From assembly GCF_003073045.1 (NCBI RefSeq), contig NC_037603.1:12964192-13028191 (forward strand): a stretch of 64,000 bases of DNA, given 5' to 3'. The notes under the pieces were generated by a model. That model ran no database searches. It worked only from the letters and a program-made list of their open reading frames with translations, and had not been told where the DNA came from. This document shows positions 1 to 64,000 of the stretch, one piece after another. A program made the translations under genes and the position numbers. The stretch's first letter is position 1. Each line of letters starts with the position of its first letter. The stretch comes from Pomacea canaliculata (lineage: Eukaryota > Mollusca > Gastropoda > Architaenioglossa > Ampullariidae).

Positions 1-779
1 AAGGTTATTTCCCTTTACGTTTCTCGCAGCATAATTATTAAAATATTTATTTACTAACTTTTAAACAAATCTTTCTACAATGAGCCTCAAGCAAATATCG
101 ATAGCTTTATACTGAGCAAAATCGTTAAAAAGTCGTTTAAATAAAAAAATAAGCTCAAACATTCATTTTAAGGAATATTTCGACTTTTTGAGAAGTTCCC
201 GTTATTTGATTATCAAATTCTTCTTTCTTGTACAGCTTTTTATACACTACAACTCTACAATTTATTTATTTTTTATGTCTTAATTTTGTGAAGTCTCTTC
301 TTCTTCAACTTCCTTGTTTTTCTTCCCCAAGTTTCTTTTATTAGTCTGGTGTAAATATTTTTGTATACGGTTGTCAGGTGACTTGGAACAATAATCATTC
401 TGGACATGTCCTTTTCCTGACTTTTTAAACATCTGGAAATAGATCTTCTTGATGGTTTGTGTGTTTCCTTGGCAGTGTGTCTGTATACAGATGGCAATGT
501 GTCCGTTTGTCTTTATGTGCGTGGATGAATTTTTTTAACGTAAATGTTCAGTCAGGTGTGACCACCCACCGATCAACACACACACACATACACAGTGTTT
601 TGATATAAAATAAAGAGAGGTTCGCAAGCGGCTGACAACACCTCACATTTTTCGAAATTTTGTATCCAGCTCGCTCCGCTCCAGGATTTTTATTTCGGTT
701 AACCATATCACGAACTATATTTTCTTTCTGTAAGCCCTTGCACCGAACATGACGCGAAAGAGACATGGTGACGGACATA

Positions 780-869
780 TGATGTCATTTTAGTGTCTGA
801 TGTCATTTTACCATCTAATGTCATTTTAGTGTCTGATGTCATTTTACCATCTGATGTCATTTCTGTGTG
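780..869. repeat. 18-bp tandem array, five copies, with a TGATGTCAT core
   Basis: Five consecutive 18-bp units start at 780, 798, 816, 834 and 852. Units alternate between TGATGTCATTTTAGTGTC and TGATGTCATTTTACCATC, so the higher-order period is 36 bp. The third copy reads TAATGTCAT and the fifth has a diverged tail. The core is one base from a CRE/ATF site (TGACGTCA). It may be an ordinary minisatellite; regulatory function is speculation. Confidence 0.85.
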
Positions 870-1037
870 AGGTCACAAGTAGCTGGAGTATTTGAAGAGT
901 AGGAACAAAACTTAATTAAAAGAACAGAACTAGTGCGTTGTCTCCCTTAGGATGGATCATACTTTCACAAGCACGTCCACATTAATATTTGATAGACCCA
1001 CTCCCATAATTATTTGTGAGTGGTAGGTATACTCTAC

Positions 1038-1040
<3 letters not shown>

Positions 1041-1108
<68 letters not shown>
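1041..1108. repeat. (TG)34 microsatellite
   Basis: An uninterrupted run of about 34 TG dinucleotides is followed by a short AT-rich tract. Confidence 0.97.
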
Positions 1109-1109
<1 letters not shown>

Positions 1110-4100
1110 ATATATACATATATAGAGAGAGTGCGAACTTCATAAAAAAAATTGTAACACGTGATTAAATCTCTACTTTGTCTTGTGCTTCACCCTCTCT
1201 TTCTCTCTATGTCTCTGCTTCTCTGTCTCTCTCGCGCCATGCCTGTATACTTTCTTCTTTTTATCTTGTCTTTATCACTGTTATTGTTTTTTTTTTATCT
1301 ATCTGTAACTCTCGGGTTTCTTTTATACCTCCTAAGCATCAATAGCACCGATTGATCCATTGTCTCATCAATTTTTCTATCAGCCAGAGAAGAGAGAGAG
1401 AAAGAAACAAAAAGAAATGGATATACAACATCCAGGTGATAACATATTCTTATTTATTGCGTCCTAGACAGCAAAGACTGCACAAAGATGGCAAGATATT
1501 GTCAGAATAATCAGAGCCCACGAACTGACGATGACTGATGATTTTGCATTAAATTATTCATTGAAATAAAGGTTTGACAGATTGCAGTCTATTTTACAGT
1601 GCCTTCCTTACTGCACGACAACTATTTTGTGTCCCATACCTATGTGTATCATTGTATATATTTAATCTACACGCGACCAGCGATCTTTCAATGCCTGATT
1701 ATTTAAAATTCATCTTTCTATTTCATTAATGGACACGTGGCTGATGACGTCATTGAGCACTTTCCCAGTCAGCTAGAATATCGTTGTCATCCTGGTCATG
1801 TTGACCTCCACTGGTGACCTGCACCTGCTTATGACAAAAGACCTTTTTCCTCTCTTTTCATCTCCCCAGCGACTCATCCTCTTTGCCCCCGCCCAGACTT
1901 GACATACAGACCGAGGTCCCCATCCCTCTTACAAAAATCGCCTGTCACCATCGCTGCATGATTCTCTTCTTTTTCATCCTCGTAAGCTTCTCTCGCATCC
2001 ATAATGGGCAGCGTTCGATCCCCAGTGTTTCATGAACCCGTCTGAAAATAGATTGGATTGTCTCGAAAATGTCTTTGGGTTAGAAAGAGAGAGAATAGAG
2101 GTAGGGGGGGATTTTTAATTGAAACCGAAATCCTTGCAGCTTGAGGTCCAAGCTTTATGAGACTTTATGCTCCTTTTATAAATATAACGAATACATAGAA
2201 ATAATATCAGAACAAAATTAAATTAAGGTAGAATCAACAGAAAAAAAATGTCGGGATCCACTTACAGCCCAGAGCCAGACATGGCCCATGACTCTCTGGT
2301 TGCCTTGGTAACCATGGCTTGCATTCTTATGACCGTCTCTAGCGAATGTGCGTGCATACTAATTGCTGCTTGTGACAATGTATCTGTGACTCTCGATTGT
2401 GTGTATTGTCTATGTTGTCCGTGTATGTCTGCATAAACAGCTGTGTAACAACTTTCTTACTAATAATATCACCTACTCTGTTATATCTATAGCTCCTACA
2501 TTCTTCTAATATTTTCACACATTCCTGCAAACATCTTTACATCCACAAATTTTACAATATTTTTCTTCCCTTCTTTTTTGCATTGTCATCTATTGCTTGC
2601 TTGAATTATTGACGGATTGTTTTATTGATTGATTCAATCAGTAATTCGATAATTCATAAAGACACACCAGGGACCAATCTTGAATTAAAAAAATTCGCCA
2701 GTTGTAACGGACAAACAAACAAAGAAAAATCACGTGCACTGCTCTTGCCAACATTTCTGTTTGAAGTTTGCAATGAGAGGGGTTGACTGTCTGAATAAAG
2801 TGTCACCAGCCACTGAAGTTACTCAAAGATTTATGTTTGTTTGTCTTGAGATCGCTGATTGGATCAATGGTATTAGGGGATCATGTGATCGATCAGGGTC
2901 CTTGAGCGGCTGACGACTGCATTTGAATTTTCTTCACGTCTGCAGTGTGTGAAGGAGGTGCCAGAATCCGGGAAGCAGGGAGGTGAGGGAAATGAGGATG
3001 GTGAAAGAGTGGATGCTAGAATAATAATAGGTAGGAAGTATTCGGCTTACTCAAGGTAGTCTGCAAAAGAAGAGAGAAAGCAGGATAATTATCGTTCCGT
3101 CTTTTTCTTTTATTTTGTCTACCTTTATTTCTCTCTTTCTTTCATTTGTCTGCCATTCTCTATTTCCTTTTTATAATTTTTATTTTGTAATTATATATAT
3201 ATATTCCTTTTTATACATTGATTTAATATGTCTTTTATTGGAATTTTTTTTTCTTTATACTCTTTTGTATTTTTTCTTTCTTTTTTCTTGTTTCTTTGTT
3301 TATAATGTCTTGTATTTTTTTTAACATTTTTCTTTCCTGTTTTCTTTTATCTTTTCTCTTTTCTGTCTTTGGTCGACTCTATCGGATCCTTGCTCCTGCT
3401 TTAACTGTCCGATCTAAGACGAATAATGTAAGATATCAGTGCAGTAAAGAATAATTTCCACTGGCACCCTACACCCGCGTTACCCCGATATCTCCTCGCG
3501 CATTAACGTTTTTAAGGCACGAAACGTCATTCAAGCGAAAATTTCTTTGTCATGCATTATTCATGCGAACACATAAAATAAATTGTGCGTAAAAAATTGA
3601 GTGAAAAATAGGACGCACGTGCAAGCAAAACACACACACACGCGTGCAAAAGTGGAGGGTAAGAGTACTGAAGAACGACTAAAAGATAGTGTTTGGTTGG
3701 TCACGAGTGTTTGTCTGCTTGCATGCATGACTCTCACACTTACGTACGTACCCTCCCCACCCACGTTCGTCCCCCCACCCTGAATCCCTGAGCGCAAAAT
3801 TCAATATGGCGGACCTTTCCTAGCTGACCTAGCCATTTCCGATCTATTTTCTAAAACCCATTATCGCCAGCATCAGGGGCGGTTCCTCAGGGACTCGGGC
3901 CGCAGCGAGCTTCTCGTGGCGGAAAGTAGCGGGAGGATGAAGGAACTGCACATACGTCACCTCCATCCTCTACCCACTCCCTCCTCCCTCTTCATCCTTC
4001 CTGACAGTCACAACCCCCCTTCTTTCTCTCTCTCTGTTTCTTTATCCCTCGACGCTCAGCTCTGCCAGTGAATAGCGGAGGCAGCTTATCTTCCCTCTCT

Positions 4101-6960
4101 GGATACAAGCAGTCACAGCCTCTCCTCTTCCTCTTTCGCTTCATCTTCCTCTGGGACTGGAAAACCTTTGTGAAGCGAGGGTCAGGCAACATGCTGCTAG
4201 ACCTTGTGAATATTGCACGAGCGCTGGGACACTGGTGGACACCAGCACTACACGACTTGCTCCAAAAGAAAAACACAACAAGAATGAAGGCAGGAAACGT
4301 TGGGAGGGGGAGATGAAGGGGTGGTAGTGGGTGCAGGGTGAGCATGGATGAGGTGTCAGTCAGTGCACGGTGGTTATTAATATCTGTCACATCATACCCG
4401 GGGTCCATCCTTCCTCTCCTCCCATGTCCCCTAACCTTGTGACCCTCCCCCCTGTCACATGTTCTCATATTCGTCTCCAAATTCAACCACCTGTGTTCGT
4501 CACCCAGTGTTCCCTTCTGACTATAGACATTCTTTCGTCTGATTTTCTGGGCTTTGGAATTTTTTTAAGCGTCAGTTATGAAAGTGCTTAGTGTGACAGG
4601 ATCATCATCATTATCAAAGGTAAAGGTGTTTGGGGTTATTTTTGACATTGAAGAAAAAGTTTTATATTAAAACCCGAACCATAAGAAAAATCCGGGATTT
4701 ATTTTGGGTAAGTATGTAAGGTAGAGTTGATTGGTTGTTTGATTTTTATTACTTTGACATGGTTTCAGCAAGATGTGACGAAGAGACAGACAAGAGTCTG
4801 AACTGATAAACATATTTGGGTAGACAAATATAGTCTAGTAAACTTCAGACTAATAGCTTTGAGGGAGAGAATGCCCGAGCATCACAGAAACCACAGTATG
4901 TAAAGTTTCTTCTACCATTATCTTTCTTGTTTATTGTGAATAAAGTGTGTTGTTATATTATAGTTTTGGCGTTATGTATTTTTTGTTTTTTGGGGCTTTT
5001 TTTCGGTTTTTTTTTTCTTTTGTTTTGTTTTTTGTTTCACATGGGTTTGGGAACTACGGGCACTCATCTACATACTTAAGGACATTCATGCATAGATGTA
5101 TGAAGATAGACATGCAGACACACAGATTTGATTTGTTCATTGATTTTCTCGGCCACGTACCGTTTTCCGGCGAGAGATGTAAGTAAAGTATAGTCATGGT
5201 CACCGGTGGCGCGAGATAATGTAATTCTATTTTCAGAAAAGTGTTCTGTCGACCATGAAATTGCTGGCAAACTACAAACAGTCCATTAACGCAAACAATA
5301 TACAATGAAAATCTCTTTTGTTTTGTTTGTTGTTGTTGTTGTTGTTTTTGTTCTCCATGAGCATGAGCAGATAACCGCGTCGCAATACCACTGGGTCAGA
5401 CAAGTGCAGCAAAAGAAAATATTTGGGGGCAGAATATCACAGAATTGCACAGTTCCGCTTATTTCATCTAGTAATGGTTACTCCCTTGCTGCGATCTCTC
5501 TTTTTTTTAATTCTACACTCAATCACCTGCCTTCCCATGCAACCCCTTCCACAAAACAAACAAACAAAAACACACAACAAAAAAGCCAAGGTTCGTGTGA
5601 CACACACAGCGCGGTCGCTCGCCTAGAGCGTCATCAAATTCTCGTCACAAGGATGGCGTGGCCACTCACGTGAAAAACCGTTGACTAGGAAGTCACGTGC
5701 TTTCCCTCCTCTCCCCCAACCTACCTCCTCCCCATCCCTTCAAACTCCAACACACACACACACAACCGCTCTTCGCGCTCCTGACTGTCTGGCGAGGGAT
5801 GCTGGCATGAGTTTCAGGTATCTGGACATGAAGAAGTGATTGACTCCCTGCTTCGCGGAGCAACTGCCTCTGGAACTGATGTTGATGCGCATGACTTCCT
5901 AGAAGATGGGTCTAGTTCCTCTTTCTCTCCCTCGTCGTCGCCTTGTAAGATAATTTTTACGTGTCATCACCTGTTAATTTAACCACGACCAAAAAAAAAA
6001 AAAAAACTGAACGATCAAATACCACCGACTCAATGTCCTCCCCCTCCATTAGTCATTGTTGCTATCGTAACCAATTGTTATTTTTCCAGACGTATTTATC
6101 AATAATTTAGGATTGGTGCTGTAGGTAGGCAGGTTGTACTTTGATGTTTGCTATGGCTTTACCAGCATGTGACTTTTTATTCGGAGAAATTTGTCCTGTT
6201 GGTGTCCAGACCCAGCTATCAACGACTGTGGTCCTGCTGCTGATGAACGAGGTTAGTATCGACTGGTGTGTGAACATTGTTATCTGAGGTGCTTTTGCTT
6301 GTCAGGAAATTGCATTCCAATTCATTTATCTTGTCAATATGTAGATAGAGATTTCAACTCGTTGTTGGCCTGCTGGTTGTGAATAAGGTTAGTATGAAAG
6401 AGAGGCTTGATCTTTGATGTCTGATCGGGCTTCGCTTGCGAAGTCCTTAGTCACGTGTTGAGGGAAGAATACAATCCAATATGTATTACTTTCTGTTATT
6501 TGCATATTATTTTTCGTGATTCTCATCAGCAACAAGGATAAAGACTGATAAAGGATTAATATCACAATGGAGTGAGGCTTCCTTCCTGATCAAAGCTTTC
6601 GTCTTCAGTCGCGTGTCGTGTCTGTGCAGCAGGCGCGCGAAGACTACAGCAGGAAGTGACCCCTAGCTGGCGACGAGGTCAACAAAGGTTGCGGTCAGTG
6701 GTTTAATACCATCTTACATCACCGCTGCTCTTCGGTGACGGAGGTAGCAACTTTTCTCCGACTTGAAAGCCATCAGATGTTTCTCGCCGAGAAGGGGAGG
6801 CTGGCTTCCTCTGGGGAACTCAAACAGGATTACTGTTAGAGTGAATTCTGATTGTGACGTGGAATTAGCTGGAGATGCTCATGTCACAGCAGGAATAACA
6901 CAAAACATTTTCAGTTGGCGCTTTGTCACTTCTGAACCTGCTACTCTCCAAATGGAAAAA

Positions 6961-6969
6961 CTATAAAAG
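6961..6969 (+). promoter_or_regulatory. Candidate TATA box of the sulfotransferase gene
   Basis: The sequence CTATAAAAG lies about 165 bp upstream of the ATG at 7136 and is followed by GC-richer sequence. If it is used, transcription would start near 6990-7000 and give a 5' UTR of about 140 nt with no intron before the start codon. There is no transcript evidence. Confidence 0.4.
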
Positions 6970-7135
6970 CTCGCCATTGTGTGTGTGTGGCTCTGCTGCT
7001 CTGCGCGGTCACCGGCATCACTCCGCGGTGTGGTGAGGACGGTTGTGAATGTGAGACGACTGTCACAGAGAGATTCATGCATAACAACAACAAACAATAA
7101 TTGATACACAAGTTTCCACACGTCTGTGTGTAGCC

Positions 7136-7241
7136 ATGAGGCGACGGTCGTGGTACTGGTCGCGAGTGTGGGTTGCAGTTGTCGTGGTGGTGTTTGTGGT
7201 GTTGCTGAACAAATCGCTCAGGAGCGACGATATCGATGAAG
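7136..7241 (+). CDS. Sulfotransferase exon 1: type II signal anchor
   Basis: It encodes a short basic cytoplasmic tail, a Val-rich transmembrane segment and an acidic stem ending in DDIDE. A strong donor (gtgagt) follows directly, leaving phase 1. The start has an acceptable context (gccATGa). That it belongs to the downstream sulfotransferase exons rests on strand, position and topology. Confidence 0.65.
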
Positions 7242-7636
7242 GTGAGTAACTAGATGAGTGTGGGTGTGATTTTGTGTGTGGTGGTGGTATCTTGGTATCT
7301 TTCTCTATATTTTTTTCATTCTCTTTTACATCTGTCTTTCTTCTGAGCATTTTCCTAGACGGACTTGCAGTTTTCCAGTTGCATGGAAATTGTCTTCACT
7401 TAGTTTAATTTTTTCAGATTATTTTATCCATTTATTTTTATCTCAAAGTTAATAACAGACAAGATGGAAGGAAATGAACAATTAGTTTGCCCGCCATGTC
7501 TTTTCTTTTTCTTCTGAAACTGAGAAACATCTATGATGACACTTAGCAGACAAACTAGATTAACAACTACACATCTTTCTTATTCATTATCATCTTCTGA
7601 AATGTCGCTGTAGATTAACAATTACACATCCTTCTT

Positions 7637-7694
<58 letters not shown>

Positions 7695-10600
7695 GTCTCT
7701 CCTTCTTCTTTAATATCGTTGTTTTTGTCGTTGTTCCCTTCCCCCGCTCACCATTTTCCTGTCTCATAAATCTACTCGGTCGGCGGGTCGATGTGATCAC
7801 GAGAACAGCTTTAGCAGCTGTCCACCTCTCAATGTTTTCTCCAGCTCCTTGGGAGTTGCCACATGTCAAGCCTGTTTATTCGTGGGAGTTGTCTTCCCCT
7901 CCCTGTTCAGAGTTGTTTCCCCTTCCAATGTGTGTGTGTGGACGAGCGAGTGCATGTATTGTCTTTAAAGATGTTCCTGGCCAGTCGGTTTTTTTTTTCT
8001 TTTACAAATGTAGAGAGTGACATCTTATGTCAGATGTTTTTTAAAGAGGGATTTTTTTATGCCTGAGATAACCACTGTTCTCACGAATGCCTCAGGGGAC
8101 ATATTTATATGTGATTCATAGCTACAAACTGTAGTGGGAATAGTGTTTAAAGATTTACTACAGACTAGAAGCAAATCGGAAATCTTCAATGAACAAACGA
8201 GTTCAAAGTATTGTCTCCACATACCTCAAAAGTCTCGTTATTACGACCTCTGTATAGCTAGCAACTACCTCAGAGGTATCTCTATGCTGTCTCTACCAAC
8301 TATTCTTGTAAGAACTTCATCTCTCTACATCTTCCTTTACCAGTTTCCAGTTGGTCATCTTTTTTACTCACGGTGAATAAATAATATCTCAGAAACCGTG
8401 AATGATTAATTCCGATGTCCAAGGTAAAAAAAACCTTTAACGACTGACATTACAAAGAACTGGTTAAAAAATTTATTATGCCGTAGGCAGTGTATATTTG
8501 CAAAACAAAATCTGTGATGAATATTTTCAGAAACGCATTTTAATGTCAAATTACAATCAGTTAGGGGCAAAGGTGGGACTTTATGCTAATAGTCGTCTCC
8601 CAGGACATTAGACATTAGATACTTGTATGTCTCAAAGACTAAAATTATTCACTTACATCTAGGAGATAGCAATTTGTACTTATCTCAACCCAATCACTAG
8701 AAAATAGAAATTGCGCCCTAGTAGAACTTTAAATTCTAGGAACACTGAGGATTGGGTGGATCGTCAAATTCGTCTTCGCCAAGGCGACCCTGCACAGTTG
8801 GATAATTATCAAATCCTCGTGGAGACGCTGCAATAACCCAAGAAAGGACAAAGTCCTCTTCAGTGTGATCGAGCAAAATCGATCACAATAACCACGATCC
8901 CTTCCCCTTCCGAAGAGAGAGAGAAAGAAAAAAACTGCTTAAGTGGCAACAATAATGGGTGTGTACCAATGAGAGAATGAGAGGAAAAATATTCTAGCAG
9001 AAATCAATCGAGTGACGTTAAAGAAACAAACAAACAATAACAGGAAAGCAAAACTTCGTGACGTATTACCCGTCAGGAAAAACATTACCTCACGGCTCGG
9101 TGAACGAGCGACGGCCCCAAGAGGCGGTAGTGATGTCAGCGTCCTACAGGTCATCCGAGGGTCAGCAGTACCCTACGTAGACGTGGAGTGTATTTTGGGG
9201 TAGGAACGGTTAGTTAGAATGGTGGTGGTGGTGGGAGAGCAATGGAATGGAAAAAAATGTCACAAAACTAGGGTCAGCCTGCAGGTGAGGTCTTTAGCTC
9301 GACATCGTGTTAAGTCGTACGGTTTTTTTTTGTTTTTTTTTCACGATTTAACTTTCAGTTAATGGTTTGCTGGTGAAGACTTGGAAATATATCTTAAGTC
9401 ATTGTTGACAGGTAGACATTGAGACATGATAGTGAGACTTTGAATGTGGCCCAACCTAATATTATTATCATCTTCGTAACAGACTCACGTTAAACGTCCA
9501 GGACCTTCACATTCAGACACGGAGCATGTGGAAGAATATGTGAATATATATATATATAAACACGTCAGTATACATGAGTATATGTCTATGTTTAGATAAG
9601 TATGTGGTGTATGTATGAGTATATGTATGAAAATCTGGGAGTAGCTATGTATCGATATTCATGAGTGTATGTATATGGGACGATCGGTGTGTGTACATGG
9701 GAGTATATATATATATGTATGAACATAAGTATATGTGATTATCTAAGAATATGTTTGAGTACAATATTAGCTTCTTGTCCCACACAAACAATCTCACACT
9801 TCCTGTTGCTGTCAAAACTGACACATGTGGTCATCGCATGCCTGTGTCTGGTGCATCTGGAAGGGTAGACCTTCTTGCCATTATAAATCCGCCATGTACA
9901 GTCCCATGGGGCATTCACGCATGTCTTTAAAGCGGACTTAAAAACACACTTGTTCCTTAAATGCTTTTAGCAATGTCTTTCCTGTTACTGGGAATTTACA
10001 GTCGCACCTCGTTGTCCCGCCGCCATTAGTTTAACACAAATGTTCGGCAAGACTGCGAAGGCAACCATCGAGGTCAATCGTTGACAAGGGCCTACAATGT
10101 GGAAGTAAAGTGCTCAACATCTACTCCACAGACATTCTTTCATTGTGTCTCACACACAGAGAGACTCAGACAAACACAGACTTACACTTACACTCACACA
10201 CACACACACACAGACCTCACAGACATTCCGGAGCCATGGCACCGACAGTCTCATCACCTGTCCTAGTCAAGTCTTGTTGTACATTCCTCCCAAAGACTCG
10301 ATCTGCGAGCGGCTACAATCTCCCAGGTGATGGTCTGGCAATGCTTGCAGGGTATGGATGGGTGTGTGTGTGATGGAACTGGGGTACACCCTCCCCAGTC
10401 TCACCCCACCCTCACATCCCCCGCTCCCCCAACTCGTGCGCGTGCGTGGACAGTGTGACACATCTGCTCCTGAGTTGTCGCTCCCTCAGGGCCTCGGTTC
10501 CATGAGGGCAGGACAGTCTTGCCGAAGATCGATTAAAATATCGTTGCTGGCATCGCTGATGTTTAAAAAAACCCGACCGACATTCAGCGCTGGACAAAAC

Positions 10601-13600
10601 TCTTGAAGAATAAGCGAGTTTTTTGGCGGTGAGTGAGTGAAATCAGCCGTGGGTTAATGAGTTTTAGCTCGCTAGCAGCATCGGCCCATCACTTCCATAC
10701 TATAAAGCAAGGCTGATTAATTCCGTCGCCGGCTGACTGCCTGCAGATAGGCTGATGGATTGGGCTGACGATAATAAAAAAGACAAAAAAATGGAATGTA
10801 AACTTGGGTGGCCAGTAGTTTTCGTTCTCGGAAAATAATGGACATGCGGTTTTGAGGGAGCATTCTTTCACTAAATCCTGTAGCGAAATAAAGATGGGTG
10901 GTCGTGTCTGTAGACTTATTTATTAGAACTCATGTTATAGCTTGATGTTGATGTTTCTGTCTAAATTATCTCGCGAACTGATGCGACTAACATACCTGTG
11001 TGTGAGAGAGAGAGAGAGGCTTGTGTTTCGGTGATACTGTGTGAAAGAGCAAGTGAAAGATACTGTGTGTGAAAGTGAATGTAGACATCAGAAAAGTAAA
11101 ATTTGAGACACTGTCTTCTTTTAAGAAAGAAAGACAAAAAGAAAAACGGAAACTGCCTTGCTTGCTCTTTGCTTCCTCAAACCACACTTGAAGCAGGAGG
11201 CCATGTCCTCAATTCACTCCTGTGTCCTGTCATAATGACTTTGGTTGCTTAGTAATGCCCAAGACAGCAAAGGCCGGAGGGAAAGAGGGAAGAGAAAGAG
11301 AGACCATAGGTTAGAAAGACAAGCAGTGAGGCTTTTTCCCTCCAGGAATGATAAAAACTGATTTTGTAGAACGAAGGTTCCTCGTGGAGGAGAGCTCAAT
11401 GAGCTGTGAACGAAAGGTTATATACGAATGGATAGAACGATTTACAAGAAAAATACGAAAGGTTGCATACGAGCGGCCAGTCTGATATACAAAAAAAAAA
11501 ATAAACATAAAAAACAACAGTTAACGGAAGATAATGTCGCAAACAGGATCGAATTACATAGATGAAGGTAAAAAAATTGAAGATCGAGCAGAAGAGTTGT
11601 TGAAATACGATAGCTTGTTCTTAGAGAAAGGAGTTTTGTGGCCGGACTTGAAAGTTTCAAACATAGACTCAGTTCAAAAAGAAAAGGACATAGCATTCCA
11701 AACGGTGAAGTCAGAGAAAGAAATGGAGCATCTGGTGAACCTCTCTCTTATGATCCTCTTGGAGGATGGTCGACGGCGCGGTGACGGAAGGAAGAACTGG
11801 TTAGTGAACATCAAAGACTGGACTTGTTCACTATCGCCCAACACAGGCGTGAACAGCAGACTTTTCATCTGCTGCTTCTTTAATAATAAATAATATAAGC
11901 ACGTTTATTATATAGCGCCTTTCTTCACTATCCGCTGGACTCAAGACTCTTGACATCCATAAAGACGAGGTTTAGGACCGACATCAAATGCACTTGCATA
12001 AACATGCATACAAAGAAGCATTCAGAGTGCAAAATAGAAATAAAGTTGATGAAGAGAGCAAGTCCTCCAACATCAAAAGTGGGCTCAAAGCCCCAGTCAC
12101 AAAAAAAATTAAAAGACTCATGGTCACTGGTCTCAAGACAAAGGAACCATTGCGTGCCAAAGATGGACACAATCAACACAGTTGATGCGGTCGGCAATGG
12201 AGTCCACTACATGAAATCTTTGATAAAAAGTTCTTCTTCAGAATGTATCTGAAAAGTTATCATGACACTTGTATGGAAGCTCAAAGCACAATTCCCGGTG
12301 CAGCAGCTCAACCTTTGCCGACAGAAACCTCGTTCCACCCAGACTACTCCCGTTAGAGCAAACGGTCATTGCAGGATCAGCCTCCCGGAGGAGCACGATG
12401 TCTGCTGTAACCGACTCGCCCCCAATGCACACCAAGCCTGATGTGACATCGCAACGATTCAGCTCTCCGGGAAAATGGCAGAAAAAGGACTCCGAGTATG
12501 AAAACCACAGTGACATCCACAAGTCTAGGCTACGACAAGATGGCGCAGACAGGGCAAGAGAAATAAATAAGATGCTGTGTTGTAAAAAGATGCGTGTGTG
12601 TGGTGATCAATTCTTACTACAACAACCTTTTAGGATTCAGTCATATTCTTCAACACCTAGTTTCGTGAAGTTTTAGAGTGCAACGATGTTTTTTTGATGT
12701 CAAAGACCTTCTTCCATTTCTTTTCTTTGCTACTATAATTGTTCTGCCAGTGGTTTTGTTATTATAATTTGACGGACTGTAGTACTTCCAGCAAAGTGAA
12801 AAAAATACATTTTTATTTTGTTTCGATTGTATGTGTGTGTGTGTTTATCATGACAAACCAGGCATTGAAGACACCAGTCAGTAAGTGATTAACAAACTTC
12901 AGCATGACTAGGTCTTTGTTGGCGATTGAATTACTTGTAAAGAGACTACCAAAATCAGAAAAAGGTTTTTCAAAAATTATTTGGAGGGAAACAGACCAAT
13001 TTAACAAATAAACACAAGTGCTTAATCAAATATTTACGAACCACATAATGGAGAATGTAATTGTCATCGTACGGCTCAGCGCCTGGAAACTTTGAAGAGT
13101 TTCTGCATGAATGGTGAGATCTAGGACATGCGCAGTAGATAGGTGTTGTCTGCGGGGAACAATGAGCACAACTGGACAACAGATGATCACAGAATGGACC
13201 AATGACAACAGATGATCACAAAATGGTCCAATGACAACAGATGTAAGTGTGCCATCAATGAAACACTCCCCCTCGCGACCAAAACTGATGAACATGGACC
13301 TACAAGGACCGACTAACCATCATTTAAAGAGAAAGAAATTAGCTAAATATTGTAAAACCTGTCAGATGTCATAATATAATAAAGTTTGAAATGCTTTCTA
13401 ATGAATATGTGTCAGTGTGTCCCCTAGTCCTCCCATCCCCTGTTTAAAAACCATCAACCGAGCCTCTGCACTCACAAATATCAAGACAAAAATGTTCACG
13501 AGTGTCGCATCGACAAGGGGAAAGGAAAAGGGGGATGGGGAGGGCAGTGGCCGGGGCCAGGCGTTGCACGACGTAAAAATAATCTTTCTTCAGCAACATC

Positions 13601-16095
13601 CGGGCCTCCCGAGAGAAGCACGCGCTCGTCATGCGCACGGTCTGGCAGGCAACGCCTCCCTCGGGTGCCAGCGCCAGGCGCGACAATCGCGCTTCTGTCA
13701 ACCCGAGCCTTATCGCCCATCCCATAATATGCATGCATATAAAAGTCAGTGTGGTGGACGATGCAATCAAGAGACGAAGCTTTTTTGCCAGAGCTTCCTC
13801 CTGATGTGTTTGAATGTTTTAACTTTCGTTTTCTGTGTACACCGCTTTCCTCTTAACTCTTTCATTTTTTTCTTCCTGTCTTTTTGGGTTATTCTAATTT
13901 AAACAATATTGCGAGGTTCTGTAGTTTTGATAGTCTGTAGACTTTCATAACAGAAATGTTCAATGGTGATTTACAATGTCTTATTTCTCTTTGTTCATAT
14001 TCTATCACATTAAGCCTTGTGTGTGTGTGTGTGCTCGCGTGTGTGATTGTTATGTGTTTGGATATATTCGTACTCACGTGTGTGTGTGTGCGCGCACGAT
14101 TTTTTCCACAGTCGTAGACAGACGAAACAAGCTCCATCCCGTCGAGATGGTATGTTTGACAACATCCTAAATATTTGTCTTGTATTTCGCGTTTTATTTA
14201 TTTTTTTTTTATTTTATTTTATTTATTTATTTCATTTTTTTTTTTGCTTATTCAAAAAAAAAAAAATAACTACGCATAATTTGTGCGTGTCTGTGTGTGT
14301 GAGTGTGTGTGTATGTTTGTGTGTGCGTGTATGCGAGTATAAAATTTTTCGTAAGCTCCTATTTAATCCTTTCCTGATATTTGCCATAAAGTAAATATTT
14401 ACGTAAGTGTCAGTGTGTGTGTGTGTGTGCGTGCGTGCATGCCAGGGTGCATGTGAATAACCTATCCATACATCTCCCTGACTATATATTTATGCTGGCA
14501 CGTGCGTGCTCGTGGCCTTGTCATGCATTTATGATGTGTGGCTCGGCACATACAATTTTCAGAAGGTAAGAAAGCCGCGAGATTGCGCGATAACCTCTTG
14601 GGCAGAGGTCAAGGAAGCTCATCAATATCCAGACGACAAGGACGTTTCTATGGAGAAGGATGTCGTTAGTAGACGGGAACACATTCAGAACATGTGTCGT
14701 ACGCATGTGCACACAGGAGGGAGAGTGTCCGACCCTTACATCCATGTACCCAGCAATTTAAGCATGTGCCTCGTACCAAAGGTATATCTTAGCTAGGATA
14801 TAGTTAAGTCTTACCTAAAACTTTAAACTTAAAAAAATATATCTAACTTCTACTTTATGTATTTAAAATAAATAAACTTTGATGTTCATAGATTTTAAAG
14901 GCAAAAATGTTCTAAGTATTTAACATTTTTTCCAATTTATTTAACTGTTCTAGCAGGGACCATGTTTAAGTAATTGTATCTGTTTGTAAAAAACTGTTAC
15001 ACACGTGTGACTACTCTAACAAAGCACTACAATAGACGAGACTTATAAAACGATTGTTGACTCAAAAATTTTTGTAAGTCATTCTTATACAAAAATACAT
15101 TTTCTATTCAAGGCAAGTGCATTCTAACACACACAGACACGCTCGCGAAAAAATAAATTCCATAGCATGCAAAGTAGTGACTCTCTCTTTATATCAATCT
15201 CCATCTCTTTTGCTCTCGATTTATCTCCTCATTACTGTCCCTCCTCTCTTTCTCTTTCAAATATTATGAGAGAACTGGTTGCTGCATGTGATCAGCGTGT
15301 AACAAAACAAAGTAAAAATGAATTTTTACCTTCAGCCCCACCTCCAAAAAAAAAAAATGAAAAAAAGAGTGTGGAACATGATGTTTGTTTAAGTACAGTA
15401 AATAAACAAACCATACAAACCATAAACATTACAAATCAAGATTGTGATCATTAGCAATTTTCTCTCCCCGGTAAAGTCAGCAAACTTACTTTCATATTTA
15501 AATTCACTCATGCACACCAGCCCAGGAAAGGTAAAAATTTAATACATAATTTAACTTTACTGTCAAGACGGTCTCCCGAAATTTTTTAACTTAGAACATA
15601 ACCGTTAGTCTCGGCAGACAAATACCAAAAAGACTATGAAAAAGAATAAAAGAAGTAAAGTTCAGCAAAAGGTAGAATATTTTTAAACGTGTTGCAGGTA
15701 GGCTGCACCTTTTGGAAGCGAGTCTTTTTCCACCTGTACGGCGATAGTGGCAAGACCCCCGGACAGGTCTCCACGCCCCTGGACATCGACCGCCTGTACG
15801 TCCACTTCGGAGGCAACCGCACCCCCAAGACTGTCTCGCTCAATACACAGCCTGGCCGTGACGTCATCTTCAACAGCACCAGGGTCATGTTTGCACGTGA
15901 CCCTTGGAGTCGACTTTGGAGCGCGTGAGTTCAGTTCCCACCGGGGTGGGCTGATTACATTTTTTATGAAAGTCGTCTGCGATGTGTTGCTAAAAAGAAG
16001 AGACAATATAGCGTGGTGCACATGCTGGCCAGTCCCAGGTGTCTTCATGTTTACAAGTTTATGTTTGAAACAACAACTTATTATTATTATTATTA

Positions 16096-16178
<83 letters not shown>

Positions 16179-17927
16179 TACAGTTGTGCATGATTTTTTT
16201 GGTAGTAGTACACAACGAACAGCTTTTTGAGACGTAGCACAGCTATTGGAATATTTAATGTTTCACTCCTTACTTTTACATATTCTCACTTGTTTTGTCT
16301 ATGCGACCCAAGTGCGGATCAAAGTTTACGGTCGGTTGTCTCGGTTCTGATGTTGCTGCAGACTGACTGGGAGCCAGATATCTGGCGCACACTATTAGGG
16401 TCTGAATCCCTTCAGGACAGCATTTCATCGACAGAGAGAGATAATTGCTTGAAAACCATAAATGCGTAGAGAGTTGAAACAAAGTGTTAGTGACACTCGA
16501 GAAGGCGACCATTAAAAATGTGTTCATTAACCTGAATGTGCACACACACACATACACACACAAACGCACACACACACACCGAACCATCCATGAGGCCGTT
16601 GTGTTCCAGGCCAGACGCCAAACAAACGGTTGTAAACAATAAACACAATAAAATACGTTTTCTACATGTACATGCCGATACTTGTACATAAATTGTTGTC
16701 ATTGATCAGTGATGGAGAGAACCTGTGGTAAACAAGAAAGACATCGCCTTATTTACGGCAAGGTGATCTGTTTACCAGAACAACAAGCTGTAGTGGACTA
16801 AGTGTCTTTATCGCACGTGCCTACGTCATAGACTAGATTACCTGTGATACCTTTCGTCGTTTAACTGCACAGGTATGTGGACAAGTTTATTCTTCCGGAC
16901 TCGTGGCTGGACCACGGGCAAAACATCGTCCAGCTCCGCCCTAAACTCGGTGTTAGCGGTGATGAAGGACCGAACAGCAACCACACACGGGATGCCAAGC
17001 AGATGGTAACCTAAGAAATATCTGAGTAAAAAAAAAGTCTTCTTTTAAGTCACTTTTTGTTATTACATTTTTTTTCTTCTCGTACAGGTAGTCAAGCATC
17101 AACATCGATGTTCTAAAATTTAAGCTTGATACAAATATAAATGAATTTTAACAACGATTTTTATAAGGGGACTAGTAGGCTGTTGATGACTATAAATAGC
17201 ATCTTTTATGTTACAGCTAGAGCAACGACAGATAGTAAATAATTTTCGTCTATCGCCGATGCTCACCTCCAACATTCTCTAGTTTCAGAGGTTCGTCTGC
17301 GCTGACGACATCACGTTCAGTGAGTTTTTGAATTACGCCTTTCAAGTCAGCATCGACCCCCACTGGAGCCCGATCCACGAGCTGTGTGACCCTTGCATCT
17401 TCCGACCCCACGTCGTGGGCAAGATGGAGACCTTCGCGCGTGATGCGCGGTACGTCCTCGTCACTTCCGGTCTGGGTCATTTGCTGCAGGGTCTCGACCA
17501 TGCCAGCCACGTGCAGGACGAGCTGCAGCTGCTGACGCGCTACCACTTCCGGATGCTCGAGCAGCGCCCCCTGCTGCGTGCTTGCCTCGATGACGTCAGC
17601 CTTGCGCGCCGCTTGTGGCGGGCGTTCCAGCTTAACGGTTACATCGCTCCTGGCCGGGGATTCCCCGCTGAGCTTCTGACGCGCGAACTGCAGGGGGCGA
17701 CACCTTCGCAGTCGGCGGCCCTCGTCACGTCCCTCGTGACCGCCGCAGCCACAGACAGCGCATTCGGACATGCGCAGTGGGCTGCCGTTCGTCACCGTCA
17801 CATGGTGGCGGCGTACCGGGCGGTATCGAAGGACCTCCTTGCTGCCATGCAGGAAAGGTTCGCTTTGGACTTCGATCTTTTTCAGTACGACCGCGAACCG
17901 GCGGACATCTTTACTGTGTTGCCATGA
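7136..17927 (+). CDS. Carbohydrate sulfotransferase, HNK1ST/CHST8-14 type (six-exon model)
   Basis: Predicted Golgi type II membrane enzyme that moves sulfate from PAPS to a glycan (Sulfotransfer_2 family). The model joins 7136-7241, 11547-11803, 14563-14781, 15698-15924, 16873-17005 and 17289-17927, giving 526 codons with all phases compatible. Residues about 10-24 form a hydrophobic anchor after a basic MRRR start. The 5'-phosphosulfate loop reads CLVPKVGCTFWKRVF across the exon 3/4 junction, preceded by the family-typical SNLS glycosylation site. The 3'-phosphate motif is FARDPWSRLWSAYVDKF across the exon 4/5 junction. The last exon holds the conserved FxxFLxY and CDPCxF regions. The last four exons are secure, exon 1 is likely, and exon 2 is inferred mainly from splice phase. 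The glycan acceptor cannot be read from the sequence; chondroitin/dermatan or GalNAc 4-O-sulfation would be typical of the family. Confidence 0.85.
7242..11546. other. Intron 1 of the sulfotransferase model
   Basis: AT-rich intronic sequence with a compound trinucleotide microsatellite at its start, a degenerate TATG/GTAT-rich patch (about 9540-9740) and short AC runs near 10160-10220. Short open frames here have no recognisable similarity or coding-like composition. Confidence 0.45.
7630..7694. repeat. Compound (CTT)/(CCT)/(CAT) microsatellite in intron 1
   Basis: Trinucleotide runs of CTT, CCT and then CAT follow one another without interruption. Confidence 0.95.
11547..11803 (+). CDS. Possible sulfotransferase exon 2: stem region
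   Basis: An acceptor at aaacag|ga provides exactly the phase exon 1 needs, and a moderate donor (gtgaac) after 11803 leaves phase 0 as exon 3 needs. The translated segment is hydrophilic, rich in Lys and Glu, with runs such as EDRAEELLKYD, as expected for a Golgi stem. I recognise no domain in it. Without it, exons 1 and 3 would not join in frame. Confidence 0.4.
11894..11960. repeat. Candidate dispersed repeat fragment
   Basis: Contains a TTATATAGCGCC-type stretch followed by CTGGACTCAAG. From memory, stretches of this kind recur as repeats in invertebrate and fish genomes. A self-search of the assembly would settle it. Confidence 0.2.
13176..13243. repeat. 29-bp tandem duplication, two copies plus a partial third
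   Basis: The unit starting ACAACAGATGATCACA is repeated at 13176 and about 13205 with two substitutions, and a partial third copy (ACAACAGATG) follows. Confidence 0.8.
13737..13746 (+). promoter_or_regulatory. TATA-like element at the edge of a GC-rich island
   Basis: The sequence CATATAAAAGT directly follows a GC-rich block of about 240 bp in an otherwise AT-rich intron, about 820 bp upstream of the first secure catalytic exon. It could mark an alternative promoter that omits the anchor exon. It could equally be chance. Confidence 0.2.
14563..14781 (+). CDS. Sulfotransferase exon 3: luminal stem and start of catalytic domain
   Basis: The acceptor is tttcag|aag and the donor is aag|gtatat, both phase 0. 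It encodes a basic/acidic linker, the family-typical RREHIQNMC segment, then HVPSNLSMCLVPK, the first half of the PAPS 5'-phosphosulfate loop. Confidence 0.85.
15698..15924 (+). CDS. Sulfotransferase exon 4: PAPS-binding core
   Basis: It starts after gttgcag with VGCTFWKRVFFHLYG, completing the 5'-PSB loop, and ends in FARDPWSRLWSA, the start of the 3'-PSB motif. The donor gtgagt leaves phase 2. Confidence 0.9.
16078..16180. repeat. (TTA)n microsatellite in intron 4
   Basis: About 34 TTA units with a single interruption (ATC) near 16097. Confidence 0.97.
16873..17005 (+). CDS. Sulfotransferase exon 5
   Basis: It continues the 3'-PSB motif with YVDKFILPDSW. It also has an NHT sequon. Acceptor cacag|g and donor atg|gtaacc; it ends in phase 0. 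Confidence 0.85.
17289..17927 (+). CDS. Sulfotransferase exon 6: C-terminal catalytic region and stop
   Basis: It starts RFVCADDITFSEFLNYAF after a tttcag acceptor. CDPCIFRPHVVGKMETF follows, the conserved C-terminal block of CHST8/9/11-14-like enzymes. The C-terminal half extends about 120 residues beyond that block, longer than vertebrate members. It is clearly more GC-rich than the flanking introns, consistent with coding sequence. The stop is TGA at 17925. Confidence 0.9.
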   Translation, partial: RFVCADDITFSEFLNYAFQVSIDPHWSPIHELCDPCIFRPHVVGKMETFARDARYVLVTSGLGHLLQGLDHASHVQDELQLLTRYHFRMLEQRPLLRACLDDVSLARRLWRAFQLNGYIAPGRGFPAELLTRELQGATPSQSAALVTSLVTAAATDSAFGHAQWAAVRHRHMVAAYRAVSKDLLAAMQERFALDFDLFQYDREPADIFTVLP

Positions 17928-18644
17928 CATCGTCAACAGGGAGAGACATTGAGATAAACAAATGACAAGACTGCTTTCTCTTCTGTTTAACGTCTGTAAA
18001 AAGATTTTGTTTTGTCTGCGTTTCAATGACTAGTTTAAGGCCACACCAGCAAATCATTTCCTTCGTAATCAACACATCTAAAACATTCCACTGTACAAAA
18101 ATTGTAAAAAATAATTACTCCTATTAAGAATTATATTCACACATTTATATTGTCATGGCTACAGCCAATGGGAGAGGTGGACGCATGTGTCAATCATATG
18201 AATGTGTGGACGTTTGCAATGTCTCGGTGAGGTGGAGTAGAAAGATTTGTGTCTTTGAAATGGAAGACAAGTTTACTCAGTATTCAGATTTTGGGAAATA
18301 ATATTTTGAACCATGCTGAGCTTAGTGATTTGAAAAAGAAAAAGTTCTCACGTTAGAGACATTTTACGGTACTGCTAGACATTTCGCCATTTCAGAAAGA
18401 ATTTTAACAGGCTTTCAATTAAAACTTTACCCTATACTGTATTTCATTATAAAATATATGAAGATTTCGCGTCTTTTACCTCCTTTATCGTTATTATTTT
18501 AAAAAATTAAACTATATTGTATCTTTTACAGGACTGAATTGATTTTAATTTTCAAACTCTTTTCAGAAACTTAATTATGATGCTAAAAATTGTTTGAAGC
18601 AAGAAGTTCTGTGAAATTTTATCGTGTTGGTTATGTTTAAACAC

Positions 18645-18650
18645 AATAAA
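18645..18650 (+). terminator. Candidate polyadenylation signal of the sulfotransferase gene
   Basis: AATAAA lies 718 nt after the stop codon, the first canonical hexamer I see on this strand. Confidence 0.35.
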
Positions 18651-20924
18651 ATTAAAAGCAAATGTGACACCTGCTAATCATCCCTAATCAGACTCCGAAC
18701 TAAACTAAATGAAGCATGAAGTGTGTTTAGAAAGTCGTGGTTTCACTGAGTTAAAATGAATAGTTATATAACACAAGGAGTAATGTTGTCACAACAGGCA
18801 GAATATGATGCAGTTATGATGTACATTTGTGATTGAAAATGTCTCAATATCTCAGCTCAAAGGCAGGGACCATTCATGGAAGATGTGGTCTACAGGTGGG
18901 AGCGATTTGGAGTAGGTATACACCGATAAAAACATAGACATACACACACCGCAACAAAAGGCGGCAAAAAACACCAAAGTCTACGTTAATAAATAAATAA
19001 AACAAACCAAAAAAAAAATACTTATTGGTATTAAGCTATTTACCTCAAGGGACATCACTCTCATCGGTTGGGCAAGGCTCTCGTCAGTTGTATCCACTAG
19101 TGGTATGTAAAAAAAATATGTCTAAAGCTGTATCTCCTCCTGATGTTACCATTGTTATCATGTACATGCATGACAAAAATAAATAAATAAAATAAAGAGC
19201 TCGTAGAAGTGCAAACCAGAGGTCACCGTGTCTTCAGGAGAGAGGCCAAACATCGTTCGTTCTTTTTCTCGTTGTTTGCATTAAACACAGCTGTCGCCTG
19301 TCAGGATTCCCAGTGTCATTTTACACCTAATAAGGGTTGAAAGGAAATGTAGTTTCGAACTTTCAAGAAAAGCAAAATTCGTAATTTTTCAGGGGTTTTT
19401 TTTCTCTCTGCCGTGTATTTTGCTCTGCTATTTTTTTTCAAACAGTTTGAGAAACCTCCATTGTTCGTGTTCCTCGTGTTTACCGCTGAACAACATTTCC
19501 TATATTTCTGAGTCAGTTTTCAGGTTTTAAACATGGCTTACAAGGCGCAGCACCACTGGCAAGTTTGACTTAACACAAACCCCGAAACATTAGTAAGTCT
19601 GGATCTGGCAGTTTTTTTTTTTGGTTTGTTTTGTTTTTTGTTTTGTTTTTTTGTTTTTTTGTGGTGATTTTTTTTACAAAAGTCTTTTTGGAAGAAACAT
19701 TCTCAAGTTCAATTTTGACAGGCGTTGTCTGGCTGGACACTTTGGCGATTTAAAGATTTAACTATGAATTATTTGAAAAGGTAATAATTTTCAAAAGGTC
19801 TCGAGTTTTTATATAAATTATTGTTCAGTCTGAGGTAGTATTTCCGGCTACGCTGCTAAGCCCAGCTGGTCATAAAATAATTTTAATAACCACTCATGAT
19901 CTGATTTTTAGTGGATTTATACAAAGTCTGGACGAAGAATAATTATAATAAGATTACACTTCACGAAGTAACAGACATTGCAAGTGGCAAGTGCACGACT
20001 TTAACCTTTCTTTCATATACTACAAATAACATTACATAATCAAACACCAATGAAAATAAGATTGGAGGAAAATGCGTTTACAACAAAAGAAGAAATTGTT
20101 AAGAAATCTACTAATGTAGAAAGGGAGAGAGGTAACTAAAATTTGATCGAGAACCATTGGAAAATTCTTTTAAACGTTAATAAATAAATATTTTAATGAT
20201 TATGTTGCGAGAGAAAATATAAAGGGAAGTAATATTGCCGACACTGTTTTTCACCAAATGCTTATTGCCTCCCTTGCATGATATTCCGTTTTCCTCATGA
20301 AATGAAGGTCCGTGGTTGTCCCCACCTCGGATAAGGCTTAGTCTAGTGTATGTAAGTAGGTGTTAGCGTGTGTGTGCGCTAGAGAGGTCTTTACTCTCTA
20401 TACGTTGCACGACATCATATATATAATTATTATGAGCAACATATGTTACAAATAGTTTTTTTTTTATGTCAGGTTTTTTTTAAGACGAATCGAAAGTGAT
20501 AGAAATTAGTTTACTACCCAATATTATGATCATTATTCTCTCTGTCTATATATATATACTAGTGCAAATTTCAATGCACTTGTGTAAACTGCAGTAGCGT
20601 GTTGGTCCTGACATGTCCGTGTCTGTCTGTCTGACATATACCTGCTCATCAGTTGTTATGGCTGTTACTCAACGGCTAAAGTTCTGAGACCCAGGTGATT
20701 ATTTTGCTTCATGGATCGGCAGGTCAAACAAGTTCACTACCCTTTGTCGAGCAAGAAAAGATTCTCTCTGCCAGGTGCCGCCGTTCCTCATAAACCTCTT
20801 GTCTACATTTACAACCCTGTCATATCTATTACCTCCCGTCAGACCCCAGTGGAAGTCGGCTCTAATGGCCATGTATCTTCAAATTTCACCAAGCCTCCAA
20901 GGGTATTCTAGTTTGGAGTAATCT

Positions 20925-21080
20925 TTGATGATGATGATAAGGAGGAGGAGGAGGAGGATTGATGATTGATGATTAATGGATGGATGATGGATGGGTGTGT
21001 GGATGGGTGGATGGATGAGTGGATGGTGGATGATGATGGATGATGATTGATGATGATCATCGTCGTCATTATTATTAATT
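20925..21080. repeat. GATG/GAT/GGA-rich degenerate repeat
   Basis: Interspersed GAT, GGA, GATG and TGGATGG units with ATTGATG variants. A short similar tract occurs at 24987-25030 just before the next gene. Confidence 0.85.
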
Positions 21081-24000
21081 CGTTCAGCTTTATCAAAGTG
21101 TGAGTCTAATTTGAACTAGCTTTCGCTCTAGCTAAGTATATCCAGTCTGTTGTATCATCCTCATCGTCGTCGCCATCGTCTAATGAATATTTTGATTTCT
21201 GTTTTTCTCTGTAAAATGCATTTTTTTTTTACCTTTTTTTTAATTTGACAGATGATTATTTTCTTTATATATGATTGAACTATGTGCTTTAAGATTGAAC
21301 TAGTAGTTGAAATTTTTATAGACCAACCAGCAAAGCGTTTGACTACGAAGGTCTCTGATTGGACAAGACGGCTTTGCAGCCAGCCGTTAGGCAACTTGAT
21401 ACCCCGGGTGGCTAGCGTAGATGCACTTTCTAAATCTGGAGTTGCACAAAGCTTCGCCTGTGTTCAGTTCTCAGGTTTGTCTGTACGCATGGAGCTGGCC
21501 GTTTAACTCTGGCTTCATAAAGATTTGTAAGAATTCGTAAGGCTTTGAGACATGAAAGAGGTAAGTGTAACATGTCTTTACAATCGCTATGTTTACCTGT
21601 GCTAACGGCTTTATTTCAAATGTAAACCGATAGAAACAGCTTTATGCAAACTGAAATACAAGTATCACATAAACAAACAAATGATCATACTATTTCTATC
21701 CCCAGATAAACACAGCACACTAGCAGTCATTAAACTACTGTTGTAGTCATTGAAATATACCGTGAGATTAGTCCTTGGTGAGCATTGTCACTGATTTATT
21801 TCATTAGCTGTCAACAATACAAAAAAAAAGACTATGAGAGAGAAAAAAGAGAGAGACAGAATGAATGAACAAACGAATAAATTAATTTATTAATTAATAC
21901 TATTTCGAAAGTGGGAACATTAGAGAGAGAGTGGGTTATTACTTCCCTTTAAAAGTTCAGATTTCCAAAACACGTGACAAAGAATGTTGCTGTTGTTGTT
22001 GCTGATGTTACTGAGTGGGAGAAGTGTTTCCGTTTGAAATGATTTCGTACTGTTTGGCCAGGGGTCATGAGGCATCGAAATCGAATGCCTTTGAGGTTGT
22101 TTTTTCTTTAAATGTCTAATCAACCGTCACAAATTCATTAAACATGAATAAAAAAAAACATTAGATATCTAGTTTATTTTACAATAACAATCCAGTCAAG
22201 TCATCGTCAACGACCAAGATGGCGTCTTGTATTGTCTTGGCTGTTACTTCCCGATGAGCCAACACTGTGAAAACTAAAACCTTTCTTTCTCTCTTTTTCC
22301 TCGTTCTTTTTCTTTGCGTGTAGCCGGAAAAAAATTCTACGTCCTTTATGCCGTCAACCATGTCCCTTATAAGCCTCAAGCCCCCCTGTAAAGAGATCCG
22401 AGAAAAGAAAGATTTCGTCACTTGCGGTGCGATCATGTAAAGTTAAAAAGAAAGTCTGGACAAAGAGAGTTATGTCCTGTATTCAACCCACCAGTTGTGT
22501 GTTCAAGTAGCAACAGTTCAAGACACATCCTCCATGATATTCACGTGACTCACAAAAAAGTCGAAATCTTCATCTGGTGTTTCCTGACGAGCTGGAGTTT
22601 CGTCTACTGACGATAACTCATTCACTACGTCACACTGCGGCAGAGTTCTGAAGGAACGATAAAAGTATCGCCACTGGCTCCTAAGGTCGAGAGTTTGAAT
22701 GAGGAGAAAAGTTTGCCCTCAGTCTGTTTGTACTCTCTCTCCTTTGGTGTTCATCTGTCAGTCCAGTACACGAAGAGGACCCTCCGGTGATCCTCAGCCG
22801 TTGGTCATGCGCACTGGCGATGCTGGAGGGCAGGACTGCGAAGGTAAAGGATGGAAGGAACGAAGGGGTGGACGAATGAAGAAAATGACGAGACTTTACA
22901 CACAAAGACGGAGTAAAAGAAGCAGAAACCCACGCGGCTCGTGCTAGGTCTGTCGGTCACCCGTTGATAGAGCAGCAACAGTAGCCCAAACAATCTTCCA
23001 CTGTCCTGTGTGGTCATCACCACCTGCTGTGTCCACGAACAGCACCAGCACCACGGTCTCTCACCATCTTGGCACGTCCTACACCACTCCCTGCCTGACT
23101 CAGAGGGTCTTTTTGTGGGGTTCGCCAGAATGTCTCTCAGGGGCTGAAACTAACAGCCAGCGCCCACCCCACGTTTGGCGGGTACAGGGGTTAAAGGTGG
23201 GGTCAACAACAAGACCACTAATAGTAAAAACAGGATCTCGAGTAGCGACGTAAACACGTGAAGTAGAGCGTGAAGGACGTTACACGCCGTTGGAATGGAG
23301 TGAAGGAACAAATATTTTTATTGACATGGACAGCGAGAAAGACCTTCTGTCTCTCGCCGACCCGATAAAAGTAGCATTAGAAAAATAATCGTCTGCTGTG
23401 CGCTGCCTCTTCTCCTGTGTGAGTGCCCTGCGCTAGGAGAAGACATAAATCAGAACAATAACACATAATATGAGGTAGGTGATCTTTATGTGTGTGTTGC
23501 ACTCAGATTGAGTTACTTTGTACTCATTTAGGATAATGGCAACAAACGCCAGTGGATTGTCTTTGTTCACAGATCTGTATATACACATCTCTGCTTTGTT
23601 CAGACATGCCGTGCGAACTTCGTCCCCACACCGTACTTAAAAATTAGCTCAAAACATTTCAAAATCGGTTGTTTTCCAGTCACAGTCACAAACACACGAT
23701 CCGTTGTATCTTTATGTAACCGAGTGGTAGAGGTGTGATGTGATATTGGGAAAACTTAAACTTCTTCCAACTCACTCAAATCAGACGCAGGAACAATGCA
23801 GCAAAAATGGCGCGTCCTTCATTTTCGATGGCGTCACTAGTTCCCCACGTCTGCTTCTCTTCTGACGTCAAACTAGTCTTTGTTTTACGTCATTATACGT
23901 CATGATAACTATGACGTTCTTGACTGGAATACTCAGGGGAAGAGAAGATGGAGACCAAAGCAGATTCGGACAAGAACAGTCGAGAGCGAGGTTGGAAATT

Positions 24001-24224
24001 GACTATCTATCAAATAACAAATTTACAGGAGTCTTATATAAACTCACATTTGAAATGTATTTATATTTTATTATTAATAATAGAGGGAGAAAAATTTAGT
24101 CAGCAATGAAAGCAGCACCTCGACACCGGTGATTTACAACGTGATGACGCTTGTATTGTCAGCGTCTCAAGGAGTCTCTGTAGTGCCACCCGCCCATCTG
24201 TCAGGCAGAACTCTCGGGGTGGGG

Positions 24225-24305
24225 AAAATACGGGAGGGAGAGGGGAGTAGGTTTCGAACTCTGGTTAGGGTGGTCTAGATGCTAAAGTTACAATAGCTTG
24301 AGTTT
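24225..24305 (-). repeat. Possible tRNA-derived SINE fragment
   Basis: On the minus strand GAGTTCGAAACC matches a pol III B box. No convincing A box is visible. A nearby GGGAGGGAGAGG motif also occurs near 26093, beside another tRNA-like stretch. Confidence 0.22.
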
Positions 24306-25041
24306 TAGACCAAAGAGCAAAAGAAAGAACAAAGGAAGGTGCTGCGGATGTTTCGTATTCATCAGGGTGCAATCCACTTGTCGCTACTCCATAAAGAGGC
24401 TCTGTGCTCAGTAGAATCTACTCCATGTTGACAAGAGTAGGTCTGAGCTGATAGTCTTTATCGGACAACACTTTTAGCCCACAGAGAAACTGGAGAAACA
24501 AAACGCCCAGCAAGACAGTGGCACAGCGCTTGGTACACTGTACCACTCACCACCGATGGTGACCCTTGTCGCAAGGGTTAGCGGTTGTCATGGCGTAAGC
24601 ACGGTGTCAATGGGTACGCCGAGTTTCCGAACCCTTTCATCTCCTCCACTTCACACCTGAATGACTAATAAATCAAGCAGTCTCAGAAGAAAGGTTCTTG
24701 CGAAAGCAGGGATCTGAAGCCGTAGTCAGGAGCTGATATTATCGGCCAGACACCTCCATCCACCTCCATCCACAACCCTCCCCATGCAGTGGTTATCGAA
24801 TTATCGAAAATCGAATGAGCTTGCTTTTGAAGTTATCAGTCACAAAAAAATACACTTACATTAACTCCGATGGATTACCTGTAGGTGACGTAAGTGCATA
24901 CTTCTTACCATTATAAAACAGATTTAGTTGAAAAAGAAAGAAATATTTTAATGAAAATAAAGCGTTTAAAAAATAACAATAGTTTGAACGATGATGATTG
25001 ATGATTGATGATGGATAATGGATGATGTTATTTGTTTGCAG

Positions 25042-25171
25042 ATTTGTTTCACCATGCTGAAGTTACGGTGGAGATGGAGGTGGATCTTGTTACTCTTTCT
25101 CGTCCTGTTCATATTCCTGTCTGCCATCATCCACAGACCAGACGGATTGAAAGATACAGAAGGAATCACAC
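25042..25171 (+). CDS. Glycosyltransferase exon 1 with 12-nt 5' leader; coding starts at 25054
   Basis: A good acceptor (tttgtttgcag) sits 12 nt before the ATG, so at least one untranslated exon probably lies upstream. The exon encodes the anchor and a short stem, and ends at donor gtgagc in phase 1, which fits exon 2. Confidence 0.75.
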
Positions 25172-28100
25172 GTGAGCCACTAGAATACTGCTAGCCCTTG
25201 GTTTTCTCCTTCCACTAACTTAAGTATGGAGCTAGTTTTGCTTTTATGTTCCTGGTGAGCATTCAGAAGCACAAGGGTTTGATTCCCATAATATTTTGCC
25301 ACCGACCGACGATGACAGAAGTGTATACAGTAGAGGACGGAGACACACCCAGCAAGCTCATAAATTTTCAACCGAACTCAACGACATATCCATACGGCCA
25401 TGCTATTGCCACAGGACTGAAAGAAAGAATGAAAAGAAACTTTTGAGGCATTAAATGATCTTCGCGACATAAATCTCTCAGAGCTCGTTTCGTCCATTGT
25501 CGATGTGTATGGCGGCAGTACAAAGGAAACTCTCCGTGACAATATTTAATGTTCCGGCGCAGTCGTTGATGATTAAAGTGGTATTTAATGGATGTTGCTA
25601 TTTTGAGATTTATTAAAAGTACTGTAAACACCTTTGAGAGTGAAAACTGATGTTTATCGTGGCTCTCTGCCAACCTTTGAGAAGTTGTCAATAAAATTGT
25701 ATTCATTTGCTAATCAGGGGCACGATTATTGAATTATCGGTGTCAAAGGTCAGCTTGAGGACCGGGTTGGTCCCTCTACACAAGGTGTTCACTCATTGTT
25801 ATGTGGTGTGAAGAAAACGCGTCTATAACAAACAAACTGACGATGTAGACCTCAGACTGACTTCAATGGAGCATTTTCGAGAAGGTTCTATGGAACAAAA
25901 GCGAAAGCTGTAAGGATTTTAAGAGCCGAACGGGGCAGGAGAGATATGTTCGACCTGAAGGAGCGGGGTCAAGAAAACATCTAACGGTGATTATTCTTGT
26001 TGGATGACCGGGTGGTTAGAGCGCTGATGTCCCAACTGAGAGGCACACAGGGATGGGTAGCTGACTCTAAAGAGGGTTGGCGAAGGTAAGGCAGGGAGGG
26101 AGAGGAGATGGGTATCGCCCTCACATACAACTGGTTCCCTGAAAAGTGAAGTCTCTAATACATTACTCCCTAATGACCTAACAAAGGTCATGGGTCAACA
26201 AGTACCCTTACCTCCCTCCGCCTGATCGAATCCATTCTTTCTTAAAATAATAATAGAGCTGCTATGTGGCCCAAGCCTATGCATCCACACTTAAACCATC
26301 GTTGCAGACATGGCAGTGGACGACAGTCAGACGACGGTAAAAGCTCAGGTTCAATACCAACAGACGGGGTTGTTGAGTCAGGGACAACGATGACAGAAAG
26401 ATGAAAGATGTTTGTGTTCGATGTGAACACGGGACGCGGGTAAATTCAACAGCAGAATTCTGGCCTTTGTTCCCTCGTAAAATTTTTAAAAATATTTTAT
26501 TATATATGTTAAAATAGCACCTGTTAGGTCACACTCGTTTACTAGGCACTCGGAATTCGGAATATCTCGAGTATAGTCACGTGATACCTGATAGAATATT
26601 CAGGTCGCCTCCTGTACTAACCCTCCAATAGAAAAACTAAAAATGTTCTTCTAGTCATCTAGAAATCTCACCATCAACAAACTCGGATTTGGGGACACAC
26701 GCTTATTTTGTTTCAAGTGACGGTTTTAAGCACACAAAAATTTACAACGGGGTGTTGGGGTCAGAAGGTCGCAACGCGAAGTGAGTCTTTTGTCAAACAT
26801 TTGCACAGTTTGTCAAACATTTGCGTGTTGCCACACAGTTTCTCCTGTCAGGGTCGTATGAAACCCGAGTATAATCCACGGTTGGTTATGTTTGGTTGGT
26901 TTCTCAGTGATTTCTTTTAACTTAAAATACTGTTGGCGTCTACATTTACCCGAGTGTACAAACAGATGTAGTTTAGAAGCGGTGTAAGCTCTCCTGTCAT
27001 TTCTTAGTGGATCCCACTCCAACCTGTTGTGGAATCACAACTCCATCACGAAATAAATGTCAGGTTCACAGATACTAACCGTCCATATACAATCAAGACA
27101 TATTTATTGAAACACGAGGGGTAAAATGGAAGACTGGTGTGAGAAGAGGGGCAGATCTGGGTCACTTCTACATTTTGAAAAAACAAATTCATAACTTTTT
27201 GGATAGCTTGCTGATTCCTACAATCTCGCCTAGAAACCTGGACCTTATAAATTTGTCTAGAAAATAATGATTCTCACTGCCGGATGTCAGCTTGATAAGA
27301 ACATTTGTTTTTAGTTATTCAATTGATGTACGGTGAGCCTGCCTGCTGGGCCTGTAGTTACACTTTTATCTCTAGTCTCACACACACACACACAGTGTCA
27401 CACACACACTTATACATACAGACGTACTTAAATAAACTTATACATACAAACACACAAACACATATACGCAGACCAGGAGAGGAAGAGAAGGTTGAATTTG
27501 AAAAAGCGTTTATTCAAAGAAACATCTCGATTAATTTTTTTTTAAAGCATACCGCTCAACCACATCTAACCAGCTAATCCAAACAAATCAACCATCCTAA
27601 TCTGAGAAGAAAACAACCAACAAGCAAACCATTCAATCAGCTCAGACAAAAATCAACCAACCGCCCGGTGACTCGTGTTGCAGCCGCCCATGACGGGCTG
27701 AGGATTGTCCAGGCCGCCGCAGCCATCTTGGAAAGGCGGCCTCTCCTCGTCACCATCATCAACGACGGCTTTGTCCCGATGACCTACAACTGGCTCTGCC
27801 ACACCGCCGGCATCCCCAACCTCCATGACGACATCCTCCTGCTGGCCGAAGATGACGTCACCCGCCAGCGCGTGCAGCGGGACTGGCCGAGGCTCCACAT
27901 CGTTTCGGTGGAGTCCGCGGGGGGAGAAGGCCCCCGGCTGAGCGGGGAGCTGAACTTCTACACGGTGGCATACGTGCGCATGATGGCGCTGCGAACGCGT
28001 CTTCTGAACGAGCTTCTTCAGGCCGGCTATGCCTTCGTGCTCTTCGAGACCGACTTTGTGTGGTTTGAGAATCCCGTGCCAGACTTCCTGGACCTGGCGC

Positions 28101-28399
28101 GCACGAAGAACCTGGACCTAGTTGGGACCAATTCCTCCGTGGACGACCAGATCATGTGCGGGGCCTTCATCTACTTCCGGAATACGTCCCGCACGCGCGC
28201 CGTGTGGGCGGAAGTGACGCGCTTGATGGAGGAGTTGGTGGAGAAGATGAAGGTTTTAGACCCTACGCAGAGCCCGCCGCGGAAGCAGAACGAGCAGCGG
28301 TATCTCAACAGGCTGCTAGTGGTAAGCAACTGCGCACTCGAATGTCTGTCTAACGGACGGACGGACGGACGGACGGACGGACGGACGGACGGACGGACG

Positions 28400-28435
<36 letters not shown>

Positions 28436-29998
28436 GGAGAACAAGCGAAACAAAATCTTTCTGTTAGCCGTCCATTACCATTTCGGGCATGCCAAACGTT
28501 CACAGCCCAGTCAGTTATTTCTCCGGAAACGATGATTGTGTTCGATGTTAGCAGTTTTGTGGTGGTGATGACGTCAGTCGCTGTAACGTCGATGGTAGTC
28601 TTGTCTAGCCTCAATATAGAACTATGCATAAGTAATCATGTAGCGTTCCAGTATTAATGATGGTGCAAGGAGGACGCACACGACTTGTGAACCCGCCAGG
28701 CCCACCCCACATCATCCCACCCCGCAGCCCGTTAGTAACTGTCGACAAATCACAAATTATCATCTGCTAGAGTGGAATTCCTGTGTGTTTTTTCAATGAA
28801 AAAGTTGTAATGCAAGGAAAGACTCTGGGTAGGGGGGACTGTTTTTTTTCGACAAGCAAAAATCTAATACGATATCGAGTCACATCACCTAACCCTGTGT
28901 AGCTCGTTAAAAAAAGCACAAAAAACACAAAAAGCAAGCAGTTTACCCAAGATGAAATCGGATCCCGATGATACCCGAGTTTAAACCACTGACTCGCTGT
29001 CAGAAAGTTCAAACGATCATATTTTATTGCTGTTCCAGTCCAGGCTGGAGGTTATCTGGTTTCTGTGATTTTTTTGTTGGGGGAGAGGGGTGGGATATGT
29101 CACTGACTACCTACGAGCTTGTCTTATTATGAGTACCCGAGATACAGAAACTGTTATGCTGGCAGCTGCTATAAGAATGTCAATCTTAAAGTTAAGTTGC
29201 CTTTAGACCGTGTCCCAGCAGATGTAGTTGGATCGTCCGAAACAGCTGACAATAAAACCTTTTATAGGGGCTATCAGCCCTGAGGACGTCACGAAGGACA
29301 AGAATGATGGATTTATTTCGACATTTTTAAAGACCATACCGTGTTCAAGTGCTGAGCACCGGATTGTACCCGAGAGACCAAAATATAAAATCCAAGAACA
29401 TAAGTGTCCTTCAAAACAAGACTAGGGTACCGAGGACAAGATCCTTTGACCCCATCCATCTGTTGTCTGGGATACGACATGCTCACTCTCTCTTTCTTTC
29501 TTCACCTAAGGTGATAACATTTATTCCTACGAATAACGGATACAAAAACTACAACAACACCGTGTATGTGAATAGTCTATAAGTGTGGCTGAGTAAGGGC
29601 CTACTCTTATCTTGTTGTTTGCTTTAACAATCCACAATCTAAAATAAAAAGAAAGATGTGGAAAAATGACAATATTAATTTTGTATATTTCATAGTAACG
29701 AAGGCGTTTTAATTTCAAAAAGGATTATTTAAACTTCACTTATCTGTTTTATCGACAGGAAAAGCATAAAGGCATCCGATACGGTCTGGTGGACTTTGAG
29801 ACTAGTGTGATAGACGGAGTGTGGTACAAGTTCAATAAAACTCGGCGTCAGACATTGCACCCCAAGGCCATCCACAACAACTTCCTGGATACCACCAGGG
29901 AGAAGGTCAAGAGGTTCAAAGATTTTGGACAGTGGGTTCTCAACGACGACAACACTTGCAATAAGGACAAAGTCCAGAAACTACTGGAGGGCAAGTGA
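25054..29998 (+). CDS. Type II membrane glycosyltransferase, nucleotide-diphospho-sugar transferase fold (Nucleotid_trans)
   Basis: Three exons (25054-25171, 27684-28321, 29759-29998) join in phase to give 331 residues. Residues about 10-26 form the anchor after a KLRWRWRW basic start, so the protein should sit in the Golgi with its catalytic domain in the lumen. The catalytic part shows LLVTIINDGFVPMTYNW, NFYTVAYVRMMALRT and FVLFETDFVWFENP, where a DxD metal site normally sits, then VGTNSSVDDQIMCGAFIYFR, NEQRYLNRLL and HPKAIHNNF near the end. This is the architecture of the GT77-like family in which plant RRA and RGXT enzymes and many invertebrate proteins fall. The first Asp of the DxD motif is Glu here. 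Donor and acceptor sugars cannot be told from the sequence. It is intact, with no frame breaks. Confidence 0.85.
26005..26190 (+). repeat. Possible tRNA-derived SINE
   Basis: GGGTGGTTAGAGCGCTG resembles a tRNA A box, but a clear B box is lacking; GGGTATCGCCC about 100 bp on is only a weak match. Downstream sequence shares the GGGAGGGAGAGG motif with 24220-24260. Confidence 0.25.
26789..26824. repeat. 20-bp tandem duplication
   Basis: TTTGTCAAACATTTGC occurs at 26789 and 26809. Confidence 0.85.
27684..28321 (+). CDS. Glycosyltransferase exon 2: catalytic core
   Basis: The acceptor is gttgcag|cc (phase 1) and the donor is gtg|gtaagc (phase 0). It is strongly GC-rich against its surroundings, a coding signature. 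It carries the nucleotide-sugar-binding strand, the ETD metal-site region and the DDQIMCGAF segment. Confidence 0.9.
28353..28437. repeat. (GGAC)n-(AGAC)n compound tetranucleotide repeat
   Basis: About 13 GGAC units pass directly into about eight AGAC units. The repeat starts only about 30 bp after the exon 2 donor. Confidence 0.97.
28438..29758. other. Remainder of intron 2 of the glycosyltransferase gene
   Basis: AT-rich intronic sequence; I see no further exon or RNA gene in it. Confidence 0.5.
29759..29998 (+). CDS. Glycosyltransferase exon 3: C-terminus
   Basis: The acceptor is atcgacag|gaa. It encodes IRYGLVDFETSVIDG and the conserved HPKAIHNNF block, then a basic tail ending LLEGK and TGA. 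Confidence 0.9.
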   Translation, partial: EKHKGIRYGLVDFETSVIDGVWYKFNKTRRQTLHPKAIHNNFLDTTREKVKRFKDFGQWVLNDDNTCNKDKVQKLLEGK

Positions 29999-30466
29999 CG
30001 GCGATAAGTGCTCGTCATGATGAGACTGAGGATCTCAGGACAGAATATCCCGGTTCTTTTTAATGCTATTTTAAATTATGTTTAAAACTGTTGAATGTTT
30101 TAAGAGTATGTTACTTGTAGATGACTTTAGCTGGTCTACATTTATCTACGATTCAGTCTGCAGTGTTGCTGGTTCATGCAGGGGAGGAAACTATTTGGAT
30201 TCTTCACTCAACGGAGTTGTTTCCCTTACTTAAGGCTTACGTCAGGAGACATCATCGCAAAAGATATCAGGGGATACAACCGCTACTAATTTTGTGCCAA
30301 CGTAAGAATGTAGTGAAAAAATGAGATGATGATGATGATTATGATGATTCAGGGTTTAAAACCTTTATATACAATTTTTAGATGTCCGAATTTTTTCACA
30401 CAATTTACACACACCAAACGCTAAACTTTGATTGGCGAAGTGCTGAAAATAGAAAGGTGTCGCTAA

Positions 30467-30472
30467 AATAAA
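30467..30472 (+). terminator. Candidate polyadenylation signal of the glycosyltransferase gene
   Basis: AATAAA lies 469 nt after the stop codon. Confidence 0.45.
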
Positions 30473-30806
30473 GTTTTCGTCTGAAATGTCTTGTTATATT
30501 TATTTATAAAAGGTGGAGGACTACTCTGTCTTATCTGACGTGTCATTCCTTCACTGGACTTCCTTTTGAAGTGTAGTCTGTGTCGCACCTGCCACTGGAC
30601 GTGTGGACATGATGCCTTTTCACACCTCAGTAGCTTCGGGTCCTTAATTTTGACCCGGAAACTTCACAATCCACGTGAACTCTCAGGCTTCAGTTCCTTC
30701 TCACCTTCCTTCGTCTACAGCGTTTTATGTTTGTGAGGGATGACTGGCCCTGCAATACCAATCATTCTGTGGGAATAGACTGCCTTTGTTACGGTTATGT
30801 CGTACT

Positions 30807-30981
30807 CAGGGCTTCTGCATACGCAAAAAATTGCGTACAGTACGCATTAAAAGTTTGGAGGACCCCTTCAATTTTCGTCAATGGGGTCCCCTTCAAATTT
30901 GGGCAAAGAACGGGGACCCCTTAAAAATCTGAAGAAGGGGTCCCTGGGACCCCAAAGAATTTAGCCTTAGCAGAAGCCCTG
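30807..30981. mobile_element. MITE-like non-autonomous DNA transposon with 12-bp perfect TIRs
   Basis: The 175-bp element begins CAGGGCTTCTGC and ends with its exact reverse complement GCAGAAGCCCTG. It is flanked on both sides by CGTACT, a 6-bp target-site duplication (30801-30806 and 30982-30987). The interior carries several GGACCCC/GGGGTCC motifs in opposite orientations and no coding capacity. CAGGG termini suggest hAT, whose usual TSD is 8 bp; 5-6 bp is reported for some hAT groups, and Dada elements also make 6-7 bp duplications. The superfamily is open. The intact ends suggest a fairly young insertion. Confidence 0.75.
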
Positions 30982-31914
30982 CGTACTGCTTACATGGCTT
31001 TGGGTTTTGACACGTGATGTGTTTATTTTGGTTTATATGGGAGGTTATTTTTTTTACATAATCCACTCAATCTGTAGGTCATATTGTAATGGGGTCTTAT
31101 CTAAAGTCTGAAACCTTGGACTGTGTCAAAGTAACACAGGGCCTAATGGACAAGTCTGAGGTCAACCTACAAGACAATCACATCTTCATCCTCTCATTTC
31201 AATATGTATGTTTAATCTATTGTAAAGCGCAGCTTGCTGGTAGCCATGTGAAAAATATGCAGTAGATGTGCTTTCCCATAATAATTATCTTCCATTTTTT
31301 CCTTCCTATAGCATCAAACAGGTCCCATGGGGAAACTATAATTATATCGTCTTTATCGGTCCCTTTGGCATTCTATGCCACTTTTATTCTTTTTTTCTTC
31401 CTTTGTTTTTTAGATTGTTTTTTCTATCTTTCCTTTCCTTGGTGAACGCTGGGAAGAAAAGGTTTATACCGGGTGACAGTCGATTCGCGAAAGCAGAAAA
31501 AAGAATGCAGTAAACACTGGAAAGCAGACTCCATCTTAGGATCATCTGACTTTTGTTTATATTTTTTTTTCAAGAGAGACGCTCTTCCCAGAACACACGA
31601 CAGATTGAAGCCGACAATTTGCCTTTGTTGTTTACGGTGGAGGTGCGTGCGTCGTGACACTATGACACCGTGACACACAGGCCACGTCATGCCCTGCCCC
31701 GGAGGAACTCTCGTATCGCGAGGACAGGCGGTTGGCATTCAGTTATCTACCGACGACCACACAAAGAGCTGGTCTGAGGGCACGTGAGGAGACTAAGTAA
31801 ATCATTTGAAACTATTTTAATTAATACAGCAACTATAACTACAAAAAAAAACCCAAACAAACAAATATAAATGTTTCATTTAGTGGTTAACGTTGTGTCC
31901 TACGACACGTGTAA

Positions 31915-32720
31915 GTTTGTTTTTTTTGTTTCTCTCAATCTCTCTTGGAGTTTCTTTATTTCATCCGCTTATCTTCTCCCCCATCTAGTTTCTCCTTTAA
32001 TTCTTCGTAGTCTCTCTCGTTGTGTCTCATCCGCTCTCTGTCTCTCCCGTCCTTTCTCATTCACTCAATCTCTTTAATTTCTTTGTTCATCCTTATATCC
32101 TGTCTATCGCTCCTTCATCCAGTTTGTCCCATTCCGTCTTTCTCGTCCTGTTTTTGTTTCTTTCATCAAGTCGCTTTTTTTCTCTCTTTCTGGTTCTCTC
32201 ACATCCGATCTCTCTTTCTCTCTCTTGCTCATCCAGAGTTTTCTTCTTCTCTCTTTCTCGTGCTTTCTCATCTAGTTTCTTCTTCACTCTGTCTTTCTCA
32301 CTTATCCAATCTTTCATTCTTTCTTTCTATCACCCTTGCCTATTTAATATTTTTTTTTCTGTCTTTCTTCCCCAGTCATCCAATCTTTTCTTTTTTTTCT
32401 TTCTCTCAGGCTCTCTCATCTTTGTCGCACTCTTTTTTCATTTAGTTTCTCGTTCTCTCTCGCTCGCCTTCTGTTTTTGTACCACTGTCTTTCTTTCATC
32501 CAGCCTCTACCTCCGTCCATGTTTCTTCCCTCTCTCCCGTTCTTTCTCATTCACTCTCTCCCTGACACTCATTTGTCTTGTGCTCACCCTCCCCACCTCT
32601 TCGAGTTTCTTTATTTTTCTTTTCTCTATCCTCCTGCCTGTCAATTTCATCTGACCTTTGTCCCATCATTCTGCATCTATTCAGGCTACTCCCTCTTTCT
32701 ATGACACATATTTTCTGTCA
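31915..32720. repeat. CT-rich degenerate minisatellite, unit roughly 45 bp
   Basis: An almost pure pyrimidine plus strand with recurring TTTCTC and CATCCAGTTT-like segments. On the minus strand a period of about 15 codons shows as repeated KLDE, ARERE and KREKK blocks. Long open frames on both strands here are a by-product of the repeat. Confidence 0.75.
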
Positions 32721-33159
32721 TCTTTCGACGCTGTCTGTCCTGGTCCCTCCCAGTCACCAGGTCAACACTCTACCTACCCATCCCCTCCCTGATGTCTAAC
32801 TTCTCTCTACACCTGTCTGTCCTTCCTCCACTTCTCTTTGTCTGCCTTCACTTCCCTCTTCCGTGCCCGAGATACTGTATTGTGCCTTCTTTCTTCTTTC
32901 CTTTTTTCCGTGTCTGGTATCCTATCTTCTAAAACCTTCTGAGCACAAACGGCATATTTCAAAACCCATTTCCCTGAAAATAAATTTTTTTTGTTGCCAC
33001 AAAAGTGAGCATCTCATGATGAACACTCTAAGATATTCGTTGAGGAAACAGAATTTTTGAGGAAATGGAGTAAAAAAAAGACAAATAATAGTCATTTCAA
33101 AGAAAAAGAGGAAAATTGTGATTAGGTTTTTTTTAGTGCACATAACCCTGCACATATAC

Positions 33160-33275
33160 ACACACACAAACGAGTGAACATACAAGCATAAGCTCCCGCG
33201 CAAACACACACAACACACACATATATATATATAAACAGTATACATATATATGTGTATATATATATGGGTGTCTGT
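33160..33275. repeat. AC and TA microsatellite cluster
   Basis: Short AC runs at 33160-33220 pass into two TA runs. Confidence 0.8.
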
Positions 33276-35939
33276 GCACGTATGGGTTTGTTTATATGGT
33301 TTTTAGTCTACTTATGCAACCAGTAAATTACTGTTATTCATTAATGTGTTGACCGGAAAAATTATAGATGCATGAGTATATAAGTTGTGTAAACACATAA
33401 AGCTATTTATAAATATTATATACATGCATGTCTTAGCGAGAGTGCAACTGTGTGTGTATGTGGGAACGTGCAATGTGTATATGTATGCGTGTAGATATGT
33501 TTGCTAGTGTGTGTGTTGTAGTAGTAACAAAGGTATATAACAAGAACTAGCCAGTCCTTCCAAACACACAACATAAAATGAGACGGAAGAGTTGCAAGTA
33601 TAATTTATGTCCTCCACTCTCAAGACAGGTTCTCGAAGCTCTGACATCCACCGACCCTCGGGTTTATTTTGCGTAACAGTCATGTCCTCGCATGTGAGAA
33701 GCTCCTTTCAAGTTTCTTTGATGTCTTCCTTTCTGCTGAACCAGAAAAAGAAATAAAACAACATAAATAAACTGTTAGGACACAAGGCCTCATTAATTAA
33801 GTTGGCATCAGTGCAGTGCACTGAGTACAGGGTAAGTTGAAATAGAGGTTTCTGGGGTTGCTAAACCGACTGCTATGTCTGAAAATTTAGCAAAATTCCC
33901 CAAACACATCTCTACTCTTCCCACATTTATCAAAAAATTTTTGTTACGAAATAAATCAGAAATTCATTCAAATTAGATGTAAATCTGGAGTATGATCAAG
34001 AACCTTTCAAAAACTTTAGTTTTAGTTTTATATATTTATTTTATGTTATGCTAAAACTGAAACAAGCTCTGAGTTTTACTTTTGTATATTTGTGAGAAAA
34101 AATATAAAAAAAGAATATAAAAGAATATAAAACTTCTCGGACGAACTGTGATGACTGCAAATAGAGGCGCGTTCTTCTGTTTTTCTCCAACCTTCCTCAC
34201 TGCCATGACTACAACGGGATCCATCACTCTCGTCTGAGATCTGTAACACGTCTCATATATTACAAAACTTTGTTGTAAATCCCCTTCTTGAAGTCTTCCT
34301 CACGAGGGGGACCCATCACTCATGAAGGTATACACGCTCCTTCGCCAATAAATGGAGTGAGAGGAAGCGAACCCCACCGACATCGCCAACAGTCATGTTC
34401 TGAAGGTGATGTATAGAGTGTTTTTGTCCTTTATAGTTTGTCTCACCTGCGAGTACCTACCTTCAGGTGAGAAGAGACTTCCTGAAAAAATAACAGGTTA
34501 CCAGGTTCGACAAGTCAGCGTCTGACACTGACTTGGTCAGACATGTCAGTGGCAGAAGTGAGCCTCATTATTCCAATTATTCCATCATCTTCTCTTTGTG
34601 ATAAACGACCTAAGAAGAAAATAAATCATGAATGAGTGTGCCTGTGTGTTCGCGTGCGTGTTTTAATTGTCCGACTGCCTTGTATTGTTATTCATACAGC
34701 AAAGGAAGCAAAACTTTTGTCACCGAGACAATAAGGATTGGAGCTTGTATTTTTTTTTCGAAATAACCTTTTTTTTTTGAAAATGTGTGCAATCTATATT
34801 GTCAGGTAGGACTGAGATAGTATGGTTTACTTCTGCTTAATTTAATTAATAGGACATTAATACAAACTTTTTTTTAGCAAATAAAATTGTTGCTCTCCCT
34901 ATCTGGCCACAAAGGAACGTTGGAAAGTAGGATTGTGACTTTATTACTGGAGGTCTTCAAGAAGGAAACAAAAAAGAAAAAAATTGTAATCAATTATTGT
35001 TCTGTCATTTTTTTCTAGTTATTTATTATTTATTTGGAGATTTTTTCAGTTTTTGAACTTTCAACGAATATGATAGTCCTTCTTTCTCTCCTTCTCTCTC
35101 TCTCACACCCCTCACCTGTAATGTCACAAATGGAAAGCACCAACCTAAATTTATAATTATCAGTGATATTTTGTTGTCTTTCACGATCATTAACAGAAAT
35201 CCACTATCGACCATTTCACACCATGAAAGACAACCACTCAACACCAAATAAATAAACTACTGCAGCAAAAGCACTAGCGTGTAGCATCAGCAGCAAATAT
35301 TTCTTCAGTCTGTCTTTCGTTTTTTCCCGTCTGCCCTCCTGTCACCCCAAATGGGCGGGGCCAAGTGAAAATGTCGTTTCAGGCTAAAGTCGTGGGTTTT
35401 ATGTCTTCTCACCGTTCTCAACATGCACTGCGCATGCGTACGGTTGAAAAAGAAAAAAGAAATAAATGCCTTCGTGAAGCAGCCACTGACGCACACACCA
35501 GACCAGCCGCTTTGATTTATGATAGGCAAGTCATGCCAAAACTTTAGATTTAGCTTCCTTTTAAACAGGCATCATAAGTATCCGCCGAGCAGACTGTGTC
35601 GAGGTGCGGTGTCTCTTGGAGTTACCCCGAGACCGTCCACTCCTGAACATCTTTTCGAGCTCTAAGGAGTTTTTAACCTTCGGTACTTGAAGATTTCGAT
35701 CTGAAGGATGTTTGAGTGATGGACTTCCATTTCTTCGCAACCCCGCAAAAAAAAAACCCGCGCTTTCCACGAAAAAAATAATTGAAAAAAATTGAAAATA
35801 TTGTGTGGCCTGGAAATGAAGTGACACTGCAGTGACGTCATAGGATGGCGTGTCACGTCCGTTGACTTGGCTTGATTACGCAAGTGGATGATGGGTGGTG
35901 TGGACCATTCATATGAAGGCGACAGGACAGTGAGATTCT

Positions 35940-36019
35940 TAACGGGTTCTTAGCAGCAGAGTGGAAGAGAGATGATTTGTAGCAGCGCTCCTGCGTCGTG
36001 ATGCGTGAAAAGCCTTCAG
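35940..36019 (+). other. Possible untranslated first exon of the chitin-binding gene
   Basis: The coding start at 37472 follows an acceptor by one base, so an upstream exon is needed. A good donor, cag|gtaggt, lies after 36019. If used, it creates a short upstream open frame from the ATG at 36001 that terminates overlapping the main start codon. This rests on one splice consensus. Confidence 0.2.
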
Positions 36020-37313
36020 GTAGGTGTCACTATTGGTCCATGTCACACCCGTGTCTGTGTTTGGTGCTTATATCTCTGAGGGGGAGGATTGATAAAAAAA
36101 AATGTATACAAATAAATACAAAATTTAAAAACGCGATTTTATTGAATATGTGTTTCCTTACGTCAACTGATCGAGGAATCGAAAATAAAGAGAAAATATT
36201 TTTATCCAATTAAAACATTTTATTTTTTTATTTTTTCCTCTCGTCTCATCCTTGTCTCTACTATTTCTTTGTCCGAAACGGAAATACCATCCAACTACAC
36301 AGGAGAAGTCCTCTGCATTCGTAAGGACATGTTGACACGACGACACAGGAAGCCTGACACTTTGCGGCATTTCACTCGCAAGACCCTTGTCGCAAAATAC
36401 GCGCCACCTTGTCGCCTTTACGTCATGTTCGCATTTGTCGTCTGGCCATCACGTGTGGTGTCGTGTGCTGGAGAAGAAAGGAAGGACGAATAGAATGTCC
36501 AAAGGTTCAAGCAGCTTCAAAGTTCAGATTGATGAGGTTGCTCACTTTAAAGCAGCTTTTTCCGACTGGTTAACATATTCCGGAAGTGCTTCATTTTTTT
36601 GAGATATGTAAAGGAGTACTTTCATTATTTCTGTACATTAAAAAAAAAAATTCTTTTTCGGCCTGTCTGTCTGATTCTTCTCCTCTCTCTCTCTCACCTT
36701 CTGTGTGTGTCCTACTCGCAAGTGTAGAGCATCAATACCTCCTTTAAACGACAGATGGATGTTATCCTTTTTTTTTTTCTTCGCGGTATTTTTTTCATTC
36801 TAGGGTCTGACAAAACCTCGGGGGGAAATAAGTGTGTCCTCGGCTCTCTTTAAATCATTAGACAACCTACGCACGGGTCGTTAGCATTCATTTCGCTCCA
36901 CAGCGCACAACAGCAACCGTCGGAGGTCAGGCAAGACTTGCTAGCACAGCAAACGCTCGCCACTTCATTGTCAAGCTGTGAATGAACGGATTGTTTCAAC
37001 TCTGATGGGGATGGGGACTGTAAATCCAAGGATAACTTCAACACTTGTGCTCAAGCTCCATTGAAGCGGACTAAAAGAGGATTATGCCTCGTTACATCTT
37101 GTGAGGATTTCGAATCAGAAGTGTAGGACCTCACCGCCGGTCCTCCATTGGTGACTTTGTTCAAGATTTCATGTCAAGCCCCGAGTACCGGAGGTTCGTG
37201 GTGCAAAATATTTTTTCCACTTTGGTGTCGTTCTACGACACGTGAAAGTGCAATGATATAAAAGAAGTTAATTAATTAGTATTTTGTTTATCTGCAAGGG
37301 TTGTCAGGTTTTG

Positions 37314-37368
37314 TACATCTTCGTTTATATACATTTACTCTTTACATCTTCGTTAATATACATTTACT
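37314..37368. repeat. 29-bp direct duplication upstream of the chitin-binding start
   Basis: TACATCTTCG followed by TATACATTTACT occurs at 37314 and 37343 with one difference between copies. Confidence 0.8.
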
Positions 37369-37471
37369 AGCTGAACTTGCCATGCACTAGTAAAACTAAA
37401 TACTTGCATGAAAGGATTATGTGATGAGTTAAAAGTTGGTTTAACAGTTAACATTTTGTCCTGTTTTCAGA

Positions 37472-37775
37472 ATGAAATCCGAGGCCTTCGCCAAAAAATC
37501 CACTCTAACGGCTCTGGTGACTCTGGTGGTGAGTGTCCTCCTGCCGGACTGTGTGCTGTGTCTGATGAGTGGACACTACTCACTCTATGACGATCTTTGT
37601 GATTCCCGTCCCAGCATCATTCCTGTACCCTGGGACTGTACAGGATACATACGATGCGATACCTCAATCGGAGGCAGAGTAAGAGCTTTGTGGACGCTCT
37701 GTGACCCAGGACATGAGTTCAACCCACAGGTCTCCAAATGTGTTGCGGGTTTCACGGGATGCCTAAATCCTTATG
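37472..37775 (+). CDS. Chitin-binding exon 1: signal peptide and N-terminal CBM14 module
   Basis: The hydrophobic leader spans about residues 10-25, with cleavage likely near the VLC/LMS region at residues 29-31. The module has C1 at DLC, C2 at PWDC, C3 at YIRC, C4 at TLC, C5 at SKC and C6 at TGC, with 5 residues between C2 and C3 and 12 between C4 and C5, the classical CBM14 spacing. The donor gtgagt leaves phase 1. Confidence 0.85.
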
Positions 37776-40700
37776 GTGAGTAGCATTCAATGTCGGATGT
37801 CGTGTCTGAGTCAGAAAGCTTAAAGTTTGTTCTGTTTGAGGATTTGATAATTTGTCGGTAAGCTCTCTGCAGGTCCCGTGCCTCAGAAGACATCTATGAT
37901 GACATTCCATCCCACGAAAGTTATAAATAATCTTTAGTGGACTTTTTGACCTTAAGATATTGGAGCTACATAAATATGTATAAATCTAAAATATAGATAG
38001 TTTTCATCTACTTTTATAATCCGTTATACAGTGGTTTGGGTCAATGGGCCATCTATTTGTACGTCAAGACAAATAGATCTTAATAAGGCCTTTGATCTTT
38101 TGTATTTCTTCTTGTTACATAGCCATAATGTTTTCGAATGCTCATATGTTGTTCATAAGTACCAATACAAAGCTAATGAACTGAAAATTAGTGAAACTTT
38201 TACAAATTTACATTATCTACTTACTATGTTTAATTACCTTACATTCAATTTTATAACACCTGTATAAGAGGTTTTCAGAAAAGGTTGTACTTAAATTTCA
38301 AAAGAATTTTAAAACTTTATTGGCGCTTAATGCTATGAACCCGTATTTCAAAGACATCGTCGTCACCTCAGTACTCATCGGCTTACACTAGTTTGTTGAT
38401 GGATTACCGACTCTTCACATCATCATCCATCCACATCTGACCCACTTAGTCAGACCACTTCAGTCAAGCTCTTTCTCTTAATCAAGTAATCCCCCCTTCC
38501 TCACTTATAGGCAAAGACACACACACACACGCTTATATAGCCACACACACACACACACAAAAGCAAAATTCCAACACGCGCATGCACACACACAAAGATA
38601 CTTCAAATATGCGCAAAAGCAAACGCTATATTTTTTGACAAAACCTTTTTCTTGACAGATATTGCTAAAATACACACCCCAGGTAGACGCCTACACTGAC
38701 AATCCCTGCTCACCTGAAGCATTTGTTCATTCTGACAGCTTTTGCCGCCTCCATCAGTCACGCTTCGTGACTCACCCCTCATACATACACACGTGCACCC
38801 ACAAGCAAACGCCTGGACATGCAAACAAGAAGATTAAAAAAAGAAAGAATGGAGTTATTTTTGGCAGCACGTTTGTCCAAATATGTTTTTGGCAGCCAGC
38901 TTGAGACCTGCACTTCTTCATCTCGTTGGGGCAGAAGACAATGGCGCTTGTTTTGTTGTCGAGCACAAAATTTAGAAACTATTTGTCGCTATGATGGGTT
39001 GTAGGTGTGTAGGTGGTTTATAGGCGCGTTATTGTGTGTGGGTGTGTGTGATGGCCTGCTGAGCCATATGCTGAACTGTTTACCTGGTTACAGCCTTTTG
39101 TTTTTAATCTACTGATTTCAACTTTATTCGGCTAGTCTTCATTGACCATGCGTCATGACTTCGTTTGCACAAGTCCTCATTGCGTTGCACCTTACATTCT
39201 CACCTGTCATGTTTTAACCCTTAATGCGATGTCTCTCGTGATGAAATGGGATCACGTGATAATCAAGCATGATTTTATCCCCTTTCTTGATGATTGGACT
39301 ATCTATTTTGTCTGACAACTGACTGATCGCTCCCACCAACATCTTGGTCAAAGATCTTGGACCCCGTCTTCAGAAGAAAAACATTTGCATTCCGTTAACA
39401 TACTTAGTGTATGTGTCATTATTTGAAAACAGCTATGGGCTTGCACATAGGGCTGTGATATGTTAACTTTATTACTAAAATGTGTGAGTGAGTGAGTGCT
39501 TCTTATTATTTCAATTCATACAAAAGCTCTTAAATGTATGTGCTTTCTCAGATAAAACATACGGTAGTTTGTATCAATAATGCCCTTAGGTTCATTAATG
39601 AATTAATAAATACCGTGCATAGAAATTGTATTTTTAAGTTATTTTAAAAAAGATTTTGGTTATTGAAGTGTTTTGAAAGAGTTTCACCTCTGAATTTATG
39701 TCATTTTGCCTGTCATCTGACCTTCTGTCAGTTATCCAGTCTCTTATTTTGTCCGTGTCATCAATTCTTTCTTGTTCTGTGTAAGTGTTGGGTATATTCT
39801 TGCGTTAACACGTAAATGAGTCATTTAATCAGTGACCTTACATAGAAAGAATCAGATATATCCATCCAAGTAATGTCCTCCTAGTACCACACCTCAGACT
39901 AGTTGTTACCTAACCATAAAAAAACTTTTAGTTATCCATGACATAATTAGTAACCAACATGTCAACACACCTTTGCTTTTGATTTTCGAATTGCAGAAGC
40001 AGCTGTAACATTCTGTCCGGAATTTGCAGCCCTTACTTTCCTTCATCCGGGCTCTTGCTCCATGTTCTACAACTGCAGCCAAATCAGCTCTCGGGGTCCC
40101 CTCCGGCAGTACGAGAGTGAATGTCCTTACCCTCAGCTCTTCGACGCAGACATCTGGAAATGCGTGCCAAGGTCCACCGACAACGGTCTGGCAGACTTCT
40201 GCGGCCAACGCTCGGTTCCCTGCAACCCATGTACGTCAGGTTGGGTGGGGTCAGTGGGGTCGTGTGGTGATGGGTGGAGGCAGTGGTGGTAATTTTTTTT
40301 TCTCTGATTTACCAGGAGACAGATGCAGGTCACGCCCTTTACTTGCCTACAACCCTGCATGATGCTGTCAGTCATGGACTCACTCCCTGTTGTTGAATAG
40401 CCTTGACTTTCAAAACATCCGGCGCCATTTAACCCACGAAAACATGTTTCACGGTCTTTCACGTCCGGATTACGTTCCACACCTTTAGCCTGTATGGAGA
40501 AGTTCAAACGAGTTTTTTCCCCTCCCTCACCCCTTCCCCTACAAACAATCCTCATCGCCTTTGCTTGTCAAGGTCTGTTGCCTTCTCAACCCTTCTACAT
40601 ATCACGCACTGACTGAACCATCACGAACACAGCTTGGCACAGTTTTCTTTTGAGTCATCCTTCTGACTTTTGCAAAGCAAATGAGTGAGGAGGGAGGTAC

Positions 40701-42005
40701 AGGGTTGTGGGGAGGGAGATGGAAGACAAGAAGGATTACACACATTTTTTTTTAGTTTTCCTGCTCCATATTTGTTTGCCTTTCTTTTAGCCGGATGTTG
40801 TTTAGTAAATGTAAAATTAAACACGCGTTTTCTTTCCTTTTTTGTTACTATAAATAGCCCTTCTTTCTAGGGAATATATCAGAGATATCAAACTTTCAGT
40901 CCGGTCGTCACCCAGGAAAGGAAAGCTTGCAGCATAAAGACATGTCCCGTAAAGCTTTCGTGACAGGACACATCCTGAAAACATCACAAGCCATCTTTTG
41001 TTACGTCCTAATTACGTTCTTGCACTGCCAGAAAATGAAGGATGACGTGAGATTACGTCGAAATCCACCTTAGAGCGGTTATTTTTTAAACCAAAGTCGT
41101 TTTTTTTCTCTCTCTCTCTTTAGGTGACTATACAGTAGGCTGCGGAGCCTCCGACAGGTGTGTGGGTCTGGCCAACGGGCCCCAGCCTGACGCCAAAAAC
41201 GTCTTTGCGCCAGATTACATCATCTGTCAAAATAGCACCGTTGCTAAGGCAACCAGCTGCCAGCTCAGCGGCCAGATATTTGACCCCAACTCACTGCAGT
41301 GTGTGTTCGGAGTGAGGGACGGTAAGTGGACTGTCAACGTCAGTTGTAGATACGTGATTCGGCGCCATCACGTAGTTTTTGTATTTTGGCTTTTTTTTTT
41401 TTTTTACATTTTGTTTTTGCTGTTTGAAAATTTAATTTGTTTAACATACATTCATACATGTTCCCTGTTACCAGCTGTAGCACTAGGGTAGGCACCACTC
41501 CTTTGCGCAGACCACAAAGAATGAAGTCTGTACATCAGTCTTCACAACAAACACTTTAGATGGTCGGCTGTCACAAAAAGAAGCCTTGCCATTGTCAGAA
41601 ACTAAGAAACAGCTCAAAGAGCAGTGTCACCTTGAGAATTATTCAAATTAAGGAACAGGGTTGCCTTTTGAATTATTCAAACAAAGAAACACTGTCACCA
41701 AAAGAATTATTCGCAATACCGAAAAACACTGTCACTATAAGAGTTATTCGCACAAAGAAGGTAAGTAATGATAGGAATTACCTGAGGCAAGAAAGTGTGG
41801 CTGTGACGAGAAACGAAGCGACTACCATCGGTAGCAGCACATACAATGTATGAGGTTGTGGATGTCGTATGCGACTAAACATACTCAAGAGTGAAATTGT
41901 TTGGACTTCGCATGCTAACATCATGAATTTATAATTATTTCTGACAATAGTCTAAAAATAGGATTAAAATTGTCGAGGACGACTTTTTATATTATTATTA
42001 TATTA

Positions 42006-42062
<57 letters not shown>

Positions 42063-42156
42063 GATCCCAAAGCAAAATGGTTTGTACATGTCAACTTCGC
42101 ATGGTAACATCATAAATTTATAAATATCTCTGAAAATAGCCTAAAATAGGATAAAA

Positions 42157-42207
<51 letters not shown>

Positions 42208-45200
42208 TGGCAGAGTCCGTGACAGAGTACTGCGCCAAGAAGCCCTACGCTGTGTTCGCGGACCCTTACCACTGCGCCAGGTACTACAACTGCTCCCAGG
42301 TCACGTGGCATACCGGGTTAAGGGCCAAGCAGAACGAGTGCAAATATCCGCTGCTTTTTGACGTCATCACGGCAAAGTGCGTCAGCTTCCATGACGTCAA
42401 ATGCGGCACGAGAGAAGAGCCCATTCAGCCATGTAATCAACATTTGAAGTAATCACTTTAGGAAACACTTTGTGGCACTGTTGTTAGTCGGCTAGCAGTC
42501 TGTCAGAGTGCGTGTTCCGTGTGCTGGCATGGCCATCTGTCTATCTCTCTGTCTCTTTCTCACTCTCTCACTACCTTTTCCCTGCTTTCCATAATCGCCA
42601 AAAATGTTATTATATGTCGACAACAGCTAGCAGTTGTTTTGCTTTTAGTTGTTTGTTCATATACTTCTTCTTCACTTTGTCCACATTTCCTTCGAATTCC
42701 TTGTTTTTCAAATTTTTCATGTATTTAATTTATTTTGTGTGTGTGGTTTTGTTTTTTGTTTTTTTGGGGGGGATCTTTTGTTGTTGTTTTTGTTGTTGTT
42801 TTTTGTTAGTTTCTTTATTTCATTTTTTTCTTTATTTTTTTTTTTTTTATTAAGAATGATCACAGAACCAGAGTTATTGATACAATAAAATCCTGCCTAT
42901 ACTCGGGTCAATCTTATGTATGGGACATTCAGAGGAGAAATTTCTCGAACTTTTTCTCTATATATACTATTCAATGCATTCTATAGGTGTATAATGCATT
43001 CTATATTTATATAATTCAATTCTTTAATTATAAAATGCATTGTATATATATAGAGAGAGAAAATTAGAGAAAATTCCCCTCTTGACGCCCCATACTTATG
43101 ATCATAATTGTCGTCATCGTCATCATCATTATTATCAAAAAATGAAATTATCATGGCAATTATAATATCTGTCTATTGGATTTCTGGTCAAAAATACGTC
43201 TGCCTGTCTTTCCACTTCTTGTCTCCTTTATTCTCTCTCTGTCTAACCATTTGCCTTTCTCTTCACCTTTGCCTCCCCCTGCCACGAGTTGTCCCTTCCA
43301 CAATTCTGTTTCAAAGTATTCTTTCTTTGTTTCCTTCCCCTGCAGGTGATTACATCCTTGGTCACTGTCTGGACCGACCCGAATGCATTCCTTGTCAAGC
43401 CAGCTGTCTGGGGCTGCCCAACGGGTACAACTCCTACCCGGGGTTTGTCTTAACCGCTTATCATATCGTGTGCGAGAATGGACGGACGGTGGACATCCTG
43501 AACTGCACCAAGGGCTTGGTGTTCGACCCTCAGCTTCGCACCTGCGGCTCCCAGATCAGCCCTCGTAAGTGACCATCACTGGCTATCAGTGTTGTACATT
43601 TTTAGATTGGTGGGCTGATGAGTACCTGTTTACTTAGTCTGGATTTTTTTAAAAATTAATTGAATGTTTTATCTGCTCTTGCAAGTGCAATGTTGGTGTG
43701 TTTAAAGAGACGCTGGACCTGTACTGCGCTCAGAACCCGGATGGAAAGTTGCCCCACCCCAGTGAATGCAGTCTCCTGTACGACTGCACGCACCTGATGG
43801 TCAAACCTAATTTTCCAAAGTACGTCAGCGAGTGCAAGTACCCGTATCTGGTTGATGCCGACACAGCGCAGTGTAGACCTCATGACCAGGTGGAGTGCAG
43901 AGATAGACGGGAGCCCATTTCGCCTTGTAAGTCAGTTTTAATCAGTGTGATGCTGTGTTTGTTTCTTTGTTTATTTGAAATTAATAAGTACAAACGTGTT
44001 ACTTAGCTACACCTGCTAATCAATACGTCATTGCAGGTGATTACCTGGGTAATCAGTGTACGTCTCCCCAGTGCACAAGGTGTGACCTGATCATGCCCAG
44101 TTGCTACGGAAAGCTGAACGGTTTCTACTCCGTTATCAACCAGGAAATGACGTCATCGTACATGGAGTGCAGAGACCAGCGTGTGGTGTCTTTATCTTCC
44201 TGTCCAGGCGGCCTCATCTTTGACATGGTGGATCGCAAATGTGTCGACACTGTTTCACAAGGTTCTTCTCTTAATGTCTCTACATCTCAAACAGAAACGC
44301 ACGAACATCTCTCAGTCTCCTAATTTTTTTTCTTTAATCATCCTTTTGCTTCCTTCTTCGTAGTATCCACATCGCATCCCTCAACTGTCTTTGCATTGTC
44401 CAGGCTACAGTTATGTCAAATCTTTTTACACTATCCCCTATCGGTACTAAATGTTTAGTGTTCCCCATCAAGGAAAAATATTTGTTTAGTGTTCATCATC
44501 ATCTTCTTCGTCGTCATCATCATTATCATCAAAAAAAAGTTGATTCACTATACTTCTCTTGTACAATTAATTTTTGTTGCTGTTATTACTGTTGTTACAA
44601 TTTTGTACGTTTTTTTGCAGTTTCCATGTTGCAGTTCTGCACCAACTTTCTGCAAGGCCGTGTACAGAGTCCTGGCAACTGTGCTCAGTACTACGACTGC
44701 ACCCAGAACCTGACGACGGTGAAGGAGTGCAATTACCCAGATTTGTACCACGTGGAGACCAGACAGTGCAAGCACTACACTGAAGTAGACTGTGGAGGGC
44801 GACGAGTTTTTCTGGATCCCTGTAAGTTGTTCGCCCTTCCTTCCTTTTAGAACAGTTTCACAGTCGTAAGGAGCTTGAAAGAAAAATAGCAAGTTTGGAA
44901 GGTCCTAGGTTCAAATGTTGCCTTAGAGAACATGTAGTTTCTATCAAGATTGGGCAGAGGAAGTTTTTTCTAGGCACTCAGCTTTGATCACCCAAGCTCC
45001 AAACAGAAATGACTGCTTGCGAAAATCCCTGTCAAGTGGAGATAATCAGCTATCATCCACCATCTTATCGACTTTACCAAACAAAAAATAATTATCACAT
45101 AGTTTGATAAACTACAAATCACAACATAGCAAAACTTCTTATTTCAGCTTTTTATTCCATTGTACCTTTCCCAATTACCGCCCTTTGCTCCTCGAGGAGC

Positions 45201-46566
45201 AACAAAGAATAAACAAACCTTTCCCAATTTTGACCCACGTTTTCGTCTCTAACTTCGTTCCATGTCTTGATCCATGTTTTCGAACAGGCGATAGCTACAC
45301 CTTCTGCCCTCATGGACCATGCCCATACTGCCCTTCGGCGTTCCCGACATGCATGGGCAGAAATGGCGCCATTGGGGGCTTTAACTTTGACCCACGCCTC
45401 TACTACCGATGTATTGACAACCGCATGATCCTGGGTCAGTGCCAGACCGTCTACAACCGCGACCTCAAGCGATGCAACGAGTCCAGCGTGGCTAGCACAA
45501 CAGCTGTAGCTCTACAAAGCTCCACTCCAAAGACCAGCAAGTTTCCTTTGATTATTTCATGTTATCTGTGTTTCAAAACCTTTTGTCTCTTTCTCTCTCA
45601 AACTCTCACACACACACATCATAATCTGTGTGGGAGAGGACATGTGGATACAAATGTAAGCAATTGCCTGCAGGATATATATTTATTTCTATTCTAAATC
45701 AAGCATTCCTGAATAAGTCACACTTTTTTTCCAGCAACAGTTCGAATTCTCACTACAACAAAAGCAATAACGACTACAACGACATCGACTACTCCACGAA
45801 CAACAATAACAGCAGCACCACCAACAACAACAACAACGAGAACAACAACAACAACAAAAGCAACAACACAGAAAACCACTGCCAAGACAACAACCACAAC
45901 AGTTGCTCCCAAGCTGACAACGTCGATAACACATCATCCGTACCCGAGTCACTCAGGTAAGTAAGGTCAAAGTTATTCAGGTAAGAGAACGGCGTAAGTA
46001 ATTCATATCTGCATCCAAAAGTCGAATGGCACTGTATAGTATTGTGCGTTACAGTTTAATTTATAGATACCTTAAAGTCAAAATTAAGCCTTTGTACAAC
46101 CAGATTCTCTAAGGAGTTGTGTAAAAATTATTCCTTTTAAAGTGAAAGGAAGATATAACTTTCCGCTTTCATTTCAAGATGTCACGAGTGAAAAGAAAAA
46201 TGTTATTATTAAGCATCCAGATTAAATACGGAATCTTAAATAAAGGAATATTTCTTTTAAAGGTAAGGAATGATTTTTAGAGGTTATTATTTTTGTCTGT
46301 CCCTAACAGATATCAACAGCACGTGTGCGAAGGACCCAGGGTTCGTGGCGCCTAAGGGAGACAACTGCGCGCAATATTACAACTGTTCAGCGCAGGTTAG
46401 CCCCCTTGGACCCGTACGTGTCCGAGTGCAGGATTGGCTTCCTCTTCGATGCTGGGAGGGGGCTGTGCTTCCCCCGTCACTCTGTCAGCTGCCAGCACCG
46501 CTACGAGCCGCTACAAGCCTGTAAGTTCAGCCAGGACAGACTCATCATCAGCAGCAGCATCATCAA

Positions 46567-46629
<63 letters not shown>

Positions 46630-49600
46630 CTCTCATACTCTTGCTTTAATCATTTTCTCTATTACTCTTACTACGAGAAGAAGACAAAGAAAATTTAAGA
46701 GACTGAGTGGGGATGAATGGGATCCTAGCCAGCAAGTGAGGCGACCTTACGATTGTAAACAGGAGCCAGAGAAAAGAAAAAATAAACCAAAATGTGCTGG
46801 AGACGAGATCTCCAACCAGGACAGCCAGTCCTCACTGTAGGGTGACACGTTCTAACCCTTGCCCCACCGGACTGGCCAGAGAACAAGAATAATACTAAGA
46901 GGAAGATGATGATAAAAAATTATTGTAGACCTTATCTTTCTGAAATGCAGCCAAACAATGCAATTTTCAAAAATAATATAAAAATTAAAACAGAGGCAAG
47001 TAAACAAGTAAACTGTAAAAACAAAATGGTTTCTGATTGCAGGTGACTACAAGATGCAGCACTGCCCTCCAGACAGCATCGGTAAGACCTGCACCCCTTG
47101 TCACGAGCGTTTTCCGACCTGCGCGGGTCGGACGGACGGCCCGTGGCCTCTGCCCCGGAGACTGTCGCCACTCTACATCCGGTGCTTCAGAGGGAAAGTT
47201 CTGGGTGTCTTCGAATGTCCACACGGTCAGTTTATGGATCCACTGCATAAGGTCTGCACATCACAGTTGACCATGAGTAAGTACTCGTCTGGTTTTAAAT
47301 AAATAAACTTGCTACAGATTAAAATTAATCAAATTATTTTAACAGGATTAATACGGATAAAAATTACTTTTGATCTTATTTCCTGTCACTTCAATTTAAT
47401 GTTTTCTTTTAAAAGACATGTTTACTGTCAGACATATCTTTGCAAATTGGTAGTTGAAGACAACGTAGTGTGAAAATATTTTTCTCTTTTCAGATACAAC
47501 CGTTCACTTTTGCTCGTTATACACCAACATTCTGACTCCACACCCCCGGCACTGCGCGCGTTATCTATTATGCAGAGGAAGGGGGACACCTCCGATGGAG
47601 GAGAATGTTCATACCCCAACCTTTTCTCCAACGGCCTGTGTCTGAACTTCAAAGATGTGTCCTGCGGTTCTAGATATGAACCTAAAGCTCCGTGTAAGTA
47701 AATGGAAGAACACAAGGTTGTTATCCACAGATAGGAGTGTGCGCGTGTGTATGTATATATAGGTGTGTGTGTGTGTCTTATTTGATATCACGGTGTGTGG
47801 TCACGTGTCTTCGTCTACGTGGATGTGTTTGTAGGAATCAAATGGTTTCTAGTATTTATTTATTTGCAGGTGAGTACGCGTCTATGCGAGAGTGTAGAGA
47901 CACCACGTTCATGTCCGACTTGCGAGGAGCGGTTCCCGAGCTGCCAAGGGTTACCCGACGGTTTCCGGCCCTACCCAGGCAAACTCTTGTCGCCCTTGTT
48001 CGTCAAGTGTCAAGCGGAACGGACGATGGCTGTCATACGATGCGTGGAGGGGTTGTTTGACCCCATTTCTTTGAAATGCGGGGCAACTCTTGAGCAGGGT
48101 GAGTTCGGATCTGTGCGTGCGTGTGTGTAGATATATTATAGGATGACATGACTTGACAATCTAGAAGAAAAATTTCTGCAAAATTTTGTCTAGATGACAT
48201 TTGTATGTTATCGGACGTGGCTAAAGTTACCTCTAAGCAAGAATGGCCAGACACATTGTCTCTGGTAGACACGTCCAGAACTGTTTGTCCTCGGACTCGA
48301 CCGTTGCTAGATTTCCGTTTGCAAAACCAAAACACTGTCGAGAAATAACATTAACTGGTTTTGTTTAATTGAATCCTTCAATTTACAGGTTAAAAAAATC
48401 ATGGCAACAGTCCTTTCTTGCTTAAATAATGAACGCTGACAACATTTATCGTACTAATACTTCCGTACACCGATATCATTATTGATCAGTTGAAAGAGGT
48501 CTAAAATATTATAAACAAACAAAAAAAAAAAAAAGGAAGACAACCATTTTTAACGGGTTAGAGAATATGACTGTGCCATTGCTGTAGCACCAAACCGTAG
48601 CATCAACAATAATAACTAAACAACAACAAATAATAACAGTAATATATCATGTACTCATCTCAGAGCTCGGACTATCGAGATGGGGATGTAGCTCAGTGGT
48701 AGAGCGTTCGCTTTGCATGTGAAAGGCCCCGGGTTCGATCCCCGGCATCTCCACATTTTTTTTTTTTTTTAACCTTTTTTGAATACATGTACTAATAAGC
48801 CTGGCACTTCTTTAACGCCATGTCAGCAGCAGGGTCTATGTTAATGCACAGTGCTAAATTTTCCGATCAGAAGATGACCGAATCTGAACTTTTCGAGCTT
48901 GAAAATGGAGATGAGGAATATGGAATTTACGCCGAGCCAGCAGTTAAGCTGTATAACGGCAAACCAGCCAGACCTGCAAATAAGTGTCACATGTAGAAAA
49001 TAAAAAAATAGCGTGTCACAAACAAGATGTGAACCCAGGACAGCCAACCCGTACTGTATTGGTGAGTGGCGCTCATTGCTGCGCCAGCTGACCGACCTCT
49101 GCAAATGGAAAAGTGCCTTTTGGCATCCAGCAACATAAGGGTCAAAGGCATCAGTAGGAGAGGATTCGGCTGCGCTTATCACCTATCGAACTCTAGATAC
49201 GATGAACCACTTACTAAATCTTAGTCATTTAACCCTTACGTAATATTATTCCTTATGTACGAGAATGCTAATGCTTTTATTGTTGTTGTTCTTTTTTTTT
49301 TTTTTTTTCAACAGTTCTGGTCTCGATAGCACGAGATCCTGCGAAATTCTGCGGCCAGTACCCGGGTGCCGTGGTGGCCGACCCTCTGCATTGCGCGCGC
49401 TACTACAACTGCTCACGCACAGGCCCCGCCCACTTTGGACGCCCCTACCTCTCTGAGTGCCGCTACCCCGCCCTCTTTAACCGCCAGACCATGAAGTGCG
49501 ACTCCTTCATCACAGTGCAGAGGACGGCCGGGTGCGGATCTTCAAAACAGCCCATCCACCAGTGTAAGACAATCTACCCGAGATATTTTCAATACTGACG

Positions 49601-49981
49601 CTAATATGTTTCTGTCTCCCTCCTCTAACCGTCACTGCCTCTCCCCTTCTGCTAGCCTCTTCTCAGCTTTGTCAAACAGCATGCACGTGTTAAAGTTCTC
49701 TCCGCTTGTCTTCTGCAGGTGAGTATTCCGCCTACTGCCCCAACACCCAGTACCGCACCTGCAGCGACTGCTACCTCAGCCTCCCCACCTGCCGCCATTT
49801 GACGGATGGCATTCATACCCTCCCGCCAGGCCGCCTGGTCTCCCGCGGCTTCGTCTACTGCCTGGACCAGCGGGCTCTAGTCTTCTCCGAGTGTCCCCCC
49901 GGCTTCCTCTTCGTCAGCAACTCAAAGACTTGCGTGCTGAAGGGCACCCTCCCGCTGCTGGAACCGCCGGAAGTCAAATGA
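37472..49981 (+). CDS. Secreted multi-module chitin-binding (CBM14/peritrophin-A) mucin-like protein, 16 coding exons
   Basis: The model encodes about 1,224 residues: a signal peptide, one canonical CBM14 module, then seven A-B module pairs, with a Thr-rich linker after pair four. A modules have the six-Cys CBM14 pattern with YYNCS around C3, 12 residues between C4 and C5 in nearly all, and a GxRxEPxxPC tail. B modules keep C1, C3, C4 and C5 and the GLxxG and FDP landmarks but lack C2 and C6, and carry a C-rich N-terminal extension beginning C(D/E)Y. All internal introns are phase 1 and nearly all exons are multiples of three. Three exons (46310, 47494, 47870) are one base out of register. 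Such proteins bind chitin in peritrophic matrix, cuticle, mucus or shell matrix; which one applies here is unknown. No transmembrane segment or GPI signal is seen at the C-terminus. It could be a single gene or, if the disrupted exons are real lesions, a decaying one. Confidence 0.85.
37776..39996. other. Intron 1 of the chitin-binding gene
   Basis: AT-rich with AC-rich patches at 38515-38600. No additional exon was recognised; exons 1 and 2 are already in phase. Confidence 0.5.
39997..40230 (+). CDS. Chitin-binding exon 2: module A1
   Basis: Six-Cys CBM14 with FYNCS at C3 and ECPYPQLFD after C4. Two extra Cys in the tail (SVPCNPC), the last split across the intron. 234 nt, phase 1 to phase 1. 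Donor gtacgt. Confidence 0.9.
41124..41321 (+). CDS. Chitin-binding exon 3: module B1
   Basis: It starts C-DYTVGC, then CVGLANG at C1 and GQIFDPNSLQC at C5. No C2 or C6. This is the only B module lacking the CxxC pair before C1. Acceptor ctctctttag, donor gtaagt; 198 nt. Confidence 0.9.
41605..41762. repeat. Degenerate minisatellite, unit about 36 bp, four copies
   Basis: Recurring ACTGTCACC and GAATTATTC segments at about 36-bp spacing, with substitutions and small length differences. Confidence 0.65.
41905..42061. repeat. 66-bp repeat copy 1 with (ATT)n tail
   Basis: The block 41905-41970 starts ACTTCGCATGCTAACATCAT. It is followed by about 18 bp of unique sequence and a (TTA)n run at 41988-42061 with two interruptions. 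Confidence 0.75.
42094..42207. repeat. 66-bp repeat copy 2 with (GAT)n tail
   Basis: The block 42094-42159 starts ACTTCGCATGGTAACATCAT and is a diverged direct copy of 41905-41970. It is followed at once by about 17 GAT units. Confidence 0.75.
42214..42432 (+). CDS. Chitin-binding exon 4: module A2
   Basis: Complete A module with HCARYYNCS and ECKYPLLFD and the GTREEPIQPC tail. The acceptor GTGGCAG directly follows the (GAT)n repeat, so it has no pyrimidine tract. Donor gtaatc; 219 nt. Confidence 0.9.
42433..43345. other. Intron 4 of the chitin-binding gene
   Basis: T-rich block at 42640-42850 and a foldback element (42911-43102), then a pyrimidine-rich tract before a good acceptor. Confidence 0.6.
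42911..43102. mobile_element. Foldback/MITE-like element with imperfect inverted arms of about 60 bp
   Basis: The left arm (42911-42967) and right arm (43042-43102) are imperfect reverse complements. Both include GTATGGG, a GAGG(A/G)GAAATT-like block, TTTCTCT and TATATAC. The 74-bp centre is AT-rich with repeated ATGCATT. No coding capacity and no clear target-site duplication, so it could be an old MITE or a local inverted duplication. Confidence 0.55.
43346..43564 (+). CDS. Chitin-binding exon 5: module B2
   Basis: C-DYILGHC, CIPC, then SCLGLPNG at C1, HIVC at C3, LNC at C4 and VFDPQLRTC at C5. No C2 or C6. Acceptor ctgcag, donor gtaagt; 219 nt. Confidence 0.92.
43708..43926 (+). CDS. Chitin-binding exon 6: module A3
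   Basis: LYCAQNPDG, ECSLLYDC, YVSECKYPYL and the RDRREPISPC tail. The acceptor is the least certain of the A modules: tttaaag|ag gives the required phase 1 and a 219-nt exon, but its pyrimidine tract is poor. Confidence 0.85.
44037..44261 (+). CDS. Chitin-binding exon 7: module B3
   Basis: C-DYLGNQC, CTRC, MPSCYGKLNG, YMEC and LIFDMVDRKC. The acceptor ttgcag is good. The donor is weak: g|gttctt at 44262 is the in-phase choice and gives 225 nt, but other sites are possible. Confidence 0.85.
44621..44821 (+). CDS. Chitin-binding exon 8: module A4
   Basis: QFCTNFLQG, NCAQYYDC, ECNYPDLYH and CGGRRVFLDPC. The loop between C3 and C4 is shorter than in the other A modules. Acceptor tttttttgcag, donor gtaagt; 201 nt. 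Confidence 0.9.
45288..45536 (+). CDS. Chitin-binding exon 9: module B4 and start of Ser/Thr linker
   Basis: C-DSYTFC, CPYC, FPTCMGRNG, YYRC, GQC and DLKRC, then a Ser/Thr-rich tail. It ends at a non-canonical GC donor, CCA|GCAAGT, which restores the phase needed by the next exon; 249 nt. Confidence 0.88.
45735..45956 (+). CDS. Chitin-binding exon 10: Thr-rich mucin-like linker
   Basis: The acceptor ttttttccag and donor gtaagt bracket 222 nt with one fully open frame in phase. It contains no ATG. More than half of the 74 residues are Thr, mostly ACA/ACG codons, with interspersed Pro, Ala, Lys and Arg, suiting dense O-glycosylation. A rival frame is Asn-rich but does not match the phase of the neighbours. 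Confidence 0.85.
46310..46520 (+). CDS. Chitin-binding exon 11: module A5, one base out of register
   Basis: The 5' half reads STCAKDPGFVAP and NCAQYYNCSAQ in the incoming frame. The 3' half reads YVSECRIGFLFDAG and HRYEPLQAC in the frame shifted by one. Both halves match A modules and both splice sites are good. The exon is 211 nt, one more than a multiple of three; the change falls in the C3-C4 loop near a run of five C. Confidence 0.8.
46521..47042. other. Intron 11 of the chitin-binding gene, with (CAT)n/(CAG)n repeat
   Basis: It includes a compound CAT/CAG microsatellite at about 46532-46630 with about 15 CAG units in a row. The rest is unremarkable. Confidence 0.8.
47043..47276 (+). 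CDS. Chitin-binding exon 12: module B5
   Basis: C-DYKMQHC, CTPC, FPTCAGRTDG, YIRC, FEC and FMDPLHKVC. No C2 or C6. Acceptor attgcag, donor gtaagt; 234 nt, intact. Confidence 0.92.
47494..47693 (+). CDS. Chitin-binding exon 13: module A6, one base out of register
   Basis: The 5' half reads VHFCSLYTNIL and RHCARYLLCRG in the incoming frame. The 3' half reads GECSYPNLFSNG and GSRYEPKAPC in another. The exon is 200 nt, one short of a multiple of three, and the change lies in the C3-C4 loop near a run of five G. Splice sites are good. The C4-C5 spacing is 10, not 12. Confidence 0.8.
47870..48098 (+). CDS. Chitin-binding exon 14: module B6, one base out of register
   Basis: The incoming frame gives C-EYASMREC. 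The remainder, SCPTCEERFPSCQGLPDG through LFDPISLKC, is in the frame shifted by one. Length 229 nt, one more than a multiple of three, with the change between the second and third Cys. Splice sites are good. Confidence 0.8.
48682..48753 (+). tRNA. tRNA-Ala(TGC)
   Basis: A complete 72-nt cloverleaf. The acceptor stem GGGGATG pairs with CATCTCC; the anticodon stem TTCGC/GTGAA encloses loop TTTGCAT with anticodon TGC at 48714-48716. The B box reads GGTTCGATCC and the discriminator is A. A T run follows from about 48755, a good pol III stop. No CCA is encoded, as expected for a eukaryote. No mismatches are visible, so it is probably functional. It lies in the sense direction in an intron of the chitin-binding gene. 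Confidence 0.96.
49025..49099 (-). repeat. tRNA-derived SINE head
   Basis: On the minus strand CAGCTGGCGCAGCAATGAGC gives an A box and GGGTTCACATC a B box at tRNA-like spacing. The cloverleaf is degenerate and no clean anticodon arm forms, so it is a SINE or old tRNA pseudogene. Confidence 0.5.
49315..49563 (+). CDS. Chitin-binding exon 15: module A7
   Basis: KFCGQYPGAVVADP, HCARYYNCS, LSECRYPALFN and AGCGSSKQPIHQC. Complete six-Cys module plus the junction Cys; 249 nt, donor gtaaga. Confidence 0.92.
49719..49981 (+). CDS. Chitin-binding exon 16: module B7 and C-terminus
   Basis: C-EYSAYC, CSDC, LPTCRHLTDG, FVYC, SEC and SKTC, then a short tail ending EPPEVK and TGA at 49979. No C2 or C6, and no hydrophobic tail, so the product is probably released rather than anchored. 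Confidence 0.92.
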
Positions 49982-50544
49982 CTAGAGGGACAAAACTCCA
50001 GCTGGGGAGCCCGCGGAAACAATTTGTTGAAAAGTTCTTCCAACCCGGTGATAAACTTTCTTTAACGAAGAAAATCTTTCGTGGGATGATCGATCCCTGA
50101 AAGAGTAAAAATGACACAAAAGAGAAAAAAAAAAGACACACGAGATTGTTCCATTCGCCACTGAAGAATGTAGTCTTTCTGCATGACACAACGGTTTTCA
50201 CCAGCTGAAAGTAAGCGAATCTGAACAAAACTCGAACCTCAGCTCTTCAGGAACAAAGTGTTTACAGCGAACATTACTCTCTACTCATTCGTGCCATAAG
50301 ATAAATCTTCAACATGGTGTCCATTGAAGGAAAAGATGAAGAAATTGAAAGAATGAAGAGTCTTTGGTCTGCTCGGACTTTGCCGATGTGCAAGACAACA
50401 GAAGTTGTCAAACATTGGTGTGGCCTCTTTGTGGTCAACGGAGCTCGGATGCTCTTATACAATATACTGAAAGTGAACCTCCTTGTTACTTCCTGGTGAT
50501 TGGGCCTGGTGGCTCATAACACTTGTGATGGTAACCTTTAAAAA

Positions 50545-50565
50545 AATAAACAAAGCTGGAATAAA
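50545..50565 (+). terminator. Two candidate polyadenylation signals of the chitin-binding gene
   Basis: AATAAA occurs at 50545 and at 50560, about 570 nt after the stop codon. Confidence 0.4.
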
Positions 50566-53500
50566 ATTGTGGAATCGGGACGCTTGAAGAGTTGAGCTGG
50601 TACACCTGCTGTGCATTCTTTTGTACAAGAAGGACTTTTATGGCTTTTGTCTTTGAAAGCTGGGATAGGTGTGGAGGAATTCAGACTAAAGATTTTCTTC
50701 CTTTCCAGTCCTCTTATTTTCCAGAAGCCTATTGACGGCAAAGGTCAAGTGAAGACTAAGTTGTAACGCAGGTCTTGTCCTGAAGACTTATTGTCCAATG
50801 CTTTACATTTTCTGAAAGACTTCGCCAATAAGTTTGACGAACATAGACACATATTTGAAAGTTTCAAGGACTATTACCCCGTCTACCGATTCTTTGGAGA
50901 TGTATGAGGAGTACAAAGGAACACTGCCCAAGCCAGTCTGCTTCCAGTACAGCAAGCCAGTGGCTTTCCGGTCAAGTAATGCTTCAAACCACAGTGTCTT
51001 TCTGTGTTCCACTAGCATCAACATTAAGGGGGTGGGCAGCAACTCTGCTTTATCCTGGCCCCAGTCATAAGAATTCGACAAAAAAATCAGAAATTTCCGT
51101 TCCTTTCAATGTTCACTAGTAATTTATTTTCAATCAGTTAGAAACGAAGGGAGACGAGGATGTAGTACAGCCTGTGAGGAAGTAAGAGTTTTATTTATTT
51201 GATGATCAACTGAAGTAACTTGAGTTCTTTTATTTAAATCTGTTATGGATGTAGTCTTGGTGTCAAATTGAAGTCTTCCCGAGCTTTTCCATCCAAATAT
51301 TAAAAAGAAAGAGGAAAAAAACATCTGGGTGTCATTTGCTGTATGCAGCTTGTTGAATATAGCCATTACATATTTGTTAAAGAAATATGTTGTACACAAA
51401 AGAAATGGAGGTAAGTGGTCTCTTAGAAACTAATCTAGTATGGGAGTAGTTTTTATGCTTGTATGCGTGCGTGTCTGTGTGACGTGTGTACATGTTCTCA
51501 CGTTTTTCTTCTGAAAAAAACAAGTTCTCATTAGTTTTCCCTGAAAGTACTTGCTCTCATGTTTGCTCTTCCTAAAAGAACACATCATCTTGACATTATT
51601 CTTTAAAAGGAACATGTTTTTCACAATAATATTCGTCCCCACCTTTTTTTAGAAGCTAACACAAACTGCTATATGTGTATACAAAAATCATTCATCAGAG
51701 TAAAGTGCTCGTGAGTAATATCCAAGTTAGTTGGGGTTTTTCTAAGGAACAGAGCTGTTACTGTACTAGCGAGTTTCTAGTCATAAATAATAATAATAAT
51801 GTTCGCTTAAAATTACTATTTCTCGAAATGTCTGTGACCATACACCTACAAACATAATCACTTACAGAAAAAGGTCAGAATGAGACATGGATATGTTTAA
51901 ATTATAAAGACCTCAACAAATGGGAGACCTGGGAGCATAAAATAATTAGAAGTTTTATCTCTTTGCATTGAAACGTAGCTTAATAATAATAAAAAAAACC
52001 AAGATGTGAAAAGCACACACACATACAAAAACAAAAAAAAATTAACCACACGAATTAAGACGTTGGTACGATACAGTTAACATGCATCGATAACCAGTAA
52101 ACAACTACCTACTGAATTTACATTATTTTTGCTACATAATAAATACTATACCACAGCAAAGTAAATTAGATCAGGGAGGTGTATGGTAATGGCTCAGTAT
52201 TAACCCCACCCCTACTCCACATCGTGCGATCTAAGTATTTATTAAATATAATCAAGCATAAGCTTATCTACATAGTTGTAATCTCCCTTATCTACATCAC
52301 ATTCTTACAGCGATTGTTTCCTGGCGGGAATAAACAACAAAAACGAGAATTGGTGTTTGTGAACGTGATGTTTATAGTAGGAAACTGGTTGTATGAGCGG
52401 CCAATGGCTGTTTTTAAATATAATTGTAGTTTTTTTTAAATATTGTTCCCTTACAGTTAATAATAACAACTAAATACAATGATTCCTTATACAACACAGA
52501 ATTATACCTCACTTTATTTTAGGACATGGATACTGATGCTCAAGATATATTTATTTGAAGAGTCAAACTTCTTAAACTTGATGCTAATCCTCGTCTACTA
52601 TTTGTTTTTACCGCAATATAATTATATTTTATGTACTCCTTTACATGCATTTTTCCATGGTATACAGTTTCAAGTGTTAAAGGACCCCCAAGTAAGAGCA
52701 CTTTCCCTTCCAAAATAAACAACAACATATACAGCATCAACAATGTGTGTTTCCTAAAATTCATTACTGATCATTGAACACGTTTGAGGAACAACTTCCA
52801 CGTTCATGGGCGACAGTGAGACGCAGAAAACAAATTAAAGATAACGGATCAAGCACGTGCCACCTTTGATCGATGACAACACCTGGGCAAAGGTGTGCTG
52901 CACACAGGTTTTCTTCTCAAGTGGAAGATTGTAAGACCACGTGGGACAGCAAAGCGGAGTGTAGAGGGCTTAATATATCTGAGCAGCGCTCATGTTCCCC
53001 ATCTGTCGCAAAGAACGAACAAGCTTGCTGCTTCCTAGGAGCTTGTACATATCGGCAAAGAAACCTCGTGAAATCACGAATAGAACGAGTTTTAACTGGG
53101 AAGTTGATGAATATTAAAGAATCAGGTAAAGAAGGCTGGTCTAAAAGGCAGAGACATAAATCACGACTATAATTATTAATGTATACGTCTTGCAGGTTGA
53201 CTTTGAACCTCTGTGTTCGATTATAATACACTCATAGCATAATTATAGGTCAATGTCGTAACCTCATAATGATAATGATGATTATGACGATGCCAAACAA
53301 GAAACATTTTTGAAAACACCACTAGTGACTGAGATTCTGTGGACATTAAGCGAATTGAGTACAACTACAGACTCGTGGGTCACTTTAAAAAATGCATTAT
53401 GGTCCAGACTGGCAAACAGACAAATACCGACCAGCATGAACAAAGATAGAGGACACACGGACTGACACACAGTCAAGTCGATCGCTTATCCGTCCACCCC

Positions 53501-54005
53501 AGTCTCAAAATGTAGCACACACTTGTGAATCTTCCTTGCACGTGCCTGGGTTATCTTCGACAAGTGGGCTACCATAAAATGAGTTGGAATGAGGCTACAC
53601 TGCTCAGGTGAAAACATTACTTACTATGAAACATACTACTGGGTCGTGGTCTACTCTGTAAGATATTTCACAATACATGAACACATATGTCAGCTTGTTC
53701 TTTTTCCTCAAGTAAAGCCAAGTACTCCAGTACCATATGACTCCTTCGTGATGATCGAATCTAAGGCTTTGTCCAATAACTAATAAAATTGAAAAATATA
53801 GTGTTCATTATCTCAAAATACTTATTTGTAAATTATAGAGGTCGCTCAGTTTTTACTTCTTTCTATCGCTTTGTTTGCTCGTTTCTGAAGGTGGCACCGC
53901 TGGTCTCCAGAGCTAAATGATCGCACCTCCTCAATAATGTATTTCTATTATAAGGGCTAAATCGGTTAGACATCCTTTTGATTCTTTATCTTCCCCGAAG
54001 AAACA
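50566..54005. other. Intergenic region between the convergent chitin-binding and reductase genes
   Basis: AT-rich, no recognised gene. Short open frames (for example 52873-53172) have no known resemblance. Confidence 0.45.
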
Positions 54006-54148
54006 TCATTTAGGAATGGCAACTGCGATCATTTTCTTGTCGTAGGTCTTGGAAGTCAGGCAGGACAACATGAACTTGACGAGGTCAGCGCGTGGCAAGG
54101 AACTGGCGCCGTCCACAAACTGGCCCTCGCGTGTGATGATCTCCTTGC
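54006..54148 (-). CDS. Reductase A exon 4 (C-terminus)
   Basis: Acceptor gtgcag|gc, phase 1. Encodes KEIITREGQFVDGASSL, PRADLVKFMLSCL and the stop TGA. Has no internal start, so only splicing reveals it. Confidence 0.85.
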
Positions 54149-57100
54149 CTGCACACAGAACGACGTCACCAATTGTCACATAGTGACGTCACCAACCGTC
54201 GCACAATGACATCATGTATACGCAAGGCATAAAATATTTAGGACAAAAAGTAAACAATGGGCTTGAAATAATATTGATGTTACTATAAAGTATGTACGTA
54301 AAACAATAAAACACCAGTTACCTAGAATTCGTCAACAACCTACAGTATTTTAAAGCACAACAGTTCTAGTGATACTGACAAGCATCGGAGAGATAAAATA
54401 CAAAAATAAATAAATAAAAATAAACAGATTATAACCAATGCTTACCAGACAGCGGGTTGTTGTTGAGTCCTGGAGGTCGGACTACTGTATAGTTGATGTC
54501 GCTGCACTTTTCTTGAAGAAAATTTTCCATCTCCGCCATGTTTGCCAAAATATTACGCAAGAAGGTGGGCTTCAGGAACCACGTGATGATTCGAGGCAGA
54601 CCTGGTTCATCTGTTATCAGCAATCACCATCATATTCAGCCTTAGCGGCAGCATTAACATCATCTTTCACTCTTCCAAACAATAAATAAGTAAATACATT
54701 TTCTCCTTGTCCCAGCTTCTCCTCCTTTCGCTCTATAACATCTCAGGTGTACTTGTGAGAATAATAAAAGGAATCGATTGGTCTACAAATACGACTGAGG
54801 CTCACACCTTTTGCGCCCCAGGATGACATGCAGATGAGTTTCTTGACACGTGCATCGCGCATGGCGCCCGTGATGGCTGCTATAGAGTCTGTGTAGAGAG
54901 TGCACGGCGTCCAGATGCCTGCTTGTCCTCCCAGGCAGACACGATGCCATCAACACCCTTCAGAGGGCCCACCAGGTCCTCTTGCTTCGTCACATCAACT
55001 TTGTGCACCTGGACAAACAGATCATGATGGTATCTCAGCTACTGATACGACAACAATGACGATGAGGACGATGAGGTCGATGAAGATGATGATGACGTAG
55101 CCTTTACCGAATTTCACGTGCAGTTTAAAATCCCACGATTCTATGGGTACTTGTTTAATTTCTTAGAGCATTTCAATCGGCATTGTCACCATCACCATCA
55201 CAAAAATTAGCAAAATTTTTAATCTTCTCAAAGACATAATTTTGTCTTCGAGTGCTGTCTTAAAGCATTATTATATTAGAAGCATTTAGACATTAAGACA
55301 TGCATGCAAGCCACAAGGTCTCCAAATTCTTTTATCAAAACCTAACAGTGTGTATGTGTGTGTGTTTTCGTTCTTCAGATATATCAAGATCCGTTATTAA
55401 ATCCAATCGATCCAACCAGATCACTCTTGTCGACAGCTGCACATGACAGTGATGAAGTGGCCTTGCGCTAATCCCAGGGTAACTCCTGTCACCAGCAGAT
55501 AAATCAACGGTCTGAGGAAACCATCTTGGTAAGCATCTTGTGAACACATTCGATCACCACCCACTGCTACTTGTAGACCTTGAACTCTACAGAAAACTGA
55601 TGCAAAAATAGCTCATTCTGCAACATTTGTACCCTCCCCTTGTTATGCGATACACAACGACCTGTTATAGTTATAATTGTAAGTTTTCAGGCTGTTATGT
55701 TGTAGATTTTCAGATTAGCTTCCAAAAATGAATTGTTTAAAATGGATGGAGGTCTTTAAAAGTGGCTTATGAACTAGTCCTCTTTAAATCAACTTTAGTT
55801 TCTGTTCATATAGCTATACTTACAAGGTAGTTTTATCTCCATGACTACGGATTCTGGTATACCCTTAAGCCAGTAGAAAGTAACCAGCTGTGCTCTCAGA
55901 TATCAGCTACAAGCAAGGGTTTGTTTGCTCGATGTAATGATTAAAGTGACACGCTCAGTCGATCGTTACTACCTCCAGCACAACCTAAAATTAAATATTC
56001 CAACCGGATATGTGACAAAGATTACACAGCCATGTGGCCGGGTAGTGTGTGCTACCAACATCTGCATGATCTTTCCTCTTCTAGCATTAGTTATGAGTAC
56101 AAAAAACTTTCTTAATTACCTCAACATACAAAACAGTTTAAAATGCCAGATACAGCCACAAACACGGTCACACCATGACAAATAAAGAAACATTTTTACA
56201 ATGAGTTTTTCATGCACACAGCTTCTCGTAGGCGACCTTTGCACGGTGACAAGGAGACAACACAAGCAATTTATAATCTGCACATTTCCTGATATATACA
56301 TATGCACAAACATTTCTCTAAATATACATTTTCTATATATATATATTAGATCCTAGGTTTTGTTTATCCTTTGTCCCTTTAGCCACTCTACAGACGGAGT
56401 TGTACATTTGATGAACGAGTCTGTTTCGCGCAGTATTTTATTTAGAGAAAGAAATTTCCCTGAGGATTTGCTAAAGCGAAAACTATTAGCACACGAGTGC
56501 AAACAGACAAAAATACCTTCAGAGCTCACCCAACACTATAATTATGTGGCTTCGGGAGCACAAGCTGCAAGATTGCTGGTTATTGAAACAAAAGGAGAAA
56601 AGGGCTGTGTCCTAAGAGTAAACAATCGATATAGAATGAGGAATGTAAAGCATATTTTTCGGTGGTGAGTTCCACTGTTGACAGAGATAATGACAGAGGC
56701 AATAGACTGCCCTCACCCCACCCACCAGTTACTTGCCATCCCGACCGCTGTATCCATTCTACTATTAATAAAAATTCATATTTTTTTTAAAGTATTGACA
56801 GGGGGATGGATCCCACCAACAAAGACTTAAGATTTGAGTGTGTGTGGATTGTGTGTGTATCTATACAAAATTGCCCTCTGGGACAAATAAAAAGTCTTAT
56901 CTTATGTATATATACTGTAATCCTATGTGTCTCTCTGTATGTGCTTGTGCATCGTGCTTGAGCTTTTCTGGGAATAAAAATTCTTAATTCTTAATTATTT
57001 TCTCTAAGTTTCTAACACAACGAATTAATAAGACAAGAAAAAGCAAAGTGTATAATGCAGATTCTCTCCATCCATCTCTCCCTTTCACACATGTATATTA

Positions 57101-57424
57101 AGCACGGGAATATTACACAATATTCTTTATCAATTATTTGATGCAAAGGCTTGTGAACAACTAGCCAGTAATTTACAAGATGTTCGGTATTTTTAGAAGA
57201 AATCAGTTATCTTCAGATTTGTCATGTGACAAGCCCCAACGTATTTCAAAAGAAGGGGAGAATAAAAACACAGGTGGCCTGACCTTCAGTTTGTCGTGCT
57301 TCACCAGCGTCGCCAACTTTTCTGGGTCGCGAACCAAAGCCACGACATCGTATCCAAGTTCGAGGGCTTGTTTGACAACCTCCACACCTGTGGGACCCGT
57401 CGCCCCTAGTACAGCTACCTTCAT
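54006..57424 (-). CDS. NAD(P)-binding reductase, BLVRB/NmrA-like, copy A (one frame disruption)
   Basis: Four exons on the minus strand: 57284-57424, 54808-55008, 54446-54610, 54006-54148, about 216 residues. The protein starts MKVAVLGATGPTG, the glycine-rich Rossmann loop GxxGxxG, and continues with ALVRDPEKL, ARVKKLICMSSWGAK, DINYTVVRPPGL and a C-terminal YDKKMIAVAIPK. This is the NAD(P)H-binding fold of flavin reductase/biliverdin reductase B and relatives; soluble and cytosolic, substrate unknown. I chose the ATG at 57424 over one ten codons earlier because it matches copy B and the family start. Exon 2 is one base short of the length shared with copy B, so the frame breaks in the middle of the Rossmann fold. 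This is an assembly error or a recently damaged gene. Confidence 0.82.
54161..54216. repeat. 23-bp tandem duplication with CRE-like GACGTCAC sites
   Basis: GACGTCACCAA occurs at 54162 and 54185, followed by a related GACATCATG at 54208. The middle copy forms a perfect TGACGTCA palindrome at 54184-54191. It lies within 15 bp of exon 4, in the intron. Confidence 0.75.
54446..54610 (-). CDS. Reductase A exon 3
   Basis: Acceptor aacag|at and donor g|gtaagc, phase 1 to phase 1, 165 nt. Encodes DEPGLPRIITWFLKP, MAEMENFLQEKC and DINYTVVRPPGL. Confidence 0.88.
54808..55008 (-). CDS. Reductase A exon 2, one base out of register
   Basis: Starts VHKVDVTKQEDLVGPL in the incoming frame and ends CTLYTDSIAAITGAMRDA and VKKLICMSSWGAK in another. 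Length 201 nt, where phase 0 to phase 1 needs 3n+1, as in copy B (208 nt). The change lies near GIVSA/CLGGQ. Confidence 0.8.
55009..57283. other. Intron 1 of reductase A
   Basis: AT-rich with short TA and GAT/GAC repeats (55040-55095, 56330-56345). No nested gene recognised. Confidence 0.5.
57284..57424 (-). CDS. Reductase A exon 1: Rossmann loop
   Basis: 47 codons from MKVAVLGATGPTG to KHDKLK. Donor aag|gtcagg, phase 0. Identical in length and boundary to exon 1 of copy B. Confidence 0.9.
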
Positions 57425-57521
57425 CTTGATCTCACCTGCCAACTTGCTCTTCAATCAAACTCGATCTTTGCCTTGTATGCGATAAACACCTTCTCCTGCC
57501 TTCAGCTACCGACTGCATCGA

Positions 57522-57529
57522 CTTATATG
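57522..57529 (-). promoter_or_regulatory. Candidate TATA box of reductase A
   Basis: CATATAAG on the minus strand, about 100 bp upstream of the ATG and next to GC-rich sequence. Confidence 0.35.
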
Positions 57530-58804
57530 CGCGCCAAGCAAGATCGTCTGCTTCTGTTACCTCTGACCTTGCACGAGGCCAACTGAGAGGATGCGCGCGC
57601 ATTCACACTGTGACCTTTGTTGAAGAATGGCCGCGCCATGCTACACAAGGAAGACGTGTGCCGTGTGGGCCCCAGTGAAGGGCTCGTGAGCTCGCGCACG
57701 TCAGCATAGGTTTAAAAAAAAAAATTGAGACAACCTGACTACAGTCGCGAAGCCTCATCTACGCAGTTGCGAGGGCAACTAACTCGAGTTTCAAGACGAA
57801 GGGCGCGCACTGAACAATTTTGTTTACTTGTTTGTCTGCTCATGGGCCAACTCCTTTTAGAAGCTGTGATTTTTGTCACGAAATGAGCATTACTGCGAAA
57901 AGATTATTAAAAAACTAACGATCTGTGTCTGCATCTCATTATATATATATAATAGTAAATATAGGTACATAATACAGAGTGAGGCGATATTTGTGGTTTT
58001 GTATGGAACTTTAAGCAAAATCCACATTTGTCCAATCCTCATCAGATTTGGCAGGAATTAATATTCTTTTTGTCTACTGGTCTATCGTAGGCTGTTTTCT
58101 TGGTGTACTTGCTCCGGATATAACTGAAATAAGAAAAATCTAGAAATTTCAACATAGGTATATGAAATAGGCAGTGCAAATTTTGGCAACTTTTTAAGTT
58201 GAGAAAGTACACTATAAGAAAGCAGAAAGCCAGGATAGGGGTGAACGAAGTGCGATCGAGGGAAGGCGTGAGCACTTCTGTTTCCGAACATGAGATGTCA
58301 ACTAGTGTATATATCATGTCTAAAGGAATTGCATGGTCATCATTCATGTAGTGTTGCCTCTAGAAGTTTAATTACAAATTAAAAACTGTTTTAACTTTCT
58401 GTGTGTTACTTTCACAGTGAAATATTAATTGTTACATCTATTCTGTACATGTGTTGTTATGTCTTCTTTTCCTTGTTCTTTTTGCCTCCAGTGGAGTATA
58501 GTGCCGGAACTAAACACAGCGGACCGGGTTCTGAGGCGTCCCTCCTAAAGAGGAATCTTCCTGTCCAGGCTCTCGTTGTAGTAGTGTTGTAGTTGCAGTT
58601 TATGTAGCATGGTTTTTATGGAGTGGGGTTGGTAGCCACACGCCCTACCATCCTCCTTCATCCAGACTTAATTGGACAGGTTGCCCGGGGGTTTTCCAAG
58701 CAGAGGTATGTTGTTATGTGTATACATATTTGTTAATATGTTTCTTTTGTTTGCCTGTTTTGAGTCTATGTTCAGGTATCTGTGCTTTACTTTGTTTTGT
58801 GCCT

Positions 58805-58875
58805 GTAAAGCCCATTTCCTCGATCTATGCAGATGACATACATATAGTTGCTGATGCAGCAGAAAACCAGTGACA
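58805..58875 (+). mobile_element. Possible short LINE reverse-transcriptase remnant
   Basis: One frame reads SSIYADDIHIVADAAENQ before a stop. YADD followed by hydrophobic residues is the catalytic signature of non-LTR reverse transcriptases. No neighbouring RT motifs are recognisable, so this is a small fossil at best and could be chance. Confidence 0.2.
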
Positions 58876-59633
58876 GTAGATTAAAACCTTTATCATCAGC
58901 AAGGCTAGGACTTTGAAAATCATAAATATATGCTACACTATTACAACTGCTAATAGCTATTATACTGTTGGGCTCTGTCTCAACGTTAATACCAGTTTTA
59001 GCATGTGGGAAGTATTAAGCTGCAAATTTTAAATTAGTTTAATCAAAAATTGCAAAAATGTGTATCTCCCAAACACATGTCCACAATCCAAGAAAACATT
59101 GTAGTACATCAATAATATTCTTCTAAAGCATTCTATATGGGTACTCTCCCTCCTTACCCCTACCAAATCATTCCATGATGATGTTAGATCATCACAAGGT
59201 GAGGGTATTATTCTTCCCTTTAAACTAAGAACTAAACAACTTATTTAAATTCTATTGGGAGGCAAAGGCATCTGTTAATCAACTTTGCAACAAAGTATTA
59301 TTGTATAAAATATTCAGTCAGGCTTGTATATTTTCCCTGCTGTTTGTTCATGATGCAGGAAAATTATAAGTTTGGGTTATTATCTCCTGCCTAACATTTT
59401 TTATTTAATGTTACACTGAAGAGTAGCGAAACAAAAACTGACAACACATATCATGATTTCCACATAATAGTTTATTACTGAATAACTGGTATTTTTATTT
59501 ATACAATATAAAGAACATAAGAAATATATAGTTTAATAATGGTACTGACACTGGTCCACGATTATTTGACAATTTTAAAATTACTGAGACTCTAGACTCT
59601 GGCAAGAAAAAAGCAAACATACATATGAAGTTT

Positions 59634-59683
59634 TTACATGAGGATAACAGTCAAAAGTTTACTTGAGGCTAACAGTCAAAAGT
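59634..59683. repeat. 24-bp tandem duplication
   Basis: TTACATGAGG and TTACTTGAGG, each followed by a near-identical TAACAGTCAAAAGT. Confidence 0.85.
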
Positions 59684-60433
59684 AGAAAGACAATTATTAG
59701 TCATGATTGTCACATTACAACTATAGCATAAAAATAACACTACTAAAAAAATATAATCATTCAATTTATAATACACAAATATATATATCACATTTCATAA
59801 ACACATTCAAAAATGTCCAAATATCCTAAACAAGCACTGTTCTTAGTCAATATCAATCAAAGTGTAGTTTATTATTTCTCAGAAATTGTTTACAGGAATG
59901 GAACAGAGGGAAAAAGAAAAGAAATTAATGGCCTAGCAGAATGTGTTGTCAGGCTGTGGATTAAATTGTCTCCCTTGGATTATCTAGTCAACCTAAGTGT
60001 TGCCTACCAAACTGAAGGTGAAAACAAATATCTCCAAACGCTGGGCAAAGAAATAAAACAGAAACACAAGTGAAGTGAAAAATTATAGCAATTTAATACA
60101 TTTGTATACACACATATATAACAATGTGTATGACTTTACACTGATTTACTGCAACAATATATTTACATTGTGAATATAAATTAATAATGTGTATATGTGG
60201 TGTGTTTCTGATCATTTACATGTGTGAAAGTGTACAAGCATACATTTATGCATGTTTGTGTGTATGCTGTAAGCATGTGCTATGATATATATGTATATAG
60301 ATATAATTATGTGCATGTATGGGGGGGTAGTGTGTGATGTGTATCCTAGCCTTCTTGTGATTACTTATATGAGTGCTTACACATGAGTATATATATGTTT
60401 CTGTGCATATGTCATATGCAAAGTGTGTGCACT

Positions 60434-60439
60434 TTTATT
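60434..60439 (-). terminator. Candidate polyadenylation signal of reductase B
   Basis: AATAAA on the minus strand, 159 nt after the stop codon. Confidence 0.5.
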
Positions 60440-60597
60440 TAAGCACATTACAGGTATGCAGGCGTGTGACATGTTAACACATGAACCTTTACCTATGTAC
60501 ACACCTGCCTGCATTTGTGGGTGTTTCCTCTGTGCCCTCATGCACCTGTGAATCCTAGGCAGTATCCAGGCTTGTAGTACATTTGAATAACATCCAC

Positions 60598-60737
60598 TCA
60601 AACAGAAATGGCAACCATTTTCCTGTCATAATTGTCTGTTTCCAAACACGATAACATGAAACGTGCGACATCAGCACGTGGCATGTAAAGAGCAGCATTT
60701 GGAACATACTGTCCTTCTCGACTTTTGATCTCTTTGT
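60598..60737 (-). CDS. Reductase B exon 4 (C-terminus)
   Basis: Acceptor gtttcag|ac, phase 1. Encodes KEIKSREGQYVPNAALY, MPRADVARFMLSCLE and the TGA stop. Confidence 0.9.
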
Positions 60738-62711
60738 CTGAAACAAGCCAGGAAAAAGAATTAATTGTTATTATCCAAGTCACATTTTAGAAAAACAAAT
60801 TTAAAAAATTTACAGTCATCAGTAACATAGTAATGAGGATATTTGACAAATTGAGAAACCATATAACACTACAGTCGCTATGGTTCCAGAATTGTGTCCA
60901 CATAAGAACATGTACTAACAGTTAGTTTAGGAAAATGTTATGGTATGCCTGTATGTAAAAGTAATAGGCACTTGAAATCTTTTGTATCCATCTGAGTTAA
61001 GCTGCTCAACCATAGATGAATTGTTGGTTGTGTGAGCATGTGGATGTATGTTACAAATGGTATAGATGTAAAATTGCATGCCTTTATCTTCTGCTATGAT
61101 GCATCAATTCCCTTATCCTTGTTCTGAATTTTGAATAAGTGTAAGTATAAAATAATTATATTCAAGAAATAAACATAACATGAATATAAATGGTTGACAT
61201 CATTATGTTCAGACTATTTAGCTAATAAGAGTAAGACTCCTTACTTGTACTAGGCTTTTCATTAAGTCCAGGTGGGCGAACCACAGTGTAATTGATATCT
61301 GCACACTGCTGCTCCAGGTAATCTTCCATAGAAGCCATACTTTTAAGGTTTTTTAATAGTGGTCTTAAGACTCTCGCCAAGAACATTTCTCCTTGCTCCC
61401 CTGTCATGATGTCAACACTCAGAGGTAATACCTTATACATTTATTATGTCTCCACTGTATGTCAACATGCATGAATACACACTACATCTTCCTAAACTTC
61501 TTATATATCTTTATACGATTTAGAAAAAGAAAGAGAACTTCAGGAAAAATGAAAGAGCTGAATAAATGAAGCACAAATGAAGCAAACGCAATAAGTAAAC
61601 AGCACAACTGTGTATATTTTCAGCATCACAATCTACAATGGTAGTAAGTACATAAGCAAAGTACATTAATAAATCAATAAAAATGAAAGACAATGTTAAA
61701 TCAAAGCTTGTGATTGACAAAGTTAAGAAGAATTTGGAAGATATCCAAAGATAAAGCTTAGGAGATTTACAAAATGATTGATAAGATCAAATGTACTAAA
61801 AGCTATACTGCATATGATTTATGTCGATTACTTTAGCTATCATACCTTTTGTTCCTGAACCTGACATGATCACTAGCTTCTTGAGACCAGTCTGTCGCAT
61901 GGCACTGACAATAACAACTGCAGAATCCTGGTACAGGGTTGTGCTTTTGAAGAAACTCGAGCTTGGGGGTGCACCAATGCATGACATCACAGCATCTGCC
62001 TCCTTCAGAGGTCTCACAATTGTAGCCTCATCATTCAAATCTACCTGGTAAGCCTGATGTCAAGTAAATAAATTCATGCGTTTTAAGTCTGATGTCTGGC
62101 AGAACAACAATAATAATCTATCTTGTAAACTTGAAGTCTGAGCATGGTACAAAGCTCACTTGTAACCCAATTAAAAATATTACAAATCCATTATATTAAC
62201 CTTTTAAAAATCCATCATAACGATGTTAATGAAGTATAGTTGGTAGAAGAAATTTTATTTCTGCAGTAGAAAAGGTTAATCTTAATGTTTATTGAAATCA
62301 AAAAAAGAAATACTCTTTTCCTCTCCCCTCCAAACCCCCTTTCCCCCCTCCTTTCTCATTCAGTCCAAAGGACTGCATGCATGTGTGTGAGAGAGACATT
62401 ATTTTTGTTTATTAAAAGGAGAGGATACATTTTATTAAATATGGTTATTCATCATACATCGACTGATTCTTAAATCTAAGAAATAATTCTGCTTGATAAT
62501 GTGGCATACACAAAGATGCATTACGACAAGTTACTTCCCTATATTAATATTTTTGTGTGAAAAAAAATACCTTGAGTCGTTCGTGCTGAATTTGCTTCGT
62601 CATCGCCTGTGGGTTTCGTACAAGAGCCAGCACATCGTGTCCCTGGTCAAGAGCCTGTCTGACCAGGACCAACCCGGTCCGCCCAGTTGCTCCAAGAATA
62701 GCGATCTTCAT
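60598..62711 (-). CDS. NAD(P)-binding reductase, BLVRB/NmrA-like, copy B (intact)
   Basis: Four exons on the minus strand (62571-62711, 61846-62053, 61245-61400, 60598-60737) give 645 nt, 214 residues and no frame problems. It starts MKIAILGATGRTGLVLV, with the glycine-rich NAD(P) loop, then ALVRNPQAM, DAVMSCIGAPP, TTLYQDSAVVIVSAM, LKKLVIMSGSGTK, DINYTVVRPPGL and YDRKMVAISV. Length and order match flavin reductase/biliverdin reductase B-like enzymes (human BLVRB about 206 residues). The substrate is not predictable. It lies head-to-tail with copy A, 3.2 kb apart, with identical intron positions and phases, so they are tandem duplicates. Its first-exon upstream sequence resembles that of copy A (TTTATCGCA followed by GATTGAAGAG). 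Confidence 0.9.
61245..61400 (-). CDS. Reductase B exon 3
   Basis: Acceptor atgacag|gg, donor a|gtaagg, phase 1 to phase 1, 156 nt. Encodes EQGEMFLARVLRPLL, ASMEDYLEQQCADINY and TVVRPPGLNEKPST. Confidence 0.85.
61846..62053 (-). CDS. Reductase B exon 2
   Basis: Acceptor catcag|gct, donor aaag|gtatga, phase 0 to phase 1, 208 nt. Encodes AYQVDLNDEATIVRPL through LKKLVIMSGSGTK. Confidence 0.9.
62054..62570. other. Intron 1 of reductase B
   Basis: AT-rich, with a C-rich pyrimidine stretch at 62310-62360. Nothing else recognised. Confidence 0.5.
62571..62711 (-). CDS. Reductase B exon 1: Rossmann loop
   Basis: 47 codons from MKIAILGATGRTG to IQHERLK. Donor aag|gtattt, phase 0. Confidence 0.92.
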
Positions 62712-64000
62712 ATCTCTGCCTCTTCAATCTGCGATAAAATCTCCTTTTAATGCTTTTTGTTCTTAATCAACTTCGCACGACCAATATTATTATTGAGAAC
62801 GCAGAGTATTTACAAGATATGTTTCTTGACGTAGATTGGCAAGGGAAACAATTCGCTCAAGCTTGCTTTTTACATTTATAGTTAACTCCCTTGACTAGTT
62901 ACTCGATACTGTGAGGATCGGTTGTCTTTGGTTCAGCTCTTGTCTCGGGCACCCTGTTCTTTCTGTGCATGTGTTTATAGAACTGGCTGCCTTGCCTTGA
63001 TATACCCTAGTTACTGGCTCGGCGTAAAATACCAATTCCTCCTCCCCTTGAATAGTTAAAGAGGGAACGGCTAGAAAAAAATATATTTCTGCCTTTTCTT
63101 GTATATGTATATATTCGCCGTAACTAGCCAAGCATATAACATTCAAATATCCAAAAGACTGCATGGTGGCAACAATGAAATGTTTGGCAAAATTAATGTC
63201 AGTCACATATATCCCATATGTCTGCCAAGAACAATCATATCGGATAAACAGAGACCATGCATAGCAAACTAAGAAATATTACCACTGCGTGTTTATTAAC
63301 TATGGACACGCTATAGTGTACATTATCTGTAGTATTCATTTTTATTTCGCATTTCTCTCTCTCCAGAGGACTGACTGATCTGTCACTCATACCACTACAA
63401 AGAGTTCTTTTTTACACAGCACAACAAGATGTTTGGGGAACGTGCGTGCTGATAATCACAGCAAAATCAAGGAAAACTTGGAAGTTATTCCTCAGCCAAG
63501 TTACTGATCTGATCAACGACCTTTCTACACAAATCCACACCAGTGCTGTAGCTCTGTAGCCAACGAAAAGCTGCGACTGAGTGAACTGGGTCAACATACG
63601 TAAAACCGTTGAGGAAAAATAAAGAAGGAAGGCGAAGGTCGCAAGCCGGTGTTTTCCAGCAGCGATCAGCTGATCGACAGTGCAGGGAGCAAGGTTTTTT
63701 TCCAGCATCCCTACTTGATGTGTGCTGTTCTCGACATGACAGTGGTCATTCCTCAAAGTCTCGTTTGTGGTCGACCGAGAGCTCTGTGTGTGTGTTACCT
63801 GCATCCTGCTGGCAGCTGATGCTGCGACGCGGAGAAGTTAGGAGTGCTGCCGCGAACTCTGACCTGTGGAACGTGCGTGTGTGTGTGTTGCACCACCTAC
63901 ACACAACCAGCGGAGCTGGCTGACTGTGTGGAAGGCGATCAATTCATCCACTTAGCGGTCGCTTGCTCATGTTTGAATGCCTGCCTGCTTCGCCAGTCGT
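62712..64000. other. Upstream region of reductase B and right edge of window
   Basis: The immediate upstream sequence is the reductase B promoter/5' UTR. From about 63600 to the edge the DNA is GC-richer and may be the promoter or first exon of a further gene, but I see no recognisable coding similarity. Confidence 0.35.

Follow-up and report, generated by a model that had tools for sequence, protein, structure and literature searches.

A gene of Pomacea canaliculata, located in a 64,000-nucleotide stretch of contig NC_037603.1 (hereafter the window), is best read as encoding a chitin-matrix protein in which seven copies of a two-module unit, A-B, are arranged around a Thr-rich linker; the pairing of A and B as a repeated unit is what is new here. 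The product is probably secreted and chitin-binding, as judged from its sequence, and the favoured reading, held with fairly good confidence, is a secreted cross-linker of a chitin matrix that couples a six-Cys CBM14 module (A) to a four-Cys CBM14 module with a front extension (B). By its modeled fold B is CBM14-like; it is not a six-Cys peritrophin-A domain, since C2 is absent from all 22 aligned B modules (window and genome copies) and C6 from all seven in the window. The missing C2-C6 pair itself is not new, being known from human and mite proteins.

Exon layout of the gene

The gene was read as 16 exons (Table 1) and 15 introns, all in phase 1, with splicing deduced from the nucleotide sequence; splice sites were found at every intron (14 GT-AG and one GC-AG). 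Fifteen CBM14-like modules are encoded, one at the start, then four A-B pairs, the Thr-rich linker and three further A-B pairs. The sequence-only reading had placed the seven B modules within 41124..49981, a span that does hold the B exons; the gene begins at 37472. Ten further open frames from the window were run against Pfam, with matches for two.

Table 1. Exons of the A-B gene (window positions) and their modules.
Exon, module	Position	Strand	Features
1	37472..37775	+	Start Met, hydrophobic leader (signal peptide judged by eye), one six-Cys CBM14 module; Pfam CBM_14 22.1 bits
2, A1	39997..40230	+	Six CBM14 Cys and one extra Cys towards the end
3, B1	41124..41321	+	Ca, Cb, C1, C3, C4, C5; without Cc, Cd
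4, A2	42214..42432	+	Pfam 31.7 bits; control for structure prediction
5, B2	43346..43564	+	Eight Cys including the split one; Pfam 26.5 bits
6, A3	43708..43926	+	Six-Cys A module
7, B3	44037..44261	+	Eight Cys including the split one; Pfam 30.3 bits; structure predicted
8, A4	44621..44821	+	Six-Cys A module
9, B4	45288..45536	+	Eight Cys including the split one; without FDP; runs into linker; GC donor
10, Thr-rich linker	45735..45956	+	Thr 36 of 73 residues; no Cys
11, A5	46310..46520	+	Frame-broken in assembly
12, B5	47043..47276	+	Eight Cys including the split one; Pfam 24.1 bits
13, A6	47494..47693	+	Frame-broken in assembly
14, B6	47870..48098	+	Frame-broken in assembly; core and front part lie in different frames
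15, A7	49315..49563	+	Pfam 26.2 bits
16, B7	49719..49981	+	Eight Cys including the split one; without FDP; ends with stop codon

Cysteine register and predicted fold of the B modules

All seven B exons (3, 5, 7, 9, 12, 14 and 16) encode a CBM14-like module with C1, C3, C4 and C5 and without C2 and C6, as the sequence-only reading had proposed. Their spacing is 19-22 for C1-C3, 9-10 for C3-C4 and 10-13 for C4-C5, and no cysteine was found between C1 and C3, or after C5 within the exon, in any of the seven. The six-Cys register C1-C6 of PF01607 is present in A but not in B: C2 to C6 were each found in 22 of 22 A modules, and C1 in 20 of 21 as aligned. An aromatic residue, of possible relevance to chitin binding, precedes C3 by three or four places in every window B exon. 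The FDP segment formerly ascribed to each of them is literal in only three. It had been considered that misplaced exon boundaries might hide the absent cysteines. Concealment of C2 at the borders is ruled out because its place is mid-exon. When reading was continued past the end of the B exons, the next stop came before any cysteine in four of the seven (B2, B3, B5 and, past its own stop, B7); a cysteine was encountered after a further 14 residues in B1 and B6, and after 28 in B4.

The view that the B modules are CBM14 folds is supported by Pfam, by profile matches in the PDB and by the predicted fold. Pfam CBM_14 matches six of the seven window B exons (E 4.7e-7 to 1.3e-3), making a chance resemblance unlikely. 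The A-B unit would nevertheless be undercounted by domain annotation, as only three of these exons pass the cut-off of 22.1 bits, three falling below it at E 0.001-0.0013 and one, exon 14, submitted as a partial piece of 66 aa, giving no match; likewise, in the set of 22 B modules, only seven gave a match at E<=0.05, although 13 of the set were cut off before C5. Among three six-Cys exons given to Pfam, exons 4 and 15 lie above the cut-off and exon 1 at it. The window B profile gave E 9e-19 to 4e-30 for the seven exons on which it had been trained and nothing below E 0.09 in the rest of the window, and searches with the A and B profiles revealed no further module there at E < 0.09 besides the gene's own exons. 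The model predicted for B3 agrees with CBM14 structures, Der p 23 and the CBM14 of human chitotriosidase (CHIT1) being among its best matches, and the three plus two strands of the fold were predicted for B3 as well as for A2, the control. The gastropod protein EHEP (8IN3) ranks first among the PDB matches to the A profile, the seven-module window B profile (E 3.9e-11) and the B3 and A2 models, the ranking for both models being a re-ranking of Foldseek's own matches.

The reading frame is broken in exons 11, 13 and 14, as would be expected if the gene were a decaying pseudogene and the absent cysteines a product of decay. Such decay is very improbable, because C2 and C6 are also absent from intact exons, and C2 from paralogues, and splice sites are present at all 15 introns. 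The paralogue C9b3 is frame-broken too, and the published assembly was built from PacBio reads, the correction described being one for single base errors (PMC6129957); assembly indels are therefore a plausible cause of the frame breaks. Even less credence can be given to B being an insect peritrophin-B type domain, whose published spacing is CX12-14CX18-21CX10-18CX12CX2CX8CX7-12C (PMC7663561). Both share the core C-x18-21-C-x10-C-x12-C without C2, but B lacks the last three, C-terminal cysteines of this pattern, and the pattern lacks the CxxC of B. The assignment is contradicted by the spacing and by the want of any cysteine after C5 in the seven window B exons.

Front cysteines and recurrence of the A-B pair

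The front cysteines Ca, Cb, Cc and Cd are clean in B2, B3, B4, B5 and B7, in agreement with the earlier count of eight cysteines in most B modules (the split one included), and in B6 they are visible only across two different frames. B1 does lack the CxxC, as had been noticed. The codon of Ca is split by the A-B intron, nine residues past C6 of A, wherever this could be resolved.

Besides the window, A-B pairs were found at 16 other places in the P. canaliculata genome (440 Mb), and by sequence the pair seems to be a unit that recurs across this snail's genome. The alignment comprises 22 of 23 pairs, leaving out the frame-broken C9b3. B had been said always to accompany a six-Cys A module; this holds for seven of seven in the window and for 16 of 16 outside places, the latter figure depending partly on sorting, since B was classed by profile score together with position behind an A exon. 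Matches of the B profile without the front extension (further modules behind B; the places C1, C2, C8 and C13:3.376 Mb) do not enter these counts. Recurrence in the genome strengthens the description of B as a distinct module. In a tree of the 22 A+B units, two of 19 inner branches are well supported; the tree allows, but does not establish, that the seven window units form a single clade, and it has no bearing on an exon-shuffling origin of B. Searches with B3 in viral contigs and with A7 in prokaryote genomes gave no confirmed relatives, as expected for an animal gene.

Known CBM14 proteins and the proposed role of the pair

CBM14 modules without C2-C6 have already been solved, and hence the earlier notion that C2 and C6 were lost, with one bond removed, is unsupported as to polarity. 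In Der p 23 of mite (PDB 4ZCE) the bonds are just two, C1-C3 and C4-C5 (PMC12609036); this protein is reported not to bind chitin. The CBM14 of CHIT1 (5HBF, 6SO0) has C1-C3, C4-C5 and a different third bond, Cys460-462 near C5 (PMC4844120). The cysteine register of Der p 23 agrees with that of B, whose bonds would lie at the same places. B differs in its additional front cysteines, an extension not mentioned in the portion of the source available for Der p 23, which is moreover a single module outside any tandem with six-Cys modules. CHIT1 resembles B in the C-x-G-x-x-D-G start, but is attached to a chitinase and has no front cysteines in its aligned part; an extra cysteine near C5 of the CHIT1 type was found in none of the seven window B exons. 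The front cysteines had also been taken as compensation, which is unsupported: a third bond is missing from Der p 23, and B1 manages without Cc and Cd. The B modules suggest that a whole class of snail modules can do without the C2-C6 bond of CBM14, as the human and mite examples do.

In the favoured reading, the repeating unit would consist of a canonical six-Cys CBM14, nine residues and a four-Cys CBM14 with its core held by C1-C3 and C4-C5, by analogy with Der p 23 and CHIT1. The front extension of B, bearing Ca, Cb and usually Cc-x-x-Cd, may form a small knot fixing B on A, its cysteines most likely being bonded among themselves, with Ca-Cb and Cc-Cd favoured. The fifteen modules would then attach to chitin and cross-link it within an extracellular matrix, both tissue and function being presumed.

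How B arose and how its front cysteines pair could also be seen otherwise. B may go back to an older form of CBM14 that had no C2-C6, like that of chitinases, and have been joined to A by exon shuffling, a serious competitor although somewhat short of an even chance. Only CHIT1 chains were returned at E<1 among CBM14 structures by the 22-module B profile (best 7e-4), with C1, C3 and C4 aligned and C2 in neither; CHIT1 was also listed first, weakly, by phmmer with B3 alone (E 0.018), and phase 1 throughout the gene allows shuffling. With the seven-module window profile, however, the six-Cys EHEP scores higher. It is rather less likely that the front cysteines pair as Ca-Cd and Cb-Cc, or Ca with A, making A-B a single interlocked domain instead of two tethered modules. 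The linker is constant at exactly nine residues in all seven window junctions and 15 of 16 outside (the remaining one being frame-broken), and Cb and Cc are jointly absent in the copy C9a8, both in favour of interlocking. On the other side, Cc and Cd are jointly absent, with Ca and Cb kept, in B1 and C9a10, and A2 to A7 carry no spare cysteine (A5 and A6 read as pieces). The natural variants B1, C9a10 and C9a8 render the pairing testable.

No A-B or eight-Cys mollusc module was found described in the literature searched, mostly outside subscription journals. We tentatively raise the possibility that A-B is an undescribed single unit of 14 cysteines, in which an independent cysteine mini-knot, the first Cys of which arises only after A-to-B splicing, locks a C2/C6-free CBM14 to a canonical one at a constant distance. 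Such a unit might underlie an expanded family of secreted proteins in apple snails, and perhaps also elsewhere among molluscs, and B might serve in cross-linking or mineral contact rather than chitin binding. EHEP of Aplysia kurodai is likewise from a gastropod, secreted (as is presumed of the protein here) and built of tandem CBM14 modules, but all three of its modules are six-Cys with C1-C3, C2-C6 and C4-C5; it is reported not to bind chitin. Lotgi1|231869 of Lottia gigantea, one of the main proteins in the acid-soluble matrix of the shell, has ten peritrophin-A domains in two blocks around a low-complexity stretch (PMC3374290), which is Pro-rich, whereas the linker here is Thr-rich.

Cysteine register and layout of the window gene

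The sequence predicts one gene of 16 exons (table), in which all 15 introns are in phase 1, with 14 GT-AG borders and one GC-AG border. Exons 1-10 can be read through without a stop, giving 763 residues, of which 63 are Cys. One-frame reading fails for exons 11, 13 and 14, where either assembly indels or decay may be the cause.

The A modules follow the canonical CBM14 (peritrophin-A, PF01607) register C1-x13-C2-x5-C3-x9..15-C4-x12-C5-x7..12-C6 in the five A exons readable in one frame. The B modules, with front cysteines Ca to Cd preceding C1, read Ca-x5..6-Cb-x4..8-Cc-x2-Cd-x3..6-C1-x19..22-C3-x9..10-C4-x10..13-C5 (B6 counted from Cc onward only, B1 without Cc and Cd). The sequence-only reading had held that B modules lost C2 and C6 together, and the absence of C2 is borne out: its place is taken, from B1 to B7, by A, T, T, P, S, S and S. 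Since this place, between C1 and C3, lies inside one exon, misplaced exon borders could not hide a C2. No Cys follows C5 inside any of the seven B exons; when reading is continued past the exon end, the next stop is reached without a Cys in four of the seven, while a Cys is met in the other three. The absence of CxxC (Cc, Cd) from B1 was rightly noted, and an FDP segment in every B was overstated, literal FDP occurring in 3/7.

Features of the window gene, the rest of the window and the outside A-B pairs
Feature	Position	Strand	Remark
Gene	37472-49981	+	16 exons, predicted
Exon 1			start codon, hydrophobic leader (putative signal peptide, judged by eye), single six-Cys CBM14 module
A1-A7			exons 2, 4, 6, 8, 11, 13, 15
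B1-B7			exons 3, 5, 7, 9, 12, 14, 16
A1	39997-40230		seventh Cys
A1-A2 join (B1 skipped)	40230/42214		stop at junction codon
A2-A3 join (B2 skipped)	42432/43708		stop at junction codon
Other four A-to-A joins			no stop at junction
Sole GC-AG intron	45536/45735		3' of exon 9
Linker			exon 10, Thr 36/73 residues
Exon 11	46310-46520		frame-broken in assembly, splice sites present
Exon 13	47494-47693		as exon 11
Exon 14	47870-48098		as exon 11
tRNA-Ala (TGC) gene or tRNA-derived copy	48682-48754	+	in exon 14-15 intron
Open frame	17283-17924	+	Pfam Sulfotransfer_2, 1.3e-13
Open frame	27578-28654	+	Pfam Nucleotid_trans, 1.3e-21
Outside B modules	contig C9, 18.648-18.707 Mb		ten
A-B pair cluster	C9:18647000-18707000	both	ten pairs; further CBM14-like module after B in 7/10 (profile scan)
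Outside B modules	contig C9, 14.928-14.940 Mb		three
Paralogue C9b3	contig C9, 14.939 Mb		frame breaks
Outside B module	contig C14, 10.893 Mb		one
Outside B modules	contig C13		two

Fixed pairing of A and B modules

Ca is contained in neither exon alone, its codon being split over the A-B intron: a final T of the A exon is completed by GT or GC at the start of the B exon. Such a junction-made Cys codon was found at 7/7 A-B junctions of the window gene versus 0/8 other junctions, with nine residues between C6 of A and Ca at all seven.

The genome (440,159,624 bases, 24 contigs) holds at least 139 PF01607 matches at E<=0.001. Searching with B2 and B5, followed by profile scans of the stretches fetched, revealed 16 B modules outside the window. 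The claim that B is always paired with A extends to these, as a same-strand upstream A exon precedes 16/16, a count in which the B class was told from other four-Cys modules partly by its position after A. Both halves of the split codon are present at 14/16 outside junctions (donor half only in C9b1, acceptor half only in the frame-broken C9b3), and the nine-residue spacing at 15/16, C9b3 being the remaining one.

Across 22 aligned pairs from the window and outside (C9b3 excluded), the B core retains C1 (22/22), C3 (22/22), C4 (21/21) and C5 (9/9 modules whose sequence extends that far), with Cys at the C2 place in 0/22; in A modules, C2 to C6 are each present in 22/22 and C1, as aligned, in 20/21. 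Of the front positions, Cb is Cys in 20/21, Cc in 19/20 and Cd in 20/20. In nine outside genes, read with putative splice borders, C5 lies in the next exon as F-S-P-x4-C, and no Cys separates it from the next module's first Cys (9/9). In Mantel tests, distances among A modules correlate with those among B modules, at r 0.76 (p 0.0001) for all 22 pairs and r 0.80 (p 0.0001) for the 15 outside pairs, relatedness of the array genes contributing to both values; when the test is restricted to the window's seven pairs, no correlation is detected (r 0.18, p 0.30). The A+B tree was poorly resolved.

In the further module that follows B, Cys stands at the C2 position in 2/2 C13 genes but is missing there in 7/7 C9 copies read, possibly a second C2 absence within one family, as judged at this position.

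Proposed disulfide pattern and role

Canonical CBM14 pairing is C1-C3, C2-C6 and C4-C5, as described for Aplysia kurodai EHEP in the available text (PMC10619976). The missing C2-C6 bond is not new, since CBM14 folds held by C1-C3 and C4-C5 and lacking C2-C6 have been solved: excerpts report two bridges in mite Der p 23, Cys27-46 and Cys56-69 (PMC12609036), and four bonds in CfAvr4, only two of them present in Der p 23 and human chitotriosidase CHIT1 (PMC6128652). Insect peritrophin-B, as partially available, shares the C2-free core with B but differs by extra C-terminal cysteines (PMC7663561). The pattern first noted in B is real and broader than first claimed; its C2-C6 absence is a known CBM14 variant. 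Neither the extension with the front cysteines nor the constant pairing of B with A was found described in the partly accessible literature searched, with few subscription journals covered.

Within the extension, the cysteine pattern favours Ca-Cb and Cc-Cd bonds, because Cc and Cd are jointly absent (both gaps) in B1 and the outside copy C9a10. Nevertheless, C9a8, which is missing Cb and Cc, counts against this pairing.

The gene probably encodes a secreted multi-module protein with the A-B pair as repeat unit in a chitin matrix. Once secreted, A and B modules would bind chitin or matrix in parallel, each pair would form a rigid unit, and the Thr-rich spacer, probably O-glycosylated, would separate two blocks. 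It speaks against this model that EHEP and Der p 23 were reported without chitin binding (PMC10619976); B may therefore make some other contact. The closest published architecture found, set beside the window gene's product by description only, is that of the Lottia protein Lotgi1|231869, abundant in the shell as one of its major proteins, in which a Pro-rich stretch divides ten peritrophin-A domains into two blocks (PMC3374290). Apple-snail egg-capsule chitin-binding proteins carry, in the accessible text, one VWA domain and 1-3 chitin-binding domains (PMC13394694); no VWA match was found in the 10 stretches scanned, covering 10/16 exons of the window gene. The additional Cys of A1, three places before Ca, gives the A1-B1 pair an odd Cys number and might form an intermolecular bond.
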